64,000 nt of DNA. It comes from Saccoglossus kowalevskii (lineage: Eukaryota > Hemichordata > Enteropneusta > Harrimaniidae). This document shows positions 1-64,000 of the stretch, piece after piece; the stretch's first letter is position 1, and each line of letters opens with the position of its first letter. The stretch covers positions 1 to 64,000 of the forward strand of contig NW_003130783.1 of assembly GCF_000003605.2 (NCBI RefSeq). The letters are read 5' to 3'. The translations under genes and the position numbers were made by a program. Under the pieces are notes generated by a model. The model was not told the origin of the DNA, ran no database searches, and worked only from the letters and a program-made list of their open reading frames with translations.

Positions 1-803
1 AAGCACTCTCGGGCGCGGTTAGTATTTGCCTGGGAGATTCCCCGGGCAAACGAGCTGTTGATTTTTGTTTTCATTACAAACATGGAAAAGATATACGGCA
101 ACATTTCTGCATCTGTTTTTGCTGTGATGTCAAACATTTATAGCAGAAAATCGTGGCATTTTGGTAACTTTTTTAAGTAACGGAAAGTTTCGAAATTCCT
201 TCCAATTTTCAAGTACAAGTTGTTGATGCTGTAGGCACGTAGTGGGTTTTAAGTTGTTAACGAACCGTTCAAAGTCATTGCAAAATTGATCAAAGTTATT
301 GCAAAGTTGTTAGATGTGTTTGCATAAATGACCTAAGTTGTTGGCTTATAGAAACGCGCAGTTATAAAGTCGACAAGTTTAATAAAAGTCAGTAGAAAGC
401 AGCTTATAAATGGTCACGTGACTTGACTGTAAAATGTTAGAAAACAGCGTGCAAAGTTGGAAAAAACGAAAGAAATGTTGGCGGAGTTGCTTGTATATAT
501 AACCTAAGTCATTATCATAACAACCCCGCAGTTAAATTTCGAAAACATTAAGTAAATGTTCCAAGAATGCCTCATATATAAGCAGATTATCACAACAGTC
601 ACCGGAAAGTCGACAACAAACTGCTTACAAAGTTGTGAAAAGCGATTGCAAAGTTGGTAGTTTCATTCGGGATTGTTACATGTGATATCATATTAACAAG
701 TCGAAAATGTGAATAAATATTTCGTAAATTGATGTTAAATCACCGTAGTCTTACTCCAAGTATGCAGAGGTCATAGGTCAATTCTAGAAGATACTTATGT
801 AAA
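1..803 (+). repeat. Subfamily C tract, left edge
   Basis: Differs from A by CGGGCAAACGAG, ATTTTTGTTTTCATT, TGCTGTGATG, GCTGTAGGCACG, TTGTTAGATGTGTTTGC, CACGTGACTTGAC, TTACATGTGATATC, ACTTATGTAAACG, and loss of about 17 bp after AACAAGTC. The end is placed between about 803 and 845, where A-type CCTCTAATTCTGC resumes. It closely matches M60, some 56 kb away. Confidence 0.85.
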
Positions 804-899
804 CGATATCGATTTTAAAACATCCCAAAACCTGAAATAGCCTCTAATTCTGCTTAATTTCAATTGATCTACGCAGTTGTGTGGTTAGGTGACCGATAA
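1..899 (+). repeat. Monomer M0, partial, C form
   Basis: Lacks its first 12 bases at the window edge; reconstructed full length 911 bp. C form to about 803, A form after. The CAAAG cluster is degenerate (GAACCGTTCAAAG, GCAAAATTGATCAAAG). Confidence 0.95.
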
Positions 900-1828
900 A
901 TGTTTAAAGTAAAGCACAATCGTACTTGCATGGGAGACTCCCCGAGTAAACGAGCTGTTGAATTTTTTTTTTTTCATTACAAACATGGAAAAGATATTCG
1001 GCAACATTTCTGCATTTTTTCTTCCTGTGATGTCAAACATTTATAGCAGAAAATCGTGGCATTTTTGTAACTTTTTGAACTAAAGAAAAGTTTCGCAATT
1101 GCTTCTAATTTTCAAGTACAAGTTGTTGATGCTGTCGGCACGTAGTGGGATTTATGTTGTTAACGCGGCGTGCAAAATTGTTCAAAGTCATTGCAAAGTT
1201 GTGCAAAGTTATTGCAAAGTTTGTAGATGTACTTGTATAAATGACCTAAGTTGTTGGCTTATAGAAACGCGCAGTTGTAAAGTCGACAAGTTTATTAAAA
1301 GCCAGTTGAAAGCAGCTTATAGATGGTCACGTGAGTTGACTGTAAAATATTAGAAAATAGCGTGCAAAGTTGTAAAAAACGAAAGAAATGTTGGCGGAGT
1401 TGCTTGTATATATAACCTAAGTCATTATCATGACAACCCCGCAGTTAAATGTCTAAAACATTAAGTAAATATTCCGAGAATGCCTCATATATAACCAGAT
1501 TATCACAACTGTCACCGAAAAGTCGACAACAAACTGCTTACAAAGTTGTGAAAAGCGATTTCAAAGTTGGTAGTATCATTCGGGATTGTTACCTGTGATA
1601 TCATATTAACAAGTCCCGTGGTTAAAAGTTCGAACATGTGAATAAATATATCGTAAATTGATGTTAAATTACCGTAGTCTTACTCCAAGTATGCAGAGGT
1701 CATAGGTAAATTCTAGAAGACACTTGTGTAAACGATATCGATTTTAAAACATCCCTAAACCTGAAATAGCCTCGAATTCTGCTTAATTTCAAATGATCTA
1801 TGCAGTTGTGTGGTTAGGTGACCGATAA
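900..1828 (+). repeat. Monomer M1, A form, 929 bp
   Basis: Carries the 11-bp loss (AATCGTACTTGC in place of the form with GGCGTGGTTAG). T-run of 12. Late part GATACACTTGTG-like with GACACTTG. Confidence 0.95.
963..974 (+). repeat. Poly-T tract of variable length (example in M1)
   Basis: Twelve T in M1, eleven in M2, and roughly seven to eleven elsewhere, always after GTTGAA. B monomers carry an embedded G (TTTGTTTC), and some carry C, A or G interruptions (M17, M40, M41, M42, M44, M26). This is the main source of one- to three-base monomer length differences. Confidence 0.9.
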
Positions 1829-2755
1829 ATGTTTAAAGTAAAGCACAATCGTACTTGCATGGGAGACTCCCCGAGTAAACGAGCTGTTGATTTTTTTTTT
1901 TCATTACAAACATGGAAAAGTTATTCGGCAACATTTCTGCATTTTTTCTTCCTGTGATGTCAAACATTTATAGCAGAAAATCGTGTCATTTTTGTACCTT
2001 TTTGAACTAAAGAAAAGTTTCGCAATTGCTTCTAATTTTCAAGTACAAGTTGTTGATGCTGTCGGCACGTAGTGGGATTTATGTTGTTAACGCGGCGTGC
2101 AAAATTGTTCAAAGTCATTGCAAAGTTGTGCAAAGTTATTGCAAAGTTTGTAGATGCACTTGCATAAATGACCTAAGTTGTTGGCTTATAGAAACGCGCA
2201 GTTGTAAAGTCGACAAGTTTATTAAAAGCCAGTTGAAAGCAGCTTATAGATGGTCACGTGAGTTGACTGTAAAATATTAGAAAATAGCGTGCAAAGTTGT
2301 AAAAAACGAAAGAAATGTTGGCGGAGTTGCTTGTATATATAACCTAAGTCATTATCATGACAACCCCGCAGTTAAATGTCTAAAACATTAAGTAAATATT
2401 CCGAGAATGCCTCATATATAACCAGATTATCACAACAGTCACCGAAAAGTCGACAACAAACTGCTTACAAAGTTGTGAAAAGCGATTTCAAAGTTGGTAG
2501 TATCATTCGTGATTGTTACCTGTGATATCATATTAACAAGTCCCATGGTTAAAAGTTCGAACATGTGAATAAATATATCGTAAATTGATGTTAAATTACC
2601 GTAGTCTTACTCCAAGTATGCAGAGGTCATAGGTCAATTCTAGAAGATACTTGTGTAAACAATATCGATTTTAAAACATCCCAAAACCTGAAATAGCCTC
2701 TAATTCTGCTTAATTTCAATTGATCTACGCAGTTGTGTGGTTAGGTGACCGATAA
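1829..2755 (+). repeat. Monomer M2, A form, 927 bp
   Basis: 11-bp loss. Private words AAAAGTTATTCGG, TCGTGTCATTTTTGTACC and GATGCACTTGC are shared only with M61, 59 monomers away. Confidence 0.95.
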
Positions 2756-3684
2756 ATGTTTAAAGTAAAGCACAATCGTACTTGCATGGGAGACTCCCCG
2801 AGTAAACGAGCTGTTGAATTTTTTTTTTTTCATTACAAACATGGAAAAGATATTCGGCAACATTTCTGCATTTTTTCTTCCTGTGATGTCAAACATTTAT
2901 AGCAGAAAATCGTGGCATTTTTGTAACTTTTTGAACTAAAGAAAAGTTTCGCAATTGCTTCTAATTTTCAAGTACAAGTTGTTGATGCTGTCGGCACGTA
3001 GTGGGATTTATGTTGTTAACGCGGCGTGCAAAATTGTTCAAAGTCATTGCAAAGTTGTGCAAAGTTATTGCAAAGTTTGTAGATGTACTTGTATAAATGA
3101 CCTAAGTTGTTGGCTTATAGAAACGCGCAGTTGTAAAGTCGACAAGTTTATTAAAAGCCAGTTGAAAGCAGCTTATAGATGGTCACGTGAGTTGACTGTA
3201 AAATATTAGAAAATAGCGTGCAAAGTTGTAAAAAACGAAAGAAATGTTGGCGGAGTTGCTTGTATATATAACCTAAGTCATTATCATGACAACCCCGCAG
3301 TTAAATGTCTAAACCATTAAGTAAATATTCCGAGAATGCCTCATATATAACCAGATTATCACAACAGTCACTGAAAAGTCGACAACAAACTGCTTACAAA
3401 GTTGTGAAAAGCGATTTCAAAGTTGGTAGTATCATTCGTGATTGTTACCTGTGATATCATATTAACAAGTCCCATGGTTAAAAGTTCGAACATGTGAATA
3501 AATATATCGTAAATTGATGTTAAATTACCGTAGTCTTACTCCAAGTATGCAGAGGTCATAGGTCAATTCTAGAAGATACTTGTGTAAACAATATCGATTT
3601 TAAAACATCCCAAAACCTGAAATAGCCTCTAATTCTGCCTAATTTCAAATGATCTATGCAGTTATGTGGTTAGGTCACCGATAA
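2756..3684 (+). repeat. Monomer M3, A form, 929 bp
   Basis: 11-bp loss. Ends with TTCTGCCTAATTTC, GCAGTTATGTGG and GGTCACCG, the same end as M5; AAACCATTAAG is private. Confidence 0.95.
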
Positions 3685-4621
3685 ATGTTTAAAGTAATGC
3701 ACAATCGGGCGTGATTAGTACTTGCATGGGAGACTCCCCTAGTAAACGAGCTGTTGATTTTTTTTTTCATTACAAACATGGAAATGATATTCGGCAACAT
3801 TTCTGAATTGTTTCTTCCTGTGATATCAAACATTTATAGCAGAAAATCGTGGCATTTTTGTAACTTTTTGAACTAAAGAAAAGTTTCGCAATTGCTTCTA
3901 ATTTTCATGTACAAGTTGTTGATGCTGTCGGCACGTAGTGGGATTTATGTTGTTAACGCGGCGTGCAAAATTGTTCAAAGTCATTGCAAAGTTGTACAAA
4001 GTTATTGCAAAGTTTGTAGATGTACTTGTATAAATGATTTAAGTTGTTGGCTTATAGAAACGCGCAGTTGTAAAGTCGACAAGTTTATTAAAAGCCAGTT
4101 GAAAGCAGCTTATAGATGGTCACGTGAGTTGACTGTAAAATATTAGAAAATAGCGTGCAAAGTTGTAAAAAACGAAAGAAATGTTGGCGGAGTTGCTTGT
4201 ATATATAACCTAAGTCATTATCATGACAACCCCGCAGTTAAATGTCTAAAACATTAAGTAAATATTCCGAGAATGCCTCATATATAACCAGATTATCACA
4301 ACAGTCACCGAAAAGTCGACAACAAACTGCTTACAAAGTTGTGAAAAGCGATTTCAAAGTTGGTAGTATCATTCGTGATTGTTACCTGTGATATCATATT
4401 AACAAGTCCCATGGTTAAAAGTTCGAACATGTGAATAAATATATCGTAAATTGATGTTAAATTACCGTAGTCTTACTCCAAGTATGCAGAGGTCATAGGT
4501 CAATTCTAGAAGATACTTGTGTAAACAATATCGATTTTAAAACATCCCAAAACCTGAAATAGCCTCTAATTCTGCTTAATTTCAATTGATCTACGCAGTT
4601 GTGTGGTTAGGTGACCGATAA
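3685..4621 (+). repeat. Monomer M4, A form, 937 bp
   Basis: Private words AAAGTAATGCAC, GCGTGATTAG, CCCCTAGTAAAC, GGAAATGATATTC and CTGAATTGTTTC recur only in M6, two monomers on. Confidence 0.95.
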
Positions 4622-5560
4622 ATGTTTAAAGTAAAGCACAATCGGGCGTGGTTAGTACTTGCATGGGAGACTCCCCGAGTAAACGAGCTGTTGAATTTTT
4701 TTTTCATTACAAACATGGAAAAGATATTCGGCAACATTTCTGCATTTTTTCTTCCTGCGATGTCAAACATTTATAGCAGAAAATCGTGGCATTTTTGTAA
4801 CTTTTTGAACTAAAGAAAAGTTTCGAAATTCCTTCTAATTTGCAAGTACAATTTGTTGATGCTGTCGGCACGCAGTGGGTTTTAAGTTGTTAACGCACCG
4901 TGCAAAATTGTTCAAAGTCATTGCAAAGTTGTACAAAGTTATTGCAAAGTTTGTAGATGTACTTGTATAAATGATTTAAGTTGTTGGCTTATAGAAACGC
5001 GCAGTTGTAAAGTCGACAAGTTTATTAAAAGCCAGTTGAAAGCAGCTTATCGATGGTCACGTGAGTTGACTGTAAAATATTAGAAAATAGCGTGCAAAGT
5101 TGTAAAAAACGAAAGAAATGTTGGCGGAGTTGCTTGTATATATATAACCTAATTAATTGTCATGACAACGCCGCAGTTAAATGTCTAAAACATTAAGTAA
5201 ATATTCCGAGAATGCCTCATATATAACCAGATTATCACAACAGTCACCGAAAAGTCGACAACAAACTGCTTACAAAGTTATGAAAAGCGATTTCAAAGTT
5301 GGTAGTTTCATTCGGAATTGTTACCTGTGATATCATATTAACAAGTCCCGTGGTTAAAAGTTTAAACATGTGAATAAATATATCGTAAATTGATGTTAAA
5401 TAACCGTAGTCTTACTCCAAGTATACAGAGGTCATAGGTCAATTCTAGAAGATACTTGTGTAAACAATATCGATTTTAAAACATCCCAAAACCTGAAATA
5501 GCCTCTAATTCTGCCTAATTTCAAATGATCTATGCAGTTATGTGGTTAGGTCACCGATAA
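4622..5560 (+). repeat. Monomer M5, A form, 939 bp
   Basis: Full-length start with GGGCGTGGTTAG. Private TTATCGATGG, CTAATTAATTGTC and GTATACAGAGG, the last of which marks the left limit of the M4/M6 duplication. Confidence 0.95.
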
Positions 5561-6497
5561 ATGTTTAAAGTAATGCACAATCGGGCGTGATTAGTACTTG
5601 CATGGGAGACTCCCCTAGTAAACGAGCTGTTGATTTTTTTTTTCATTACAAACATGGAAATGATATTCGGCAACATTTCTGAATTGTTTCTTCCTGTGAT
5701 ATCAAACATTTATAGCAGAAAATCGTGGCATTTTTGTAACTTTTTGAACTAAAGAAAAGTTTCGCAATTGCTTCTAATTTTCATGTACAAGTTGTTGATG
5801 CTGTCGGCACGTAGTGGGATTTATGTTGTTAACGCGGCGTGCAAAATTGTTCAAAGTCATTGCAAAGTTGTACAAAGTTATTGCAAAGTTTGTAGATGTA
5901 CTTGTATAAATGATTTAAGTTGTTGGCTTATAGAAACGCGCAGTTGTAAAGTCGACAAGTTTATTAAAAGCCAGTTGAAAGCAGCTTATAGATGGTCACG
6001 TGAGTTGACTGTAAAATATTAGAAAATAGCGTGCAAAGTTGTAAAAAACGAAAGAAATGTTGGCGGAGTTGCTTGTATATATAACCTAAGTCATTATCAT
6101 GACAACCCCGCAGTTAAATGTCTAAAACATTAAGTAAATATTCCGAGAATGCCTCATATATAACCAGATTATCACAACAGTCACCGAAAAGTCGACAACA
6201 AACTGCTTACAAAGTTGTGAAAAGCGATTTCAAAGTTGGTAGTATCATTCGTGATTGTTACCTGTGATATCATATTAACAAGTCCCATGGTTAAAAGTTC
6301 GAACATGTGAATAAATATATCGTAAATTGATGTTAAATTACCGTAGTCTTACTCCAAGTATGCAGAGGTCATAGGTCAATTCTAGAAGATACTTGTGTAA
6401 ACAATATCGATTTTAAAACATCCCAAAACCTGAAATAGCCTCTAATTCTGCTTAATTTCAATTGATCTACGCAGTTGTGTGGTTAGGTGACCGATAA
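5561..6497 (+). repeat. Monomer M6, A form, 937 bp, copy of M4
   Basis: Reads as identical to M4 over its whole length. The copied tract also includes the end of M5 and the first bases of M7. Confidence 0.96.
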
Positions 6498-7426
6498 ATG
6501 TTTAAAGTAAAGCACAATCGTACTTGCATGGGGAGACTCCCCGAGTAAACGAGCTGTTGAATTTTTTTTTTATTACAAACATGGAAAAGATATTTGGCAA
6601 CATTTCTGCATTTTTTCTTCCTGTGATGTCAAACATTTATAGCAGAAAATCGTGGCATTTTTGTAACTTTTTGAACTAAAGAAAAGTTTCGCAATTGCTT
6701 CTAATTTTCAAATACAAGTTGTTGATGCTGTCGGCACGTAGTGGGTTTTATGTTGTAAACGCGGCGTGCAAAATTGTTCAAAGTCATTGCAAAGTTGTGC
6801 AAAGTTATTGCAAAGTTTGTAGATGTACTTGTATAAATGACCTAAGTTGTTGGCTTATAGAAACGCGCAGTTGTAAAGTCGACAAGTTTATTAAAAGCCA
6901 GTTGAAAGCAGCTTATAGATGGTCACGTGAGTTGACTGTAAAATATTAGAAAATAGCGTGCAAAGTTGTAAAAAACGAAAGAAATGTTGGCGGAGTTGCT
7001 TGTATATATATAACCTAAGTCATTATCATGACAACCCCGCAGTTAAATGTCTAAAACATTAAGTAAATATTCCGAGAATGCCTCCTATATAACCAGATTA
7101 TCACAACAGTCACCGAAAAGTCGACAACAAACTGCTTACAAAGTTATGAAAAGCGATTTCAAAGTTGGTAGTTTCGTTCGGGATTGTTACCTGTGATATC
7201 ATATTAACAAGTCCCGTGGTTAAAACTTTGAACATGTGAATAAATATATCGTAAATTGATGTTAAATTACCGTTGTCTTACTCCAAGTATGCAGAGGTCA
7301 TAGGTCAATTCTAGAAGATACTTGTGTAAACGATATCGATTTTAAAACATCCCAAAACCTGAAATAGCCTCGCATTCGGCATAATTGCAAATGATCTATG
7401 CAGTTGTGTGGTTAGGTGACCGATAA
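6498..7426 (+). repeat. Monomer M7, A form, 929 bp
   Basis: 11-bp loss plus an extra G (CATGGGGAGAC). TGTTGTAAACGC; CCTCCTATATAACC. Ends with a slightly B-like GCATTCGGCATAATTGC. Confidence 0.95.
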
Positions 7427-8367
7427 ATGTTTAAAGTAAAGCACAATCGGGCGTGGTTAGTACTTGCACTGGAGACTCCCCGAGCAAACGAGCTGTTGAA
7501 TTTTTTTTTCATTACAAACATGGAAAAGATATTCGTCAACATTTCTGCATTTTTTCTTCTTGTGATGTCAAACATTTATAGCAGAAAATCGTGGCATTTT
7601 TGTAACTTGTTTAACTAAAGAAAAGTTTCGAAATTCCTTCTAATTTTCAAGTACGAGTTGTTGATGCTGTCGGCACGTAGTGGGTTTTAAGTTGTTAACG
7701 CATCGTGCAAAATTGTACAAATTCATTGCAAAATTGTGCAAAGTTATTGCAAAGTTTGTAGATGCACTTGCATAAATGACCTAAGTTGTTGGCTTATAGA
7801 AACGCGCAGTTGTAAAGTCGACAAGTTTAATAAAAGCCAGTTGAAAGCAGCATATATATGGTCACGTGAGTTGACTGTAAAATATTAGGGAACAGCGTGC
7901 AAAGTTGTAAATAACGAAATAAATGTTGGCGGAGTTGCTTGTATATATATAACCTAAGTCATTATCATGACAACCCCGCAGTTAAATGTATAAAACATTA
8001 AGTAAATATTCCGAGAATGCCTCATATATAAGCAGATTATCACAACAGTCACCGGGAAAGTCGACACAAACTGCTTACAAAGTTGTGAAAAGCGATTTCA
8101 AAGTTGGTAGTATCATTCGGGATTTTTACCTGTGATATCATCTTAACAAGTCCCACTGTGTTAAAAGTTCGAACATGTGAATAAATATATCGTAAATTGA
8201 TGTTAAATTACCGTAGTCTTACTCCAAGTCTGCAGAGGTCATAGGTCAATTCTAGAAGATACTTGTGTAAACGATATCGATTTTAAAACATCCCAAAACC
8301 TGAAATAGCCTCTAATTCTGCTTAATTTCAAATTATCTATGCAGTTGTGTGGTTAGGTTACCAATAA
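7427..8367 (+). repeat. Monomer M8, A form, 941 bp
   Basis: CTTGCACTGGAG, ATTCGTCAAC, TTAGGGAACAGCG with AAATAACGAAATAAATG (GGGAACAGC and GAAATAAATG also in M52), CTTGTTTAAC and GCATATATATGG. Confidence 0.95.
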
Positions 8368-9307
8368 ATGTTTAAAGTAAAGCACAATCGGGCGTGGTTA
8401 GTACTTGCATGGGAGACTCCCCGAGTAAAGGTGTTGTTGAATTTTTTTTTTCATTACAAACATGGAAAAGATATTCGACAACATTTCTGCATTTTTTATT
8501 CTTGTGATGTCAAACATTTATAGCAGAAAATCGTGGCATTTTTGTAACTTTTTTAAATAAAGAAAAGTTTCGAAATTCCTTCTAATTTTCAAGTACAAGT
8601 TGTTGATGCTGTCGGCACGCAGTGGGTTTTAAGTTGTTAACGCACCGTGCAAAATTGTTCAAAGTCATTGCAAAGTTGTGCAAAGTTATTGCAAAGTTTG
8701 TAGATGTACTTGTATAAATGACCTAAGTTGTTGGCTTATAGAAACGCGCAGTTGTAAAGTCGACAAGTTTATTAAAAGCCAGTTGAAAGCAGCTTATAGA
8801 TGGTCACGTGAGTTGACTGTAAAATATTAGAAAATAGCGTGCAAAGTTGTAAAAACGAAAGAATGTTGGCGGGAGTTGCTTGTAAATATATAACCTAAGT
8901 CATTATCATGACAACCCCGAAGTTAAATGACGAAAATATTAAGTAAATGTTCGGAGAATGCCTCATATGTAAGTAGATTGTCACAACAGTCAACCAAAAA
9001 GTCGACTACAAACTGCTTACAAAGTTGTGAAAAGCGATTGCAAAGTTGGTATTTTCATTCGGGATTGTTACCTGTGATATCATATTAACAAGTCCCATAG
9101 TTAAAAGTTCGAAAATGTGAATAAAGATTTCGTTAATTGATGTTAAATTACCGTAGTCTTACTCCAAGTATGTAGATGTCATAGGTCAATTCTAGAAGAT
9201 ATTTGCGTAGACGATATCGATTTTAAAACATCTCAAAACCTGAAATAGCCGGGAATTCGGCCTAATTGCATGTTTTCTATGCAGTTGTGTGGTTATGTGA
9301 CCGATAA
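8368..9307 (+). repeat. Monomer M9, A/B chimera, 940 bp
   Basis: A form to about 8850, B form after about 8918. GAGTAAAGGTGTTGTTG and TTATTCTTGTGATG are private. Confidence 0.95.
8851..8918 (+). other. A-to-B junction inside M9
   Basis: The last clear A marker is GTTGT before the A-run (ends 8850); the first clear B markers are CCCCGAAG (from about 8915) and CGAAAATATTAAG. Between them lie private small changes (GAATGTTGGCGGGAG, TTGTAAATATATAACC). M9 is 940 bp long, so the two halves are joined in register. Confidence 0.85.
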
Positions 9308-10250
9308 ATGTTTGAGGTAAAGCGCAATCGGGCGTGGTTAGTACTTGCATGGGAGACTCCCTGAGTAAACGAGCTGTTGAATTTTTTTTTTTGTTTCATC
9401 ACAGACATGGAAAAGATATACTTCAACATTTCTGCATTTTTCTTCCTGTGATGTCAATCATTTATTGTAGAAAATCGTGGCATTTTTGTAACTTTTTTAA
9501 CTAATGGAAAGTTTCGAAATTCCTTCTAATTTTCAAGTACAAGTTGTTGATGCTGTCGGCACGTAGTGGGTTTTAAGTTGTTAGCGCACCGTGCAAAGTT
9601 GTTCAAAGTCATTGCAAAGTTGTGCAAAGTTATTGCAAAGTTGGTAGATGTATTTGCATAAATGACCTAAGTTGTTGGCTTATAGAAACGCGCAGTCTAA
9701 AGTCGACAAGTTTAATAAAAGCCATTTGAAAGCAGCTTATAGATGTTCACGTGAGTTGACTTGTAAAATGTTAGAAAGCAGCGTGCAAAGTTGGAAAAAA
9801 CGAAAGAAATGTTGGCGGAGTTGCTTGTATATATAACATAAGTCATTATCATGACAACCCTGCAGTTAAATGTCGAAAATATTAAGTAAATGTTCCGAGA
9901 ATGCCTCATATGTAAGCAGATTGTCACAACAGTCAACCAAAAAGTCGACTACAAACTGCTTACAAAGTTGTGAAAAGCGATTGCAAAGTTGGTATTTTCA
10001 TTCGGGATTGTTACCTGTGATATCATATTAACAAGTCCCATAGTTAAAAGTTCGAAAATGTGAATAAAGATTTCGTTAATTGATGTTAAATTACCGTAGT
10101 CTTACTCCAAGTATGTAGATGTCATAGGTCAATTCTAGAAGATATTTGCGTAGACGATATCGATTTTAAAACATCTCAAAACCTGAAATAGCCGGGAATT
10201 CGGCCTAATTGCATGTTTTCTATGCAGTTGTGTGGTTAGGTGACCGATAA
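9308..10250 (+). repeat. Monomer M10, B form, 943 bp
   Basis: First B monomer with a B start. GCGCAGTCTAAAG (short), GACTTGTAAAATG, AGAAAGCAGC and ATATAACATAAG are private. Confidence 0.95.
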
Positions 10251-11190
10251 ATGATTGAGGTAAAGCGCAATTGGGCGTGGTTAGTACTTGCATGGGAGAC
10301 TTCCTGAGTAAACGAGCTGTTGATTTTTTTTTGTTTCATCACAGACATTGAAAAGATATACTTCAACATTTCTGCATTTTTCTTCTTGTGATGTCAATCA
10401 TTTATTGTATAAAATCGTGGCATTTTTGTAACTTTTTTAACTAATGGAAAGTTTCGAAATTCCTTCTAATTTTCAAGTACAAGTTGTTGATGCTGTCGGC
10501 ACGTAGTGGGTTTTAAGTTGTTAACGCACCATGCAAAGTTGTTCAAAGTCATTACAAAGTTGTGCAAAGTTATTGCAAAGTTGGTAGATGTATTTGCATA
10601 AATGACCTAAGTTGTTGGCTTATAGAAACGCGCAGTTGTAAAGTCGACAAATTTAATAAAAGCCAGTTCAAAGCAGCTTATTGATGTTCACGTGAGTTGA
10701 CTGTAAAATTTTAGAAAACAGCGTGCAAAGTTGGAAAAAACGAAAGAAATGTTGGCGGAGTTGCTTGTATATATAACCTAAGTCATTATCATGACAACCC
10801 CGAAGTTAAATGTCGAAAATATTAAGTAAATGTTCGAAGAATGCCTCATATGTAAGCAGATTGTCACAACAGTCAACCAAAAAGTCGACTACAAACTGCT
10901 TACAAAGTTGTGAAAAGCGATTGCAAAGTTGGTATTTTCATTCGGGATTGTTACCTGTGATATCATATTAACAAGTCCCATAGTTAAAAGTTCGAAAATG
11001 TGAATAAAGATTTCGTTAATTGATGTTAAATTACCGTAGTCTTACTCCAAGTATGTAGATGTCATAGGTCAATTCTAGAAGATATTTGCGTAGACGATAT
11101 CGATTTTAAAACATCTCAAAACCCGAAATAGCCGGGAATTCGGCGTAATTGCATGTTTTTTATGCAGTTGTGTGGTTAGGTGACCGATAA
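10251..11190 (+). repeat. Monomer M11, B form, 940 bp
   Basis: Starts ATGATTGAGG with CAATTGGGCG; GACATTGAAAAG, TTGTATAAAATCG, ACCATGCAAAG, GTCATTACAAAG and TTATTGATGTTC. Confidence 0.95.
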
Positions 11191-12129
11191 ATGTTTGAGG
11201 TAAAGCGCAATCGGGCGTGGGTAGTACTTGCATGGGAGACTCCCTGAGTAAACGAGCTGTTGAATTTTTTTGTTGTTTCATCACAGACATGGAAAAGATA
11301 TACTTCAACATTTCTGCATTTTTCTTCCTGTGATGTCAATCATTTATTGTAGAAAATCGTGGCATTTTTGTAACTTGTTTTAACTAATGGAAAGTTTCGA
11401 AATTCCTTCTAATTTTCAAGTACAAGTTGTTGATGCTGTCGGCACGTAGTGGGTTTTAAGTTGTTAGCGCACCGTGCAAAGTTGTTCAAAGTCATTGCAA
11501 AGTTGTGCAAAGTTATTGCAAAGTTGGTAGATGTATTTGCATAAATGACCTAAGTTGTTGGCTTATAGAAACGCGCAGTTGTAAAGTCGACAAGTTTATA
11601 AAAGCCATTTGAAAGCAGCTTATAGATGTTCACGTGAGTTGACTGTAAAAATGTTAGAAAACAGCGTGTAAAGTTTGAAAAACGAAAGAAATTTTGGCGG
11701 AGTGCTTGTATATATAACTAAGTCATTATCATGACAACCCCGCAGTTAAATGTCGAAAATATTAAGTAAATGTTCCGAGAATGCCTCATATGTAAGCAGA
11801 TTGTCACAACAGTCAACCAAAAAGTCGACTACAAACTGCTTACAAAGTTGTGAAAAGCGATTGCAAAGTTGGTATTTCATTTGGGATTGTTACCTGTGAT
11901 ATCATTTTAACAAGTCCCATAGTTAAAAGCTCGAAAATGTGAATAAATATTTCGTTAATTGATGTTAAATTACCGTAGTCTTACTCCAAGTATGTAGATG
12001 TCATAGTTCAATTCTAGAAGATATTTGCGTAGACGATATCGATTTTAAAACATCTCAAAACCTGAAATAGCCGGGAATTCGGCCTAATTGCATGTTTTCT
12101 ATGCAGTTGTGTGGTTAGGTGACCGATGG
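11191..12129 (+). repeat. Monomer M12, B form, 939 bp, indel-rich
   Basis: GCGTGGGTAG, CTTGTTTTAAC, then a cluster of one-base losses between about 11600 and 11880 (GTTTATAAAAG, GGAGTGCTTG, TATAACTAAG, GGTATTTCAT). Confidence 0.93.
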
Positions 12130-13070
12130 ATGTTTGAGGTAAAGCGCAATCGGGCGTGGTTAGTATTTGCATGGGAAACTCCCTGAGTAAACGAGCTGTT
12201 GAATTTTTTTTTGTTTCATCACAGACATGGAAAAGATATACTTCAACATTTCTGCATTTTTCTTCCTGTGATGTCAATCATTTATTGTAGAAAATCGTGG
12301 CATTTTTGTAACTTTTTTAACTAATGGAAAGTTTCGAAATTCCTTCTAATTTTCAAGTACAAGTTGTTGATGCTGTCGGCACGTAGTGGGTTTTAAGTTG
12401 TTAACGCACCGTGCAAAGTTGTTCAAAGTCATTGCAAAGTTGTGCAAAGTTATTGCAAAGTTGGTAGATGTATTTGCATAAATGACCTAAGTTGTTGGCT
12501 TATAGAAACGCGCAGTACTAAAGTCGACAAGTTTAATAAAAGCCATTTGAAAGCAGCTTATAGATGTTCACGTGAGTTGACTGTAAAATGTTAGAAAACA
12601 GCGTGCAAAGTTGGAAAAAACGAAAGAAATGTTGGCGGAGTTTCTTGTATATATAACCTAAGTCATTATCATGACAACCCCGCAGTTAAATGTCGAAAAT
12701 ATTAAGTAAATGTTCCGAGAATGCCTCATATGTAAGCAGATTGTCACAACAGTCAACCAAAAAGTCGACTACAAACTGCTTACAAAGTTGTGAAAAGCGA
12801 TTGCAAAGTTGGTATTTTCATTTGGGATTGTTACCTGTGATATCATATTATCAAGTCCCATAGTTAAAAGTTCGAAAATGTGAATAAAGATTTCGTTAAT
12901 TGATGTTAAATTACCGTAGTCTTACTCCAAGTATGTAGATGTCATAGGTCAATTCTAGAAGATATTTGCGTAGATGATATCGATTTTAAAACATCTCAAA
13001 ACCTGAAATAGCCGGGAATTCGGCCTAATTGCATGTTTTCTATGCAGTTGTGTGGTTAGGTGACCGATAA
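12130..13070 (+). repeat. Monomer M13, B form, 941 bp
   Basis: Preceded by GACCGATGG; ATGGGAAACTCC, CAGTACTAAAG, GGAGTTTCTTG, ATATTATCAAGTCC. Confidence 0.95.
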
Positions 13071-14011
13071 ATGTTTGAGGTAAAGCGCAATCGGGCGTGG
13101 TTAGTACTTGCATGGGAGACTCCCTGAGTAAACGAGCTGTTGAATTTTTTTTTTGTTTCATCACAGAGATGGAAAAGATATACTTCAACATTTCTGCATT
13201 TTTCTTACTGTGATGTCAATCATTTATTGTAGAAAATCGTGGCATTTTTGTAACTTTTTTAACTAATGGAAAGTTTCGAAATTCCTTCTAATTTTCAAGT
13301 ACAAGTTGTTGATGCTGTCGGCACGTAGTGGGTTTTAAGTTGTTAGCGCACCGTGCAAAGTTGTTCAAAGTCATTGCAAAGTTGTGCAAAGTTATTGCAA
13401 AGTTGGTAGATGTATTTGCATAAATGACCTAAGGTGTTGGCTTATAGAAACGCGCAGTTGTAAAGTCGACAAGTTTAATAAAAGCCATTTGAAAGCAGCT
13501 TATAGATGTTCACGTGAGTTGACTGTAAAATGTTAGAAAACAGCGTGCAAAATTGGAAAAAACGAATGAAATGTTGGCGGAGTTGCTTGTATATATAACC
13601 TAAGTCATTATCATGACAACCCCGAAGTTAAATGTCGAAAATATTAAGTAAATGTTCGGAGAATGCCTCATATGTAAGCAGATTGTCACAACAGTCAACC
13701 AAAAAGTCGACTACAAACTGCTTACAAAGTTGTGAAAAGCGATTGCAAAGTTGGTATTTTCATTCGAGATTGTTACCTGTGATATCATATTAACAAGTCC
13801 CATAGTTAAAAGTTCGAAAATGTGAATAAAGATTTCGTTAATTGATGTTAAATTACCGTAGTCTTACTCCAAGTATGTAGATGTCATAGGTCAATACTAG
13901 AAGATATTTGCGTAGACGATATCGATTTTAAAACATCTCAAAACCTGAAATAGCCGGGAATTCGACCTAATTGTATGTTTTCTATGCAGTTGTGTGGTTA
14001 GGTGACTGATG
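13071..14011 (+). repeat. Monomer M14, B form, 941 bp
   Basis: CACAGAGATGG and TTCTTACTGTG (both shared with M31 and M33), CTAAGGTGTTGG, GCAAAATTGG, AACGAATGAAATG. Confidence 0.95.
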
Positions 14012-14950
14012 AATGTTTGAGGTAAAGCGCAATCGGGCGTGGTTAGTACTTGCATGGGAGACTCCCTGAGTAAACGAGCTGTTTTTTTTTTTGTTTCATC
14101 ACAGACATGGAAAAGATATACTTCAACATTTCTGCATTTTTCTTCCTGTGATGTCAGTCATTTATTGTAGAAAATCCTGGCATTTCTGTAACTTTTTTAA
14201 CTAATGGAAAGTTTCGAAATTCCTTCTAATTTTCAAGTACAAGTTGTTGATGCTGTCGGCACGTAGTGGGTTTTAAGTTGTTAACGCACCGTGCAAAGTT
14301 GTTCAAAGTCATTGCCAAGTTGTGCAAAGTTATTGCAAAGTTGGTAGATATATTTGCATAAATGACCTAAGTTGTTGGCTTATAGAAACGCGCAGTTCTA
14401 AAGTCGACAAGTTTAATAAAAGCCATTTGAAAGCAGCTTATAGATGTTCACGTGAGTTGACTGTAAAATGTTAGAAAACAGCGTGCAAAGTTGGAAAAAA
14501 CGAAAGAAATGTTGGCGGAGTTGCTTGTATATATAACCTAAGTCATTATCATGACAACCCCGCAGTTAAATGTCGAAAATATTAAGTAAATGTTCCGAGA
14601 ATGCCTCATATGTAAGCAGATTGTCACAACAGTCAACCAAAAAGTCGACTACAAACTGCTTACAAAGTTGTGAAAAGCGATTGCAAAGTTGGTATTTTCA
14701 TTTGGGATTGTTACCTGTGATATCATATTAACAAGTCCCATAGTTAAAAGTTCGAAAATGTGAATTAATATTTCGTAAATTGATGTTAAATTACCGTAGT
14801 CTTACTCCAAGTATGTAGATGTCATAGGTCAATTCTAGAAGATATTTGCGGAGACGATATCGATTTTAAAACATCTCAAAACCTGAAATAGCCGAGACTT
14901 CGGCCTAATTGCATGTTTTCTATGCAGTTGTGTGGTTAGGTGACCGATGA
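14012..14950 (+). repeat. Monomer M15, B form, 939 bp
   Basis: Loses GAA before the T-run; TGTCAGTCATT, AATCCTGGCATTTCTG, ATTGCCAAG, GATATATTTGC. Ends with GAATTAATATTTCG and TTTGCGGAGACG, shared with the end of M17. Confidence 0.95.
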
Positions 14951-15894
14951 ATGTTTGAGGTAAAGCGCAATCGGGCGTGGTTAGTATTTGCATGGGAGAC
15001 TCCCTGAGTAAACGAGCTGTTGAATTTTTTTTTTTGTTTCATCACAGACATGGAAAAGATATACTTCAACATTTCTGCATTTTTCTTCCTGTGATGTCAA
15101 TCATTTATTGTAGAAAATCGTGGCATTTTTGTAACTTTTTTTAACTAATGGAAAGTTTCGAAATTCCTTCTAATTTTCAAGTACAAGTTGTTGATGCTGT
15201 CGGCACGTAGTGGGTTTTAAGTTGTTAACGCACCGTGCAAAGTTGTTCAAAGTCATTGCCAAGTTGTGCAAAGTTATTGCAAAGTTGGTAGATATATTTG
15301 CATAAATGACCTAAGTTGTTGGCTTATAGAAACGCGCAGTTCTAAAGTCGACAAGTTTAATAAAAGCCATTTGAAAGCAGCTTATAGATGTTCACGTGAG
15401 TTGACTGTAAAATGTTAGAAAACAGCGTGCAAAGTTGGAAAAAACGAAAGAAATGTTGGCGGAGTTGCTTGTATATATAACCTAAGTCATTATCATGACA
15501 ACCCCGCAGTTAAATGTCGAAAATATTAAGTAAATGTTCCGAGAATGCCTCATATGTAAGCAGATTGTCACAACAGTCAACCAAAAAGTCGACTACAAAC
15601 TGCTTACAAAGTTGTGAAAAGCGATTGCAAAGTTGGTATTTTCATTTGGGATTGTTACCTGTGATATCATTTTAACAAGTCCCATAGTTAAAAGCTCGAA
15701 AACGTGAATAAATATTTCGTTAATTGATGTTAAATTACCGTAGTCTTACTCCAAGTATGTAGATGTCATAGGTCAATTCTAGAAGATATTTGCGTAGGCG
15801 ATATCGATTTTAAAACATCTCAAAACCTGAAATATCCGGGAATTCGGCCTAATTGCATGTTTTCTATGCAGTTGTGTGGTTAGGTGACCGATGA
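14951..15894 (+). repeat. Monomer M16, B form, 944 bp
   Basis: ATTGCCAAG, GATATATTTGC, ends with AAAACGTGAATAAAT, TAGGCGATATC and GAAATATCCGGG, all shared with the end of M39. Confidence 0.95.
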
Positions 15895-16836
15895 ATGTTT
15901 GAGGTAAAGCGCAATCGGGCGTGGTTAGTATTTGCATGGGAGACTCCCTGAGTAAACGAGCTGTTGAATTTCTTTTTTGTTTCATCACAGACATGGAAAA
16001 GATATACTTCAACATTTCTGCATTTTTCTTCCTGTGATGTCAATCATTTATTGTAGAAAATCGTGGCATTTTTGTAACTTTTTTAACTAATGGAAAGTTT
16101 CGAAATTCCTTCTAATTTTCAAGTACAAGTTGTTGATGCTGTCGGCACGTAGTGGGTTTTAAGTTGTTAACGCACCGTGCAAAGTTGTTCAAAGTCATTG
16201 CCAAGTTGTGCAAAGTTATTGCAAAGTTGGTAGATATATTTGCATAAATGACCTAAGTTGTTGGCTTATAGAAACGCGCAGTTCTAAAGTCGACAAGTTT
16301 AATAAAAGCCATTTGAAAGCAGCTTATAGATGTTCACGTGAGTTGACTGTAAAATGTTAGAAAACAGCGTGCAAAGTTGGAAAAAACGAAAGAAATGTTG
16401 GCGGAGTTGCTTGTATATGTAACCTAAGTCATTATCATGACAACCCCGCAGTTAAATGTCGAAAATATTAAGTAAATGTTCCGAGAATGCCTCATATGTA
16501 AGCAGATTGTCACAACAGTCAACCAAAAAGTCGACTACAAACTGCTTACAAAGTTGTGAAAAGCGATTGCAAAGTTGGTATTTTCATTTGGGATTGTTAC
16601 CTGTGATATCATATTAACAAGTCCCATAGTTAAAAGTTCGAAAATGTGAATTAATATTTCGTAAATTGATGTTAAATTACCGTAGTCTTACTCCAAGTAT
16701 GTAGATGTCATAGGTCAATTCTAGAAGATATTTGCGGAGACGATATCGATTTTAAAACATCTCAAAACCTGAAATAGCCGAGAATTCGGCCTAATTGCAT
16801 GTTTTCTATGCAGTTGTGTGGTTAGGTGACCGATGA
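15895..16836 (+). repeat. Monomer M17, B form, 942 bp
   Basis: T-run broken by C (GAATTTCTTTTTTG), as in M40, M42 and M44. GTATATGTAACC private. Its end repeats the end of M15 at about 1886 bp. Confidence 0.95.
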
Positions 16837-17780
16837 ATGTTTGAGGTAAAGCGCAATCGGGCGTGGTTAGTATTTGCATGGGAGACTCCCTGAGTAAACG
16901 AGCTGTTGAATTTTTTTTTTTTGTTTCATCACAGACATGGAAAAGATATACTTCAACATTTCTGCATTTTTCTTCCTGTGATGTCAATCATTTATTGTAG
17001 AAAATCGTGGCATTTTTGTAACTTTTTTAACTAATGGAAAGTTTCGAAATTCCTTCTAATTTTCATGTACAAGTTGTTGATGCTGTCGGCACATAGTGGG
17101 TTTTAAGTTGTTAACGCACCGTGCAAAGTTGTTCAAAGTCATTGCCAAGTTGTGCAAAGTTATTGCAAAGTTGGTAGATGTATTTGCATAAATGACCTAA
17201 GTTGTTGGCTTATATAAACGCGCAGTTCTAAAGTCGACAAGTTTAATAAAAGCCATTTGAAAGCAGCTTATAGATGTTCACGTGAGTTGACTGTAAAGTG
17301 TTAGAAAACAGCGTGCAAAGTTGGAAAAAACGAAAGAAATGTTGGCGGAGTTGCTTGTATATATAACCTAAGTCATTATCATGACAACCCCGCAGTTAAA
17401 TGTCGAAAATATTAAGTAAATGTTCCGAGAATGCCTCATATGTAAGCAGATTGTCACAACAGTCAACCAAAAAGTCGACTAAAAACTGCTTACAAAGTTG
17501 TGAAAAGCGATTGCAAAGTTGGTATTTTCATTTGGGATTGTTACCTGTGATATCATTTTAACAAGTCTCATAGTTAAAAGCTCGAAAATGTGAATAAATA
17601 TTTCGTTAATTGATGTTAAATTACCGTAGTCTTACTCCAAGTATGTAGATGTCATAGGTCAATTCTAGAAGATATTTGCGTAGGCGATATCGATTTTAAA
17701 ACATCTCAAAACCTGAAATAGCCGGGAATTCGGCCTAATTGCATGTTTTCTATGCAGTTGTGTGGTTAGGTGACCGATGA
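16837..17780 (+). repeat. Monomer M18, B form, 944 bp
   Basis: TTTTCATGTACAAG, GGCACATAGTGG, CTTATATAAACGC, GTAAAGTGTTAG, CGACTAAAAACTGC, AAGTCTCATAG. Confidence 0.95.
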
Positions 17781-18721
17781 ATGTTTGAGGTAAAGCGCAA
17801 TCGGGCGTGGTTAGTATTTGCATGGGAGACTCCCTGAGTAAACGAGCTGTTGAATTTTTTTTTTGTTTCATCACAGACATGGAAAAGATATACTTCAACA
17901 TTTCTGCATTTTTCTTCCTGTGATGTCAATCATTTATTGTAGAAAATCGTGGCATTTTTGTAACTTTTTTAACTAATGGAAAGTTTCGAAATTCCTTCTA
18001 ATTTTCAAGTACAAGTTGTTGATGCTGTCGGCACGTAGTGGGTTTTAAGTTGTTAATGCACCGTGCAAAGTTGTTCAAAGTCATTGCCAAGTTGTGCAAA
18101 GTTATTGCAAAGTTGGTAGATATATTTGCATAAATGACCTAAGTTGTTGGCTTATAGAAACGCGCAGTTCTAAAGTCGACAAGTTTAATAAAAGCCATTT
18201 GAAAGCAGCTTATAGATGTTCACGTGAGTTGACTGTAAAATGTTAGAAAACAGCGTGCATAGTTGGAAAAAACGAAAGAAATGTTGGCGGAGTTGCTTGT
18301 ATATATAACCTAAGTCATTATCATGACAACCCCGCAGTTAAATGTCGAAAATATTAAGTAAATGTTCGGAGAATGCCTCATATGTAAGCAGATTGTCACA
18401 ACAGTCAACCAAAAAGTCGACTACAAACTGCTTACAAAGTTGTGAAAAGCGATTGCAAAGTTGGTATTTTCATTTGGGATTGTTACCTGTGATATCATTT
18501 TAACAAGTCCCATAGTTAAAAGCTCGAAAATGTGAATAAAGATTTCGTTAATTGATGTTAAATTACCGTAGTCTTACTCCAAGTATGTAGATGTCATAGG
18601 TCAATTCTAGAAGATATTTGCGTAGACGATATCGATTTTAAAACATCTCAAAACCTGAAATAGCCGGGAATTCGGCCTAATTGCATGTTTTCTATGCAGT
18701 TGTGTGGTTAGGTGACCGATG
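17781..18721 (+). repeat. Monomer M19, B form, 941 bp
   Basis: GTTAATGCACCG and GTGCATAGTTGG are private; GCCAAG and GATATATTTGC shared with M15-M17. Confidence 0.95.
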
Positions 18722-19664
18722 AATGTTTGAGGTAAAGCGCAATCGGGCGTGGTTAGTATTTGCATGGGAGACTCCCTGAGTAAACGAGCTGATGAATTTT
18801 TTTTTTGTTTCATCACAGACATGGAAAAGATATACTTCAACATTTCTGCATTTTTCTTCCTGTGATGTCAATCATTTATTGTAGAAAATCGTGGCATTTT
18901 TGTAACTTTTTTAACTAATGGAAAGTTTCGAAATTCCTTCTAATTTTCAAGTACAAGTTGTTGATGCTGTCGGCACATAGTGGGTTTTAAGTTGTTAACG
19001 CGCCGTGGAAAGTTGTTCAAAGTCATTGCCAAGTCGTGCAAAGTTATTGCAAAGTTGGTAGATGTATTTGCGTAAATGACCTAAGTTGTTGGCTTATAGA
19101 AACGCGCAGTTCTAAAGTCGACAAGTTTAATAAAAGCCATTTGAAAGCAGCTTATAGATGTTCACGTGAGTTGACTGTAAAATGTTAGAAAACAGCGTGC
19201 AAAGTTGGAAAAAACGAAAGAAATGTTGGCGGAGTTGCTTGTATATATAACCTAAGTCATTATCATGACAACCCCGCAGTTAAATGTCGAAAATATTAAG
19301 TAAATGTTCGGAGAATGCCTCATATATAAGCAGATTGTCACAACAGTCAACCAAAAAGTCGACTACAAACTGCTTACAAAGTTGTGAAAAGCGATTGCAA
19401 AGTTGGTATTTTCATTTGGGATTGTTACCTGTGATATCATTTTAACAAGTCCCATAGTTAAAAGCTCGAAAATGTGAATAAATATTTCGTTAATTGATGT
19501 TAAATTACCGTAGTCTTACTCCAAGTATGTAGATGTCATAGGTCAATTCTAGAAGATATTTGCGTAGGCGATATCGATTTTAAAACATCTCAAAACCTGA
19601 AATACCCGGGAATTCGGCCTAATTGCATGTTTTCTATGCAGTTGTGTGGTTAGGTGACCGATAA
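18722..19664 (+). repeat. Monomer M20, B form, 943 bp
   Basis: GAGCTGATGAAT, GCGCCGTGGAAAG, CAAGTCGTGC, TTTGCGTAAATG, GAAATACCCGGG. CATATATAAGC resembles A/C. Confidence 0.95.
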
Positions 19665-20603
19665 ATGTTTGAGGTAAAGCGCAATCGGTCGTGGTTAGTA
19701 CTTGCATGGGAGACTCCCTTAGTAAACGAGCTGTTGAATTTTTTTTGTTTCATCACAGACATGGAAAAGATATACTTCAACATTTCTGCATTTTTCTTCC
19801 TGTGATGTCAATCATCTATTGTAGAAAATCGTGCATTTTTGTAACTTTTTTAACTAATGGAAAGTTTCGAAATTCCTTCTAATTTTCAAGTACAAGTTGT
19901 TGATGCTGTCGGCACGTAGTGGGTTTTAAGTTGTTAACGCACCGTGCAAAGTTGTTCAAAGTCATTGCAAAGTTGTGCAAAGTTATTGCAAAGTTGGTAG
20001 ATGTATTTGCATAAATGACCTAAGTTGTTGGCTTATAGAAACGCGCAGTTCTAAAGTCGACAAGTTTAATAAAAGCCAGGTGAAAGTAGCTTATAGATGT
20101 TCACGTGAGTTGACTGTAAAATGTTAGAAAACAGCGTGCAAAGTTGGAAAAAACGAAAGAAATGTTGGCGGAGTTGCTTGTATATATAACCTAAGTCATT
20201 ATCATGACAACTCCGCAGTTAAATGTCGAAAATATTAAGTAAATGTTCCGAGAATGCCTCATATGTAAGCAGATTGTCACAATAGTCAACCAAAAAGTCG
20301 ACTACAAACTGCTTACAAAGTTGTGAAAAGCGATTGCAAAGTTGGTATTTTCATTTGGGATTGTTACCTGTGATATCATTTTAACAAGTCCCATAGTTAA
20401 AAGCTCGAAAATGTGAATAAATATTTCGTTAATTGATGTGAAATTACCATAGTCTTAAACCAAGTATGTAGATGTCATAGGTCAATTCTAGAAGATATTT
20501 GCGTAGGCGATATCGATTTTAAAACATCTCAAAACCTGAAATAGCCGGGAATTCGGCCTAATTGCATGTTTTCTATGCAGTTGTGTGGTTAGGTGACCGA
20601 TAA
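19665..20603 (+). repeat. Monomer M21, B form, 939 bp
   Basis: CGGTCGTGG, CTCCCTTAGTAAAC, CATCTATTG and ATCGTGCATTTTTG, all but the third shared with M27 six monomers on. Confidence 0.95.
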
Positions 20604-21544
20604 ATGTTTGAGGTAAAGCGCAATCGGTCGTGGTTAGTACTTGCATGGGAGACTCCATGAGTAAACGAGCTGTTGAATTTTTTTTTTGTTTCATCACAGA
20701 CATGGAAAAGATATACTTCAACATTTCTGCATTTTTCTTCCTGTGATGTCAATCATTTATTGTAGAAAATCGTGACATTTTTGTAACTTTTTTAACTAAT
20801 GGAAAGTTTCGAAATTCCTTCTAATTTTCAAGTACAAGTTGTTGATGCTGTCGGCACGTAGTGGGTTTTAAGTTGTTAACGAACCGTGCTAAGTTGTTCA
20901 AAGTCATTGCAAAGTTGTGCAAAGTTATAGCAAAGTTGGTAGATGTATTTGCATAAATGACCTAAGTTGTTGGCTTATAGAAACGCGCAGTTCTAAAGTC
21001 GACAAGTTTAATAAAAGCCATTTGAAAGCAGCTTGTAGATGTTCACGTGAGTTGACTGTAAAATGTTAGAAAACAGCGTGCAAAGTTGGAAAAAACAAAA
21101 GAAATGTTGGTGGAGTTGCTTGTATATATAACCTAAGTCATTATCACGACACCCCCGCAGTTAAATGTCGAAAATATTAAGTAAATGTTCCGAGAATGCC
21201 TCATATGTAAGCAGATTGTCACAATAGTCAACCAAAAGTCGACTACAAACTGCTTACAAAGTTGTGAAAAGCGATTGCAAAGTTGGTATTTTCATTTGGG
21301 ATTGTTACCTGTGATATCATTTTAACAAGTCCCATAGTTAAAAGCTCGAAAATGTAAATAAATATTTCGTTAATTGATGTTAAATTACCGTAGTCTTACT
21401 CCAAGTATGTAGATGTCATAGGTCAATTCTAGAAGATATTTGCGTAGGCGATATCGATTTTAAAACATCTCAAAACCTGAAATAGCCGGGAATTCGGCCT
21501 AATTGCATGTTTTCTATGCAGTTGTGTGGTTAGGTGACCGATAA
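20604..21544 (+). repeat. Monomer M22, B form, 941 bp
   Basis: CGGTCGTGG, CTCCATGAG, TCGTGACATT, AACGAACCGTGCTAAG, TTATAGCAAAG, GGTGGAGTTGC, CACGACACCCC. Confidence 0.95.
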
Positions 21545-22480
21545 ATGTTTGAGGTCAAGCGCAATCGGTCGTGGTTAGTACTTGCATGGGAGACTCCCTG
21601 AGTAAACGAGCTGTTGAATTTTTTTTTGTTTCATCACAGACATGGAAAAGATATACTTCAACATTTCTGCATTTTTCTTCCTGTGATGTCAATCATTTAT
21701 TGTAGAAAATCGTGGCATTTTTGTAACTTTTTTAAGTAATGGAAAGTTTCGAAATTCCTTCTAATTTTCAAGTACAAGTTGTTGATGCTGTCGGCACGTA
21801 GTGGGTTTTAAGTTGTTAACGCACCGTGCAAAGTTGTTCAAAGTCATTGCAAAGTTGTGCAAAGTTATTGCAAAGTTGGTAGACGTATTTGCATAAATGA
21901 CCTAAGTTGTTGGCTTATAGAAACGCGCAGTTCTAAAGTCGACAAGTTTAATAAAAGCCAGTTCAAAGCAGCTTATAGATGTTCACGTGAGTTGACTGTA
22001 AAATTTTAGAAAACAGCGTGCAAAGTTGGAAAAAACGAAAGAAATGTTGGCGGAGTTGCTTGTATATATAACCTAAGTCATTATCATGACAACCCCGAAG
22101 TTAAATGTCGAAAACATTAAGTAAATGTTCCGAGAATGCCTCATATATAAGCAAATTGTCACAACAGTCAACCGAAACGTCGACAACAATCTGCTTACAA
22201 AGTTGTGAAAAGCGATTGCAAAGTTGGTAGTTTCATTCGGGATTGTTACTTGTGATATCATATTAACAAGTCCCATAGATAAAAGTTCGAAAATGTGAAT
22301 AAAGATTTCGTTAATTGATGTTAAATTACCGTAGTCTTACTCCAAGTATGTGGATGTCATAGGTCAATTCTAGAAGATATTTGCGTAGGTTTTAAAATAA
22401 ACATCTCAAAACCTTAAATAGCCGCGAATTCGGCCTAATTGTATGTCTTCTATGCAGTTGTGTCGTTAGGTGACCGATAG
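21545..22480 (+). repeat. Monomer M23, B form with an A/C-like end, 936 bp
   Basis: GAGGTCAAGCG and GACGTATTTGC. From about 22140 it turns A/C-like (CATATATAAGCAAATTG, CGACAACAATCTGC, GGTAGTTTCATTC), then a private GCGTAGGTTTTAAAATAAAC that loses the GATATCGAT word. Confidence 0.94.
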
Positions 22481-23422
22481 ATGTTTGAGGTAAAGCGCAA
22501 TCGGGCGTAGTTAGTACTTGCATGGGAGACTCCCTGAGTAAACGAGCTGTTGAATTTTTTTTTGTTTCATCACAGACATGGAAAAGATATACTTCAACGT
22601 TTCTGCATTTTTCTTCCTGTGATGTCAATCATTTATAGTATAAAATCGTGGCATTTTTGTAACTTTTTTAACTAATGGAAAGTTTCGAAATTCCTTCTAA
22701 TTTGCAAGTACAAGTTGTTGATGCTGTCGGCACGTAGTGGGTTTTAAGTTGTTAACGCACCGTGCAAAGTTGTTCAAAGTCATTGCAAAGTTGTGCAAAG
22801 TTATTGCAAAGTTGGTAGATGTATTTGCATAAATGACCTAAGTTGTTGGCTTATTGAAACGCGCAGTTGTAAAGTCGACAAATTTAATAAAAGCCAGTTG
22901 AAAGCAGCTTATAGATGTTCACGTGAGTTGACTGTAAAATGTTAGAAAACAGCGTGCAAAGTTGGAAAAAACGAAAGAAATGTTGGCTGAGTTGCTTGTA
23001 TATATAACCTAAGTCATTATCATGACAACCCCGCAGTTAAATGTCGAAAATATTAAGTAAATGTTCCGAGAATGCCTCATATGTAAGCAGATTGTCACAA
23101 CAGTCAACCAAAAAGTCGACTACAAACTGCTTACAAAGTTGTGAAAAGCGATTGCAAAGTTGGTATTTTCATTTGGGATTGTTACCTGTGATATCATTTT
23201 AACAAGTCCCATAGTTATAGGCTCGAAAATGTAAATACAGATTTCGTTAATTGATGTTAAATTACCGTAGTCTTACTCCTAGTATGTAGATGTCATAGGT
23301 CAATTCTAGAAGATATTTGCGTAGGCGATATCGTTTTTTAAAACATCTCAAAACCTGAAATAGCCGCGAATTCGGCCTAATTTCATGTTTTCTATGCAGT
23401 TGTGTCGTTAGATGACCGATAA
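22481..23422 (+). repeat. Monomer M24, B form, 942 bp
   Basis: Starts from CCGATAGATG; TTCAACGTTTC, TTTATAGTATAAAATCG, AATTTGCAAG, CTTATTGAAACG, GTTGGCTGAG, all shared with M30. CTCCTAGTATG and TATCGTTTTTT private. Confidence 0.95.
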
Positions 23423-24364
23423 ATGTTTGAGGTAAAGCGCAATCGGGCTTGGTTAGTACTTGCATGGGAGACTCCCTGAGTAAACGAGCTGTTGAATTTT
23501 TTTTTTGTTTCATCACAGACATGGAAAAAATATACGGCAACATTTCTGCATTTTTCTTCCTGTGATGTCAATCATTTATAGTACAAAATCGTGGCATTTT
23601 TGTAACTTTTTTTACTAATGGAAAGTTTCGAAATTCCTTCTAATTTTCAAGTACAAGTTGTTGATGCTGTCGGCACGTGGTGGGTTTTAAGTTGTTAACG
23701 CACCGTGCAAAGTTGTTCAAAGTCATTGCAAAGTTGTGCAAAGTTATTGCAAAGTTGGTAGATGTATTTGCATAAATGACCTAAGTTGTTGGCTTATTGA
23801 AACGCGCAGTTGTAAAGTCGACAAATTTAATAAAAGCCAGTTCAAAGCAGCTTATAGATGTTCACGTGAGTTGACTGTAAAATTTTAGAAAACAGCGTGC
23901 AAAGTTGGATAAAACGAAAGAAATGTTGGCGTAGTTGCTTGTATATACAACCTAAGTCATTATCATGACAACCCCGAAGTTAAATGTCGAAAACATTAAG
24001 TAAATGTTCCGAGAATGCCTCATTTATAAGCAAATTGTCACAACAGTCAACCAAAAAGTCGACTACAAACTGCTTACAAAGTTGTGAAAAGCGATTGCAA
24101 AGTTGGTATTTTCATTCGGAATTGTTACCTGTGATATCATTTTAACAAGTCCCATAGTTAAAAGCTCGAAAATGTGAATAAATATTTCGTTAATTGATGT
24201 TAAATTACCGTAGTCTTACTCCAAGTATGTAGATGTCATAGGTCAATTCTAGAAGATATTTGCGTAGGCGATATCGATTTTAAAACATCTCAAAACCTGA
24301 AATAGCCGGGAATTCGGCCTAATTGCATGTTTTCTATGCAGTTGTGTGGTTAGGTGACCAATAA
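23423..24364 (+). repeat. Monomer M25, B form with A-like patch, 942 bp
   Basis: CGGGCTTGG; A-like ATACGGCAACATTTC and TTTATAGTAC at about 23533-23585; GGCACGTGGTGG, GGATAAAACG, GGCGTAGTTGC. Confidence 0.94.
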
Positions 24365-25305
24365 ATGTTTGAGGTAAAGCGCAATCGGGCGTGGTTAGTA
24401 CTTGCATGGGAGACTCCCTGAGTAAACGAGCTGTTGAATTTTGTTTTTGTTTCATCACAGACATGGAAAAGATATACTTCAACATTTCTGCATTTTTCTT
24501 CCTGTGATGTCAATCATTTATTGTAGAAAATCGTGGCATTTTTGTAACTTTTTTAACTAATGGATAGTTTCGAAATTCCTTCTAATTTTCAAGTACAAGT
24601 TGTTGATGCTGTCGGCACGTAGTGTGTTTTAAGTTGTTAACGCACCGTGCAAAGTTGTTCAAAGTCATTGAAAGTTGTGCAAAGTTATTGCAAAGTTGGT
24701 AGATGTATTTGCATAAATGACCTAAGTTGTTGGCTTATTGAAACGCGCAGTTGTAAAGTCGACAAATTTAATAAAAGCCAGTTGAAAGCAGCTTATAGAT
24801 GTTCACGTGAGTTGACTGTAAAATGTTAGAAAACAGCGTGCAAAGTTGGAAAAAACGAAAGAAATGTTGGCTGAGTTGCTTGTATATATAACCTAAGTCA
24901 TTATCATGACAACCCCGCAGTTAAATGTCGAAAATATTAAGTAAATGTTCCGAGAATGCCTCATATGTAAGCAGATTGTCACAACAGTCAACCAAAAAGT
25001 CGACTACAAACTGCTTACAAAGTTGTGAAAAGCGATTGCAAAGTTGGTATTTTCATTTGGGATTGTTACCTGTGATATCATTTTAACAAGTCCCATAGTT
25101 AAAAGCTCGAAAATGTAAATAAATATTTCGTTAATTGATGTTAAATTACCGTAGTCTTACTCCAAGTATGTAGATGTCATAGGTCAATTCTAGAAGATAT
25201 TTGCGTAGGCGATATCGATTTTAAAACATCTCAAAACCCGAAATAGCCGGGAATTCGCCCTAATTGCATGTTTTCTATGCAGTTGTGTGGTTAGGTGACC
25301 GATAA
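24365..25305 (+). repeat. Monomer M26, B form, 941 bp
   Basis: T-run broken by G (GAATTTTGTTTTTG); ATGGATAGTTTC, GTAGTGTGTTTT, GTCATTGAAAG (one base short in the CAAAG cluster), GGCTGAGTTGC, ATTCGCCC. Confidence 0.95.
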
Positions 25306-26246
25306 ATGTTTGAGGTAAAGCGCAATCGGTCGTGGTTAGTACTTGCATGGGAGACTCCCTTAGTAAACGAGCTGTTGAATTTTTTTTTGTTTCATCACAG
25401 ACATGGAAAAGATATACTTCAACATTTCTGCATTTTTCTTCCTGTGATGTCAATCATATATTGTAGAAAATCGTGCATTTTTGTAACTTTTTAACTAATG
25501 GGAAAGTTTCGAAATTCCTTCTAATTTTCAAGTACAAGTTTGTTGATGCTGTCGGCACGTAGTGGGTTTTAAGTTGTTAACGCACCGTGCAAAGTTGTTC
25601 AAAGTCATTGCAAAGTTGTGCAAAGTTATTGCAAAGTTGGTAGATGTATTTTGCATAAATGACTAAGTTGTTGGCTTATAGAAACGCGCAGTTCTAAAGT
25701 CGACAAGTTTAATACAAGCCATTTGAAAGCAGTTTATAGATGTTCACGTGAGTTGACTGTAAAATGTTAGAAAACAGCGTGCAAAGTTGGAAAAAACGAA
25801 AGAAATGTTGGCGGAGTTGCTTGTATATATAACCTAAGTCATTATCATGACAACCCTGAAGTTAAATGTCGAAAATATTAAGTAAATGTTCGGAGAATGC
25901 CTCATATGTAAGCAGATTGTCACAACAGTCAACCAAAAAGTCGACTACAAACTGCTTACAAAGTTGTGAAAAGCGATTGCAAAGTTGGTATTTTCATTTG
26001 GGATTGTTACCTGTGATATCATTTTAACAAGTCCTATAGTTAAAAGCTCGAAAATGTGAATAAAGATTTCGTTAATTGATGTTAAATTACCGTAGTCTTT
26101 CTCCAAGTATGTAGATGTCATAGGTCAATTCTAGAAGATATTTGCGTAGGCGATATCGATTTTAAAACATCTCAAAACCTGAAATAGCCGGGAATTCGGC
26201 CTAATTGCATGTTTTCTATGCAGTTGTGTGGTTGGGTGACCGATAA
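25306..26246 (+). repeat. Monomer M27, B form, 941 bp
   Basis: Near copy of M21 at its start. One-base indels at about 25490-25680 (AATGGGAAAG, CAAGTTTGTTG, TATTTTGC, TGACTAAG). AATACAAGCC and CCCTGAAG shared with M28. Confidence 0.94.
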
Positions 26247-27187
26247 ATGTTTGAGGTAAAGCGCAATCGTGCGTGGTTAGTACTTGCATGGGAGACTCCC
26301 TGAGTAAACGAGCTGTTGAATTTTTTTTTGTTTCATCACAGACATGGAAAAGATATACTTCAACATTTCTGCATTTTTCTTCCTGTGATGTCAATCATTT
26401 ATTGTAGAAAATCGTGGCATTTTTGTAACTGTTTTAACTAATGGAAAGTTTCGAAATTCCTTCTAATTTTCAAGTACAAGTTGTTGATGCTGTCGGCACG
26501 TAGTGGGTTTTAAGTTGTTAACGCACCGTGCAAAGTTGTTCAAAGTCATTGCAAAGTTGTGCAAAGTTATTGCAAAGTTGGTAGATGTATTTGCATAAAT
26601 GACCTAAGTTGTTGGCTTATAGAAACGCGCAGTTCTAAAGTCGACAAGTTTAATACAAGCCATTTGAAAGCAGCTTATAGATGTTCACGTGAGTTGACTG
26701 TAAAATGTTAGAAAACAGCGTGCAAAGTTGGAAAAAACGAAAGAAATGTTGGCGGAGTTGCTTGTATATATAACCTAAGTCATTATCATGACAACCCTGA
26801 AGTTAAATGTCGAAAATATTAAGTAAATGTTCGGAGAATGCCTCATATGTAAGCTGATTGTCACAACAGTCAACCAAAAAGTCGACTACAAACTGCTTAC
26901 AAAGTTGTGAAAAGCGATTGCAAAGTTGGTATTTTCATTTGGGATTGTTACCTGTGATATCATTTTAACAAGTCCTATAGTTAAAAGCTCGAAAATGTGA
27001 ATAAAGATTTCGTTAATTGATGTTAAATTACCGTAGTCTTACTCCAAGTATGTAGATGTCATAGGTCAATTCTAGAAGATATTTGCGTAGGCGATATCGA
27101 ATTTAAAACATCTCAAAACCTGAAATAACCGGGAATTCGGCCTAATTGCATGTTTTCTATGCAGTTGTGTGGTTAGGTGACCGATAA
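26247..27187 (+). repeat. Monomer M28, B form, 941 bp
   Basis: CGTGCGTGG, AACTGTTTTAAC, AATACAAGCC, CCCTGAAG, TAAGCTGATTG, ATATCGAATTT, AATAACCGGG. Confidence 0.95.
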
Positions 27188-28120
27188 ATGTTTGAGGTAA
27201 AGCGCAATCGTGCGTGGTTAGTACTTGCATGGGAGACTCCCTGAGTAAACGAGCTGTTGAATTTTTTTTTGTTTCATCACAGACATGGAAAAGATATACT
27301 TCAACATTTCTGCATTTTTCTTCCTGTGATGTCAATCATTTATTGTAGAAAATCGTGGCATTTTTGTAACTTTTTTAACTAATGGAAAGTTTCGAAATTC
27401 CTTCTAATTTTCAAGTACAAGTTGTTGATGCTGTCGGCACGTAGTGGATTTTAAGTTGTTAACGCACCGTGCAAAGTTGTTCAAAGTCATTGCAAAGTTG
27501 TTCAAAGTTATTGCAAAGTTGGTAGATGTATTTGCATAAATGACCTAATTTGTTGGCTTATAGAAACGTGCAGTTGTAAAGTCGACAAGTTTAATAAAAG
27601 CCAGGTGAAAGCAGCTTATAGATGTTCACGTGAGTAGACTGTAAAATGTTAGAAAACAGCGTGCAAAGTTGGAAAAAACTAAAGAATGTTGGCGGAGTTG
27701 CTTGTATATATAACCTAAGTCATTATCATGACAACCCCGAAGTTAAATGTCGAAAATATTAAGTAAATGTCCGAGAATGCTCATATATAAGCAAATTGTC
27801 ACAACAGTCAACCGAAACGTCGACAACAATCTGCTTACAAAGTTGTGAAAAGCGATTGCAAAGTTGGTAGTTTCATTCGGGATTGTTACTTGTGATATCA
27901 TATTAACAAGTCCCATAGATAAAAGTTCGAAAATGTGAATAAAGATTTCGTTAATTGATGTTAAATTACCGTAGTCTTACTCCAAGTATGTAGATGTCAT
28001 AGGTCAATTCTAGAAGATATTTGCGTAGGTTTTAAAATAAACATCTCAAAACCTTAAATAGCCGCGAATTCGGCCTAATTGTATGTCTTCTATGCAGTTG
28101 TGTCGTTAGGTGACCGATAG
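27188..28120 (+). repeat. Monomer M29, B form with A/C-like end, 933 bp
   Basis: CGTGCGTGG, TAGTGGATTTT, AATTTGTTGG. Indel cluster at about 27680-27785, then the same A/C-like end and GCGTAGGTTTTAAAATAAAC as M23. Confidence 0.94.
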
Positions 28121-29057
28121 ATGTTTGAGGTAAAGCGCAATCGGGCGTGGTTAGTACTTGCATGGGAGACTCCCTGAGTAAATGAGCTGTTGAATTTTTT
28201 TTTTGTTTCATCACAGACATGGAAAAGATATACTTCAACGTTTCTGCATTTTTCTTCCTGTGATGTCAATCATTTATAGTATAAAATCGTGGCATTTTGG
28301 TACCTTTTTTAACTAATGGAAAGTTTCGAAATTCCTTCTAATTTGCAAGAACAAGTTGTTGATGCTGTCGGCACGTAGTGGGTTTTAAGTTGTTAACGCA
28401 CCGTGCAAAGTTGTTCAAAGTCATTGCAAAGTTGTGCAAAGTTATTGCAAAGTTGGTAGATGTATTTGCATAAATGACCTAAGTTGTTGGCTTATTGAAA
28501 CGCGCAGTTGTAAAGTCGACAAATTTAATAAAAGCCAGTTGAAAGCAGCTTATAGATGTTCACGTGAGTTGACTGTAAAATGTTAGAAAACAGCGTGCAA
28601 AGTTGGAAAAAACGAAAGAAATGTTGGGCTGAGTTGCTTGTATATATAACCTAAGTCATTATCATGACAACCCCGAAGTTAAATGTCGAAAACATTAAGT
28701 AAATGTTCCGAGAATGCCTCATATATAAGCAAATTGTCCACAACAGTCAACCGAAACGTCGACACATCTGCTTACAAGTTGTGAAAGCGATTGCAAGTTG
28801 GTATTTTCATTTGGGATTGTTACCTGTGATATCATATTAACAAGTCCCATAGTTAAAAGTTCGAAAATGTGAATAAAGATTTCGTTAATTGATGTTAAAT
28901 TACCGTAGTCTTACTCCAAGTATGTAGATGTCATAGGTCAATTCTAGAAGATATTTGCGTAGATGATATCGATTTTAAAACATCTCAAAACCTGAAATAG
29001 CCGGGAATTCGGCCTAATTGCATGTTTTCTATGCAGTTGTGGTTAGGTGACCGATGA
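28121..29057 (+). repeat. Monomer M30, B form, 937 bp, indel-rich
   Basis: Near copy of M24 up to about 28670. Dense small indels at about 28625-28800 (TTGGGCTGAG, TGTCCACAAC, CGACACATCTGC, GCAAGTTGG). Ends GCAGTTGTGGTTAGG (TG lost). Confidence 0.93.
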
Positions 29058-29997
29058 ATGATTGAGGTAAAGCGCAATCTGGCGTGGTTAGTACTTGCAT
29101 GGGAGACTCCCTGAGTAAATGAGCTGTTGAATTTTTTTTCTGTTTCATCACAGAGATGGAAAAGATATACTTCAACATTTCTGCATTTTTCTTACTGTGA
29201 TGTCAATCATTTAATGTAGAAAATCGTGGCATTTTTGTAACTTTTTTAACTAATGGAAAGTTTCGAAATTCCTTCTAATTTTCAAGTACAAGTTGTTGAT
29301 GCTGTCGGCACATTGTGGGTTTTAAGTTGTTAACGCACCGTGCAAAGTTGTTCAAAGTCATTGCAAAGTTGTGCAAAGTTATTGCAAAGTTGGTAGATGT
29401 ATTTGCATAAATGACCTAAGTTGTTGGCTTATAGAAACGCGCAGTTCTAAATCGACAAGTTTAATAAAACCATTTGAAAGCAGCTTATAAATGTTCACGT
29501 GAGTTGACTGTAAAATGTTAGAAAACAGCGTGCAAAGTTGGAAAAAACGAAAGAAATGTTGGCGGAGTTGCTTGTATATATAACCTAAGTCATTATCATG
29601 ACAACCCCGCAGTTAAATGTCGAAAATATTAAGTAAATGTTCCGAGAATGCCTCATATGTAAGCAGATTGTCACAACAGTCAACCAAAAAGTCGACTACA
29701 AACTGCTTACAAAGTTGTGAAAAGCGATTGCAAAGTTGGTATTTTCATTTGGGATTGTTACCTGTGATATCATATTAACAAGTCCCATAGTTAAAAGTTC
29801 GAAAATGTGAATAAAGATTTCGTTAATTGATGTTAAATTACCGTAGTCTTACTCCAAGTATGTAGATGTCATAGGTCAATTCTAGAAGATATTTGCGTAG
29901 ACGATATCGATTTTAAAACATCTGAAAACCTGAAATAGCCGTGAATTCGGACTAATTGCATGTTTTCTATGCAGTTGTGTGGTAAGGTGACCGATGA
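29058..29997 (+). repeat. Monomer M31, B form, 940 bp
   Basis: ATGATTGAGG, CAATCTGGCG, GAGTAAATGAGC, TTTAATGTAG, CTAAATCGACAAG, AATAAAACCATTTG, TTATAAATGTTC, end GCCGTGAATTCGGAC. Shared with M33. Confidence 0.95.
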
Positions 29998-30936
29998 ATG
30001 TTTGAGGTAAAGCGCAATCGGGCGTGGTTAGTATTTGCATGGGAGACTCCCTGAGTAAACGAGCTGTTGAATTTTTTTTTGTTTCATCACAGACATGGAA
30101 AAGATATACTTCAACATTTCTGCATTTTTCTTCCTGTGATGTCAATCATTTATTGTAGAAAATCGTGGCATTTTTGTAACTTTTTTAACTAACGGAAAGT
30201 TTCGAAATTCCTTCTAATTTTCAAGTACAAGTTGTTGATGCTGTCGGCACGTGGTGGGTTTTAAGTTGTTAACGCACCGTGCAAAGTTGTTCAAAGTCAT
30301 TGCCAAGTTGTGCAAAGTTATTGCAAAGTTGGTAGATGTATTTGCATAAATGACCTAAGTTGTTGGCTTATAGAAACGCGCAGTTCTAAAGTCCACAAGT
30401 TTAATAAAAGCCATTTGAAAGCAGCTTATAGATGTTCACGTGAGTTGACTGTAAAATGTTAGAAAACAGCGTGCAAAGTTGGAAAAAACGAAAGAAATGT
30501 TGGCGGAGTTGCTTGTATATATAACCTAAGTCATTATCATGACAACCCCGAAGTTAAATGTCGAAAATATTAAGTAAATGTTCCGAGAATGCCTCATATG
30601 TAAGCAGATTGTCACAACAGTCAACCAAAAAGTCGACTACAAACTGCTTACAAAGTTGTGAAAAGCGATTGCAAAGTTGGTATTTTCATTTGGGATTGTT
30701 ACCTGTGATATCATATTAACAAGTCCCATAGTTAAAAGTTCGAAAATGTGAATAAAGATTTCGTTAATTGATGTTAAATTACCGTAGTCTTACTCCAAGT
30801 ATGTAGATGTCATAGGTCAATTCTAGAAGATATTTGCGTAGATGATATCGATTTTAAAACATCTCAAAACCTGAAATAGCCGGGAATTCGGCCTAATTGC
30901 ATGTTTTCTATGCAGTTGTGGTTAGGTGACCGATGA
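29998..30936 (+). repeat. Monomer M32, B form, 939 bp
   Basis: Preceded by GGTAAGGTGACC; CTAACGGAAAG, GGCACGTGGTGG, GCCAAG, AAGTCCACAAG. End GATGATATCG and GCAGTTGTGGTTAGG as in M30. Confidence 0.95.
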
Positions 30937-31876
30937 ATGATTGAGGTAAAGCGCAATCTGGCGTGGTTAGTACTTGCATGGGAGACTCCCTGAGTAAATG
31001 AGCTGTTGAATTTTTTTTTTGTTTCATCACAGAGATGGAAAAGATATACTTCAACATTTCTGCATTTTTCTTACTGTGATGTCAATCATTTAATGTAGAA
31101 AATCGTGGCATTTTTGTAACTTTTTTAACTAATGGAAAGTTTCGAAATTCCTTCTAATTTTCAAGTACAAGTTGTTGATGCTGTCGGCACATAGTGGGTT
31201 TTAAGTTGTTAACGCACCGTGCAAAGTTGTTCAAAGTCATTGCAAAGTTGTGCAAAGTTATTGCAAAGTTGGTAGATGTATTTGCATAAATGACCTAAGT
31301 TGTTGGCTTATAGAAACGCGCAGTTCTAAATCGACAAGTTTAATAAAACCATTTGAAAGCAGCTTATAAATGTTCACGTGAGTTGACTGTAAAATGTTAG
31401 AAAACAGCGTGCAAAGTTGGAAAAAACGAAAGAAATGTTGGCGGAGTTGCTTGTATATATAACCTAAGTCATTATCATGACAACCCCGCAGTTAAATGTC
31501 GAAAATATTAAGTAAATGTTCCGAGAATGCCTCATATGTAAGCAGATTGTCACAACAGTCAACCAAAAAGTCGACTACAAACTGCTTACAAAGTTATGAA
31601 AAGCGATTGCAAAGTTGGTATTTTCATTTGGGATTGTTACCTGTGATATCATATTAACAAGTCCCATAGTTAAAAGTTCGAAAATGTGAATAAAGATTTC
31701 GTTAATTGATGTTAAATTACCGTAGTCTTACTCCAAGTATGTAGATGTCATAGGTCAATTCTAGAAGATATTTGCGTAGACGATATCGATTTTAAAACAT
31801 CTGAAAACCTGAAATAGCCGTGAATTCGGACTAATTGCATGTTTTCTATGCAGTTGTGTGGTTAGGTGACTGATGA
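30937..31876 (+). repeat. Monomer M33, B form, 940 bp, copy of M31
   Basis: Shares the private words of M31; differs by an uninterrupted T-run, CACATAGTGG and GTTATGAAAAG. Confidence 0.95.
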
Positions 31877-32817
31877 ATGTTTGAGGTAAAGCGCAATCGG
31901 GCGTGGTTAGTACTTGCATGGGAGACTCCCTGAGTAAACGAGCTGTTGAATTTTTTTTTTTTTCATCACAGACATGGAAAAGATATACTTCAACATTTCT
32001 GCATTTTTCTTCCTGTGATGTCAATCATTTATTGTAGAAAATCGTGGCATTTTTGTAACTTTTTTAACTAATGGAAAGTTTCGAAATTCCTTCTAATTTT
32101 CAAGTACAAGTTGTTGATGCTGTCGGCACGTAGTGGGTTTTAAGTTGTGAACGCACCGTGCAAAGTTCTTCAAAGTCATTGCAAAGTTGTGCAAAGTTAT
32201 TGCAAAGTTGGTAGATGTATTTGCATAAATGACCTAAGTTGTTGGCTTATAGAAACGCGCAGTTCTAAAGTCAACAAGTTTAATAAAAGCCATTTGAAAG
32301 CAGCTTATAGATGTTCACGTGAGTTGACTGTAAAATGTTAGAAAACAGCGTGTAAAGTTGGAAAAAACGAAAGAAATGTTGGCGGAGTTGCTTGTATATA
32401 TAACCTAAGACATTATCATGACAACCCCGCAGTTAAATGTCGAAAATATTAAGTAAATGTTCCGAGAATGCCTCATATGTAAGCAGATTGTCACAACAGT
32501 CAACCAAAAAGTCGACTACAAACTGCTTACAAAGTTGTAAAAATTGATTGCAAACATGGTATTTTCATTCGGGATTGTTACCTGTGATATCATATTAACA
32601 AGTCCCATAGTTAAAAGTTCGAAAATGTGAATAAAGATTTCGTTAATTGGTGTTAAATTACCGTAGTCATACTCCAAGTATGTAGATGTCATAGGTTAAT
32701 TCTAGAAGATATTTGCGTAGACGATATCGATTTTAAAACATCTCAAAACCTGAAATAGCCGGGAATTCGGCCTAATTGCATGTTTTCTATGCAGTTGTGT
32801 GGTTAGGTGACCGATGA
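31877..32817 (+). repeat. Monomer M34, B form, 941 bp
   Basis: T-run lacks the usual G before TTTCATC. GTGAACGCACC, AAAGTTCTTC, GTCAACAAG, AAGACATTATC, AAATTGATTGCAAACATGG, AATTGGTG, GTCATACTCC: the most diverged ordinary B monomer. Confidence 0.95.
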
Positions 32818-33101
32818 ATGTTTGAGGTAAAGCGCAATCGGGCGTGGTTAGTATTTGCATGGGAGACTCCCTGAGTAAACGAGTTGTTGAATTTTTTTTT
32901 GTTTCATCACAGACATGGAAAAGATATACTTCAACATTTCTGCATTTTTCTTCCTGTGATGTCAATCATTTAATGTAGAAAATCCTGGCATTTTTGTAAC
33001 TTTTTTAACTAATGGAAAGTTTCGAAATTCCTTCCAATTTTCAAGTACAAGTTGTTGATGCTGTCGGCACGTAGTGGGTTTTAAGTTGTTAACGCACCGT
33101 G

Positions 33102-33148
33102 CAAAGTTGTTCAAAGTCATTGCAAAGTTGTGCAAAGTTATTGCAAAG
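33102..33148 (+). repeat. Five CAAAG words in helical phase (example in M35)
   Basis: CAAAG starts at 33102, 33112, 33123, 33133 and 33144: steps 10, 11, 10, 11, total 42 bp or 10.5 bp per step. Almost every monomer has this cluster. In A monomers the first word is CAAAA. M44 and M45 have each lost one unit. A second pair (33471 and 33492) is 21 bp apart. Confidence 0.9.
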
Positions 33149-33293
33149 TTGGTAGATGTATTTGCATAAATGACCTAAGTTGTTGGCTTATAGAAACGCG
33201 CAGTTCTAAAGTCGACAAGTTAAATAAAATCCATTTGAAAGCAGCTTATAGATGTTCACGTGAGTTGACTGTAAAATGTTAGAAAACAGCGTG
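33123..33293 (+). repeat. Ancestral subunit 1 (example in M35), 171 bp
   Basis: Begins at the third CAAAG of the cluster. It aligns by eye with subunits 2 and 3: the CAAAGTTGTG start, a second CAAAG 21 bp on followed by TTGGTAG, and a GCAGTT-like word 77 bp after the start, then GTCGAC and a T/A-rich stretch. Its first 33 bases match subunit 3 at nearly all positions. The same layout can be found in A, B and C monomers. Confidence 0.75.
33256..33263. other. TCACGTGA palindrome (example in M35)
   Basis: An 8-bp perfect palindrome with a CACGTG (E-box/G-box) core occurs once per monomer in A, B and C. A has GGTCACGTGAG, B has GTTCACGTGAG, C has GTCACGTGAC (10-bp palindrome). M63 has two because of its duplication. 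M47 is altered to TCGCGTGA at about 44527. Known: such cores bind bHLH-type proteins. Whether anything binds here is unknown. Confidence 0.8.
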
Positions 33294-33470
33294 CAAAGTT
33301 GGAAAAAACGAAAGAAATGTTGGCGGAGTTGCTTGTATATATAACCTAAGTTATTATCATGACAACCCCGAAGTTAAATGTCGAAAATATTAAGTAAATG
33401 TTCCGAGAATGCCTCATATGTAAGCATATTGTCACAACAGTCAACCAAAAAGTCGACTACAAACTGCTTA
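33294..33470 (+). repeat. Ancestral subunit 2 (example in M35), 177 bp
   Basis: Begins TGCAAAGTTGG, has AAATGTTGG in the place of the second CAAAGTTGG, then ATAACCTAAGT (compare ATGACCTAAGT in subunit 1), CCCCGAAGTTAAA (compare CGCGCAGTT), and ATTAAGTAAATG (compare GTGAATAAA in subunit 3). Confidence 0.75.
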
Positions 33471-33645
33471 CAAAGTTGTGAAAAGCGATTGCAAAGTTGG
33501 TATTTTCATTCGGCATTGTTACCTGTGATATCATATTAACAAGTCCCATAGTTAAAAGTTCGAAAATGTGAATAAAGATTTCGTTAATTGATGTTAAATT
33601 ACCGTAGTCTTACTCCAAGTATGTAGATGTCATAGGTCAATTCTA
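33471..33645 (+). repeat. Ancestral subunit 3 (example in M35), about 175 bp
   Basis: Begins CAAAGTTGTGAAAAGCG, second CAAAG at 33492, then TCCCATAGTTAAAAG in the place of CCCCGAAGTTAAATG of subunit 2, GTGAATAAAGATTTC, and TTACCGTAGTCTTACTCC (compare TAAGCATATTGTCACAAC). Its right edge is uncertain; homology fades near the TCTAGAAG word. Confidence 0.7.
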
Positions 33646-33758
33646 GAAGATATTTGCGTAGGCGATATCGATTTTAAAACATCTCAAAACCTGAAATAGC
33701 CGGGAATTCGGCCTAATTGCATGTTTTCTATGCAGTTGTGTGGTTATGTGACCGATAA

Positions 33759-34700
33759 ATGTTTGAGGTAAAGCGCAATCGGGCGTGGTTAGTACTTGCA
33801 TGGGAGACTCCCTGAGTAAACGAGCTGTTGAATTTTTTTTTTGTTTCATCACAGACATGGAAAAGATATACTTCAACATTTCTGCATTTTTCTTCCTGTG
33901 ATGTCAATCATTTATTGTAGAAAATCGTGGCATTTTTGTAACTTTTTTAACTAATGGAAAGTTTCGAAATTCCTTCTAATTTTCAAGTACAAGTTGTTGA
34001 TGCTGTCGGCACGTAGTGGGTTTTAAGTTGTTAGCGCACCGTGCAAAGTTGTTCAAAGTCATTGCAAAGTTGTGCAAAGTTATTGCAAAGTTGGTAGATG
34101 TATTTGCATAAATGACCTAAGTTGTTGGCTTATAGAAACGCGCAGTTCTAAAGTCGACAAGTTTAATAAAAGCCATTTGAAAGCAGCTTATAGATGTTCA
34201 CGTGAGTTGACTGTAAAATGTTAGAAAACAGCGTGCAAAGTTGGAAAAAACGAAAGAAATGTTGGCGGAGTTGCTTGTATATATAACCTAAGTCATTATC
34301 ATGACAACCCCGCAGTTAAATGTCAAAAATATTAAGTAAATGTTCGGAGAATGCCTCATATGTAAGCAGATTGTCACAACAGTCAACCAAAAAGTCGACT
34401 ACAAACTGCTTACAAAGTTGTGAAAAGCGATTGCAAAGTTGGTATTTTCATTCGGGATTGTTACCTGTGATATCATATTAACAAGTCCCATAGTTAAAAG
34501 TTCGAAAATGTGAATAAAGATTTCGTTAATTGATGTTAAATTACCGTAGTCTTACTCCAAGTATGTAGATGTCATAGGTCAATTCTAGAAGATATTTGCG
34601 TAGACGATATCGATTTTAAAACATCTCAAAACCTGAAATAGCCGGGAATTCGGCCTAATTGCATGTTTTCTATGCAGTTGTGTGGTTAGGTGACCGATAA
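33759..34700 (+). repeat. Monomer M36, B form, 942 bp
   Basis: Preceded by GGTTATGTGACC; GTTAGCGCACC (shared with M10, M12, M14); GTCAAAAATATT private. Confidence 0.95.
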
Positions 34701-35641
34701 ATGTTTGAGGTAAAGCGCAATCGGGCGTGGTTAGTACTTGCATGGGAGACTCCCTGAGTAAACGAGCTGTTGAATTTTTTTTTGTTTCATCACAGACATG
34801 GAAAAGATATACTTCAACATTTCTGCATTTTTCTTCCTGTGATGTCAATCATTTATTGTAGAAAATCGTGGCATTTTTGTAACTTTTTTAACTAATGGAA
34901 AGTTTCGAAATTCCTTCTAATTTTCAAGTACAAGTTGTTGATGCTGTCGGCACGTAGTGGGTTTTAAGTTGTTAACGCACCGTGCAAAGTTGTTCAAAGT
35001 CATTGCCAAGTTGTGCAAAGTTATTGCAAAGTTGGTAGATGTATTTGCATAAATGACCTAAGTTGTTGGCTTATAGAAACGCGCAGTTCTAAAGTCGACA
35101 AGTTTAATAAAAGCCATTTGAAAGCAGCTTATAGATGTTCACGTGAGTTGACTATAAAATGTTAGAAAACAGCGTGCAAAGTTGGAAAAAACGAAAGAAA
35201 TGTTGGCGGAGTTGCTTGTATATATAACCTAAGTCATTATCATGACAACCCCGCAGTTAAATGTCGAAAATATTAAGTAAATGTTCCGAGAATGCCTCAT
35301 ATGTAAGCAGATTGTCACAACAGTCAACCAAAAAGTCGACTACAAACTGCTTACAAAGTTGTGAAAAGCGATTGCAAAGTTGGTATTTTCATTTGGGATT
35401 GTTAACTGTGATATCATTTTAACAAGTCCCATAGTTAAAAGCTCGAAAATGTGAACAAATATTTCGTTAATTGATGTTAAATTACCGTAGTCTTACTCCA
35501 AGTATGTAGATGTCATAGGTCAATTCTAGAAGATATTTGCGTAGGCGATATCGATTTTAAAACATCTCAAAACCTGAAATAGCCGGGAATTCGGCCTAAT
35601 TGCATGTTTTCTATGCAGTTGTGTGGTTAGGTGACCGATAA
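34701..35641 (+). repeat. Monomer M37, B form, 941 bp
   Basis: Close to the B consensus. GCCAAG; GACTATAAAATG (shared with M38); GTTAACTGTG and GAACAAATATT private. Confidence 0.95.
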
Positions 35642-36584
35642 ATGTTTGAGGTAAAGCGCAAATGGGCGTGGTTAGTACTTGCATGGGAGACTCCCTGAGT
35701 AAACGAGCTGTGGAATTTTTGTGTTTGTTTCATCACTGACATGGAAAAGATATACTTCAACATTTCTGCATTTTTCTTCCTGTGATGTCAATCATTTATT
35801 GTAGAAAATCGTGGCATTTTTGTAACTTTTTTAACTAATGGAAAGTTTCGAAATTCCTTCTAATTTTCAAGTACAAGTTGTTGATGCTGTCGGCACGTAG
35901 TGGGTTTTAAGTTGTTAACGCACCGTGCAAAGTTGTTCAAAGTCATTGCAAAGTTGTGCAAAGCTATTGCAAAGTTGGTAGATGTATTTGCATAAATGAC
36001 CTAAGTTGTTGGCTTATAGAAACGCGCAGTTCTAAAGTCGACAAGTTTAATAAAAGCCATTTGAAAGCAGCTTATAGATGTTCACGTGAGTTGACTATAA
36101 AATGTTAGAAAACAGCGTGCAAAGTTGGAAAAAACGAAAGAAATGTTGGCGGAGTTGCTTGTATATATAACCTAAGTCATTATCATGACATCCCCGAAGT
36201 TAAATGTCGAAAATATTAAGTAAATGTTCGGAGAATGCCTCATATGTAAGCAGATTGTCACAACAGTCAACCAAAAAGTCGACTACAAACTGCTTACAAA
36301 GTTGTGAAAAGCGATTGCAAACTTGGTATTTTCATTCGGGATTGTTACCTGTGATATCATATTAACAAGTCCCATAGTTAAAAGTTCGAAAATGTGAATA
36401 AAGATTTCGTTAATTGATGTTAAATTACCGTAGTCTTACTCCAAGTATGTAGATGTCATAGGCCAATTCTAGAAGATATTTGCGTAGACGATATCGATTT
36501 TAAAACATCTGAAAACCTGAAATAGCCGGGAATTCGGCCTAATTGCATGTTTTCTATGCAGTTGTGTGGTAAGGTGACCGATGA
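35642..36584 (+). repeat. Monomer M38, B form, 943 bp
   Basis: GCGCAAATGGG, CTGTGGAATTTTTGTG, CATCACTGAC, AAGCTATTGC, GACATCCCC, GCAAACTTGG. End CATCTGAAAACC and GGTAAGG match the end of M31. Confidence 0.95.
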
Positions 36585-37525
36585 ATGTTTGAGGTAAAGC
36601 GCAATCGGGCGTGGTTAGTATTTGCATGGGAGACTCCCTGAGTAAACGAGCTGTTGAATTTTTTTTTGTTTCATCACAGACATGGAAAAGATATACTTCA
36701 ACATTTCTGCATTTTTCTTCCTGTGATGTCAATCATTTATTGTAGAAAATCGTGGCATTTTTGTAACTTTTTTAACTAATGGAAAGTTTCGAAATTCCTT
36801 CTAATTTTCAAGTACAAGTTGTTGATGCTGTCGGCACATAGTGGGTTTTAAGTTGTTAACGCACCGTGCAAAGTTGTTCAAAGTCATTGCCAAGTTGTGC
36901 AAAGTTATTGAAAAGTTGGTAGATGTATTTGCATAAATGACCTAAGTTGTTGGCTTATAGAAACGCGCAGTTCTAAAGTCGACAAGTTTAATAAAAGCCA
37001 TTTGAAAGCAGCTTATAGATGTTCACGTGAGTTGACTGTAAAATGTTAGAAAACAGCGTGCAAAGTTGGAAAAAACGAAAGAAATGTTGGCGGAGTTGCT
37101 TGTATATATAACCTAAGTCATTATCATGACAACCCCGCAGTTAAATGTCGAAAATATTAAGTAAATGTTCCGAGAATGCCTCATATGTAAGCAGATTGTC
37201 ACAACAGTCAACCAAAAAGTCGACTACAAACTGCTTACAAAGTTGTGAAAAGCGATTGCAAAGTTGGTATTTTCATTTGGGATTGTTACCTGTGATATCA
37301 TTTTAACAAGTCCCATAGTTAAAAGCTCGAAAACGTGAATAAATATTTCGTTAATTGATGTTAAATTACCGTAGTCTTACTCCAAGTATGTAGATGTCAT
37401 AGGTCAATTCTAGAAGATATTTGCGTAGGCGATATCGATTTTAAAACATTTCAAAACCTGAAATATCCGGGAATTCGGCCTAATTGCATGTTTTCTATGC
37501 AGTTGTGTGGTTAGGTGACCGATGA
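36585..37525 (+). repeat. Monomer M39, B form, 941 bp
   Basis: CACATAGTGG, TTGAAAAGTTGG. End AAAACGTGAATAAAT and GAAATATCCGGG as in M16. Confidence 0.95.
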
Positions 37526-38467
37526 ATGTTTGAGGTTAAGCGCAATCGGGCGTGGTTAGTATTTGCATGGGAGACTCCCTGAGTAAACGAGCTGTTGAAT
37601 TTCTTTTTTGTTTCATCACAGACATGGAAAAGATATACTTCAACATTTCTGCATTTTTCTTCCTGTGATGTCAATCATTTATTGTAGAAAATCGTGGCAT
37701 TTTTGTAACTTTTTTAACTAATGGAAAGTTTCGAAATTCCTTCTAATTTTCAAGAACAAGTTGTTGATGCTGTCGGCACATAGTGGGTTTTAAGTTGTTA
37801 ACGCACCGTGCAAAGTTGTTCAAAGTCATTGCCAAGTTGTGCAAAGTTATTGCAAAGTTGGTAGATGTATTTGCATAAATGACCTAAGTTGTTGGCTTAT
37901 AGAAACGCGCAGTTCTAAAGTCGACAAGTTTAATAAAAGCCATTTGAAAGCAGCTCATAGATGTTCACGTGAGTTGACTGTAAAATGTTAGAAAACAGCG
38001 TGCAAAGTTGGAAAAAACGAAAGAAATGTTGGCGGAGTTGCTTGTATATATAACCTAAGTCATTATCATGACAACCCCGCAGTTAAATGTCGAACATATT
38101 AAGTAAATGTTCCGAGAATGCCTCATGTGTAAGCAGATTGTCACAACAGTCAACCAAAAAGTCGACTACAAACTGCTTACAAAGTTGTGAAAAGCGATTG
38201 CAAAGTTGGTATTTTCATTTGGGAGTGTTACCTGTGATATCATTTTAACAAGTCCCATAGTTAAAAGCTCGAAAATGTGAATAAATATTTCGTTAATTGA
38301 TGTTAAATTACCGTAGTCTTACTCCAAGTATGTAGATGTCATAGGTCAATTCTAGAAGATATTTGCGTAGGCGATATCGATTTTAAAACATCTCAAAACC
38401 TGAAATAGCCGGGAATTCGGCCTAATTGCATGTTTTCTATGCAGTTGTGTGGTTAGGTGACCGATGA
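37526..38467 (+). repeat. Monomer M40, B form, 942 bp
   Basis: GAGGTTAAGCG, C in the T-run, CAAGAACAAG, CACATAGTGG, CAGCTCATAG, CGAACATATT, CATGTGTAAGC, GGGAGTGTT. Confidence 0.95.
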
Positions 38468-39410
38468 ATGTATGAGGTAAAGCGCAATCGGGCGTGGTTA
38501 GTATTTGCATGGGAGACTCCCTGAGTAAACGAGCTGTTGAATTTATTTTTTGGTTCATCACAGACATGGAAAAGATATACTTCAACATTTCTGCATTTTT
38601 CTTCCTGTGATGTCAATCATTTATTGTAGAAAATCGTGGCATTTTTGTAACTTTTTTTAACTAATGGAAAGTTTCGAAATTCCTTCTAATTTTCAAGTAC
38701 AAGTTGTTGATGCTGTCGGCACGTAGTGGGTTTTAAGTTGTTAACGCACCGTGCAAAGTTGTTCAAAGTCATTGCCAAGTTGTGCAAAGTTATTGCAAAG
38801 TTGGTAGATATATTTGCATAAATGACCTAAGTTGTTGGCTTATAGAAACGCGCAGTTCTAAAGTCGACAAGTTTAATAAAAGCCATTTGAAAGCAGCTTA
38901 TAGATGTTCACGTGAGTTGACTGTAAAATGTTAGAAAACAGCGTGCAAAGTTGGAAAAAACGAAAGAAATGTTGGCGGAGTTGCTTGTATATATAACCTA
39001 AGTCATTATCATGACAACCCCGCAGTTAAATGTCGAAAATATTAAGTAAATGTTCGGAGAATGCCTCATATGTAAGCAGATTGTCACAACAGTCAACCAA
39101 AAAGTCGACTACAAACTGCTTACAAAGTTGTGAAAAGCGATTGCAAAGTTGGTATTTTCATTCGGGATTGTTACCTGTGATATCATATTAACAAGTCCCA
39201 TAGTTAAAAGTTCGAAAATGTGAATAAAGATTTTGTTAATTGATGTTAAATTACCGTAGTCTTACTCCAAGTATGTAGATGTCATAGGTCAATTCTAGAA
39301 GATATTTGCGTAGGTGATATCGATTTTAAAACATCTCAAAACCTGAAGTAGCCGGGAATTCGGCCTAATTGCATGTTTTCTATGCAGTTGTGTGGTTAGA
39401 TGACCGATGA
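38468..39410 (+). repeat. Monomer M41, B form, 943 bp
   Basis: ATGTATGAGG, A in the T-run and TTTGGTTCATC, GCCAAG, GATATATTTGC. End GATTTTGTTAATTG, GTAGGTGATATC, GAAGTAGCC. Confidence 0.95.
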
Positions 39411-40348
39411 ATGTTTGAGGTAAAGCGCAATCGGGCGTGGTTAGTACTTGCATGGGAGACACCCTGAGTAAAAGAGCTGTTGAATTTCTTTTTTGTTTCA
39501 TCACAGACATGGAAAAGATATACTTCAACATTTCTGCATTTTTCTTCCTGTGATGTCAATCATTTATTGTAGAAAATCGTGGCATTTTTGTAATTTTTTT
39601 AACTAATGGAAAGTTTCGAAATTCCTTCTAATTTTCAAGTACAAGTTGTTGATGCTGTCGGCACGTAGTGGGTTTTAATTTGTTAACGCACTGTGCAAAG
39701 TTGTTCAAAGTCACTGCAAAGTTGTGCAAAGTTATTGCAAAGTTGGTAGATGTATTTGTATAAATGACCTAAGTTGTTGGCATATGGAAACGTGCAGTTG
39801 TAAAGTCGACAAATTTAATAAAAGCCAGGTGAAAGCAGCTTATAGATGTTCACGTGAGTTGACTGTAAAATGTTAGAAAACAGCGTGCAAAGTTGGAAAA
39901 ACGAATGAAATGTTGGCGGAGTTGCTTGTATATATACCTAAGTCATTATCATGACACCCGCGTTAAATGTCGAAAATATTAAGTAAATGTTCGGAGAATG
40001 CTCATATGTAAGCAGATTGTCACAACAAGTCAACCCAAAACGTCGACTACAAACTGCTTACAAAGTTGTGAAAAGCGATTGCAAAGTTGGTATTTTCATT
40101 TGGGATTGTTACCTGTGATATCATTTTAACAAGTCCCATAGTTAAAAGCTCGAAAATGTGAATAAATATTTCGTTAATTGATGTTAAATTACCGTAGTCT
40201 TACTCCAAGTATGTAGATGTCATAGGTCAATTCTAGAAGATATTTGCGTTGGCGATATCGATTTTAAAACATTTCAAAACCTGAAATAGCCGGGAATTCG
40301 TCCTAATTGCATGTTTTCTATGCAGTTGTGTGGTTAGGTGACCGATAA
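39411..40348 (+). repeat. Monomer M42, B form, 938 bp, indel-rich
   Basis: GAGACACCCTGAGTAAAAG, C in the T-run, AATTTGTTAACGCACTG, GGCATATGGAAACG. Dense indels at about 39896-40045 (TATATACCTAAG, GACACCCGCG, AATGCTCATATG, CACAACAAGTCAACCC). Confidence 0.93.
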
Positions 40349-41289
40349 ATGTTTGAGGTAAAGCGCAATCGGGCATGGTTAGTACTTGCATGGGAGACTC
40401 CCTGAGTAAACGAGCTGTTGAATTTTTTTTTGTTTCATCACAGACATGGAAAAGATATACTTCAACATTTCTGCATTTTTCTTCCTGTGATGTCAATCAT
40501 TTAGTGTAGAAAATCGTGGCATTTTTGTAACTTTTTTAACTAATGGAAAGTTTCGAAATTCCTTCTAATTTTCAAGTACAAGTTGTTGATGCTGTTGGCA
40601 CGTAGTGGGTTTTAAGTTGTTAACGCACCGTGCAAAGTTGTTCAAAGTCATTGCAAAGTTGTGCAAAGTTATTGCAAATTTGGTAGATGTATTTGCATAA
40701 ATGACCTAAGTTGTTGGCTTATAGAAACGCGCAGTTCTAAAGTCGACAAGTTTAATACAAGCCATTTGAAAGCAGCTTATAGATGTTCACGTGAGTTGAC
40801 TGTAAAATGTTAGAAAACAGCGTGCAAAGTTGGAAAAAACGAAAGAAATGTTGGCGGAGTTGCTTGTATATATAACCTAAGTCATTAGCATGACAACCCC
40901 GCAGTTAAATGTCGAAAATATTAAGTAAATGTTCGGAGAATGCCTCATATGTAAGCAGATTGTCACAACAGTCAACCAAAAAGTCGACTACAAACTGCTT
41001 ACAAAGTTGTGAAAAGCGATTGCAAAGTTGGTGTTTTCATTTGGGATTGTTACCTGTGATATCATTTTAACAAGTCCCATAGTTAAAAGCTCGAAAATGT
41101 GAATAAATATTTCGTTAATTGATGTTAAATTACCGTAGTCTTACTCCAAGTATGTAGATGTCATAGGTCAATTCTAGAAGATATTTGCGTAGACGATATC
41201 GATTTTAAAACATCTCAAAACCTGAAATAGCCGGGAATTCGGCCTAATTGCATGTTTTCTATGCAGTTGTGTGGTTAGGTCACCGATGA
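40349..41289 (+). repeat. Monomer M43, B form, 941 bp
   Basis: CGGGCATGG, TTTAGTGTAG, GCTGTTGGCACG, GCAAATTTGG, AATACAAGCC (as M27, M28), CATTAGCATG, GGTGTTTTC. Confidence 0.95.
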
Positions 41290-42221
41290 ATGTTTGAGGT
41301 AAAGCGCAATCGGGCGTGGTTAGTACTTGCATGGGAGACTCCCTGAGTAAACGAGCTGTTGAATTTCTTTTTTGTTTCTTCACAGACATGGAAAAGATAT
41401 ACTTCAACATTTCTGCAATTTTCTTCCTGTGATGTCAATCATTTATTGTAGAAAATCGTGGCATTTTTGTAACTTTTTTAACTAATGGAAAGTTTCGAAA
41501 TTCCTTCTAATTTTCAAGTACAAGTTGTTGATGCTGTCGGCACGTAGTGGGTTTTAAGTTGTTAACGCACCGTGCAAAGTCATTGCAAAGTTGTGCAAAG
41601 TTATTGCAAAGTTGGTAGATGTATATGCATAAATGACCTAAGTTGTTGGCTTATTGAAACGCGCAGTTGTAAAGTCGACAAATTTAATAAAAGCCAGTTG
41701 AAAGCAGCTTATAGATGTTCACGTGAGTTGACTGTAAAATGTTAGAAAACAGCGTGCAAAGTTGGAAAAAACGAAAGAAATGTTGGCGGAGTTGCTTGTA
41801 TTTATAACCTAAGTCATTATCATGACAACCCCGCAGTTAAATGTCGAAAATATTAAGTAAATGTTCCGAGAATGCCTCATATGTAAGCAGATTGTCACAA
41901 CAGTCAACCAAAAAGTCGACTACAAACTGCTTACAAAGTTGTGAAAAGCGATTGCAAAGTTGGTATTTTCATTTGGGATTGTTACCTGTGATATCATTTT
42001 AACAAGTCCCATAGTTAAAAGCTCGAAAATGTGAATAAATATTTCGTTAATTGATGTTAAATTACCGTAGTCTTACTCCAAGTATGTAGATGTCATAGGT
42101 CAATTCTAGAAGATATTTGTGTAAACGATATCGATTTTAAAATATCCCAAAACCTGAAATAGCCTCGAATTCTGCTTAATTTCAAATGATCTATGCAGTT
42201 GTGTGGTTAGGTGACCGATAA
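41290..42221 (+). repeat. Monomer M44, B/A chimera, 932 bp
   Basis: B form to about 42050, A form after 42119. One CAAAG unit (10 bp) lost at about 41574. TTTCTTCACAG, CTGCAATTTTC and GTATTTATAACC private. Confidence 0.94.
42051..42120 (+). other. B-to-A junction inside M44
   Basis: The last strict B marker is TTTCGTTAATTG (ends about 42053); the first strict A marker is GTGTAAACGATATC from 42119. Everything after is A, everything before in M44 is B. Repeat register is kept. The junction lies at monomer offset about 760-830, unlike the left junction at about 480-550. Confidence 0.85.
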
Positions 42222-43151
42222 ATGTTTAAAGTAAAGCACAATCGGGCGTGGTTAGTACTTGCACGGGAGACTCCCCGAGCAAACGAGGTGTTGAATTTTT
42301 TTTTCAATACAAACATGGAAAAGATATACGGCAACAATTCTGCATTTTTTCTTCCTGTGATGTCAAACATTTATAGCAGACAATCGTAGCATTTTTGTAA
42401 CTTTTTGAACTAAAGAAAAGTTTCGCAATTGCTTCTAATTTTCAAGTACAAGTTGTTGATGCTGTCGACACGCAGTGGGTTTTAAGTTGTTAACGCACCG
42501 TGCAAAATTGTTCAAAGTCATTGCAAAGTTGTGCAAAGTTTGTAGATGTACTTGTATAAATGACCTAAGTTGTTGGCTTATAGAAACGCACAGTTGTAAA
42601 GTCGAAAAGTTTATTAAAAGCCAATTGGAAGCAGCTTATAGATGGTCACGTGAGTTGACTGTAAAATGTTAGAAAACAGCGAGCAAAGTTGTAAAAAACG
42701 AAAAAAATGTTGGCGGAGTTGCTTGTATATATATATAACCTAAGTCATTATCATGACAACCCCGCAGTTAAATGTATAAAAGATTAAGTAAATATTCCGA
42801 GAATGCCTCATATATAACCAGATTATCACAACAGTCACCGAAAAGTCGACAACAAACTGCTTACAAAGTTATGCAAAGCGATTTCAAAGTTGGTAGTTTC
42901 ATTCGGGATTTTTACCTGTGATATCATATTAACAAGTCCCGTGGTTAAAAGTTTGAACATGTGAATTAATATTTCTTAAATTGATGTTAAATTACCAAGG
43001 TCTTACTCCAAGTATGTAGAGGTCATAGGTCAATTCTAGAAGATATTTGCGTAGGCGATATCGATTTTAAATCATCCCAAAACCTGAAATAGCCTCGAAT
43101 TCGGAATGATTTCAAATGATCTATGCAGTTGTGTGGTTTGGTGACCGATAA
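42222..43151 (+). repeat. Monomer M45, A form alpha/x, 930 bp
   Basis: One CAAAG unit (11 bp) lost at about 42535. AGACAATCGTAGC, GTCGACACGC, GTCGAAAAG, CAATTGGAAGC; extended TA run before TAACC; CCAAGGTCTTAC. Confidence 0.94.
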
Positions 43152-44090
43152 ATATTTAAAGTAAAGCACAATCGGGCGTGGTTAGTACTTGCACGGGAGA
43201 CTCCCCGAGCAAACGAGGTGTTGAATTTTTTTTTCATTACAAACATGGAAAAGATATACGGCAACAATTCTGCATTTTTTCTTCCTGTGATGTCAAACAT
43301 TTATAGCAGAAAATCGTGGCATTTTTGTAACTTTTTGAACTAAAGAAAAGTTTCGCAATTGCTTCTAATTTTCAAGTACAAGTTGTTGATGCTGTCGGCA
43401 CGCAGTGGGTTTTAAGTTGTTAACGCACCGTGCAAAATTGTTCAAAGTCATTGCAAAGTTGTGCAAAGTTATTGCAAAGTTTGTAGATGTACTTGTATAA
43501 ATGACTAAGTTGTTGGCTTATAGAAAACGCACAGTTGTAAAGTCGACGAGTTTATTAAAAGCCAATTGAAAGCAGCTTATAGATGGTCACGTGAGTTGAC
43601 TGTAAAATGTTTAGAAAACAGCGAGCAAAGTTGTAAAAAACGAAAGAAAATGTTGGCGGAGTTGCTTGTATATATAACGTAAGTCATTATCATAACAACC
43701 CCGCAGTAAAATTTCGAAAACATTAAGTAAATGTTCCGAGAATGCCTCATATATAAGCAGATTATCACAACAGTCACCGGAAAGTCGACAACAAACTGCT
43801 TACAAAGTTGTGAAAAGCGATTTCAAAGTTGGTAGTATCATTCGGGATTGTTACCTGTGATATCATATTGACAAGTCCCATGGTTAAAAGTTCGAACATG
43901 TGAATAAATATATCGTAAATTGATGTTAAATTACCGTAGTCTTACTCCAAGTATGCAGAGGTCATAGGTAAATACTAGAAGATACTTGTGTAAACGATAT
44001 CGATTTTAAAACATCCCAAAACCTGAAATAGCCTCGAATTCTGCTTAATTTCAAATGATCTATGCAGTTGTGTGGTTAGGTGACCGATAA
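43152..44090 (+). repeat. Monomer M46, A form alpha/y, 939 bp
   Basis: Start word is ATATTTAAAG. One-base indels at about 43500-43660 (TGACTAAG, GAAAACGC, ATGTTTAGAAAAC). ATATTGACAAGTCCC shared with M51. Confidence 0.94.
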
Positions 44091-45030
44091 ATGTTTAAAG
44101 TAAAGCACAATCGGGCGTGGTTAGTACTTGCATGGGAGACTCCCCGAGTAAACGAGCTGTTGAATTTTTTTTTTCATTACAAACATGGAAAAGATATTCG
44201 GCAACATTTCTGCATTTTTTCTTCCTGTGATGTCAAACATTTATAGCAGAAAATCGTGGCATTTTTGTAACTTTTTGAACTAAAGAAAAGTTTCGCAATT
44301 GCTTCTAATTTTCAAGTACAAGTTGTTGATGCTGTCGGCACGTAGTGGGTTTTATGTTGTTAACGCGGCGTGCAAAATTGTTCAAAGTCATTGCAAAGTT
44401 GTGCAAAGTTATTGCAAAGTTTGTAGATGTACTTGTATAAATGACCTAAGTTGTTGGCTTATAGAAACGCGCAGTTGTAAAGTCGACAAGTTTATTAAAA
44501 GCCAGTTGAAAGCAGCTTATAGATGGTCGCGTGAGTTGACTGTAAAATATTAGAAATTAGCGTGCAAAGTTGTAAAAAACGAAAGAAATGTTGGCGGAGT
44601 TGCTTGTATATATGTAACCTAAGTCATTATCATGACAACCCCGCAGTTAAATGTATAAAACATTAAGTAAATATTCCGAGAATGCCTCATATATAACCAG
44701 ATTATCACAACAGTCACCGAAAAGTCGACAACAAACTGCTTACAAAGTTATGAAAAGCGATTTCAAAGTTGGTAGTTTCATTCGGGATTGTTACCTGTGA
44801 TATCATATTAACAAGTCCCGTGGTTAAAAGTTTGAACATGTGAATTAATATTTCGTAAATTGATGTTAAATTACCAAGGTCTTACTCCAAGTATGTAGAT
44901 GTCATAGGTCAATTCTAGAAGATATTTGCGTAGGCGATATCGATTTTAAATCATCCCAAAACCTGAAATAGCCTCGAATTCGGAATGATTTCAAATGATC
45001 TATGCAGTTGTGTGGTTTGGTGACCGATAA
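44091..45030 (+). repeat. Monomer M47, A form beta/x, 940 bp
   Basis: GGGTTTTATGTTG and GCGGCG. Alone in the array with a changed palindrome (TCGCGTGA). GAAATTAGCG private; CCAAGGTCTTAC. Confidence 0.95.
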
Positions 45031-45967
45031 ATATTTAAAGTAAAGCACAATCGGGCGTGGTTAGTACTTGCACGGGAGACTCCCCGAGCAAACGAGGTGT
45101 TGAATTTTTTTTTCATTACAAACATGGAAAAGATATACGGCAACAATTCTGCATTTTTTCTTCCTGTGATGTCAAACATTTATAGCAGAAAATCGTGGCA
45201 TTTTTGTAACTTTTTGAACTAAAGAAAAGTTTCGCAATTGCTTCTAATTTTCAAGTACAAGTTGTTGATGCTGTCGGCACTCAGTGGGTTTTAAGTTGTT
45301 AACGCACCGTGCAAAATTGTTCAAAGTCATTGCAAAGTTGTGCAAAGTTATTGCAAAGTTTGTAGATGTACTTGTATAAATGACCTAAGTTGTTGGCTTA
45401 TAGAAACGCACAGTTGTAAAGTCGACGAGTTTATTAAAAGCCAATTGAAAGCAGATTATAGATGGTCACGTGAGTTGACTGTAAAATGTTAGAAAACAGC
45501 GAGCAAAGTTGTAAAAAACGAAAGAAATGTTGGCGGAGCTGCTTGTATATATAACCTAAGTCATTATCATAACAACCCCGCAGTAAAATTTCGAAAACAT
45601 TATGTAAATGTTCCGAGAATGCCTCATATATAAGCAGATTATCACAACAGTCACCGGAAAGTCGACAACAAACTGCTTACAAAGTTGTGAAAAGCGGTTT
45701 CAAAGTTGGTAGTATCATTCGGGATTGTTACCTGTGATATCATATTAACAAGTCCCATGGTTAAAAGTTCGAACATGTGAATAAATATATAGTAAATTGA
45801 TGTTAAATTACCGTAGTCTTACTCCAAGTATGCAGAGGTCATAGGTAAATTCTAGAAGATACTTGTGTAAACGATATCGATTTTAAAACATCCCAAAACC
45901 TGAAATAGCCTCGAATTCGGAATGATTTCAAATGATCTATGCAGTTGTGTGGTTTGGTGACCGATAA
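45031..45967 (+). repeat. Monomer M48, A form alpha, 937 bp
   Basis: ATATTTAAAG start. GGCACTCAGTGG, GCAGATTATAG, GGAGCTGCTTG, ATTATGTAAATG, AAGCGGTTTC, ATATATAGTAAATTG. Mixed y/x end. Confidence 0.95.
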
Positions 45968-46906
45968 ATGTTTAAAGTAAAGCACAATCGGGCGTGGTTA
46001 GTACTTGCACGGGAGACTCCCCGAGCAAACGAGGTGTTGAATTTGTTTTTCAATACAAACATGGAAAAGATATACGGCAACAATTCTGCATTTTTTCTTC
46101 CTGTGATGTCAAACATTTATAGCAGAAAATCGTGGCATTTTTGTAACTTTTTGAACTAAAGAAAAGTTTCGCAATTGCTTCTAATTTTCAAGTACAAGTT
46201 GTTGATGCTGTCGGCACGTAGTGGGTTTTATGTTGTTAACGCGGCGTGCAAAATTGTTCAAAGTCATTGCAAAGTTGTGCAAAATTATTGCAAAGTTTGT
46301 AGATGTACTTGTATAAATGACCTAAGTTGTTGGCTTATAGAAACGCGCAGTTGTAAAGTCGACAAGTTTATTAAAAGCCAGTTGAAAGCAGCTTATAGAT
46401 GGTCACGTGAGTTGACTGTAAAATATTAGAAAATAGCGTGCAAAGTTGTAAAAAACGAAAGAAATGTTGGCGGAGTTGCTTGTATATATGTAACCTAAGT
46501 CATTATCATGACAACCCCGCAGTTAAATGTATAAAACATTAAGTAAATATTCCGAGAATGCCTCATATATAACCAGATTATCACAACAGTCACCGAAAAG
46601 TCGACAACAAACTGCTTACAAAGTTATGCAAAGCGATTTCAAAGTTGGTAGTTTCATTCGGGATTGTTACCTGTGATATCATATTAACAAGTCCCGTGGT
46701 TAAAAGTTTGAACATGTGAATTAATATTTCTTAAATTGATGTTAAATTACCAAGGTCTTACTCCAAGTATGTAGATGTCATAGGTCAATTCTAGAAGATA
46801 TTTGCGTAGGCGATATCGATTTTAAATCATCCCAAAACCTGAAATAGCCTCGAATTCGGAATGATTTCAAATGATCTATGCAGTTGTGTGGTTTGGTGAC
46901 CGATAA
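45968..46906 (+). repeat. Monomer M49, A form alpha/x, 939 bp
   Basis: G in the T-run and CAATACAAAC (also M45); GTGCAAAATTATTG inside the CAAAG cluster; CTTAAATTGATG and CCAAGG end. Confidence 0.95.
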
Positions 46907-47844
46907 ATATTTAAAGTAAAGCACAATCGGGCGTGGTTAGTACTTGCACGGGAGACTCCCCGAGCAAACGAGGTGTTGAATTTTTTTTTCATTACAAACA
47001 TGGAAAAGATATACGGCAACAATTCTGCATTTTTTCTTCCTGTGATGTCAAACATTTATAGCAGAAAATCGTGGCATTTTTGTAACTTTTTGAACTAAAG
47101 AAAAGTTTCGCAATTGCTTCTAATTTTCAAGTACAAGTTGTTGATGCTGTCGGCACGTAGTGGGTTTTATGTTGTTAACGCGGCGTGCAAAATTGTTCAA
47201 AGTCATTGCAAAGTTGTGCAAAGTTATTGCAAAGTTTGTAGATGTACTTGTATAAATGACCTAAGTTGTTGGCTTATAGAAACGCGCAGTTGTAAAGTCG
47301 ACAAGTTTATTAAAAGCCAGTTGAAAGCAGCTTATAGATGGTCACGTGAGTTGACTGTAAAATATTAGAAAATAGCGTGCAAAGTTGTAAAAACGAAAGA
47401 AATGTTGGCGGAGTTGCTTGTATATATGTAACCTAAGTCATTATCATGACAACCCCGCAGTTAAATGTATAAAACATTAAGTAAATATTCCGAGAATGCC
47501 TCATATATAACCAGATTATCACAACAGTCACCGAAAAGTCGTCAACAAACTGCTTACAAAGTTATGAAAAGCGATTTCAAAGTTGGTAGTTTCATTCGGG
47601 ATTGTTACCTGTGATATCATATTAACAAGTCCCGTGGTTAAAAGTTTGAACATGTGAATTAATATTTCTTAAATTGATGTTAAATTACCAAGGTCTTACT
47701 CCATGTATGTAGATGTCATAGGTCAATTCTAGAAGATATTTGCGTAGGCGATATCGATTTTAAATCATCCCAAAACCTGAAATAGCCTCGAATTCGGAAT
47801 GATTTCAAATGATCTATGCAGTTGTGTGGTTTGGTGACCGATAA
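46907..47844 (+). repeat. Monomer M50, A form alpha/x, 938 bp
   Basis: ATATTTAAAG start. AGTCGTCAACAAAC and CTCCATGTATG; its end matches the end of M64 apart from the latter word. Confidence 0.95.
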
Positions 47845-48780
47845 ATGTTTAAAGTAAAGCACAATCGGGCGTGGTTAGTACTTGCATGGGAGACTCCTCG
47901 AGTAAACGAGCTGTTGAATTTTTTTTTCATTACAAACATGGAAAAGATATACGGCAACAATTCTGCATTTTTTCTTCCTGTGATGTCAAACATTTATAGC
48001 AGAAAATCGTGGCATTTTTGTAACTTTTTGAACTAAAAAAAGTTTCGCAATTGCTTCTAATTTTCAAGTACAAGTTGTTGATGCTGTCGGCACGCAGTGG
48101 GTTTTAAGTTGTTAACGCACCGTGCAAAATTGTTCAAAGTCATTGCAAAGTTGTGCAAAGTTATTGCAAAGTTTGTAGATGTACTTGTATAAATGACCTA
48201 AGTTGTTGGCTTATAGAAACGCACAGTTGTAAAGTCGACGAGTTTATTAAAAGCCAATTGAAAGCAGCTTATAGATGGTCACGTGAGTTGACTGTAAAAT
48301 GTTAGAAAACAGCGAGCAAAGTTGTAAAAAACGAAAGAAATGTTGGCGGAGTTGCTTGTATATATAACCTAAGTCATTATCATAACAACCCCGCAGTAAA
48401 ATTTCGAAAACATTAAGTAAATGTTCCGAGAATGCCTCATATATAAGCAGATTATCACAACAGTCACCGGAAAGTCGACAACAAACTGCTTACAAAGTTG
48501 TGAAAAGCGATTTCAAAGTTGGTAGTATCATTCGGGATTGTTACCTGTGATATCATATTGACAAGTCCCATGGTTAAAAGTTCGAACATGTGAATAAATA
48601 TATCGTAAATTGATGTTAAATTACCGTAGTCTTACTCCAAGTATGCAGAGGTCATAGGTAAATTCTAGAAGATACTTGTGTAAACGATATCGATTTTAAA
48701 ACATCCCAAAACCTGAAATAGCCTCGAATTCTGCTTAATTTCAAATGATCTATGCAGTTGTGTGGTTAGGTGACCGATAA
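47845..48780 (+). repeat. Monomer M51, A form mixed, 936 bp
   Basis: CATGGGAGACTCCTCGAG with alpha-type TACGGCAACAATTC; AACTAAAAAAAG. First 190 bp match M65; end with ATATTGACAAG matches M46. Confidence 0.95.
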
Positions 48781-49719
48781 ATGTTTAAAGTAAAGCACAA
48801 TCGGGCGTGGTTAGTACTTGCATGGGAGACTCACCGAGTAAACGAGCTGTTGAATTTTTTTTTCATTACAAACATGGAAAAGATATTCGGCAACATTTCT
48901 GCATTTTTTCTTCCTGTGATGTCAAACATTTATAGCAGAAAATCGTGGCATTTTTGTTACTTTTTGAACTAAAGAAAAGTTTCGCAATTGCTTCTAATTT
49001 TCAAGTACAAGTTGTTGATGCTGTCGGCCCGTAGTGGGTTTTATGTTGTTAACGCGGCGTGCAAAATTGTTCAAAGTCATTGCAAAGTTGTGCAAAGTTA
49101 TTGCAAAGTTTGTAGATGTACTTGTATAAATGACCTAAGTTGTTGGCTTATAGAAACGCGCAGTTGTAAAGTCGACAAGTTTATTAAAAGCCAGTTGAAA
49201 GCAGCTTATAGATGGTCACGTGAGTTGACTGTAAAATATTAGGGAACAGCGTGCAAAGTTGTAAAAAACGAAATAAATGTTGGAGGAGTTGCTTGTATAT
49301 ATATAACCTAAGTCGTTTTAATGACAACCCCGCAGTTAAATGTCTAAAACATTGAGTAAATATTCCGAGAATGCCTCATATATAACCAGATTATCACAAC
49401 AGTCACCGAAAAGTCGACAACAAACTGCTTACACAGTTATGAAAAGCGATTTCAAAGTTGGTAGTTTCATTCGGGATTGATACCTGTGATATCATATTAA
49501 CAAGTCCCGTGGTTAAAAGTTTGAACATGTTAATAAATATATCGTAAATTGATGTTAAATTACCGTAGTCTTACTCCAAGTATGCAGAGGTCATAGGTCA
49601 ATTCTAGAAGATACTTGTGTAAACGATATCGATTTTAAAACATCCCAAAACCTGAAATAGCCTCGAATTCTGCTTAATTTCAAATGATCTATGCAGTTGT
49701 GTGGTTAGGTGACTGATAA
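48781..49719 (+). repeat. Monomer M52, A form beta/y, 939 bp
   Basis: GACTCACCGAG, TTGTTACTTTTTG, GTCGGCCCGTAG, TTAGGGAACAGCG, GAAATAAATGTTGGAGG, GTCGTTTTAATG, TTACACAGTTATG, GGATTGATACC. Confidence 0.95.
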
Positions 49720-50658
49720 ATGTTTAAAGTAAAGCACAATCGGGCGTGGTTAGTACTTGCATGCGAGACACCCCGAGTAAACGCGCTGTTGAATTTTCTT
49801 TTTCATTACAAACATGGAAAAGATATTCGGCAACATTTCTGCATTTTTTCTTCCTGCGATGTCAAACATTTATAGCAGAAAATAGTGGCATTTTTGTAAC
49901 TTTTTGAACTAAAGAAAAGTTTCGAAATTCCTTCTAATTTTCAAGTACAAGTTGTTGATGCTGTCGGCACGCAGTGGGTTTTAAGTTGTTAACGCACTGT
50001 GCAAAATTGTTCAAAGTCATTGCAAAGTTGTGCAAAGTTATTGCAAAGTTTGTAGATGTACTTGTATAAATGACCTAAGTTGTTGGCTTATAGAAACGCG
50101 CAGTTGTAAAGTCGACAAGTTTATTAAAAGCCAGTTGAAAGCAGCTTATAGATGGTCACGTGAGTTGACTGTAAAATATTAGAAAATAGCGTGCAAAGTT
50201 GGAAAAAACGAAAGAAATGTTGGCGGAGTTGCTTGTATATATATAACCTAAGTCATTATCATGACAACCCCGCAGTTAAATGTCTAAAACATTAAGTAAA
50301 TATTCCGAGAATGCCTCATATATAACCAGATTATCACAACAGTCACCGAAAAGACGACAACAAACTGCTTACCAAGTTATGAAAAGCGATTTCAAAGTTG
50401 GTAGTTTCATTCGGGATTGTTACCTGTGATATCATATTAACAAGTCCCGTGGTTAAAATTTGAACATGTGAATAAATATATCGTAAGTTGATGTTAAATT
50501 ACCGTAGTCTTACTCCAAGTATGCAGAGGTCATAGGTCAATTCTAGAAGATACTTGTGTAAACAATATCGATTTTAAAACATCCCAAAACCTGAAATAGC
50601 CTCTAATTCTGCTTAATTTCAAATGATATATGCAGTTGTGCGGTTAGGTGACCGATAA
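49720..50658 (+). repeat. Monomer M53, A form beta/y, 939 bp
   Basis: CATGCGAGACACC, AACGCGCTG, AAAATAGTGGC, GCACTGTGC (latter two shared with M54). End TTACCAAGTTATG and GTTAAAATTTG shared with M66. Confidence 0.95.
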
Positions 50659-51598
50659 ATGTTTAAAGTAAAGCACAATCGGGCGTGGTTAGTACTTGCA
50701 TGCTAGACTCCCCGAGTAAACGAGCTGTTGAATTTTTTTTTTCATTACAAACATGGAAAAGATATTCGGCAACATTTCTGCATTTTTTCTTCCTGCGATG
50801 TCAAACATTTATAGCAGAAAATAGTGGCATTTTTGTAACTTTTTGAACTAAAGAAAAGTTTCGAAATTCCTTCTAATTTTCAAGTACAAGTTGTTGATGC
50901 TGTCGGCACGCAGTGGGTTTTAAGTTGTTAACGCACTGTGCAAAATTGTTCAAAGTCATTGCAAAGTTGTGCAAAGTTATTGCAAAGTTTGTAGATGTAC
51001 TTGTATAAATGACCTAAGTTGTTGGCTTATAGAAACGCGCAGTTGTAAAGTCGACAAGTTTATTAAAAGCCAGTTGAAAGCAGCTTATAGATGGTCACGT
51101 GAGTTGACAGTAAAATATTAGAAAATAGCGTGCAAAGTTGTAAAAAACGAAAGAAATGTTGGCGGAGTTGCTTGTATATATATAACCTAAGTCATTATCA
51201 TGACAACCCCGCAGTTAAATGTATAAAACATTAAGTAAATATTCCGAGAATGCCTCATATATAACCAGATTATCACAACAGTCACGGAAATGTTGACAAC
51301 AAACTGCTTACAAAGTTATGAAAAGCGATTTCAAAGTTGGTAGTTTCATTCGGGATTGTTACCTGTGATATCATATTAACAAGTCCCGTGGTTAAAAGTT
51401 TGAACATGTGAATTAATATTTCGTAAATTGATGTTAAATTACCGTAGTCTTACTACAAGTATGTAGATGTCATAGGTCAATTCTAGAAGATATTTGCATA
51501 GGCGATATCGATTTTAAATCATCGCAAAACCTGAAATAGCCTCGAATTCGGAATGATTTCAAATGATCTATGCAGTTGTGTGGTTTGGTGACCGATAA
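50659..51598 (+). repeat. Monomer M54, A form beta/x, 940 bp
   Basis: CATGCTAGAC, GTTGACAGTAAAAT, CACGGAAATGTTGAC. End TACTACAAGTATG and TTTGCATAGGCG shared with M67; ATCGCAAAACC private. Confidence 0.95.
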
Positions 51599-52536
51599 AT
51601 GTTTAAAGTAAAGCACAATCGGGCGTGGTTAGTACTTGCACGGGAGACTCCGCGAGCAAACCAGGTGTTGAATTTTTTTTTCATTACAAACATGGAAAAG
51701 ATATAAGGCAACAATTCTGCATTTTTTCTTCCTGTGATGTCAAACATTGATAGCAGAAAATCGTGGCATTTTTGTAACTTTTTGAACTAAAGAAAAGTTT
51801 TGAAATTCCTTCTAATTTTCAAGTACAAGTTGTTGATGCTGTCGGCACGCAGTGGGTTTTAAGTTGTTAACGCACCGTGCAAAATTGTTCAAAGTCATTG
51901 CAAAGTTGTGCAAAGTTATTGCAAAGTTTGTAGATGTACTTGTATAAATGACCTAAGTTGTTGGGTTATAGAAACGCGCAGTTGTAAAGTCGACAACTTT
52001 ATTAAAAGCCAATTGAAAGCAGCTTATAGATGGTCACGTGAGTTGACTGTAAAATATTAGAAAATAGCGTGCAAAGTTGTAAAAAACGAAAGAAATGTTG
52101 GCGGAGTTGCTTGTATATATATAACCTAAGTCCTTATTATGACAACCCCGCAGTTAAATGTCTAAAACATTAAGTAAATATTCCGAGAATGCCTCATATA
52201 TAACCAGATTATCACAACAGTCACCGAAAAGTCGACAACAAACTGCTTACAAAGTTATGAAAAGCGATTTCAAAGTTGGTAGTTTCATTCGGGATTGTTA
52301 CCTGTGATATCATATTAACAAGTCCCGTGGTTAAAATTTGAACATGTGAATAAATATATCGTAAATTGATGTTAAATTACCGTAGTCTTACTCCAAGTAT
52401 GCAGAGGTCATAGGTCAATTCTAGAAGATACTTGTGTAAACAATATCGATTTTAAAACATCCCAAAACCTGAAATAGCCTCTAATTCTGCTTAATTTCAA
52501 ATGATCTATGCAGTTGTGTGGTTAGGTGACCGATAA
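51599..52536 (+). repeat. Monomer M55, A form alpha/y, 938 bp
   Basis: CTCCGCGAGC (also M68), AAACCAGGTG, GATATAAGGC, ATTGATAGC, TTTTGAAATTCC, TTGGGTTATAG, GACAACTTTATT, GTCCTTATTATG. Confidence 0.95.
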
Positions 52537-53477
52537 ATATTTAAAGTAAAGCACAATCGGGCGTGGTTAGTACTTGCATTGAAGACTCCCCGAGTAAACG
52601 AGCTGTTGAATTCTTTTTTTTCATTACAAACATGGAAAAGATATTCGGCAACATTTCTGTATTTTTTCTTCCTGCGATGTCAAACATTTATAGCAGAAAA
52701 TCGTGGCATTTTTGTAACTTTTTGAACTAAAGAAAAGTTTCGAAATTCCTTCTAATTTTTAAGTACAAGTTGTTGATGCTGTCGGCACGCAGTGGGTTTT
52801 AAGTTGTTAACGCACCGTGCAAAATTGGTCAAAGTCATTGCAAAGTTGTGCAAAGTTATTGCAAAGGTTGTAGATGTACTTGTATAAATGACCTAAGTTG
52901 TTGGCTTATAGAAACGCGCAGTTGTAAAGTCGACAAGTTTATTAAAAGCCAGTTGAAAGCAGCTTATATATGGTCACGTGAGTTGACTGTAAAATATTAG
53001 AAAATAGCTTGCAAAGTTGTAAAAAACGAAAGAAATGTTGGCGGAGTTGCTTGTATATATATAACCTAAGTCATTATCATGACAACCCCGCAGTTAAATG
53101 TATAAAACATTAAGTAAATATTCCGTGAATGCCTCATATATAACCAGATTATCACAACAGTCACCGAAAAGTCGACAACAAACTGCTTACAAAGTTATGA
53201 AAAGCGATTTCAAAGTTGGTAGTTTCATTCGGGATTGTTACCTGTGATATCATATTAACAAGTCCCGTGGTTAAAAGTTTGAACATGTGAATTAATATTT
53301 CGTAAATTGATGTTAAATTACCGTAGTCTTACTCCAAGTATGTAGATGTCATAGGTCAATTCTAGAAGATATTTGCGTAGGCGATATCGATTTTAAATCA
53401 TCCCAAAACCTGAAATATTCTCGAATTCTGAATGATTTCAAATGATCTATGCAGATGTGTGGTTTAGTGACCGATAA
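52537..53477 (+). repeat. Monomer M56, A form beta/x, 941 bp
   Basis: ATATTTAAAG start. CATTGAAGACTCC, TGTATTTTTTC, ATTGGTCAAAG, GCAAAGGTTG, AGCTTGCAAAG. End TTCCGTGAATGCC, AATATTCTCG and GCAGATGTG shared with M65. Confidence 0.95.
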
Positions 53478-54413
53478 ATGTTTAAAGTAAAGCACAATCG
53501 GGCGTGGTTAGTACTTGCACGGGAGACTCCCCGAGCAAACGAGGTGTTGAATTTTTTTTCATTACAAACATGGAAAAGATATACGGCAACAATTCTGCAT
53601 TTTTTCTTCCTGTGATGTCAAACATTTATAGCAGAAAATCGTGGCATTTTTGTAACTTTTTGAACTAAAGAAAAGTTTCGAAATTGCTTCTAATTTTCAA
53701 GTACAAGTTGTTGATGCTGTCGGCACGTAGTGGGTTTTATGTTGTTAACGCGGCGTGCAAAATTGTTCAAAGTCATTGCAAAGTTGTGCAAAGTTATTGC
53801 AAAGTTTGTAGATGTACTTGTATAAATGACCTAAGTTGTTGGCTTATAGAAACGCGCAGTTGTAAAGTCGACAAGTTTATTAAAAGCCAGTTGAAAGCAG
53901 CTTATAGATGGTCACGTGAGTTGACTGTAAAATATTAGAAAATAACGTGCAAAGTTGTAAAAAGCGAAAGAAATGTTGGCGGATTTGCTTGTATATATAA
54001 CCTAAGTCATTATCATAACAACCCCGCAGTAAAATTTCGAAAACATTAAGTAAATGTTCCGAGAATGCCTCATATATAAGCAGATTATCACAACAGTCAC
54101 CGGAAAGTCGACAACAAACTGCTTACAAAGTTGTGAAAAGCGATTTCAAAGTTGGTAGTATCATTCGGGATTGTTTCCTGTGATATCATATTAACAAGTC
54201 CTATGGTTAAAAGTTCGAACATGTGAATAAATATATCGTAAATTGATGTTAAATTACCGTAGTCTTACTCCAAGTATGCAGAGGTCATAGGTAAATTCTA
54301 GAAGATACTTGTGTAAACGATATCGATTTTAAAACATCCCAAAACCTGAAATAGCCTCGAATTCTGCTTAATTTCAAATGATCTATGCAGTTGTGTTGTT
54401 AGGTGACCGATAA
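53478..54413 (+). repeat. Monomer M57, A form alpha/y, 936 bp
   Basis: AATAACGTGC, AAAAAGCGAAAG, GCGGATTTGC, TTGTTTCCTG, GTCCTATGG, GTTGTGTTGTTAGG. Confidence 0.95.
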
Positions 54414-55352
54414 ATGTTTAAAGTAAAGCACAATCGGGCGTGGTTAGTACTTGCATGGGAGACTCCCCGAGTAAACGAGCTGTTGAATTTTCTTTTTCAT
54501 TACAAACATGGAAAGATATTCGGCAACATTTCTGCATTTTTTCTTCCTGCGATGTCAAACATTTATAGCAGAAAATCGTGGCATTTTTGTAACTTTTTGA
54601 ACTAAAGAAAAGTTTCGCAATTGCTTCTAAATTTCAAGTACAAGTTGTTGATGCTGTCGGCACGTAGTGGGTTTTATGTTGTTAACGCGGCGTGCAAAAT
54701 TGTTCAAAGTCATTGCAAAGTTGTGCAAAGCTATTGCAAAGTTTGTAGATGTACTTGTATAAATGACCTAAGTTGTTGGCTTATAGAAACGCGCAGTTGT
54801 AAAGTCGACAAGTTTATTAAAAGCCAGTTGAAAGCAGCTTATAGATGGTCACGTGAGTTGACTGTAAAATATTAGAAAATAGCGTGCAAAGTTGTAAAAA
54901 ACGAAAGAAATGTTGGCGGAGTTGCTTGTATATATGTAACCTAAGTCATTATCATGACAACCCCGCAGTTAAATGTATAAAACATTAAGTAAATATTCCG
55001 AGAATGACTCATATATAACCAGATTATCACAACAGTCACCGAAAAGTCGACAACAAACTGCTTACAAAGTTATGAAAAGCGATTTCAAAGTTGGTAGTTT
55101 CATTCGGGATTGTTACCTGTGATATCATATTAACAAGTCCCGTGGTTAAAAGTTTGAACATGTGAATTAATATTTCGTAAATTGATGTTAAATTACCGTA
55201 GTCTTACTCCAAGTATGTAGATGTCATAGGTCAATTCTAGAAGATATTTGCGTAGGCGATATCGATTTTAAATCATCCCAAAACCTGAAATAGCCTCGAA
55301 TTCGGAATGATTTCAAATGATATATGCAGTTGTGTGGTTTGGTGACCGATAA
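54414..55352 (+). repeat. Monomer M58, A form beta/x, 939 bp
   Basis: C in the T-run, CATGGAAAGATATTC (one A short), TAAATTTCAAG, AAGCTATTGC, GAATGACTC, ATGATATATGC. Confidence 0.95.
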
Positions 55353-56271
55353 ATGTTTAAAGTAAAGCACCATCGGGTGTGGTTAGTACTTGCACGGGAG
55401 ACTCCCCGAGCAAACGAGGTGTTGAATTTTTTTTTCATTACAAACATGGAAAAGATATACGGCAACAATTCTGCATTTTTTCTTCCTGTGATGTCAAACA
55501 TTTATAGCAGAAAATCGTGGCATTTTTGTAACTTTTTGAACTAAAGAACAGTTTCGAAATTCCTACTAATTTTCAAGTACAAGTTGTTGATGCTGTCGGC
55601 ACGCAGTGGGTTTTAAGTTGTTAACACACCGTGCAAAATTGTTCAAAGTCATTGCAAAGTTGTGCAAAGTTATTGCAAAGTTTGTAGATGTACTTGTAAA
55701 AATGACCTAAGTTGTTGGCTTATAGAAACGCGCAGTTGTAAAGTCGACAAGTTTATTGAAAGCCAATTGAAAACAGCTTATAGATGGTCACGTGAGTTGA
55801 CTGTAAAATGTTAGAAAACAGCGAGCAAAGTTGTAAAAAACGGAAGAAATGTTGGCGGAGTTGCTTGTATATATAACCTAAGTCATTATCATAACAACCC
55901 CGCAGTAAAATTTCGAAAACATTAAGTAAAAGTTCCGAGAATGCCTCATATATAAGCAGATTATCACAACAGTCACCGGAAATTCGTCAACAAACTGCTA
56001 CAAAGTTGTGAAAAGCGATGCAAAGTTGGTAGTTTCATTCCGGATTGTTACATGTGATATCATATTAACAAGTCGAACATGTGAATAAATATTTCGTAAA
56101 ATGATGTTAAATCACCGTAGTCTTACTCCAAGTATGTAGAGGTCATAGGTCAATTCTAGAAGATGCTTATGTAAACGAAATCGATTTTAAAACATTCCAA
56201 AACCTGAAATAGCCTCGAATTCGGATTAATTTCTAATCATCTATGCAGTTGTGTGGTTAGGTGACCGATAA
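55353..56271 (+). repeat. Monomer M59, A form alpha turning into C, 919 bp
   Basis: CACCATCGGGTGTGG, GAACAGTTTC, CCTACTAATTTTC, TTAACACACC, TGTAAAAATGACC, ACGGAAGAAATG. Losses at 55985-56030 (CTGCTACAAAG, GCGATGCAAAG), then the C form. Confidence 0.94.
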
Positions 56272-57216
56272 ATGTTTAAAGTAAAGCACACTCGGGCGTG
56301 GTTAGTACTTGCATGGGAGATTCCACGGGCAAACGAGCTGTTGATTTTTGTTTTCATTACAAACATGGAAAAGATATACGGCAACATTTCTGCATCTTTT
56401 TTTGCTGTGATGTCAAACATTTATAGCAGAAAGTCGTGGCATTTTTATAACTTATTTAACTAATGGAAAGTTTCGAAAATCCTTCCAATTTTCAAGTACA
56501 AGTTGTTGATGCTGTAGGCACGTAGTGGGTTTTAAGTTGTTAACGCACCGTGCAAAGTTGTTCAAAGTCATTTCAAAGTTGTGCAAAGTTATTGCAAAGT
56601 TGTTAGATGTGTTTGCATAAATGACCTAAGTTGTTGGCTTATGGAAACGCGCAGTTATAAAGTCGACAAGTTTAATAAAAGCCAGTTGAAAGCAGCTTAT
56701 AAATGGTCACGTGACTTGACTGTGAAATGTTAGAAAACAGCGTGCAAAGTTGGAAAAAACGAAAGAAATGTTGGCGGAGTTGCTTGTATATATAACCTAA
56801 GTCATTATCATAACAACCCCGCAGCTAAATTTCAAAAACATTAAGTAAATGTTCCGAGAATGCCTCATATATAATCAGATTATCACAACAGTCACCGGAA
56901 AGTCGAAAACAAACTGCTTACAAAGTTGTGAAAAGCGATTGCAAAGTTGGTAGTTTCATTCGAGATTGTTACATGTGATATCATATTAACAAGTCGAACA
57001 TGTGAATAAATATTTCGTAAATTGATGTTAAATCACCGTAGTCTTACTCCCAAGTATGTAGAGGTCATAGGTCAATTCTAGAAGATACTTATGTAAACGA
57101 TATCGATTTTAAAACATCCCAAAACATGAAATATCCTCGAATTCGGCTTAACTTCTAATGATCTATGCAGCTGTGTGGTTAGGTGACCGATAAATGTTTA
57201 AAGTAAAGCACACTCG
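56015..57216 (+). repeat. Subfamily C island inside the right A block
   Basis: Starts late in M59 (GCAAAG in place of A-type TTTCAAAG, then TTACATGTGATATC) and runs through M60 into the first bases of M61 (CACACTCG). It shares the C-diagnostic words and the roughly 17-bp loss after AACAAGTC with positions 1-803. Edges are accurate to a few tens of bases because A and C agree between diagnostic sites. Confidence 0.85.
56272..57193 (+). repeat. Monomer M60, C form, 922 bp
   Basis: The only complete C monomer. GATTCCACGGGC, TGCATCTTTTTTTGC, GTCATTTCAAAG, AAAACATGAAATATCC. Counterpart of M0. Confidence 0.95.
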
Positions 57217-58114
57217 TACTTGCATGGGAGACTCCCCGAGTAAACGAGCTGTTGATTTTTTTTTTTCATTACAAACATGGAAAAGTTATCGGCAACATTT
57301 CTGCATTTTTTCTTCTGTGATGTCAAACATTTATAGCAGAAAATCGTGTCATTTTTGTACCTTTTTGAACTAAAGAAAAGTTTCGCAATTGCTTCTAATT
57401 TTCAAGTACAAGTTGTTGATGCTGTCGGCACGTAGTGGGATTTATGTTGTTAACGCGGCGTGCAAAATTGTTCAAAGTCATTGCAAAGTTGTGCAAAGTT
57501 ATTGCAAAGTTTGTAGATGCACTTGCATAAATGACCTAAGTTGTTGGCTTATAGAAACGCGCAGTTGTAAAGTCGACAAGTTTATTAAAAGCCAGTTGAA
57601 AGCAGCTTATAGATGGTCACGTGAGTTGACTGTAAAATATTAGAAAATAGCGTGCAAAGTTGTAACAAACGAAAGAAATGTTGGCGGAGTTGCTTGTATA
57701 TATAACCTAAGTAATTATCATAACAACTCTGCAGTAAAATTTCGAAAACATGAAGTAAATGTTCCGAGAATGCCTCATAAGCAGATTATCACAACAGTCA
57801 CCGGAAAGTCGACAACAAACTCCTTACAAAGTTGTGAAAAGCGATTTCAAAGTTGGTAGTTTCTTTCGGAATTGTTACCTGTGATATCATATTAACAAGT
57901 CCCGTGGTTAAAAGTTTGAACATGTGAATAAATATATCTTAAATTGATGTTAAATTACCGTAGTCTTACTCCAAGTATGCAGAGGTCATAGGTCAATTCT
58001 AGAAGATACTTGTGTAAACGATATCGATTTTAAAACATCCCAAAACCTGAAATAGCCACTAATTCTGCCTAATTTCAAATGATTTATGCAGTTATGTGGT
58101 TAGGTGACCGATAA
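57194..58114 (+). repeat. Monomer M61, A form, 921 bp
   Basis: C-like first bases, 11-bp loss, then the M2-specific words with two one-base losses (GTTATCGGC, TTCTTCTGTG). Second half matches M62 (GTAACAAACG, AACTCTGCAG, CATGAAGTAAATG, CTCATAAGCAG). Confidence 0.95.
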
Positions 58115-59045
58115 ATGTTTAAAGTAAAGCACAATCGGGCGTGGTTAGTACTTGCATGGGAGACTCCCCGAGTAAACGAGCTGTTGAATTTTTTTTTCAT
58201 TACAAACATGGAAAAGATATTCGGCAACATTTCTGCATTTTTTCTTCCTGTGATATCAAACATTTATAGCAGAAAATCGTGGCATTTTTGTAACTTTTTG
58301 AACTAAAGAAAAGTTTCGCAATTGCTTCTAATTTTCAAGTACAAGTTGTTGATGCTGTCGGCACGTAGTGGGTTTTATGTTGTAAACGCGGCGTGCAAAA
58401 TTGTTCAAAGTCATTGCAAAGTTGTGCAAAGTTATTGCAAAGTTTGTAGATGTACTTGTATAGATGACCTAAGTTGTTGGCTTATAGAAACGCGCAGTTG
58501 TAAAGTCGACAAGTTTATTAAAAGCCAGTTGAAAGCAGCTTATAGATGGTCACGTGAGTTGACTGTAAAATATTAGAAAATAGCGTGCAAAGTTGTAACA
58601 AACGAAAGAAATGTTGGCGGAGTTGCTTGTATATATAACCTAAGTAATTATCATAACAACTCTGCAGTAAAATTTCGAAAACATGAAGTAAATGTTCCGA
58701 GAATGCCTCATAAGCAGATTATCACAACAGTCACCGAAAGTCGACAACAAACTTCTTACAAAGTTATGAAAAGCGATTTCAAAGTTGGTAGTTTCATTCG
58801 GGATTGTTACCTGTGATATCATATCAACAATCCCGTGGTTAAAAGTTTGAACATGTGAATAAATATATCGTAAATTGATGTTAAATTACCGTAGTCTTAC
58901 TCCAAGTACGCAGAGGTCATAGGTCAATTCTAGAAGATACTTGTGTAAACGATATCGATTTTAACACATCCCAAAACCTGTAATAGCCTCTAATTCTGCT
59001 TAATTTCAAATGATCTATGCAGTTGTGTGGTTAGGTGACCGATAA
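58115..59045 (+). repeat. Monomer M62, A form beta/y, 931 bp
   Basis: GTGATATCAAAC, TGTATAGATGACC; second half as M61. TATCAACAATCCC shared with M63. Confidence 0.95.
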
Positions 59046-59321
59046 ATGTTTAAAGTAAAGCACAATCGGACGTGGTTAGTACTTGCAGGGAGACTCCCCG
59101 AGTAAACGAGCTGTTGATTTTTTTTTTTCATTACAAACACGGAAAAGATATTCGGCAACATTTCTGCATTTTTTCTTTCGAGATGTCAAACATTTATAGC
59201 AAAAAAGCGTGGCATTTTTGTAACCTTTTGAACTAAAGAAAAGTTTCGCAATTGCTTCTAATTTTCAAGTACAAGTTGTTGATGCTGTCGGCACGTAGTG
59301 GGTTTTATGTTGTTAACGCGG

Positions 59322-59492
59322 CGTGCAAAATTGTTCAAAGTCATTGCAAAGTTGTGCAAAGTTATTGCAAAGTTTGTAGATGTACTTGTATAAATGACCT
59401 AAGTTGTTGGCTTATAGAAACGCGCAGTTGTAAAGTCGACATGTTTATTAAAAGCCAGTTGAAATCAGCTTATAGATGGTCACGTGAGTTGA
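59322..59492 (+). repeat. 171-bp internal direct duplication in M63, copy 1
   Basis: Runs from CGTGCAAAATTG through the CAAAG cluster to the TCACGTGA palindrome and GAGTTGA. Copy 2 follows directly at 59493. Both copies carry the private change GTCGACATG (normally GTCGACAAG), so the duplication followed that mutation. The junction GTTGAC/GTGC shows at most one base of microhomology. Confidence 0.93.
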
Positions 59493-59663
59493 CGTGCAAA
59501 ATTGTTCAAAGTCATTGCAAAGTTGTGCAAAGTTATTGCAAAGTTTGTAGATGTACTTGTATAAATGACCTAAGTTGTTGGCTTATTGAAACGCACAGTT
59601 GTAAAGTCGACATGTTTATTAAAAGCCAGTTGAAAGCAGCTTATAGATGGTCACGTGAGTTGA
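59493..59663 (+). repeat. 171-bp internal direct duplication in M63, copy 2
   Basis: Differs from copy 1 at a few bases (CTTATTGAAACGCACAG against CTTATAGAAACGCGCAG; GAAAGCAGC against GAAATCAGC). It raises M63 to 1103 bp, that is 932 plus 171, and fuses open frames into one of 141 codons. Confidence 0.93.
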
Positions 59664-60148
59664 CTGTAAAATATTAGAAAATAGCGTGCAAAGTTGTAAA
59701 AAAACGAAAGAAATGTTGGCGGAGTTGCTTGTATATATATATCCTAAGTCATTATCATGACAACCCCGCAGATAAATGTCTAAAAAGTAAATGTTCCGAG
59801 AATGCCTCATATATAACCAGATAATCACAACAGTCACCGAAAAGTCGACAACAAACTGCTTACAAAGTTATGAAAAGCGATTTCAAAGTTGGTAGTTTCA
59901 TTCGGGATTGTTACCTGTGATATCATATCAACAATCCCGTGGTTAAAAGTTTGAACATGTGAATAAATATATCGTAAGTTGATGTTAAATTACCGTAGTC
60001 TTACTCCAAGTATGCAGAGGTCATAGGTCAATTCTAGAAGATACTTGTGTAAACGATATCGATTTTAAAACAACCCAAAACCTGAAATAGCCTCTAATTC
60101 TGCTTAATTTCAAATGATCTATGCAGTTGTGTGGTTAGGTAACGATAA

Positions 60149-61086
60149 ATGTTTAAAGTAAAGCACAATCGGGCGTGGTTAGTACTTGAAGGGAGACTCC
60201 CCGAGTAAAAGAGCTGTTGAATTTTTTTTTCATTACAAACATGGAAAAGATATACGGCAACAATTCTGCATTTTTTCTTTCTGTGATGTCAAACATTTAT
60301 AGCAGAAAATCGTGGCATTTTTGTAACTTTTTGAACTAAAGAAAAGTTTCGCAATTGCTTCTAATTTTCAAGTACAAGTTGTTGATGCTGTCGGCACGTA
60401 GTGGGTTTTATGTTGTTAACGCGGCGTGCAAAATTGTTCAAAGTCATTGCAAAGTTGTGCAAAGTTATTGCAAAGTTTGTAGATGTACTTGTATAAATGA
60501 CCTAAGTTGTTGGCTTATAGAAACGCGCAGTTGTAAAGTCGACAAGTTTATTAAAAGCCAATTGAAAGCAGCTTATAGATGGTCACGTGAGTTGACTGTA
60601 AAATGTTAGAAAATAGCGTGCAAAGTTGTAAAAAACGAAAGAAATGTTGGCGGAGTTGCTTGTATATATGTAACCTAAGTCATTATCATGACAACCCCGC
60701 AGTTAAATGTATAAAACATTAAGTAAATATTCCGAGAATGCCTCATATATAACCAGATTATCACAACAGTCACCGAAAAGTCGTCAACAAACTGCTTACA
60801 AAGTTATGAAAAGCGATTTCAAAGTTGGTAGTTTCATTCGGGATTGTTACCTGTGATATCATATTAACAAGTCCCGTGGTTAAAAGTTTGAACATGTGAA
60901 TTAATATTTCTTAAATTGATGTTAAATTACCAAGGTCTTACTCCAAGTATGTAGATGTCATAGGTCAATTCTAGAAGATATTTGCGTAGGCGATATCGAT
61001 TTTAAATCATCCCAAAACCTGAAATAGCCTCGAATTCGGAATGATTTCAAATGATCTATGCAGTTGTGTGGTTTGGTGACCGATAA
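60149..61086 (+). repeat. Monomer M64, A form mixed/x, 938 bp
   Basis: Preceded by GGTAACGATAA; CTTGAAGGGAG, GTAAAAGAGC, TACGGCAACAATTC. End with GTCGTCAACAAAC matches M50. Confidence 0.95.
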
Positions 61087-62024
61087 ATGTTTAAAGTAAA
61101 GCACAATCGGGCGTGGTTAGTACTTGCATGGGAGACTCCTCGAGTAAACGAGCTGTTGAATTTTTTTTTCATTACAAACATGGAAAAGATATACGGCAAC
61201 AATTCTGCATTTTTTCTTCCTGTGATGTCAAACATTTATAGCAGAAAATCGTGGCATTTTTGTAACTTTTTGAACTAAAAAAAAGTTTCGCAATTGCTTC
61301 TAATTTTCAAGTACAAGTTGTTGATGCTGTCGGCACGCAGTGGGTTTTATGTTGTTAACGCACCGTGCAAAATTGTTCAAAGTCATTGCAAAGTTGTGCA
61401 AAGTTATTGCAAAGTTTGTAGATGTACTTGTATAAATGACTAAGTTGTTGGCTTATAGAAACGCGCAGTTGTAAAGTCGACAAGTTTATTAAAAGCCAGT
61501 TGAAAGCAGCTTATATATGGTCACGTGAGTTGACTGTAAAATATTAGAAAATAGCGTGCAAAGTTGTAAAAAACGAAAGAAATGTTGGCGGAGTTGCTTG
61601 TATATATATAACCTAAGTCATTATCATGACAACCCCGCAGTTAAATGTATAAAACATTAAGTAAATATTCCGTGAATGCCTCATATATAACCAGATTATC
61701 ACAACAGTCACCGAAAAGTCGACAACAAACTGCTTACAAAGTTATGAAAAGCGATTTCAAAGTTGGTAGTTTCATTCGGGATTGTTACCTGTGATATCAT
61801 ATTAACAAGTCCCGTGGTTAAAAGTTTGAACATGTGAATTAATATTTCGTAAATTGATGTTAAATTACCGTAGTCTTACTCCAAGTATGTAGATGTCATA
61901 GGTCAATTCTAGAAGATATTTGCGTAGGCGATATCGATTTTAAATCATCCCAAAACCTGAAATATTCTCGAATTCGGAATGATTTCAAATGATCTATGCA
62001 GATGTGTGGTTTGGTGACCGATAA
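61087..62024 (+). repeat. Monomer M65, A form mixed/x, 938 bp
   Basis: Start as M51 (CTCCTCGAG). TATGTTGTTAACGCACC, TGACTAAG. End TTCCGTGAATGCC, AATATTCTCG, GCAGATGTG as M56. Confidence 0.95.
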
Positions 62025-62959
62025 ATGTTTAAAGTAAAGCACAATCGGGCGTGGTTAGTACTTGCACGGGAGACTCCCCGAGCAAACGAGGTGTTGAATT
62101 TTTTTTCATTACAAACATGGAAAAGATATACGGCAACAATTCTGCATTTTTTCTTCCTGTGATGTCAAACATTTATAGCAGAAAATCGTGGCATTTTTGT
62201 AACTTTTTGAACTAAAGAAAAGTTTCGAAATTCCTTCTAATTTTCACGTACAAGTTGTTGATGCTGTCGGCACACAGTGGGTTTTAAGTTGTTAACGCAC
62301 TGTGCAAAATTGTTCAAAGTCATTGCAAAGTTGTGCAAAGTTATTGCAAAGTTTGTAGATGTACTTGCATAAATGACCTAAGTTGTTGGCTTATAGAAAC
62401 GCGCAATTGTAAAGTCGACAATTTTATTAAAAGCCAATTGAAAGCAGCTTATAGATGGTCACGTGAGTTGACTGTAAAATGTTAGAAAACAGCGTGCAAA
62501 GTTTGAAAAAACGAAAGAAATGTTAGCTGAGTTGCTTGTATATATAACCTAAGTCATTATCATGACAACCCCGCAGTTAAATGTCTAAAACATTAAGTAA
62601 ATATTCCGAGAATGCCTCATATATAACCAGATTATCACAACAGTCACCGAAAAGTCGACAACAAACTGCTTACCAAGTTATGAAAAGCGATTTCAAAGTT
62701 GGTAGTTTCATTCGGGATTGTTACCTGTGATATCATATTAACAAGTCCCGTGGTTAAAATTTGAACATGTGAATAAATATATCGTAAATTGATGTTAAAT
62801 TACCGTAGTCTTACTCCAAGTATGCAGAGGTCATAGGTCAATTCTAGAAGATACTTGTGTAAACGATATCGATTTTGAAACATCCCAAAACCTGGAATAG
62901 CCTCTAATTCTGCTTACTTTCAAATGATCTATGCAGTTGTGTGGTTAGGTGGCCGATAA
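62025..62959 (+). repeat. Monomer M66, A form alpha/y, 935 bp
   Basis: TTTCACGTAC, GCACACAGTGG, CGCGCAATTG, GACAATTTTATT, AGTTTGAAAAAACG, TGTTAGCTGAG. End as M53. Confidence 0.95.
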
Positions 62960-63899
62960 ATGTTTAAAGTAAAGCACAATCGGGCGCGGTTAGTACTTGC
63001 ATGGGAGACTCCCCGAGTAAACGAGCTGTTGAATTTTTTTTTTCATTACAAACATGGAAAAGATATTCGGCAACATTTCTGTTTTTTTTCTTCCTGCGAT
63101 GTCAAACATTTATAGCAGAAAATCGTGGCATTTTTGTAACTTTTTGAACTAAAGAAAAGTTTCGAAATTCCTTCTAATTTTCAAGTACAAGTTGTTGATG
63201 CTGCTGGCACGCAGTGGGTTTTATGTTGTTAACGCACCGTGCAAAATTGTTCAAAGTCATTGCAAAGTTGTGCAAAGTTATTGCAAAGTTTGTAGATGTA
63301 CTTGTATAAATGACCTAAGTTGTTGGCTTATAGAAACGCGCAGTTGTAAAGTCGACAAGTTTATTAAAACCCAATTGAAAGCAGCTTATAGATGGTCACG
63401 TGAGTTGACTGTAAAATGTTAGAAAACAGCGAGCAAATTTGTAAAAAACGAAAGAAATGTTGGCGGAGTTGCTTGTATATATATAACCTAAGTCATTATC
63501 ATGACAACCCCGCAGTTAAATGTATAAAACATTAAGTAAATATTCCGAGAATGCCTCATATATAACCAGATTATCACAACAGTCACGGAAAAGTCGACAA
63601 CAAACTGCTTACAAAGTTATGAAAAGCGATTTCAAAGTTGGTAGTTTCATTCGGGATTGTTACCTGTGATATCATATTAACAAGTCCCGTGGTTAAAAGT
63701 TTGAACATGTGAAATAATATTTCGTAAATTGATGTTAAATTACCGTAGTCTTACTACAAGTATGTAGATGTCATAGGTCAATTCTAGAAGATATTTGCAT
63801 AGGCGATATCGATTTTAAATCATCCCAAAACCTGAAATAGCCTCGAATTCGGAATGATTTCAAATGATCTATGCAGTTGTGTGGTTTGGTGACCGATAA
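62960..63899 (+). repeat. Monomer M67, A form beta/x, 940 bp
   Basis: GGGCGCGG, TTTCTGTTTTTTTTC, GCTGCTGGCACG, AAAACCCAATTG, GCAAATTTGTAAAA, GAAATAATATTTC. End as M54. Confidence 0.95.
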
Positions 63900-64000
63900 A
63901 TGGTTAAAGTAAAGCACAATCGGGCGTGGTTAGTACTTGCACGGGAGACTCCGCGAGCAAACGAGGTGTTGAATTTTTTTTCATTACAAACATGGAAAAG
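63900..64000 (+). repeat. Monomer M68, partial, A form alpha
   Basis: First 101 bp only, cut by the window edge. ATGGTTAAAG start and CTCCGCGAGC, the latter shared with M55. Confidence 0.93.

Follow-up and report, generated by a model that had tools for sequence, protein, structure and literature searches.

How was a satellite monomer of some 940 bp put together? The question is raised by a 64-kb window from Saccoglossus kowalevskii (positions 1 to 64,000 of contig NW_003130783.1), the whole of which is a single tandem array of a non-coding satellite repeat of about 940 bp. A first-pass annotation of this window had proposed that about half of the monomer arose by triplication of a unit, called nucleosome-sized in view of its length, that then diverged, and that the 940-bp repeat is therefore a fossil higher-order repeat. 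A tripled unit of 170-190 bp is indeed present, and its three copies together occupy 536 of the 942 bp of the monomer (57%); the other 43% bears on the second part of the proposal. All features described below lie on the forward (+) strand of the window.

To delimit monomers, the array was cut between anchors in a 5S-like part of the repeat. This generated 66 pieces, one of which comprised two monomers, for a total of 67 complete monomers; the partial pieces at both window ends were excluded from every monomer count. The monomer consensus is 942 bp long, and the 66 cut pieces are 92-99% identical to it. Using the bacterial code and start codons, we found one closed ORF of at least 120 aa in the 64 kb, at 59252-59677, over a duplicated unit in monomer 63 (m63; see below). 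The monomers fall into two families that are 9.2% apart over whole monomers. Family A forms one block of 36 monomers (m09-m44, 8374-42227) within a family-B array, with the 31 others around it, and the mean within-family difference is 3.1% for A (n=36) and 4.6% for 30 of the 31 others, with m60 set apart for its family-A-like tract. The monomers at the block edges, m09 and m44, are A/B hybrids in which the family switches inside the monomer, at differing points, and mixed A/B tracts also occur in m23, m25, m30 and m60.

We framed the three units to include their word-rich heads, taking the starts from the consensus and placing them by eye on the window sequence. In the monomer used here for coordinates, unit u1 (170 bp, 33099-33268) begins with a head of CAAAGT words, followed by a body with ACCTAAG and GCAGTT; u2 (188 bp, 33269-33456) has a degenerate head, TGTAAAATG...AAAACAGCGTGCAAAGTTGG; and u3 (about 178 bp, 33457-33634) has a 3' end that we set ourselves and that is not sharp. 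The landmarks from which the triplication was originally proposed were largely recovered. CAAAGTT words stand at 33123, 33294 and 33471, with spacings of 171 and 177, a second CAAAG-like word follows 21 bp on in all three stretches, and the GCAGTT-like word lies at +77 in each, as GCAGTT, GAAGTT and ATAGTT. A TA..ACC-type word said to come after it was recovered in part: ACCT is common to all three at +50, but it precedes the +77 word, so that the claimed order was wrong.

The head of u1 has a regularity of its own. Its five CAAAGT words start at positions 280, 290, 301, 311 and 322 of the family-A consensus, a spacing of 10/11/10/11 bp, and the u1 heads of m44 and m45 contain gaps of 10 and 11 bp, the length of one word. 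As read from the sequence, the five words at 33099-33151 would lie near one face of the helix and may constitute a candidate curvature or protein-binding array.

A relationship above chance links the three stretches, over some 115-125 bp of each. The cleanest test of this homology was a leave-one-out search, in which a profile HMM built from two units had to find the third, and did so at the right place: u1 was recovered at 32.0 bits, u2 at 32.4 and u3 at 29.8, against maxima of 9.6, 6.2 and 7.7 among 500 shuffles each. These profile matches are 113-124 bp long and leave the last 39-51 bp of the units uncovered; the u1-u2 pairwise alignment reaches somewhat beyond them. Self-alignment of the consensus against dinucleotide shuffles, the check put forward with the original proposal, gave a score of 118, where 300 shuffles averaged 28.2 and reached no more than 46; the best path over the whole consensus ended at lag 178. 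Gapped pairwise (SW) comparisons on the consensus, for which u1 was started 31 bp later than in the final frame, scored 61 for u1-u2 and 65 for u2-u3 (0/1000 double shuffles each) and 42 for u1-u3 (1/1000). Ungapped matches over 80 bp numbered 46, 46 and 49, compared with maxima of 37, 36 and 37 at 710 other lags.

The same relationship was visible monomer by monomer. Using the final frames, and entering m63 with its doubled u1, no shuffle of 200 reached the observed score in 66 (u1-u2), 67 (u2-u3) and 63 (u1-u3) of the 67 monomers, and at most 10 of 200 shuffles did so in any of them; the 67 monomers are copies of one another, not independent trials.

The remainder of the monomer did not resemble the units. 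It consists of a segment between u3 and a 5S rRNA gene remnant (33635-33743), the remnant itself, and a segment from there to the next u1 (33843-34039), in which similarity to the units stayed within the shuffle range. Comparing the 399 bp of non-unit sequence with the units on both strands gave scores that were reached by 29, 75, 91, 364, 391 and 395 of 500 shuffles (six comparisons, uncorrected), and the unit HMMs found nothing above shuffles there. A fourth, weaker unit had been suggested to start at 33685, within the first of these segments, and is unsupported: it matched u1, u2 and u3 at 17, 23 and 20 of 80 ungapped positions, and the best values within 15 bp on either side (31, 28 and 31) stayed under the 36-37 reached at other lags. 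Gapped and HMM comparisons showed nothing exceptional, and we rejected this candidate.

Part of the non-unit DNA can be traced to another source. A 5S rRNA gene remnant occupies 33744-33836, its 3' half well kept (TCGGGCGTGGTTAGTACTTGCATGGGAGAC...) and its 5' half decayed and internally deleted. Against a human 5S sequence taken as yardstick, local alignment of the consensus scored 65 (maximum 31 in 500 shuffles; 20 on the minus strand), 32 of 36 bases in the core of the alignment were equal, and 67/67 monomers scored above all 200 of their own shuffles. The alignment runs into a T-run at 33833-33842 that, judged from the sequence, is at the place expected of the Pol III terminator of a 5S gene. 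Remnant and T-run (33744-33842) have a counterpart in every monomer; they are absent from the first-pass annotation.

No intact 5S gene was detected at the Rfam gathering score of 38 in one monomer of each family: RF00001 aligned full length at 33744-33836 with 14.9 bits (E 0.99), and the model gave 14.3 bits in the family-B monomer. A Rfam search of 4 kb did not list 5S at E up to 10. It returned six sub-threshold matches that we take as chance rather than functional RNA, namely four to SpR08_sRNA, in u2 (25-28 bits, where the gathering score is 80), and one each to snR50 and STnc400. The 5S part thus reads as a decayed copy, not a gene. Neither was it detectably more conserved than the rest of the monomer, by A-B fixed differences or by within-family variation, when judged by circular shifts. 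Fixed differences between the families amounted to 4.3% in the Rfam span versus 7.3% elsewhere (206/942 circular shifts as low) and to 2.0% versus 7.3% in the core, c14-64 (102/942 as low); within families, variation in the Rfam span slightly exceeded that of the remaining sequence (857 and 667 of 942 shifts being as low). Five monomers, m01-m03, m07 and m61 (895-3691, 6504 and 57189), have in common an 11-bp gap in the 5S part, with 5S alignment scores of 34-39. The scattered places of this variant suggest exchange or conversion.

Because about 400 bp lack similarity to the units and include a 5S remnant, the monomer is a composite. The view of the 940-bp repeat as a fossil higher-order repeat therefore applies to its tripled, diverged unit, but not to these 400 bp, and the whole is closer in its make-up to an rDNA repeat whose spacer has subrepeats than to an array of units of the alpha-satellite type.

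We then compared units across the array. Mean identity is 94-95% within a unit position and 52-55% between positions, and for 0/202 units was the nearest neighbour drawn from another unit position. Since units cluster by position without exception, homogenisation has operated at 940 bp and not between units. All three units are present, in order, in both families, and the triplication therefore predates the A/B split.

One monomer departs from this pattern in an instructive way. m63 carries a tandem duplication of u1 (59323-59663), with copies at 59323-59493 and 59494-59663 (TRF: 171 x 2.1, 97%). This 171-bp insert is the only one of its kind in the 67 monomers, the next largest insert being 11 bp. 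The two copies differ at 3/170 positions. They share GTCGACATG, a variant with no other occurrence in the window, and the duplication therefore most likely took place in this monomer after the GTCGACATG change. After ...GAGTTGAC the second copy starts exactly where u2 would have started, which is the old u1/u2 boundary; the exchange fused the beginnings of two heads, that of u2 and that of u1. Only about one base is identical between them at the junction, and pairing guided by the heads is therefore a guess. A repeat that holds a freshly doubled u1 establishes nested duplication as real, and m63 demonstrates that duplications with the period of the unit can still occur in the array. The coincidence of the m63 junction with the old boundary suggests how the trimer arose, an origin that we infer to have been the same.

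Several other histories could produce a monomer of this appearance. It is improbable that only the CAAAGT word array is shared, having spread by microsatellite-like growth, with the unit bodies alike by chance or composition. Removing the CAAAG-word head does render u1-u3 non-significant (224/1000 shuffles reach the score), and ungapped body matches counted from +31 (27, 26 and 28) are about equal to the best of the 710 other lags (28, 29 and 28), so that u2 is the bridge on which body homology between u1 and u3 depends. The headless u1-u2 and u2-u3 comparisons nevertheless score 51 and 45, with 0/1000 shuffles reaching either, and ACCT at +50 and.AGTT at +77 stand in exact register in all three units. 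The opposite reading extends the units over the whole repeat, such that 940 bp would once have been about five units of 170-190 bp, two of them decayed past recognition. The arithmetic is agreeable (940/5 is about 188, inside the unit range), and the HMM run with u1 left out produced a weak second match at consensus 270-308, whose 11.0 bits exceed the 9.6-bit shuffle maximum but fall on the u1 head words. With the other 399 bp showing nothing above shuffles in pairwise or HMM comparison with the units, and with part of that DNA derived from 5S, we consider a full higher-order ancestry decidedly improbable.

Two further explanations invoke function. If this were functional 5S rDNA with long spacers, the trimer would be a set of spacer subrepeats, and 5S-like sequence in all 67 monomers, a T-run after the 5S 3' end and the low A-B difference in the 5S core (for all that 102 of the 942 shifts are as low) would be as expected. 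The decayed 5' half, Rfam scores far under gathering, the five monomers without 11 bp of the 5S part and a within-family variability no lower than that of the rest make a working array very hard to believe. Least credible is the idea that the units are alike mainly through selection for putative protein binding or nucleosome positioning rather than by descent. The CAAAGT spacing in u1 does approximate the DNA helical repeat; what selection of that kind leaves unexplained is similarity that spans 113-124 bp in one order, alongside the fresh m63 duplication, whose period is the same.

We therefore favour, as the probable history, a composite satellite monomer made of a 5S-gene-derived part and a tandemly tripled unit of 170-190 bp, for which we infer the following mechanism and sequence of events. 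A head of CAAAGT words at 10/11-bp spacing would have provided a unit start that is easily mispaired. Out-of-register exchange or slippage between heads could then have produced three tandem units, which later diverged, and the block of 5S plus trimer would have been amplified as a single 940-bp repeat. Unequal exchange and conversion would since have homogenised the 940-bp register. As there is one recent unit-level duplication in 67 monomers, the duplication mechanism rests on n=1. A bolder version of this composite history, which we regard as doubtful, makes the repeat a two-level amplifier: the helically phased CAAAGT heads would be preferred exchange points, units of 170 bp would still be added (as in m63) during homogenisation at 940 bp, and a dispersing 5S remnant would have been carried with them to become the frame of a new satellite of centromere type.

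Tandem, non-coding, near-identical monomers, each with 5S-homologous sequence, are the features of a 5S rDNA-derived satellite that we looked for, and all were found. The repeat is a further member of this class, a kind already known, and its length and nested tripled unit set it apart from the 5S-derived satellites compared here. The 5SHindIII-DNA of Hoplias malabaricus is described as a 360-bp repeat with a 95-bp 5S-like segment, its other 265 bp being spacer-like (PMC2713275; also PMC5437419). Both are tandem satellites that join further DNA to a stretch resembling part of 5S, 95 bp long in Hoplias and about 93 bp long in the present case; the present repeat differs in its 942 bp and in its internal tripled unit, a feature not known to have been described for 5SHindIII-DNA, a distinction drawn from descriptions. 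The PcP190 satellite of frogs, an approximately 190-bp repeat with a highly conserved 120-bp 5S-like part and a variable region (PMC11675491, PMC4201667), likewise combines a 5S-derived region with a further region in each tandem repeat. Unlike PcP190 as portrayed in those sources, the repeat here is about five times longer, and its 5S part shows no detectable excess of conservation over the remaining sequence. A 5S rDNA-derived satellite has also been named from Plantago lagopus (in the reference list of PMC12692304).

The nested periods invite comparison with alpha-satellite, whose monomers of about 171 bp are reported to be arranged in higher-order repeats (PMC8502840). Common to both are diverged units in a well homogenised larger repeat and the 171-bp figure, whereas here there are three units only, together with about 400 bp of unrelated DNA. 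We take the match at 171 bp as a probable coincidence. By the identities given above, the array does have the diverged units and near-alike larger repeats of a higher-order repeat; it is not one in the strict sense, because almost half of the monomer (about 400 of 942 bp) does not consist of units. Cannabis CS-237, for which rDNA spacer subrepeats of 45S type are described (PMC9183113), resembles it in having short repeats tied to a larger ribosomal-type tandem repeat, but the ribosomal component is 45S there and a 5S remnant here, again going by description.

The building of complex satellite monomers is usually deduced from finished products. Here one array preserves the remains of a 5S gene, a triplication of old date and, sharing the triplication's period and boundary, a recent duplication, so that relatives and long reads offer a way to test how a unit became a trimer and then a large monomer. 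It also advises caution, as not every nested period is an alpha-satellite-like higher-order repeat. We found no relatives of the repeat in plasmids, in IMG/VR (two exact patterns) or in GTDB contigs (one exact pattern); all are prokaryote, viral or plasmid collections, so this result carries little weight. Among the matches listed from the open-licence literature, no publication could be tied to the 940-bp repeat.

The family-A block also has structure above the level of the monomer. For 11 of the 35 family-A monomers compared, the nearest neighbour lies 21-26 monomers off, at 0.4-2.1% difference (9314-19671 and 33765-42227), as in the pairs m10-m36 and m16-m39. Such distant pairings suggest that a run of monomers was duplicated as a segment. 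On a smaller scale, m15, m17 and m18 each pair best with the monomer two places off, which gives a local dimer pattern.
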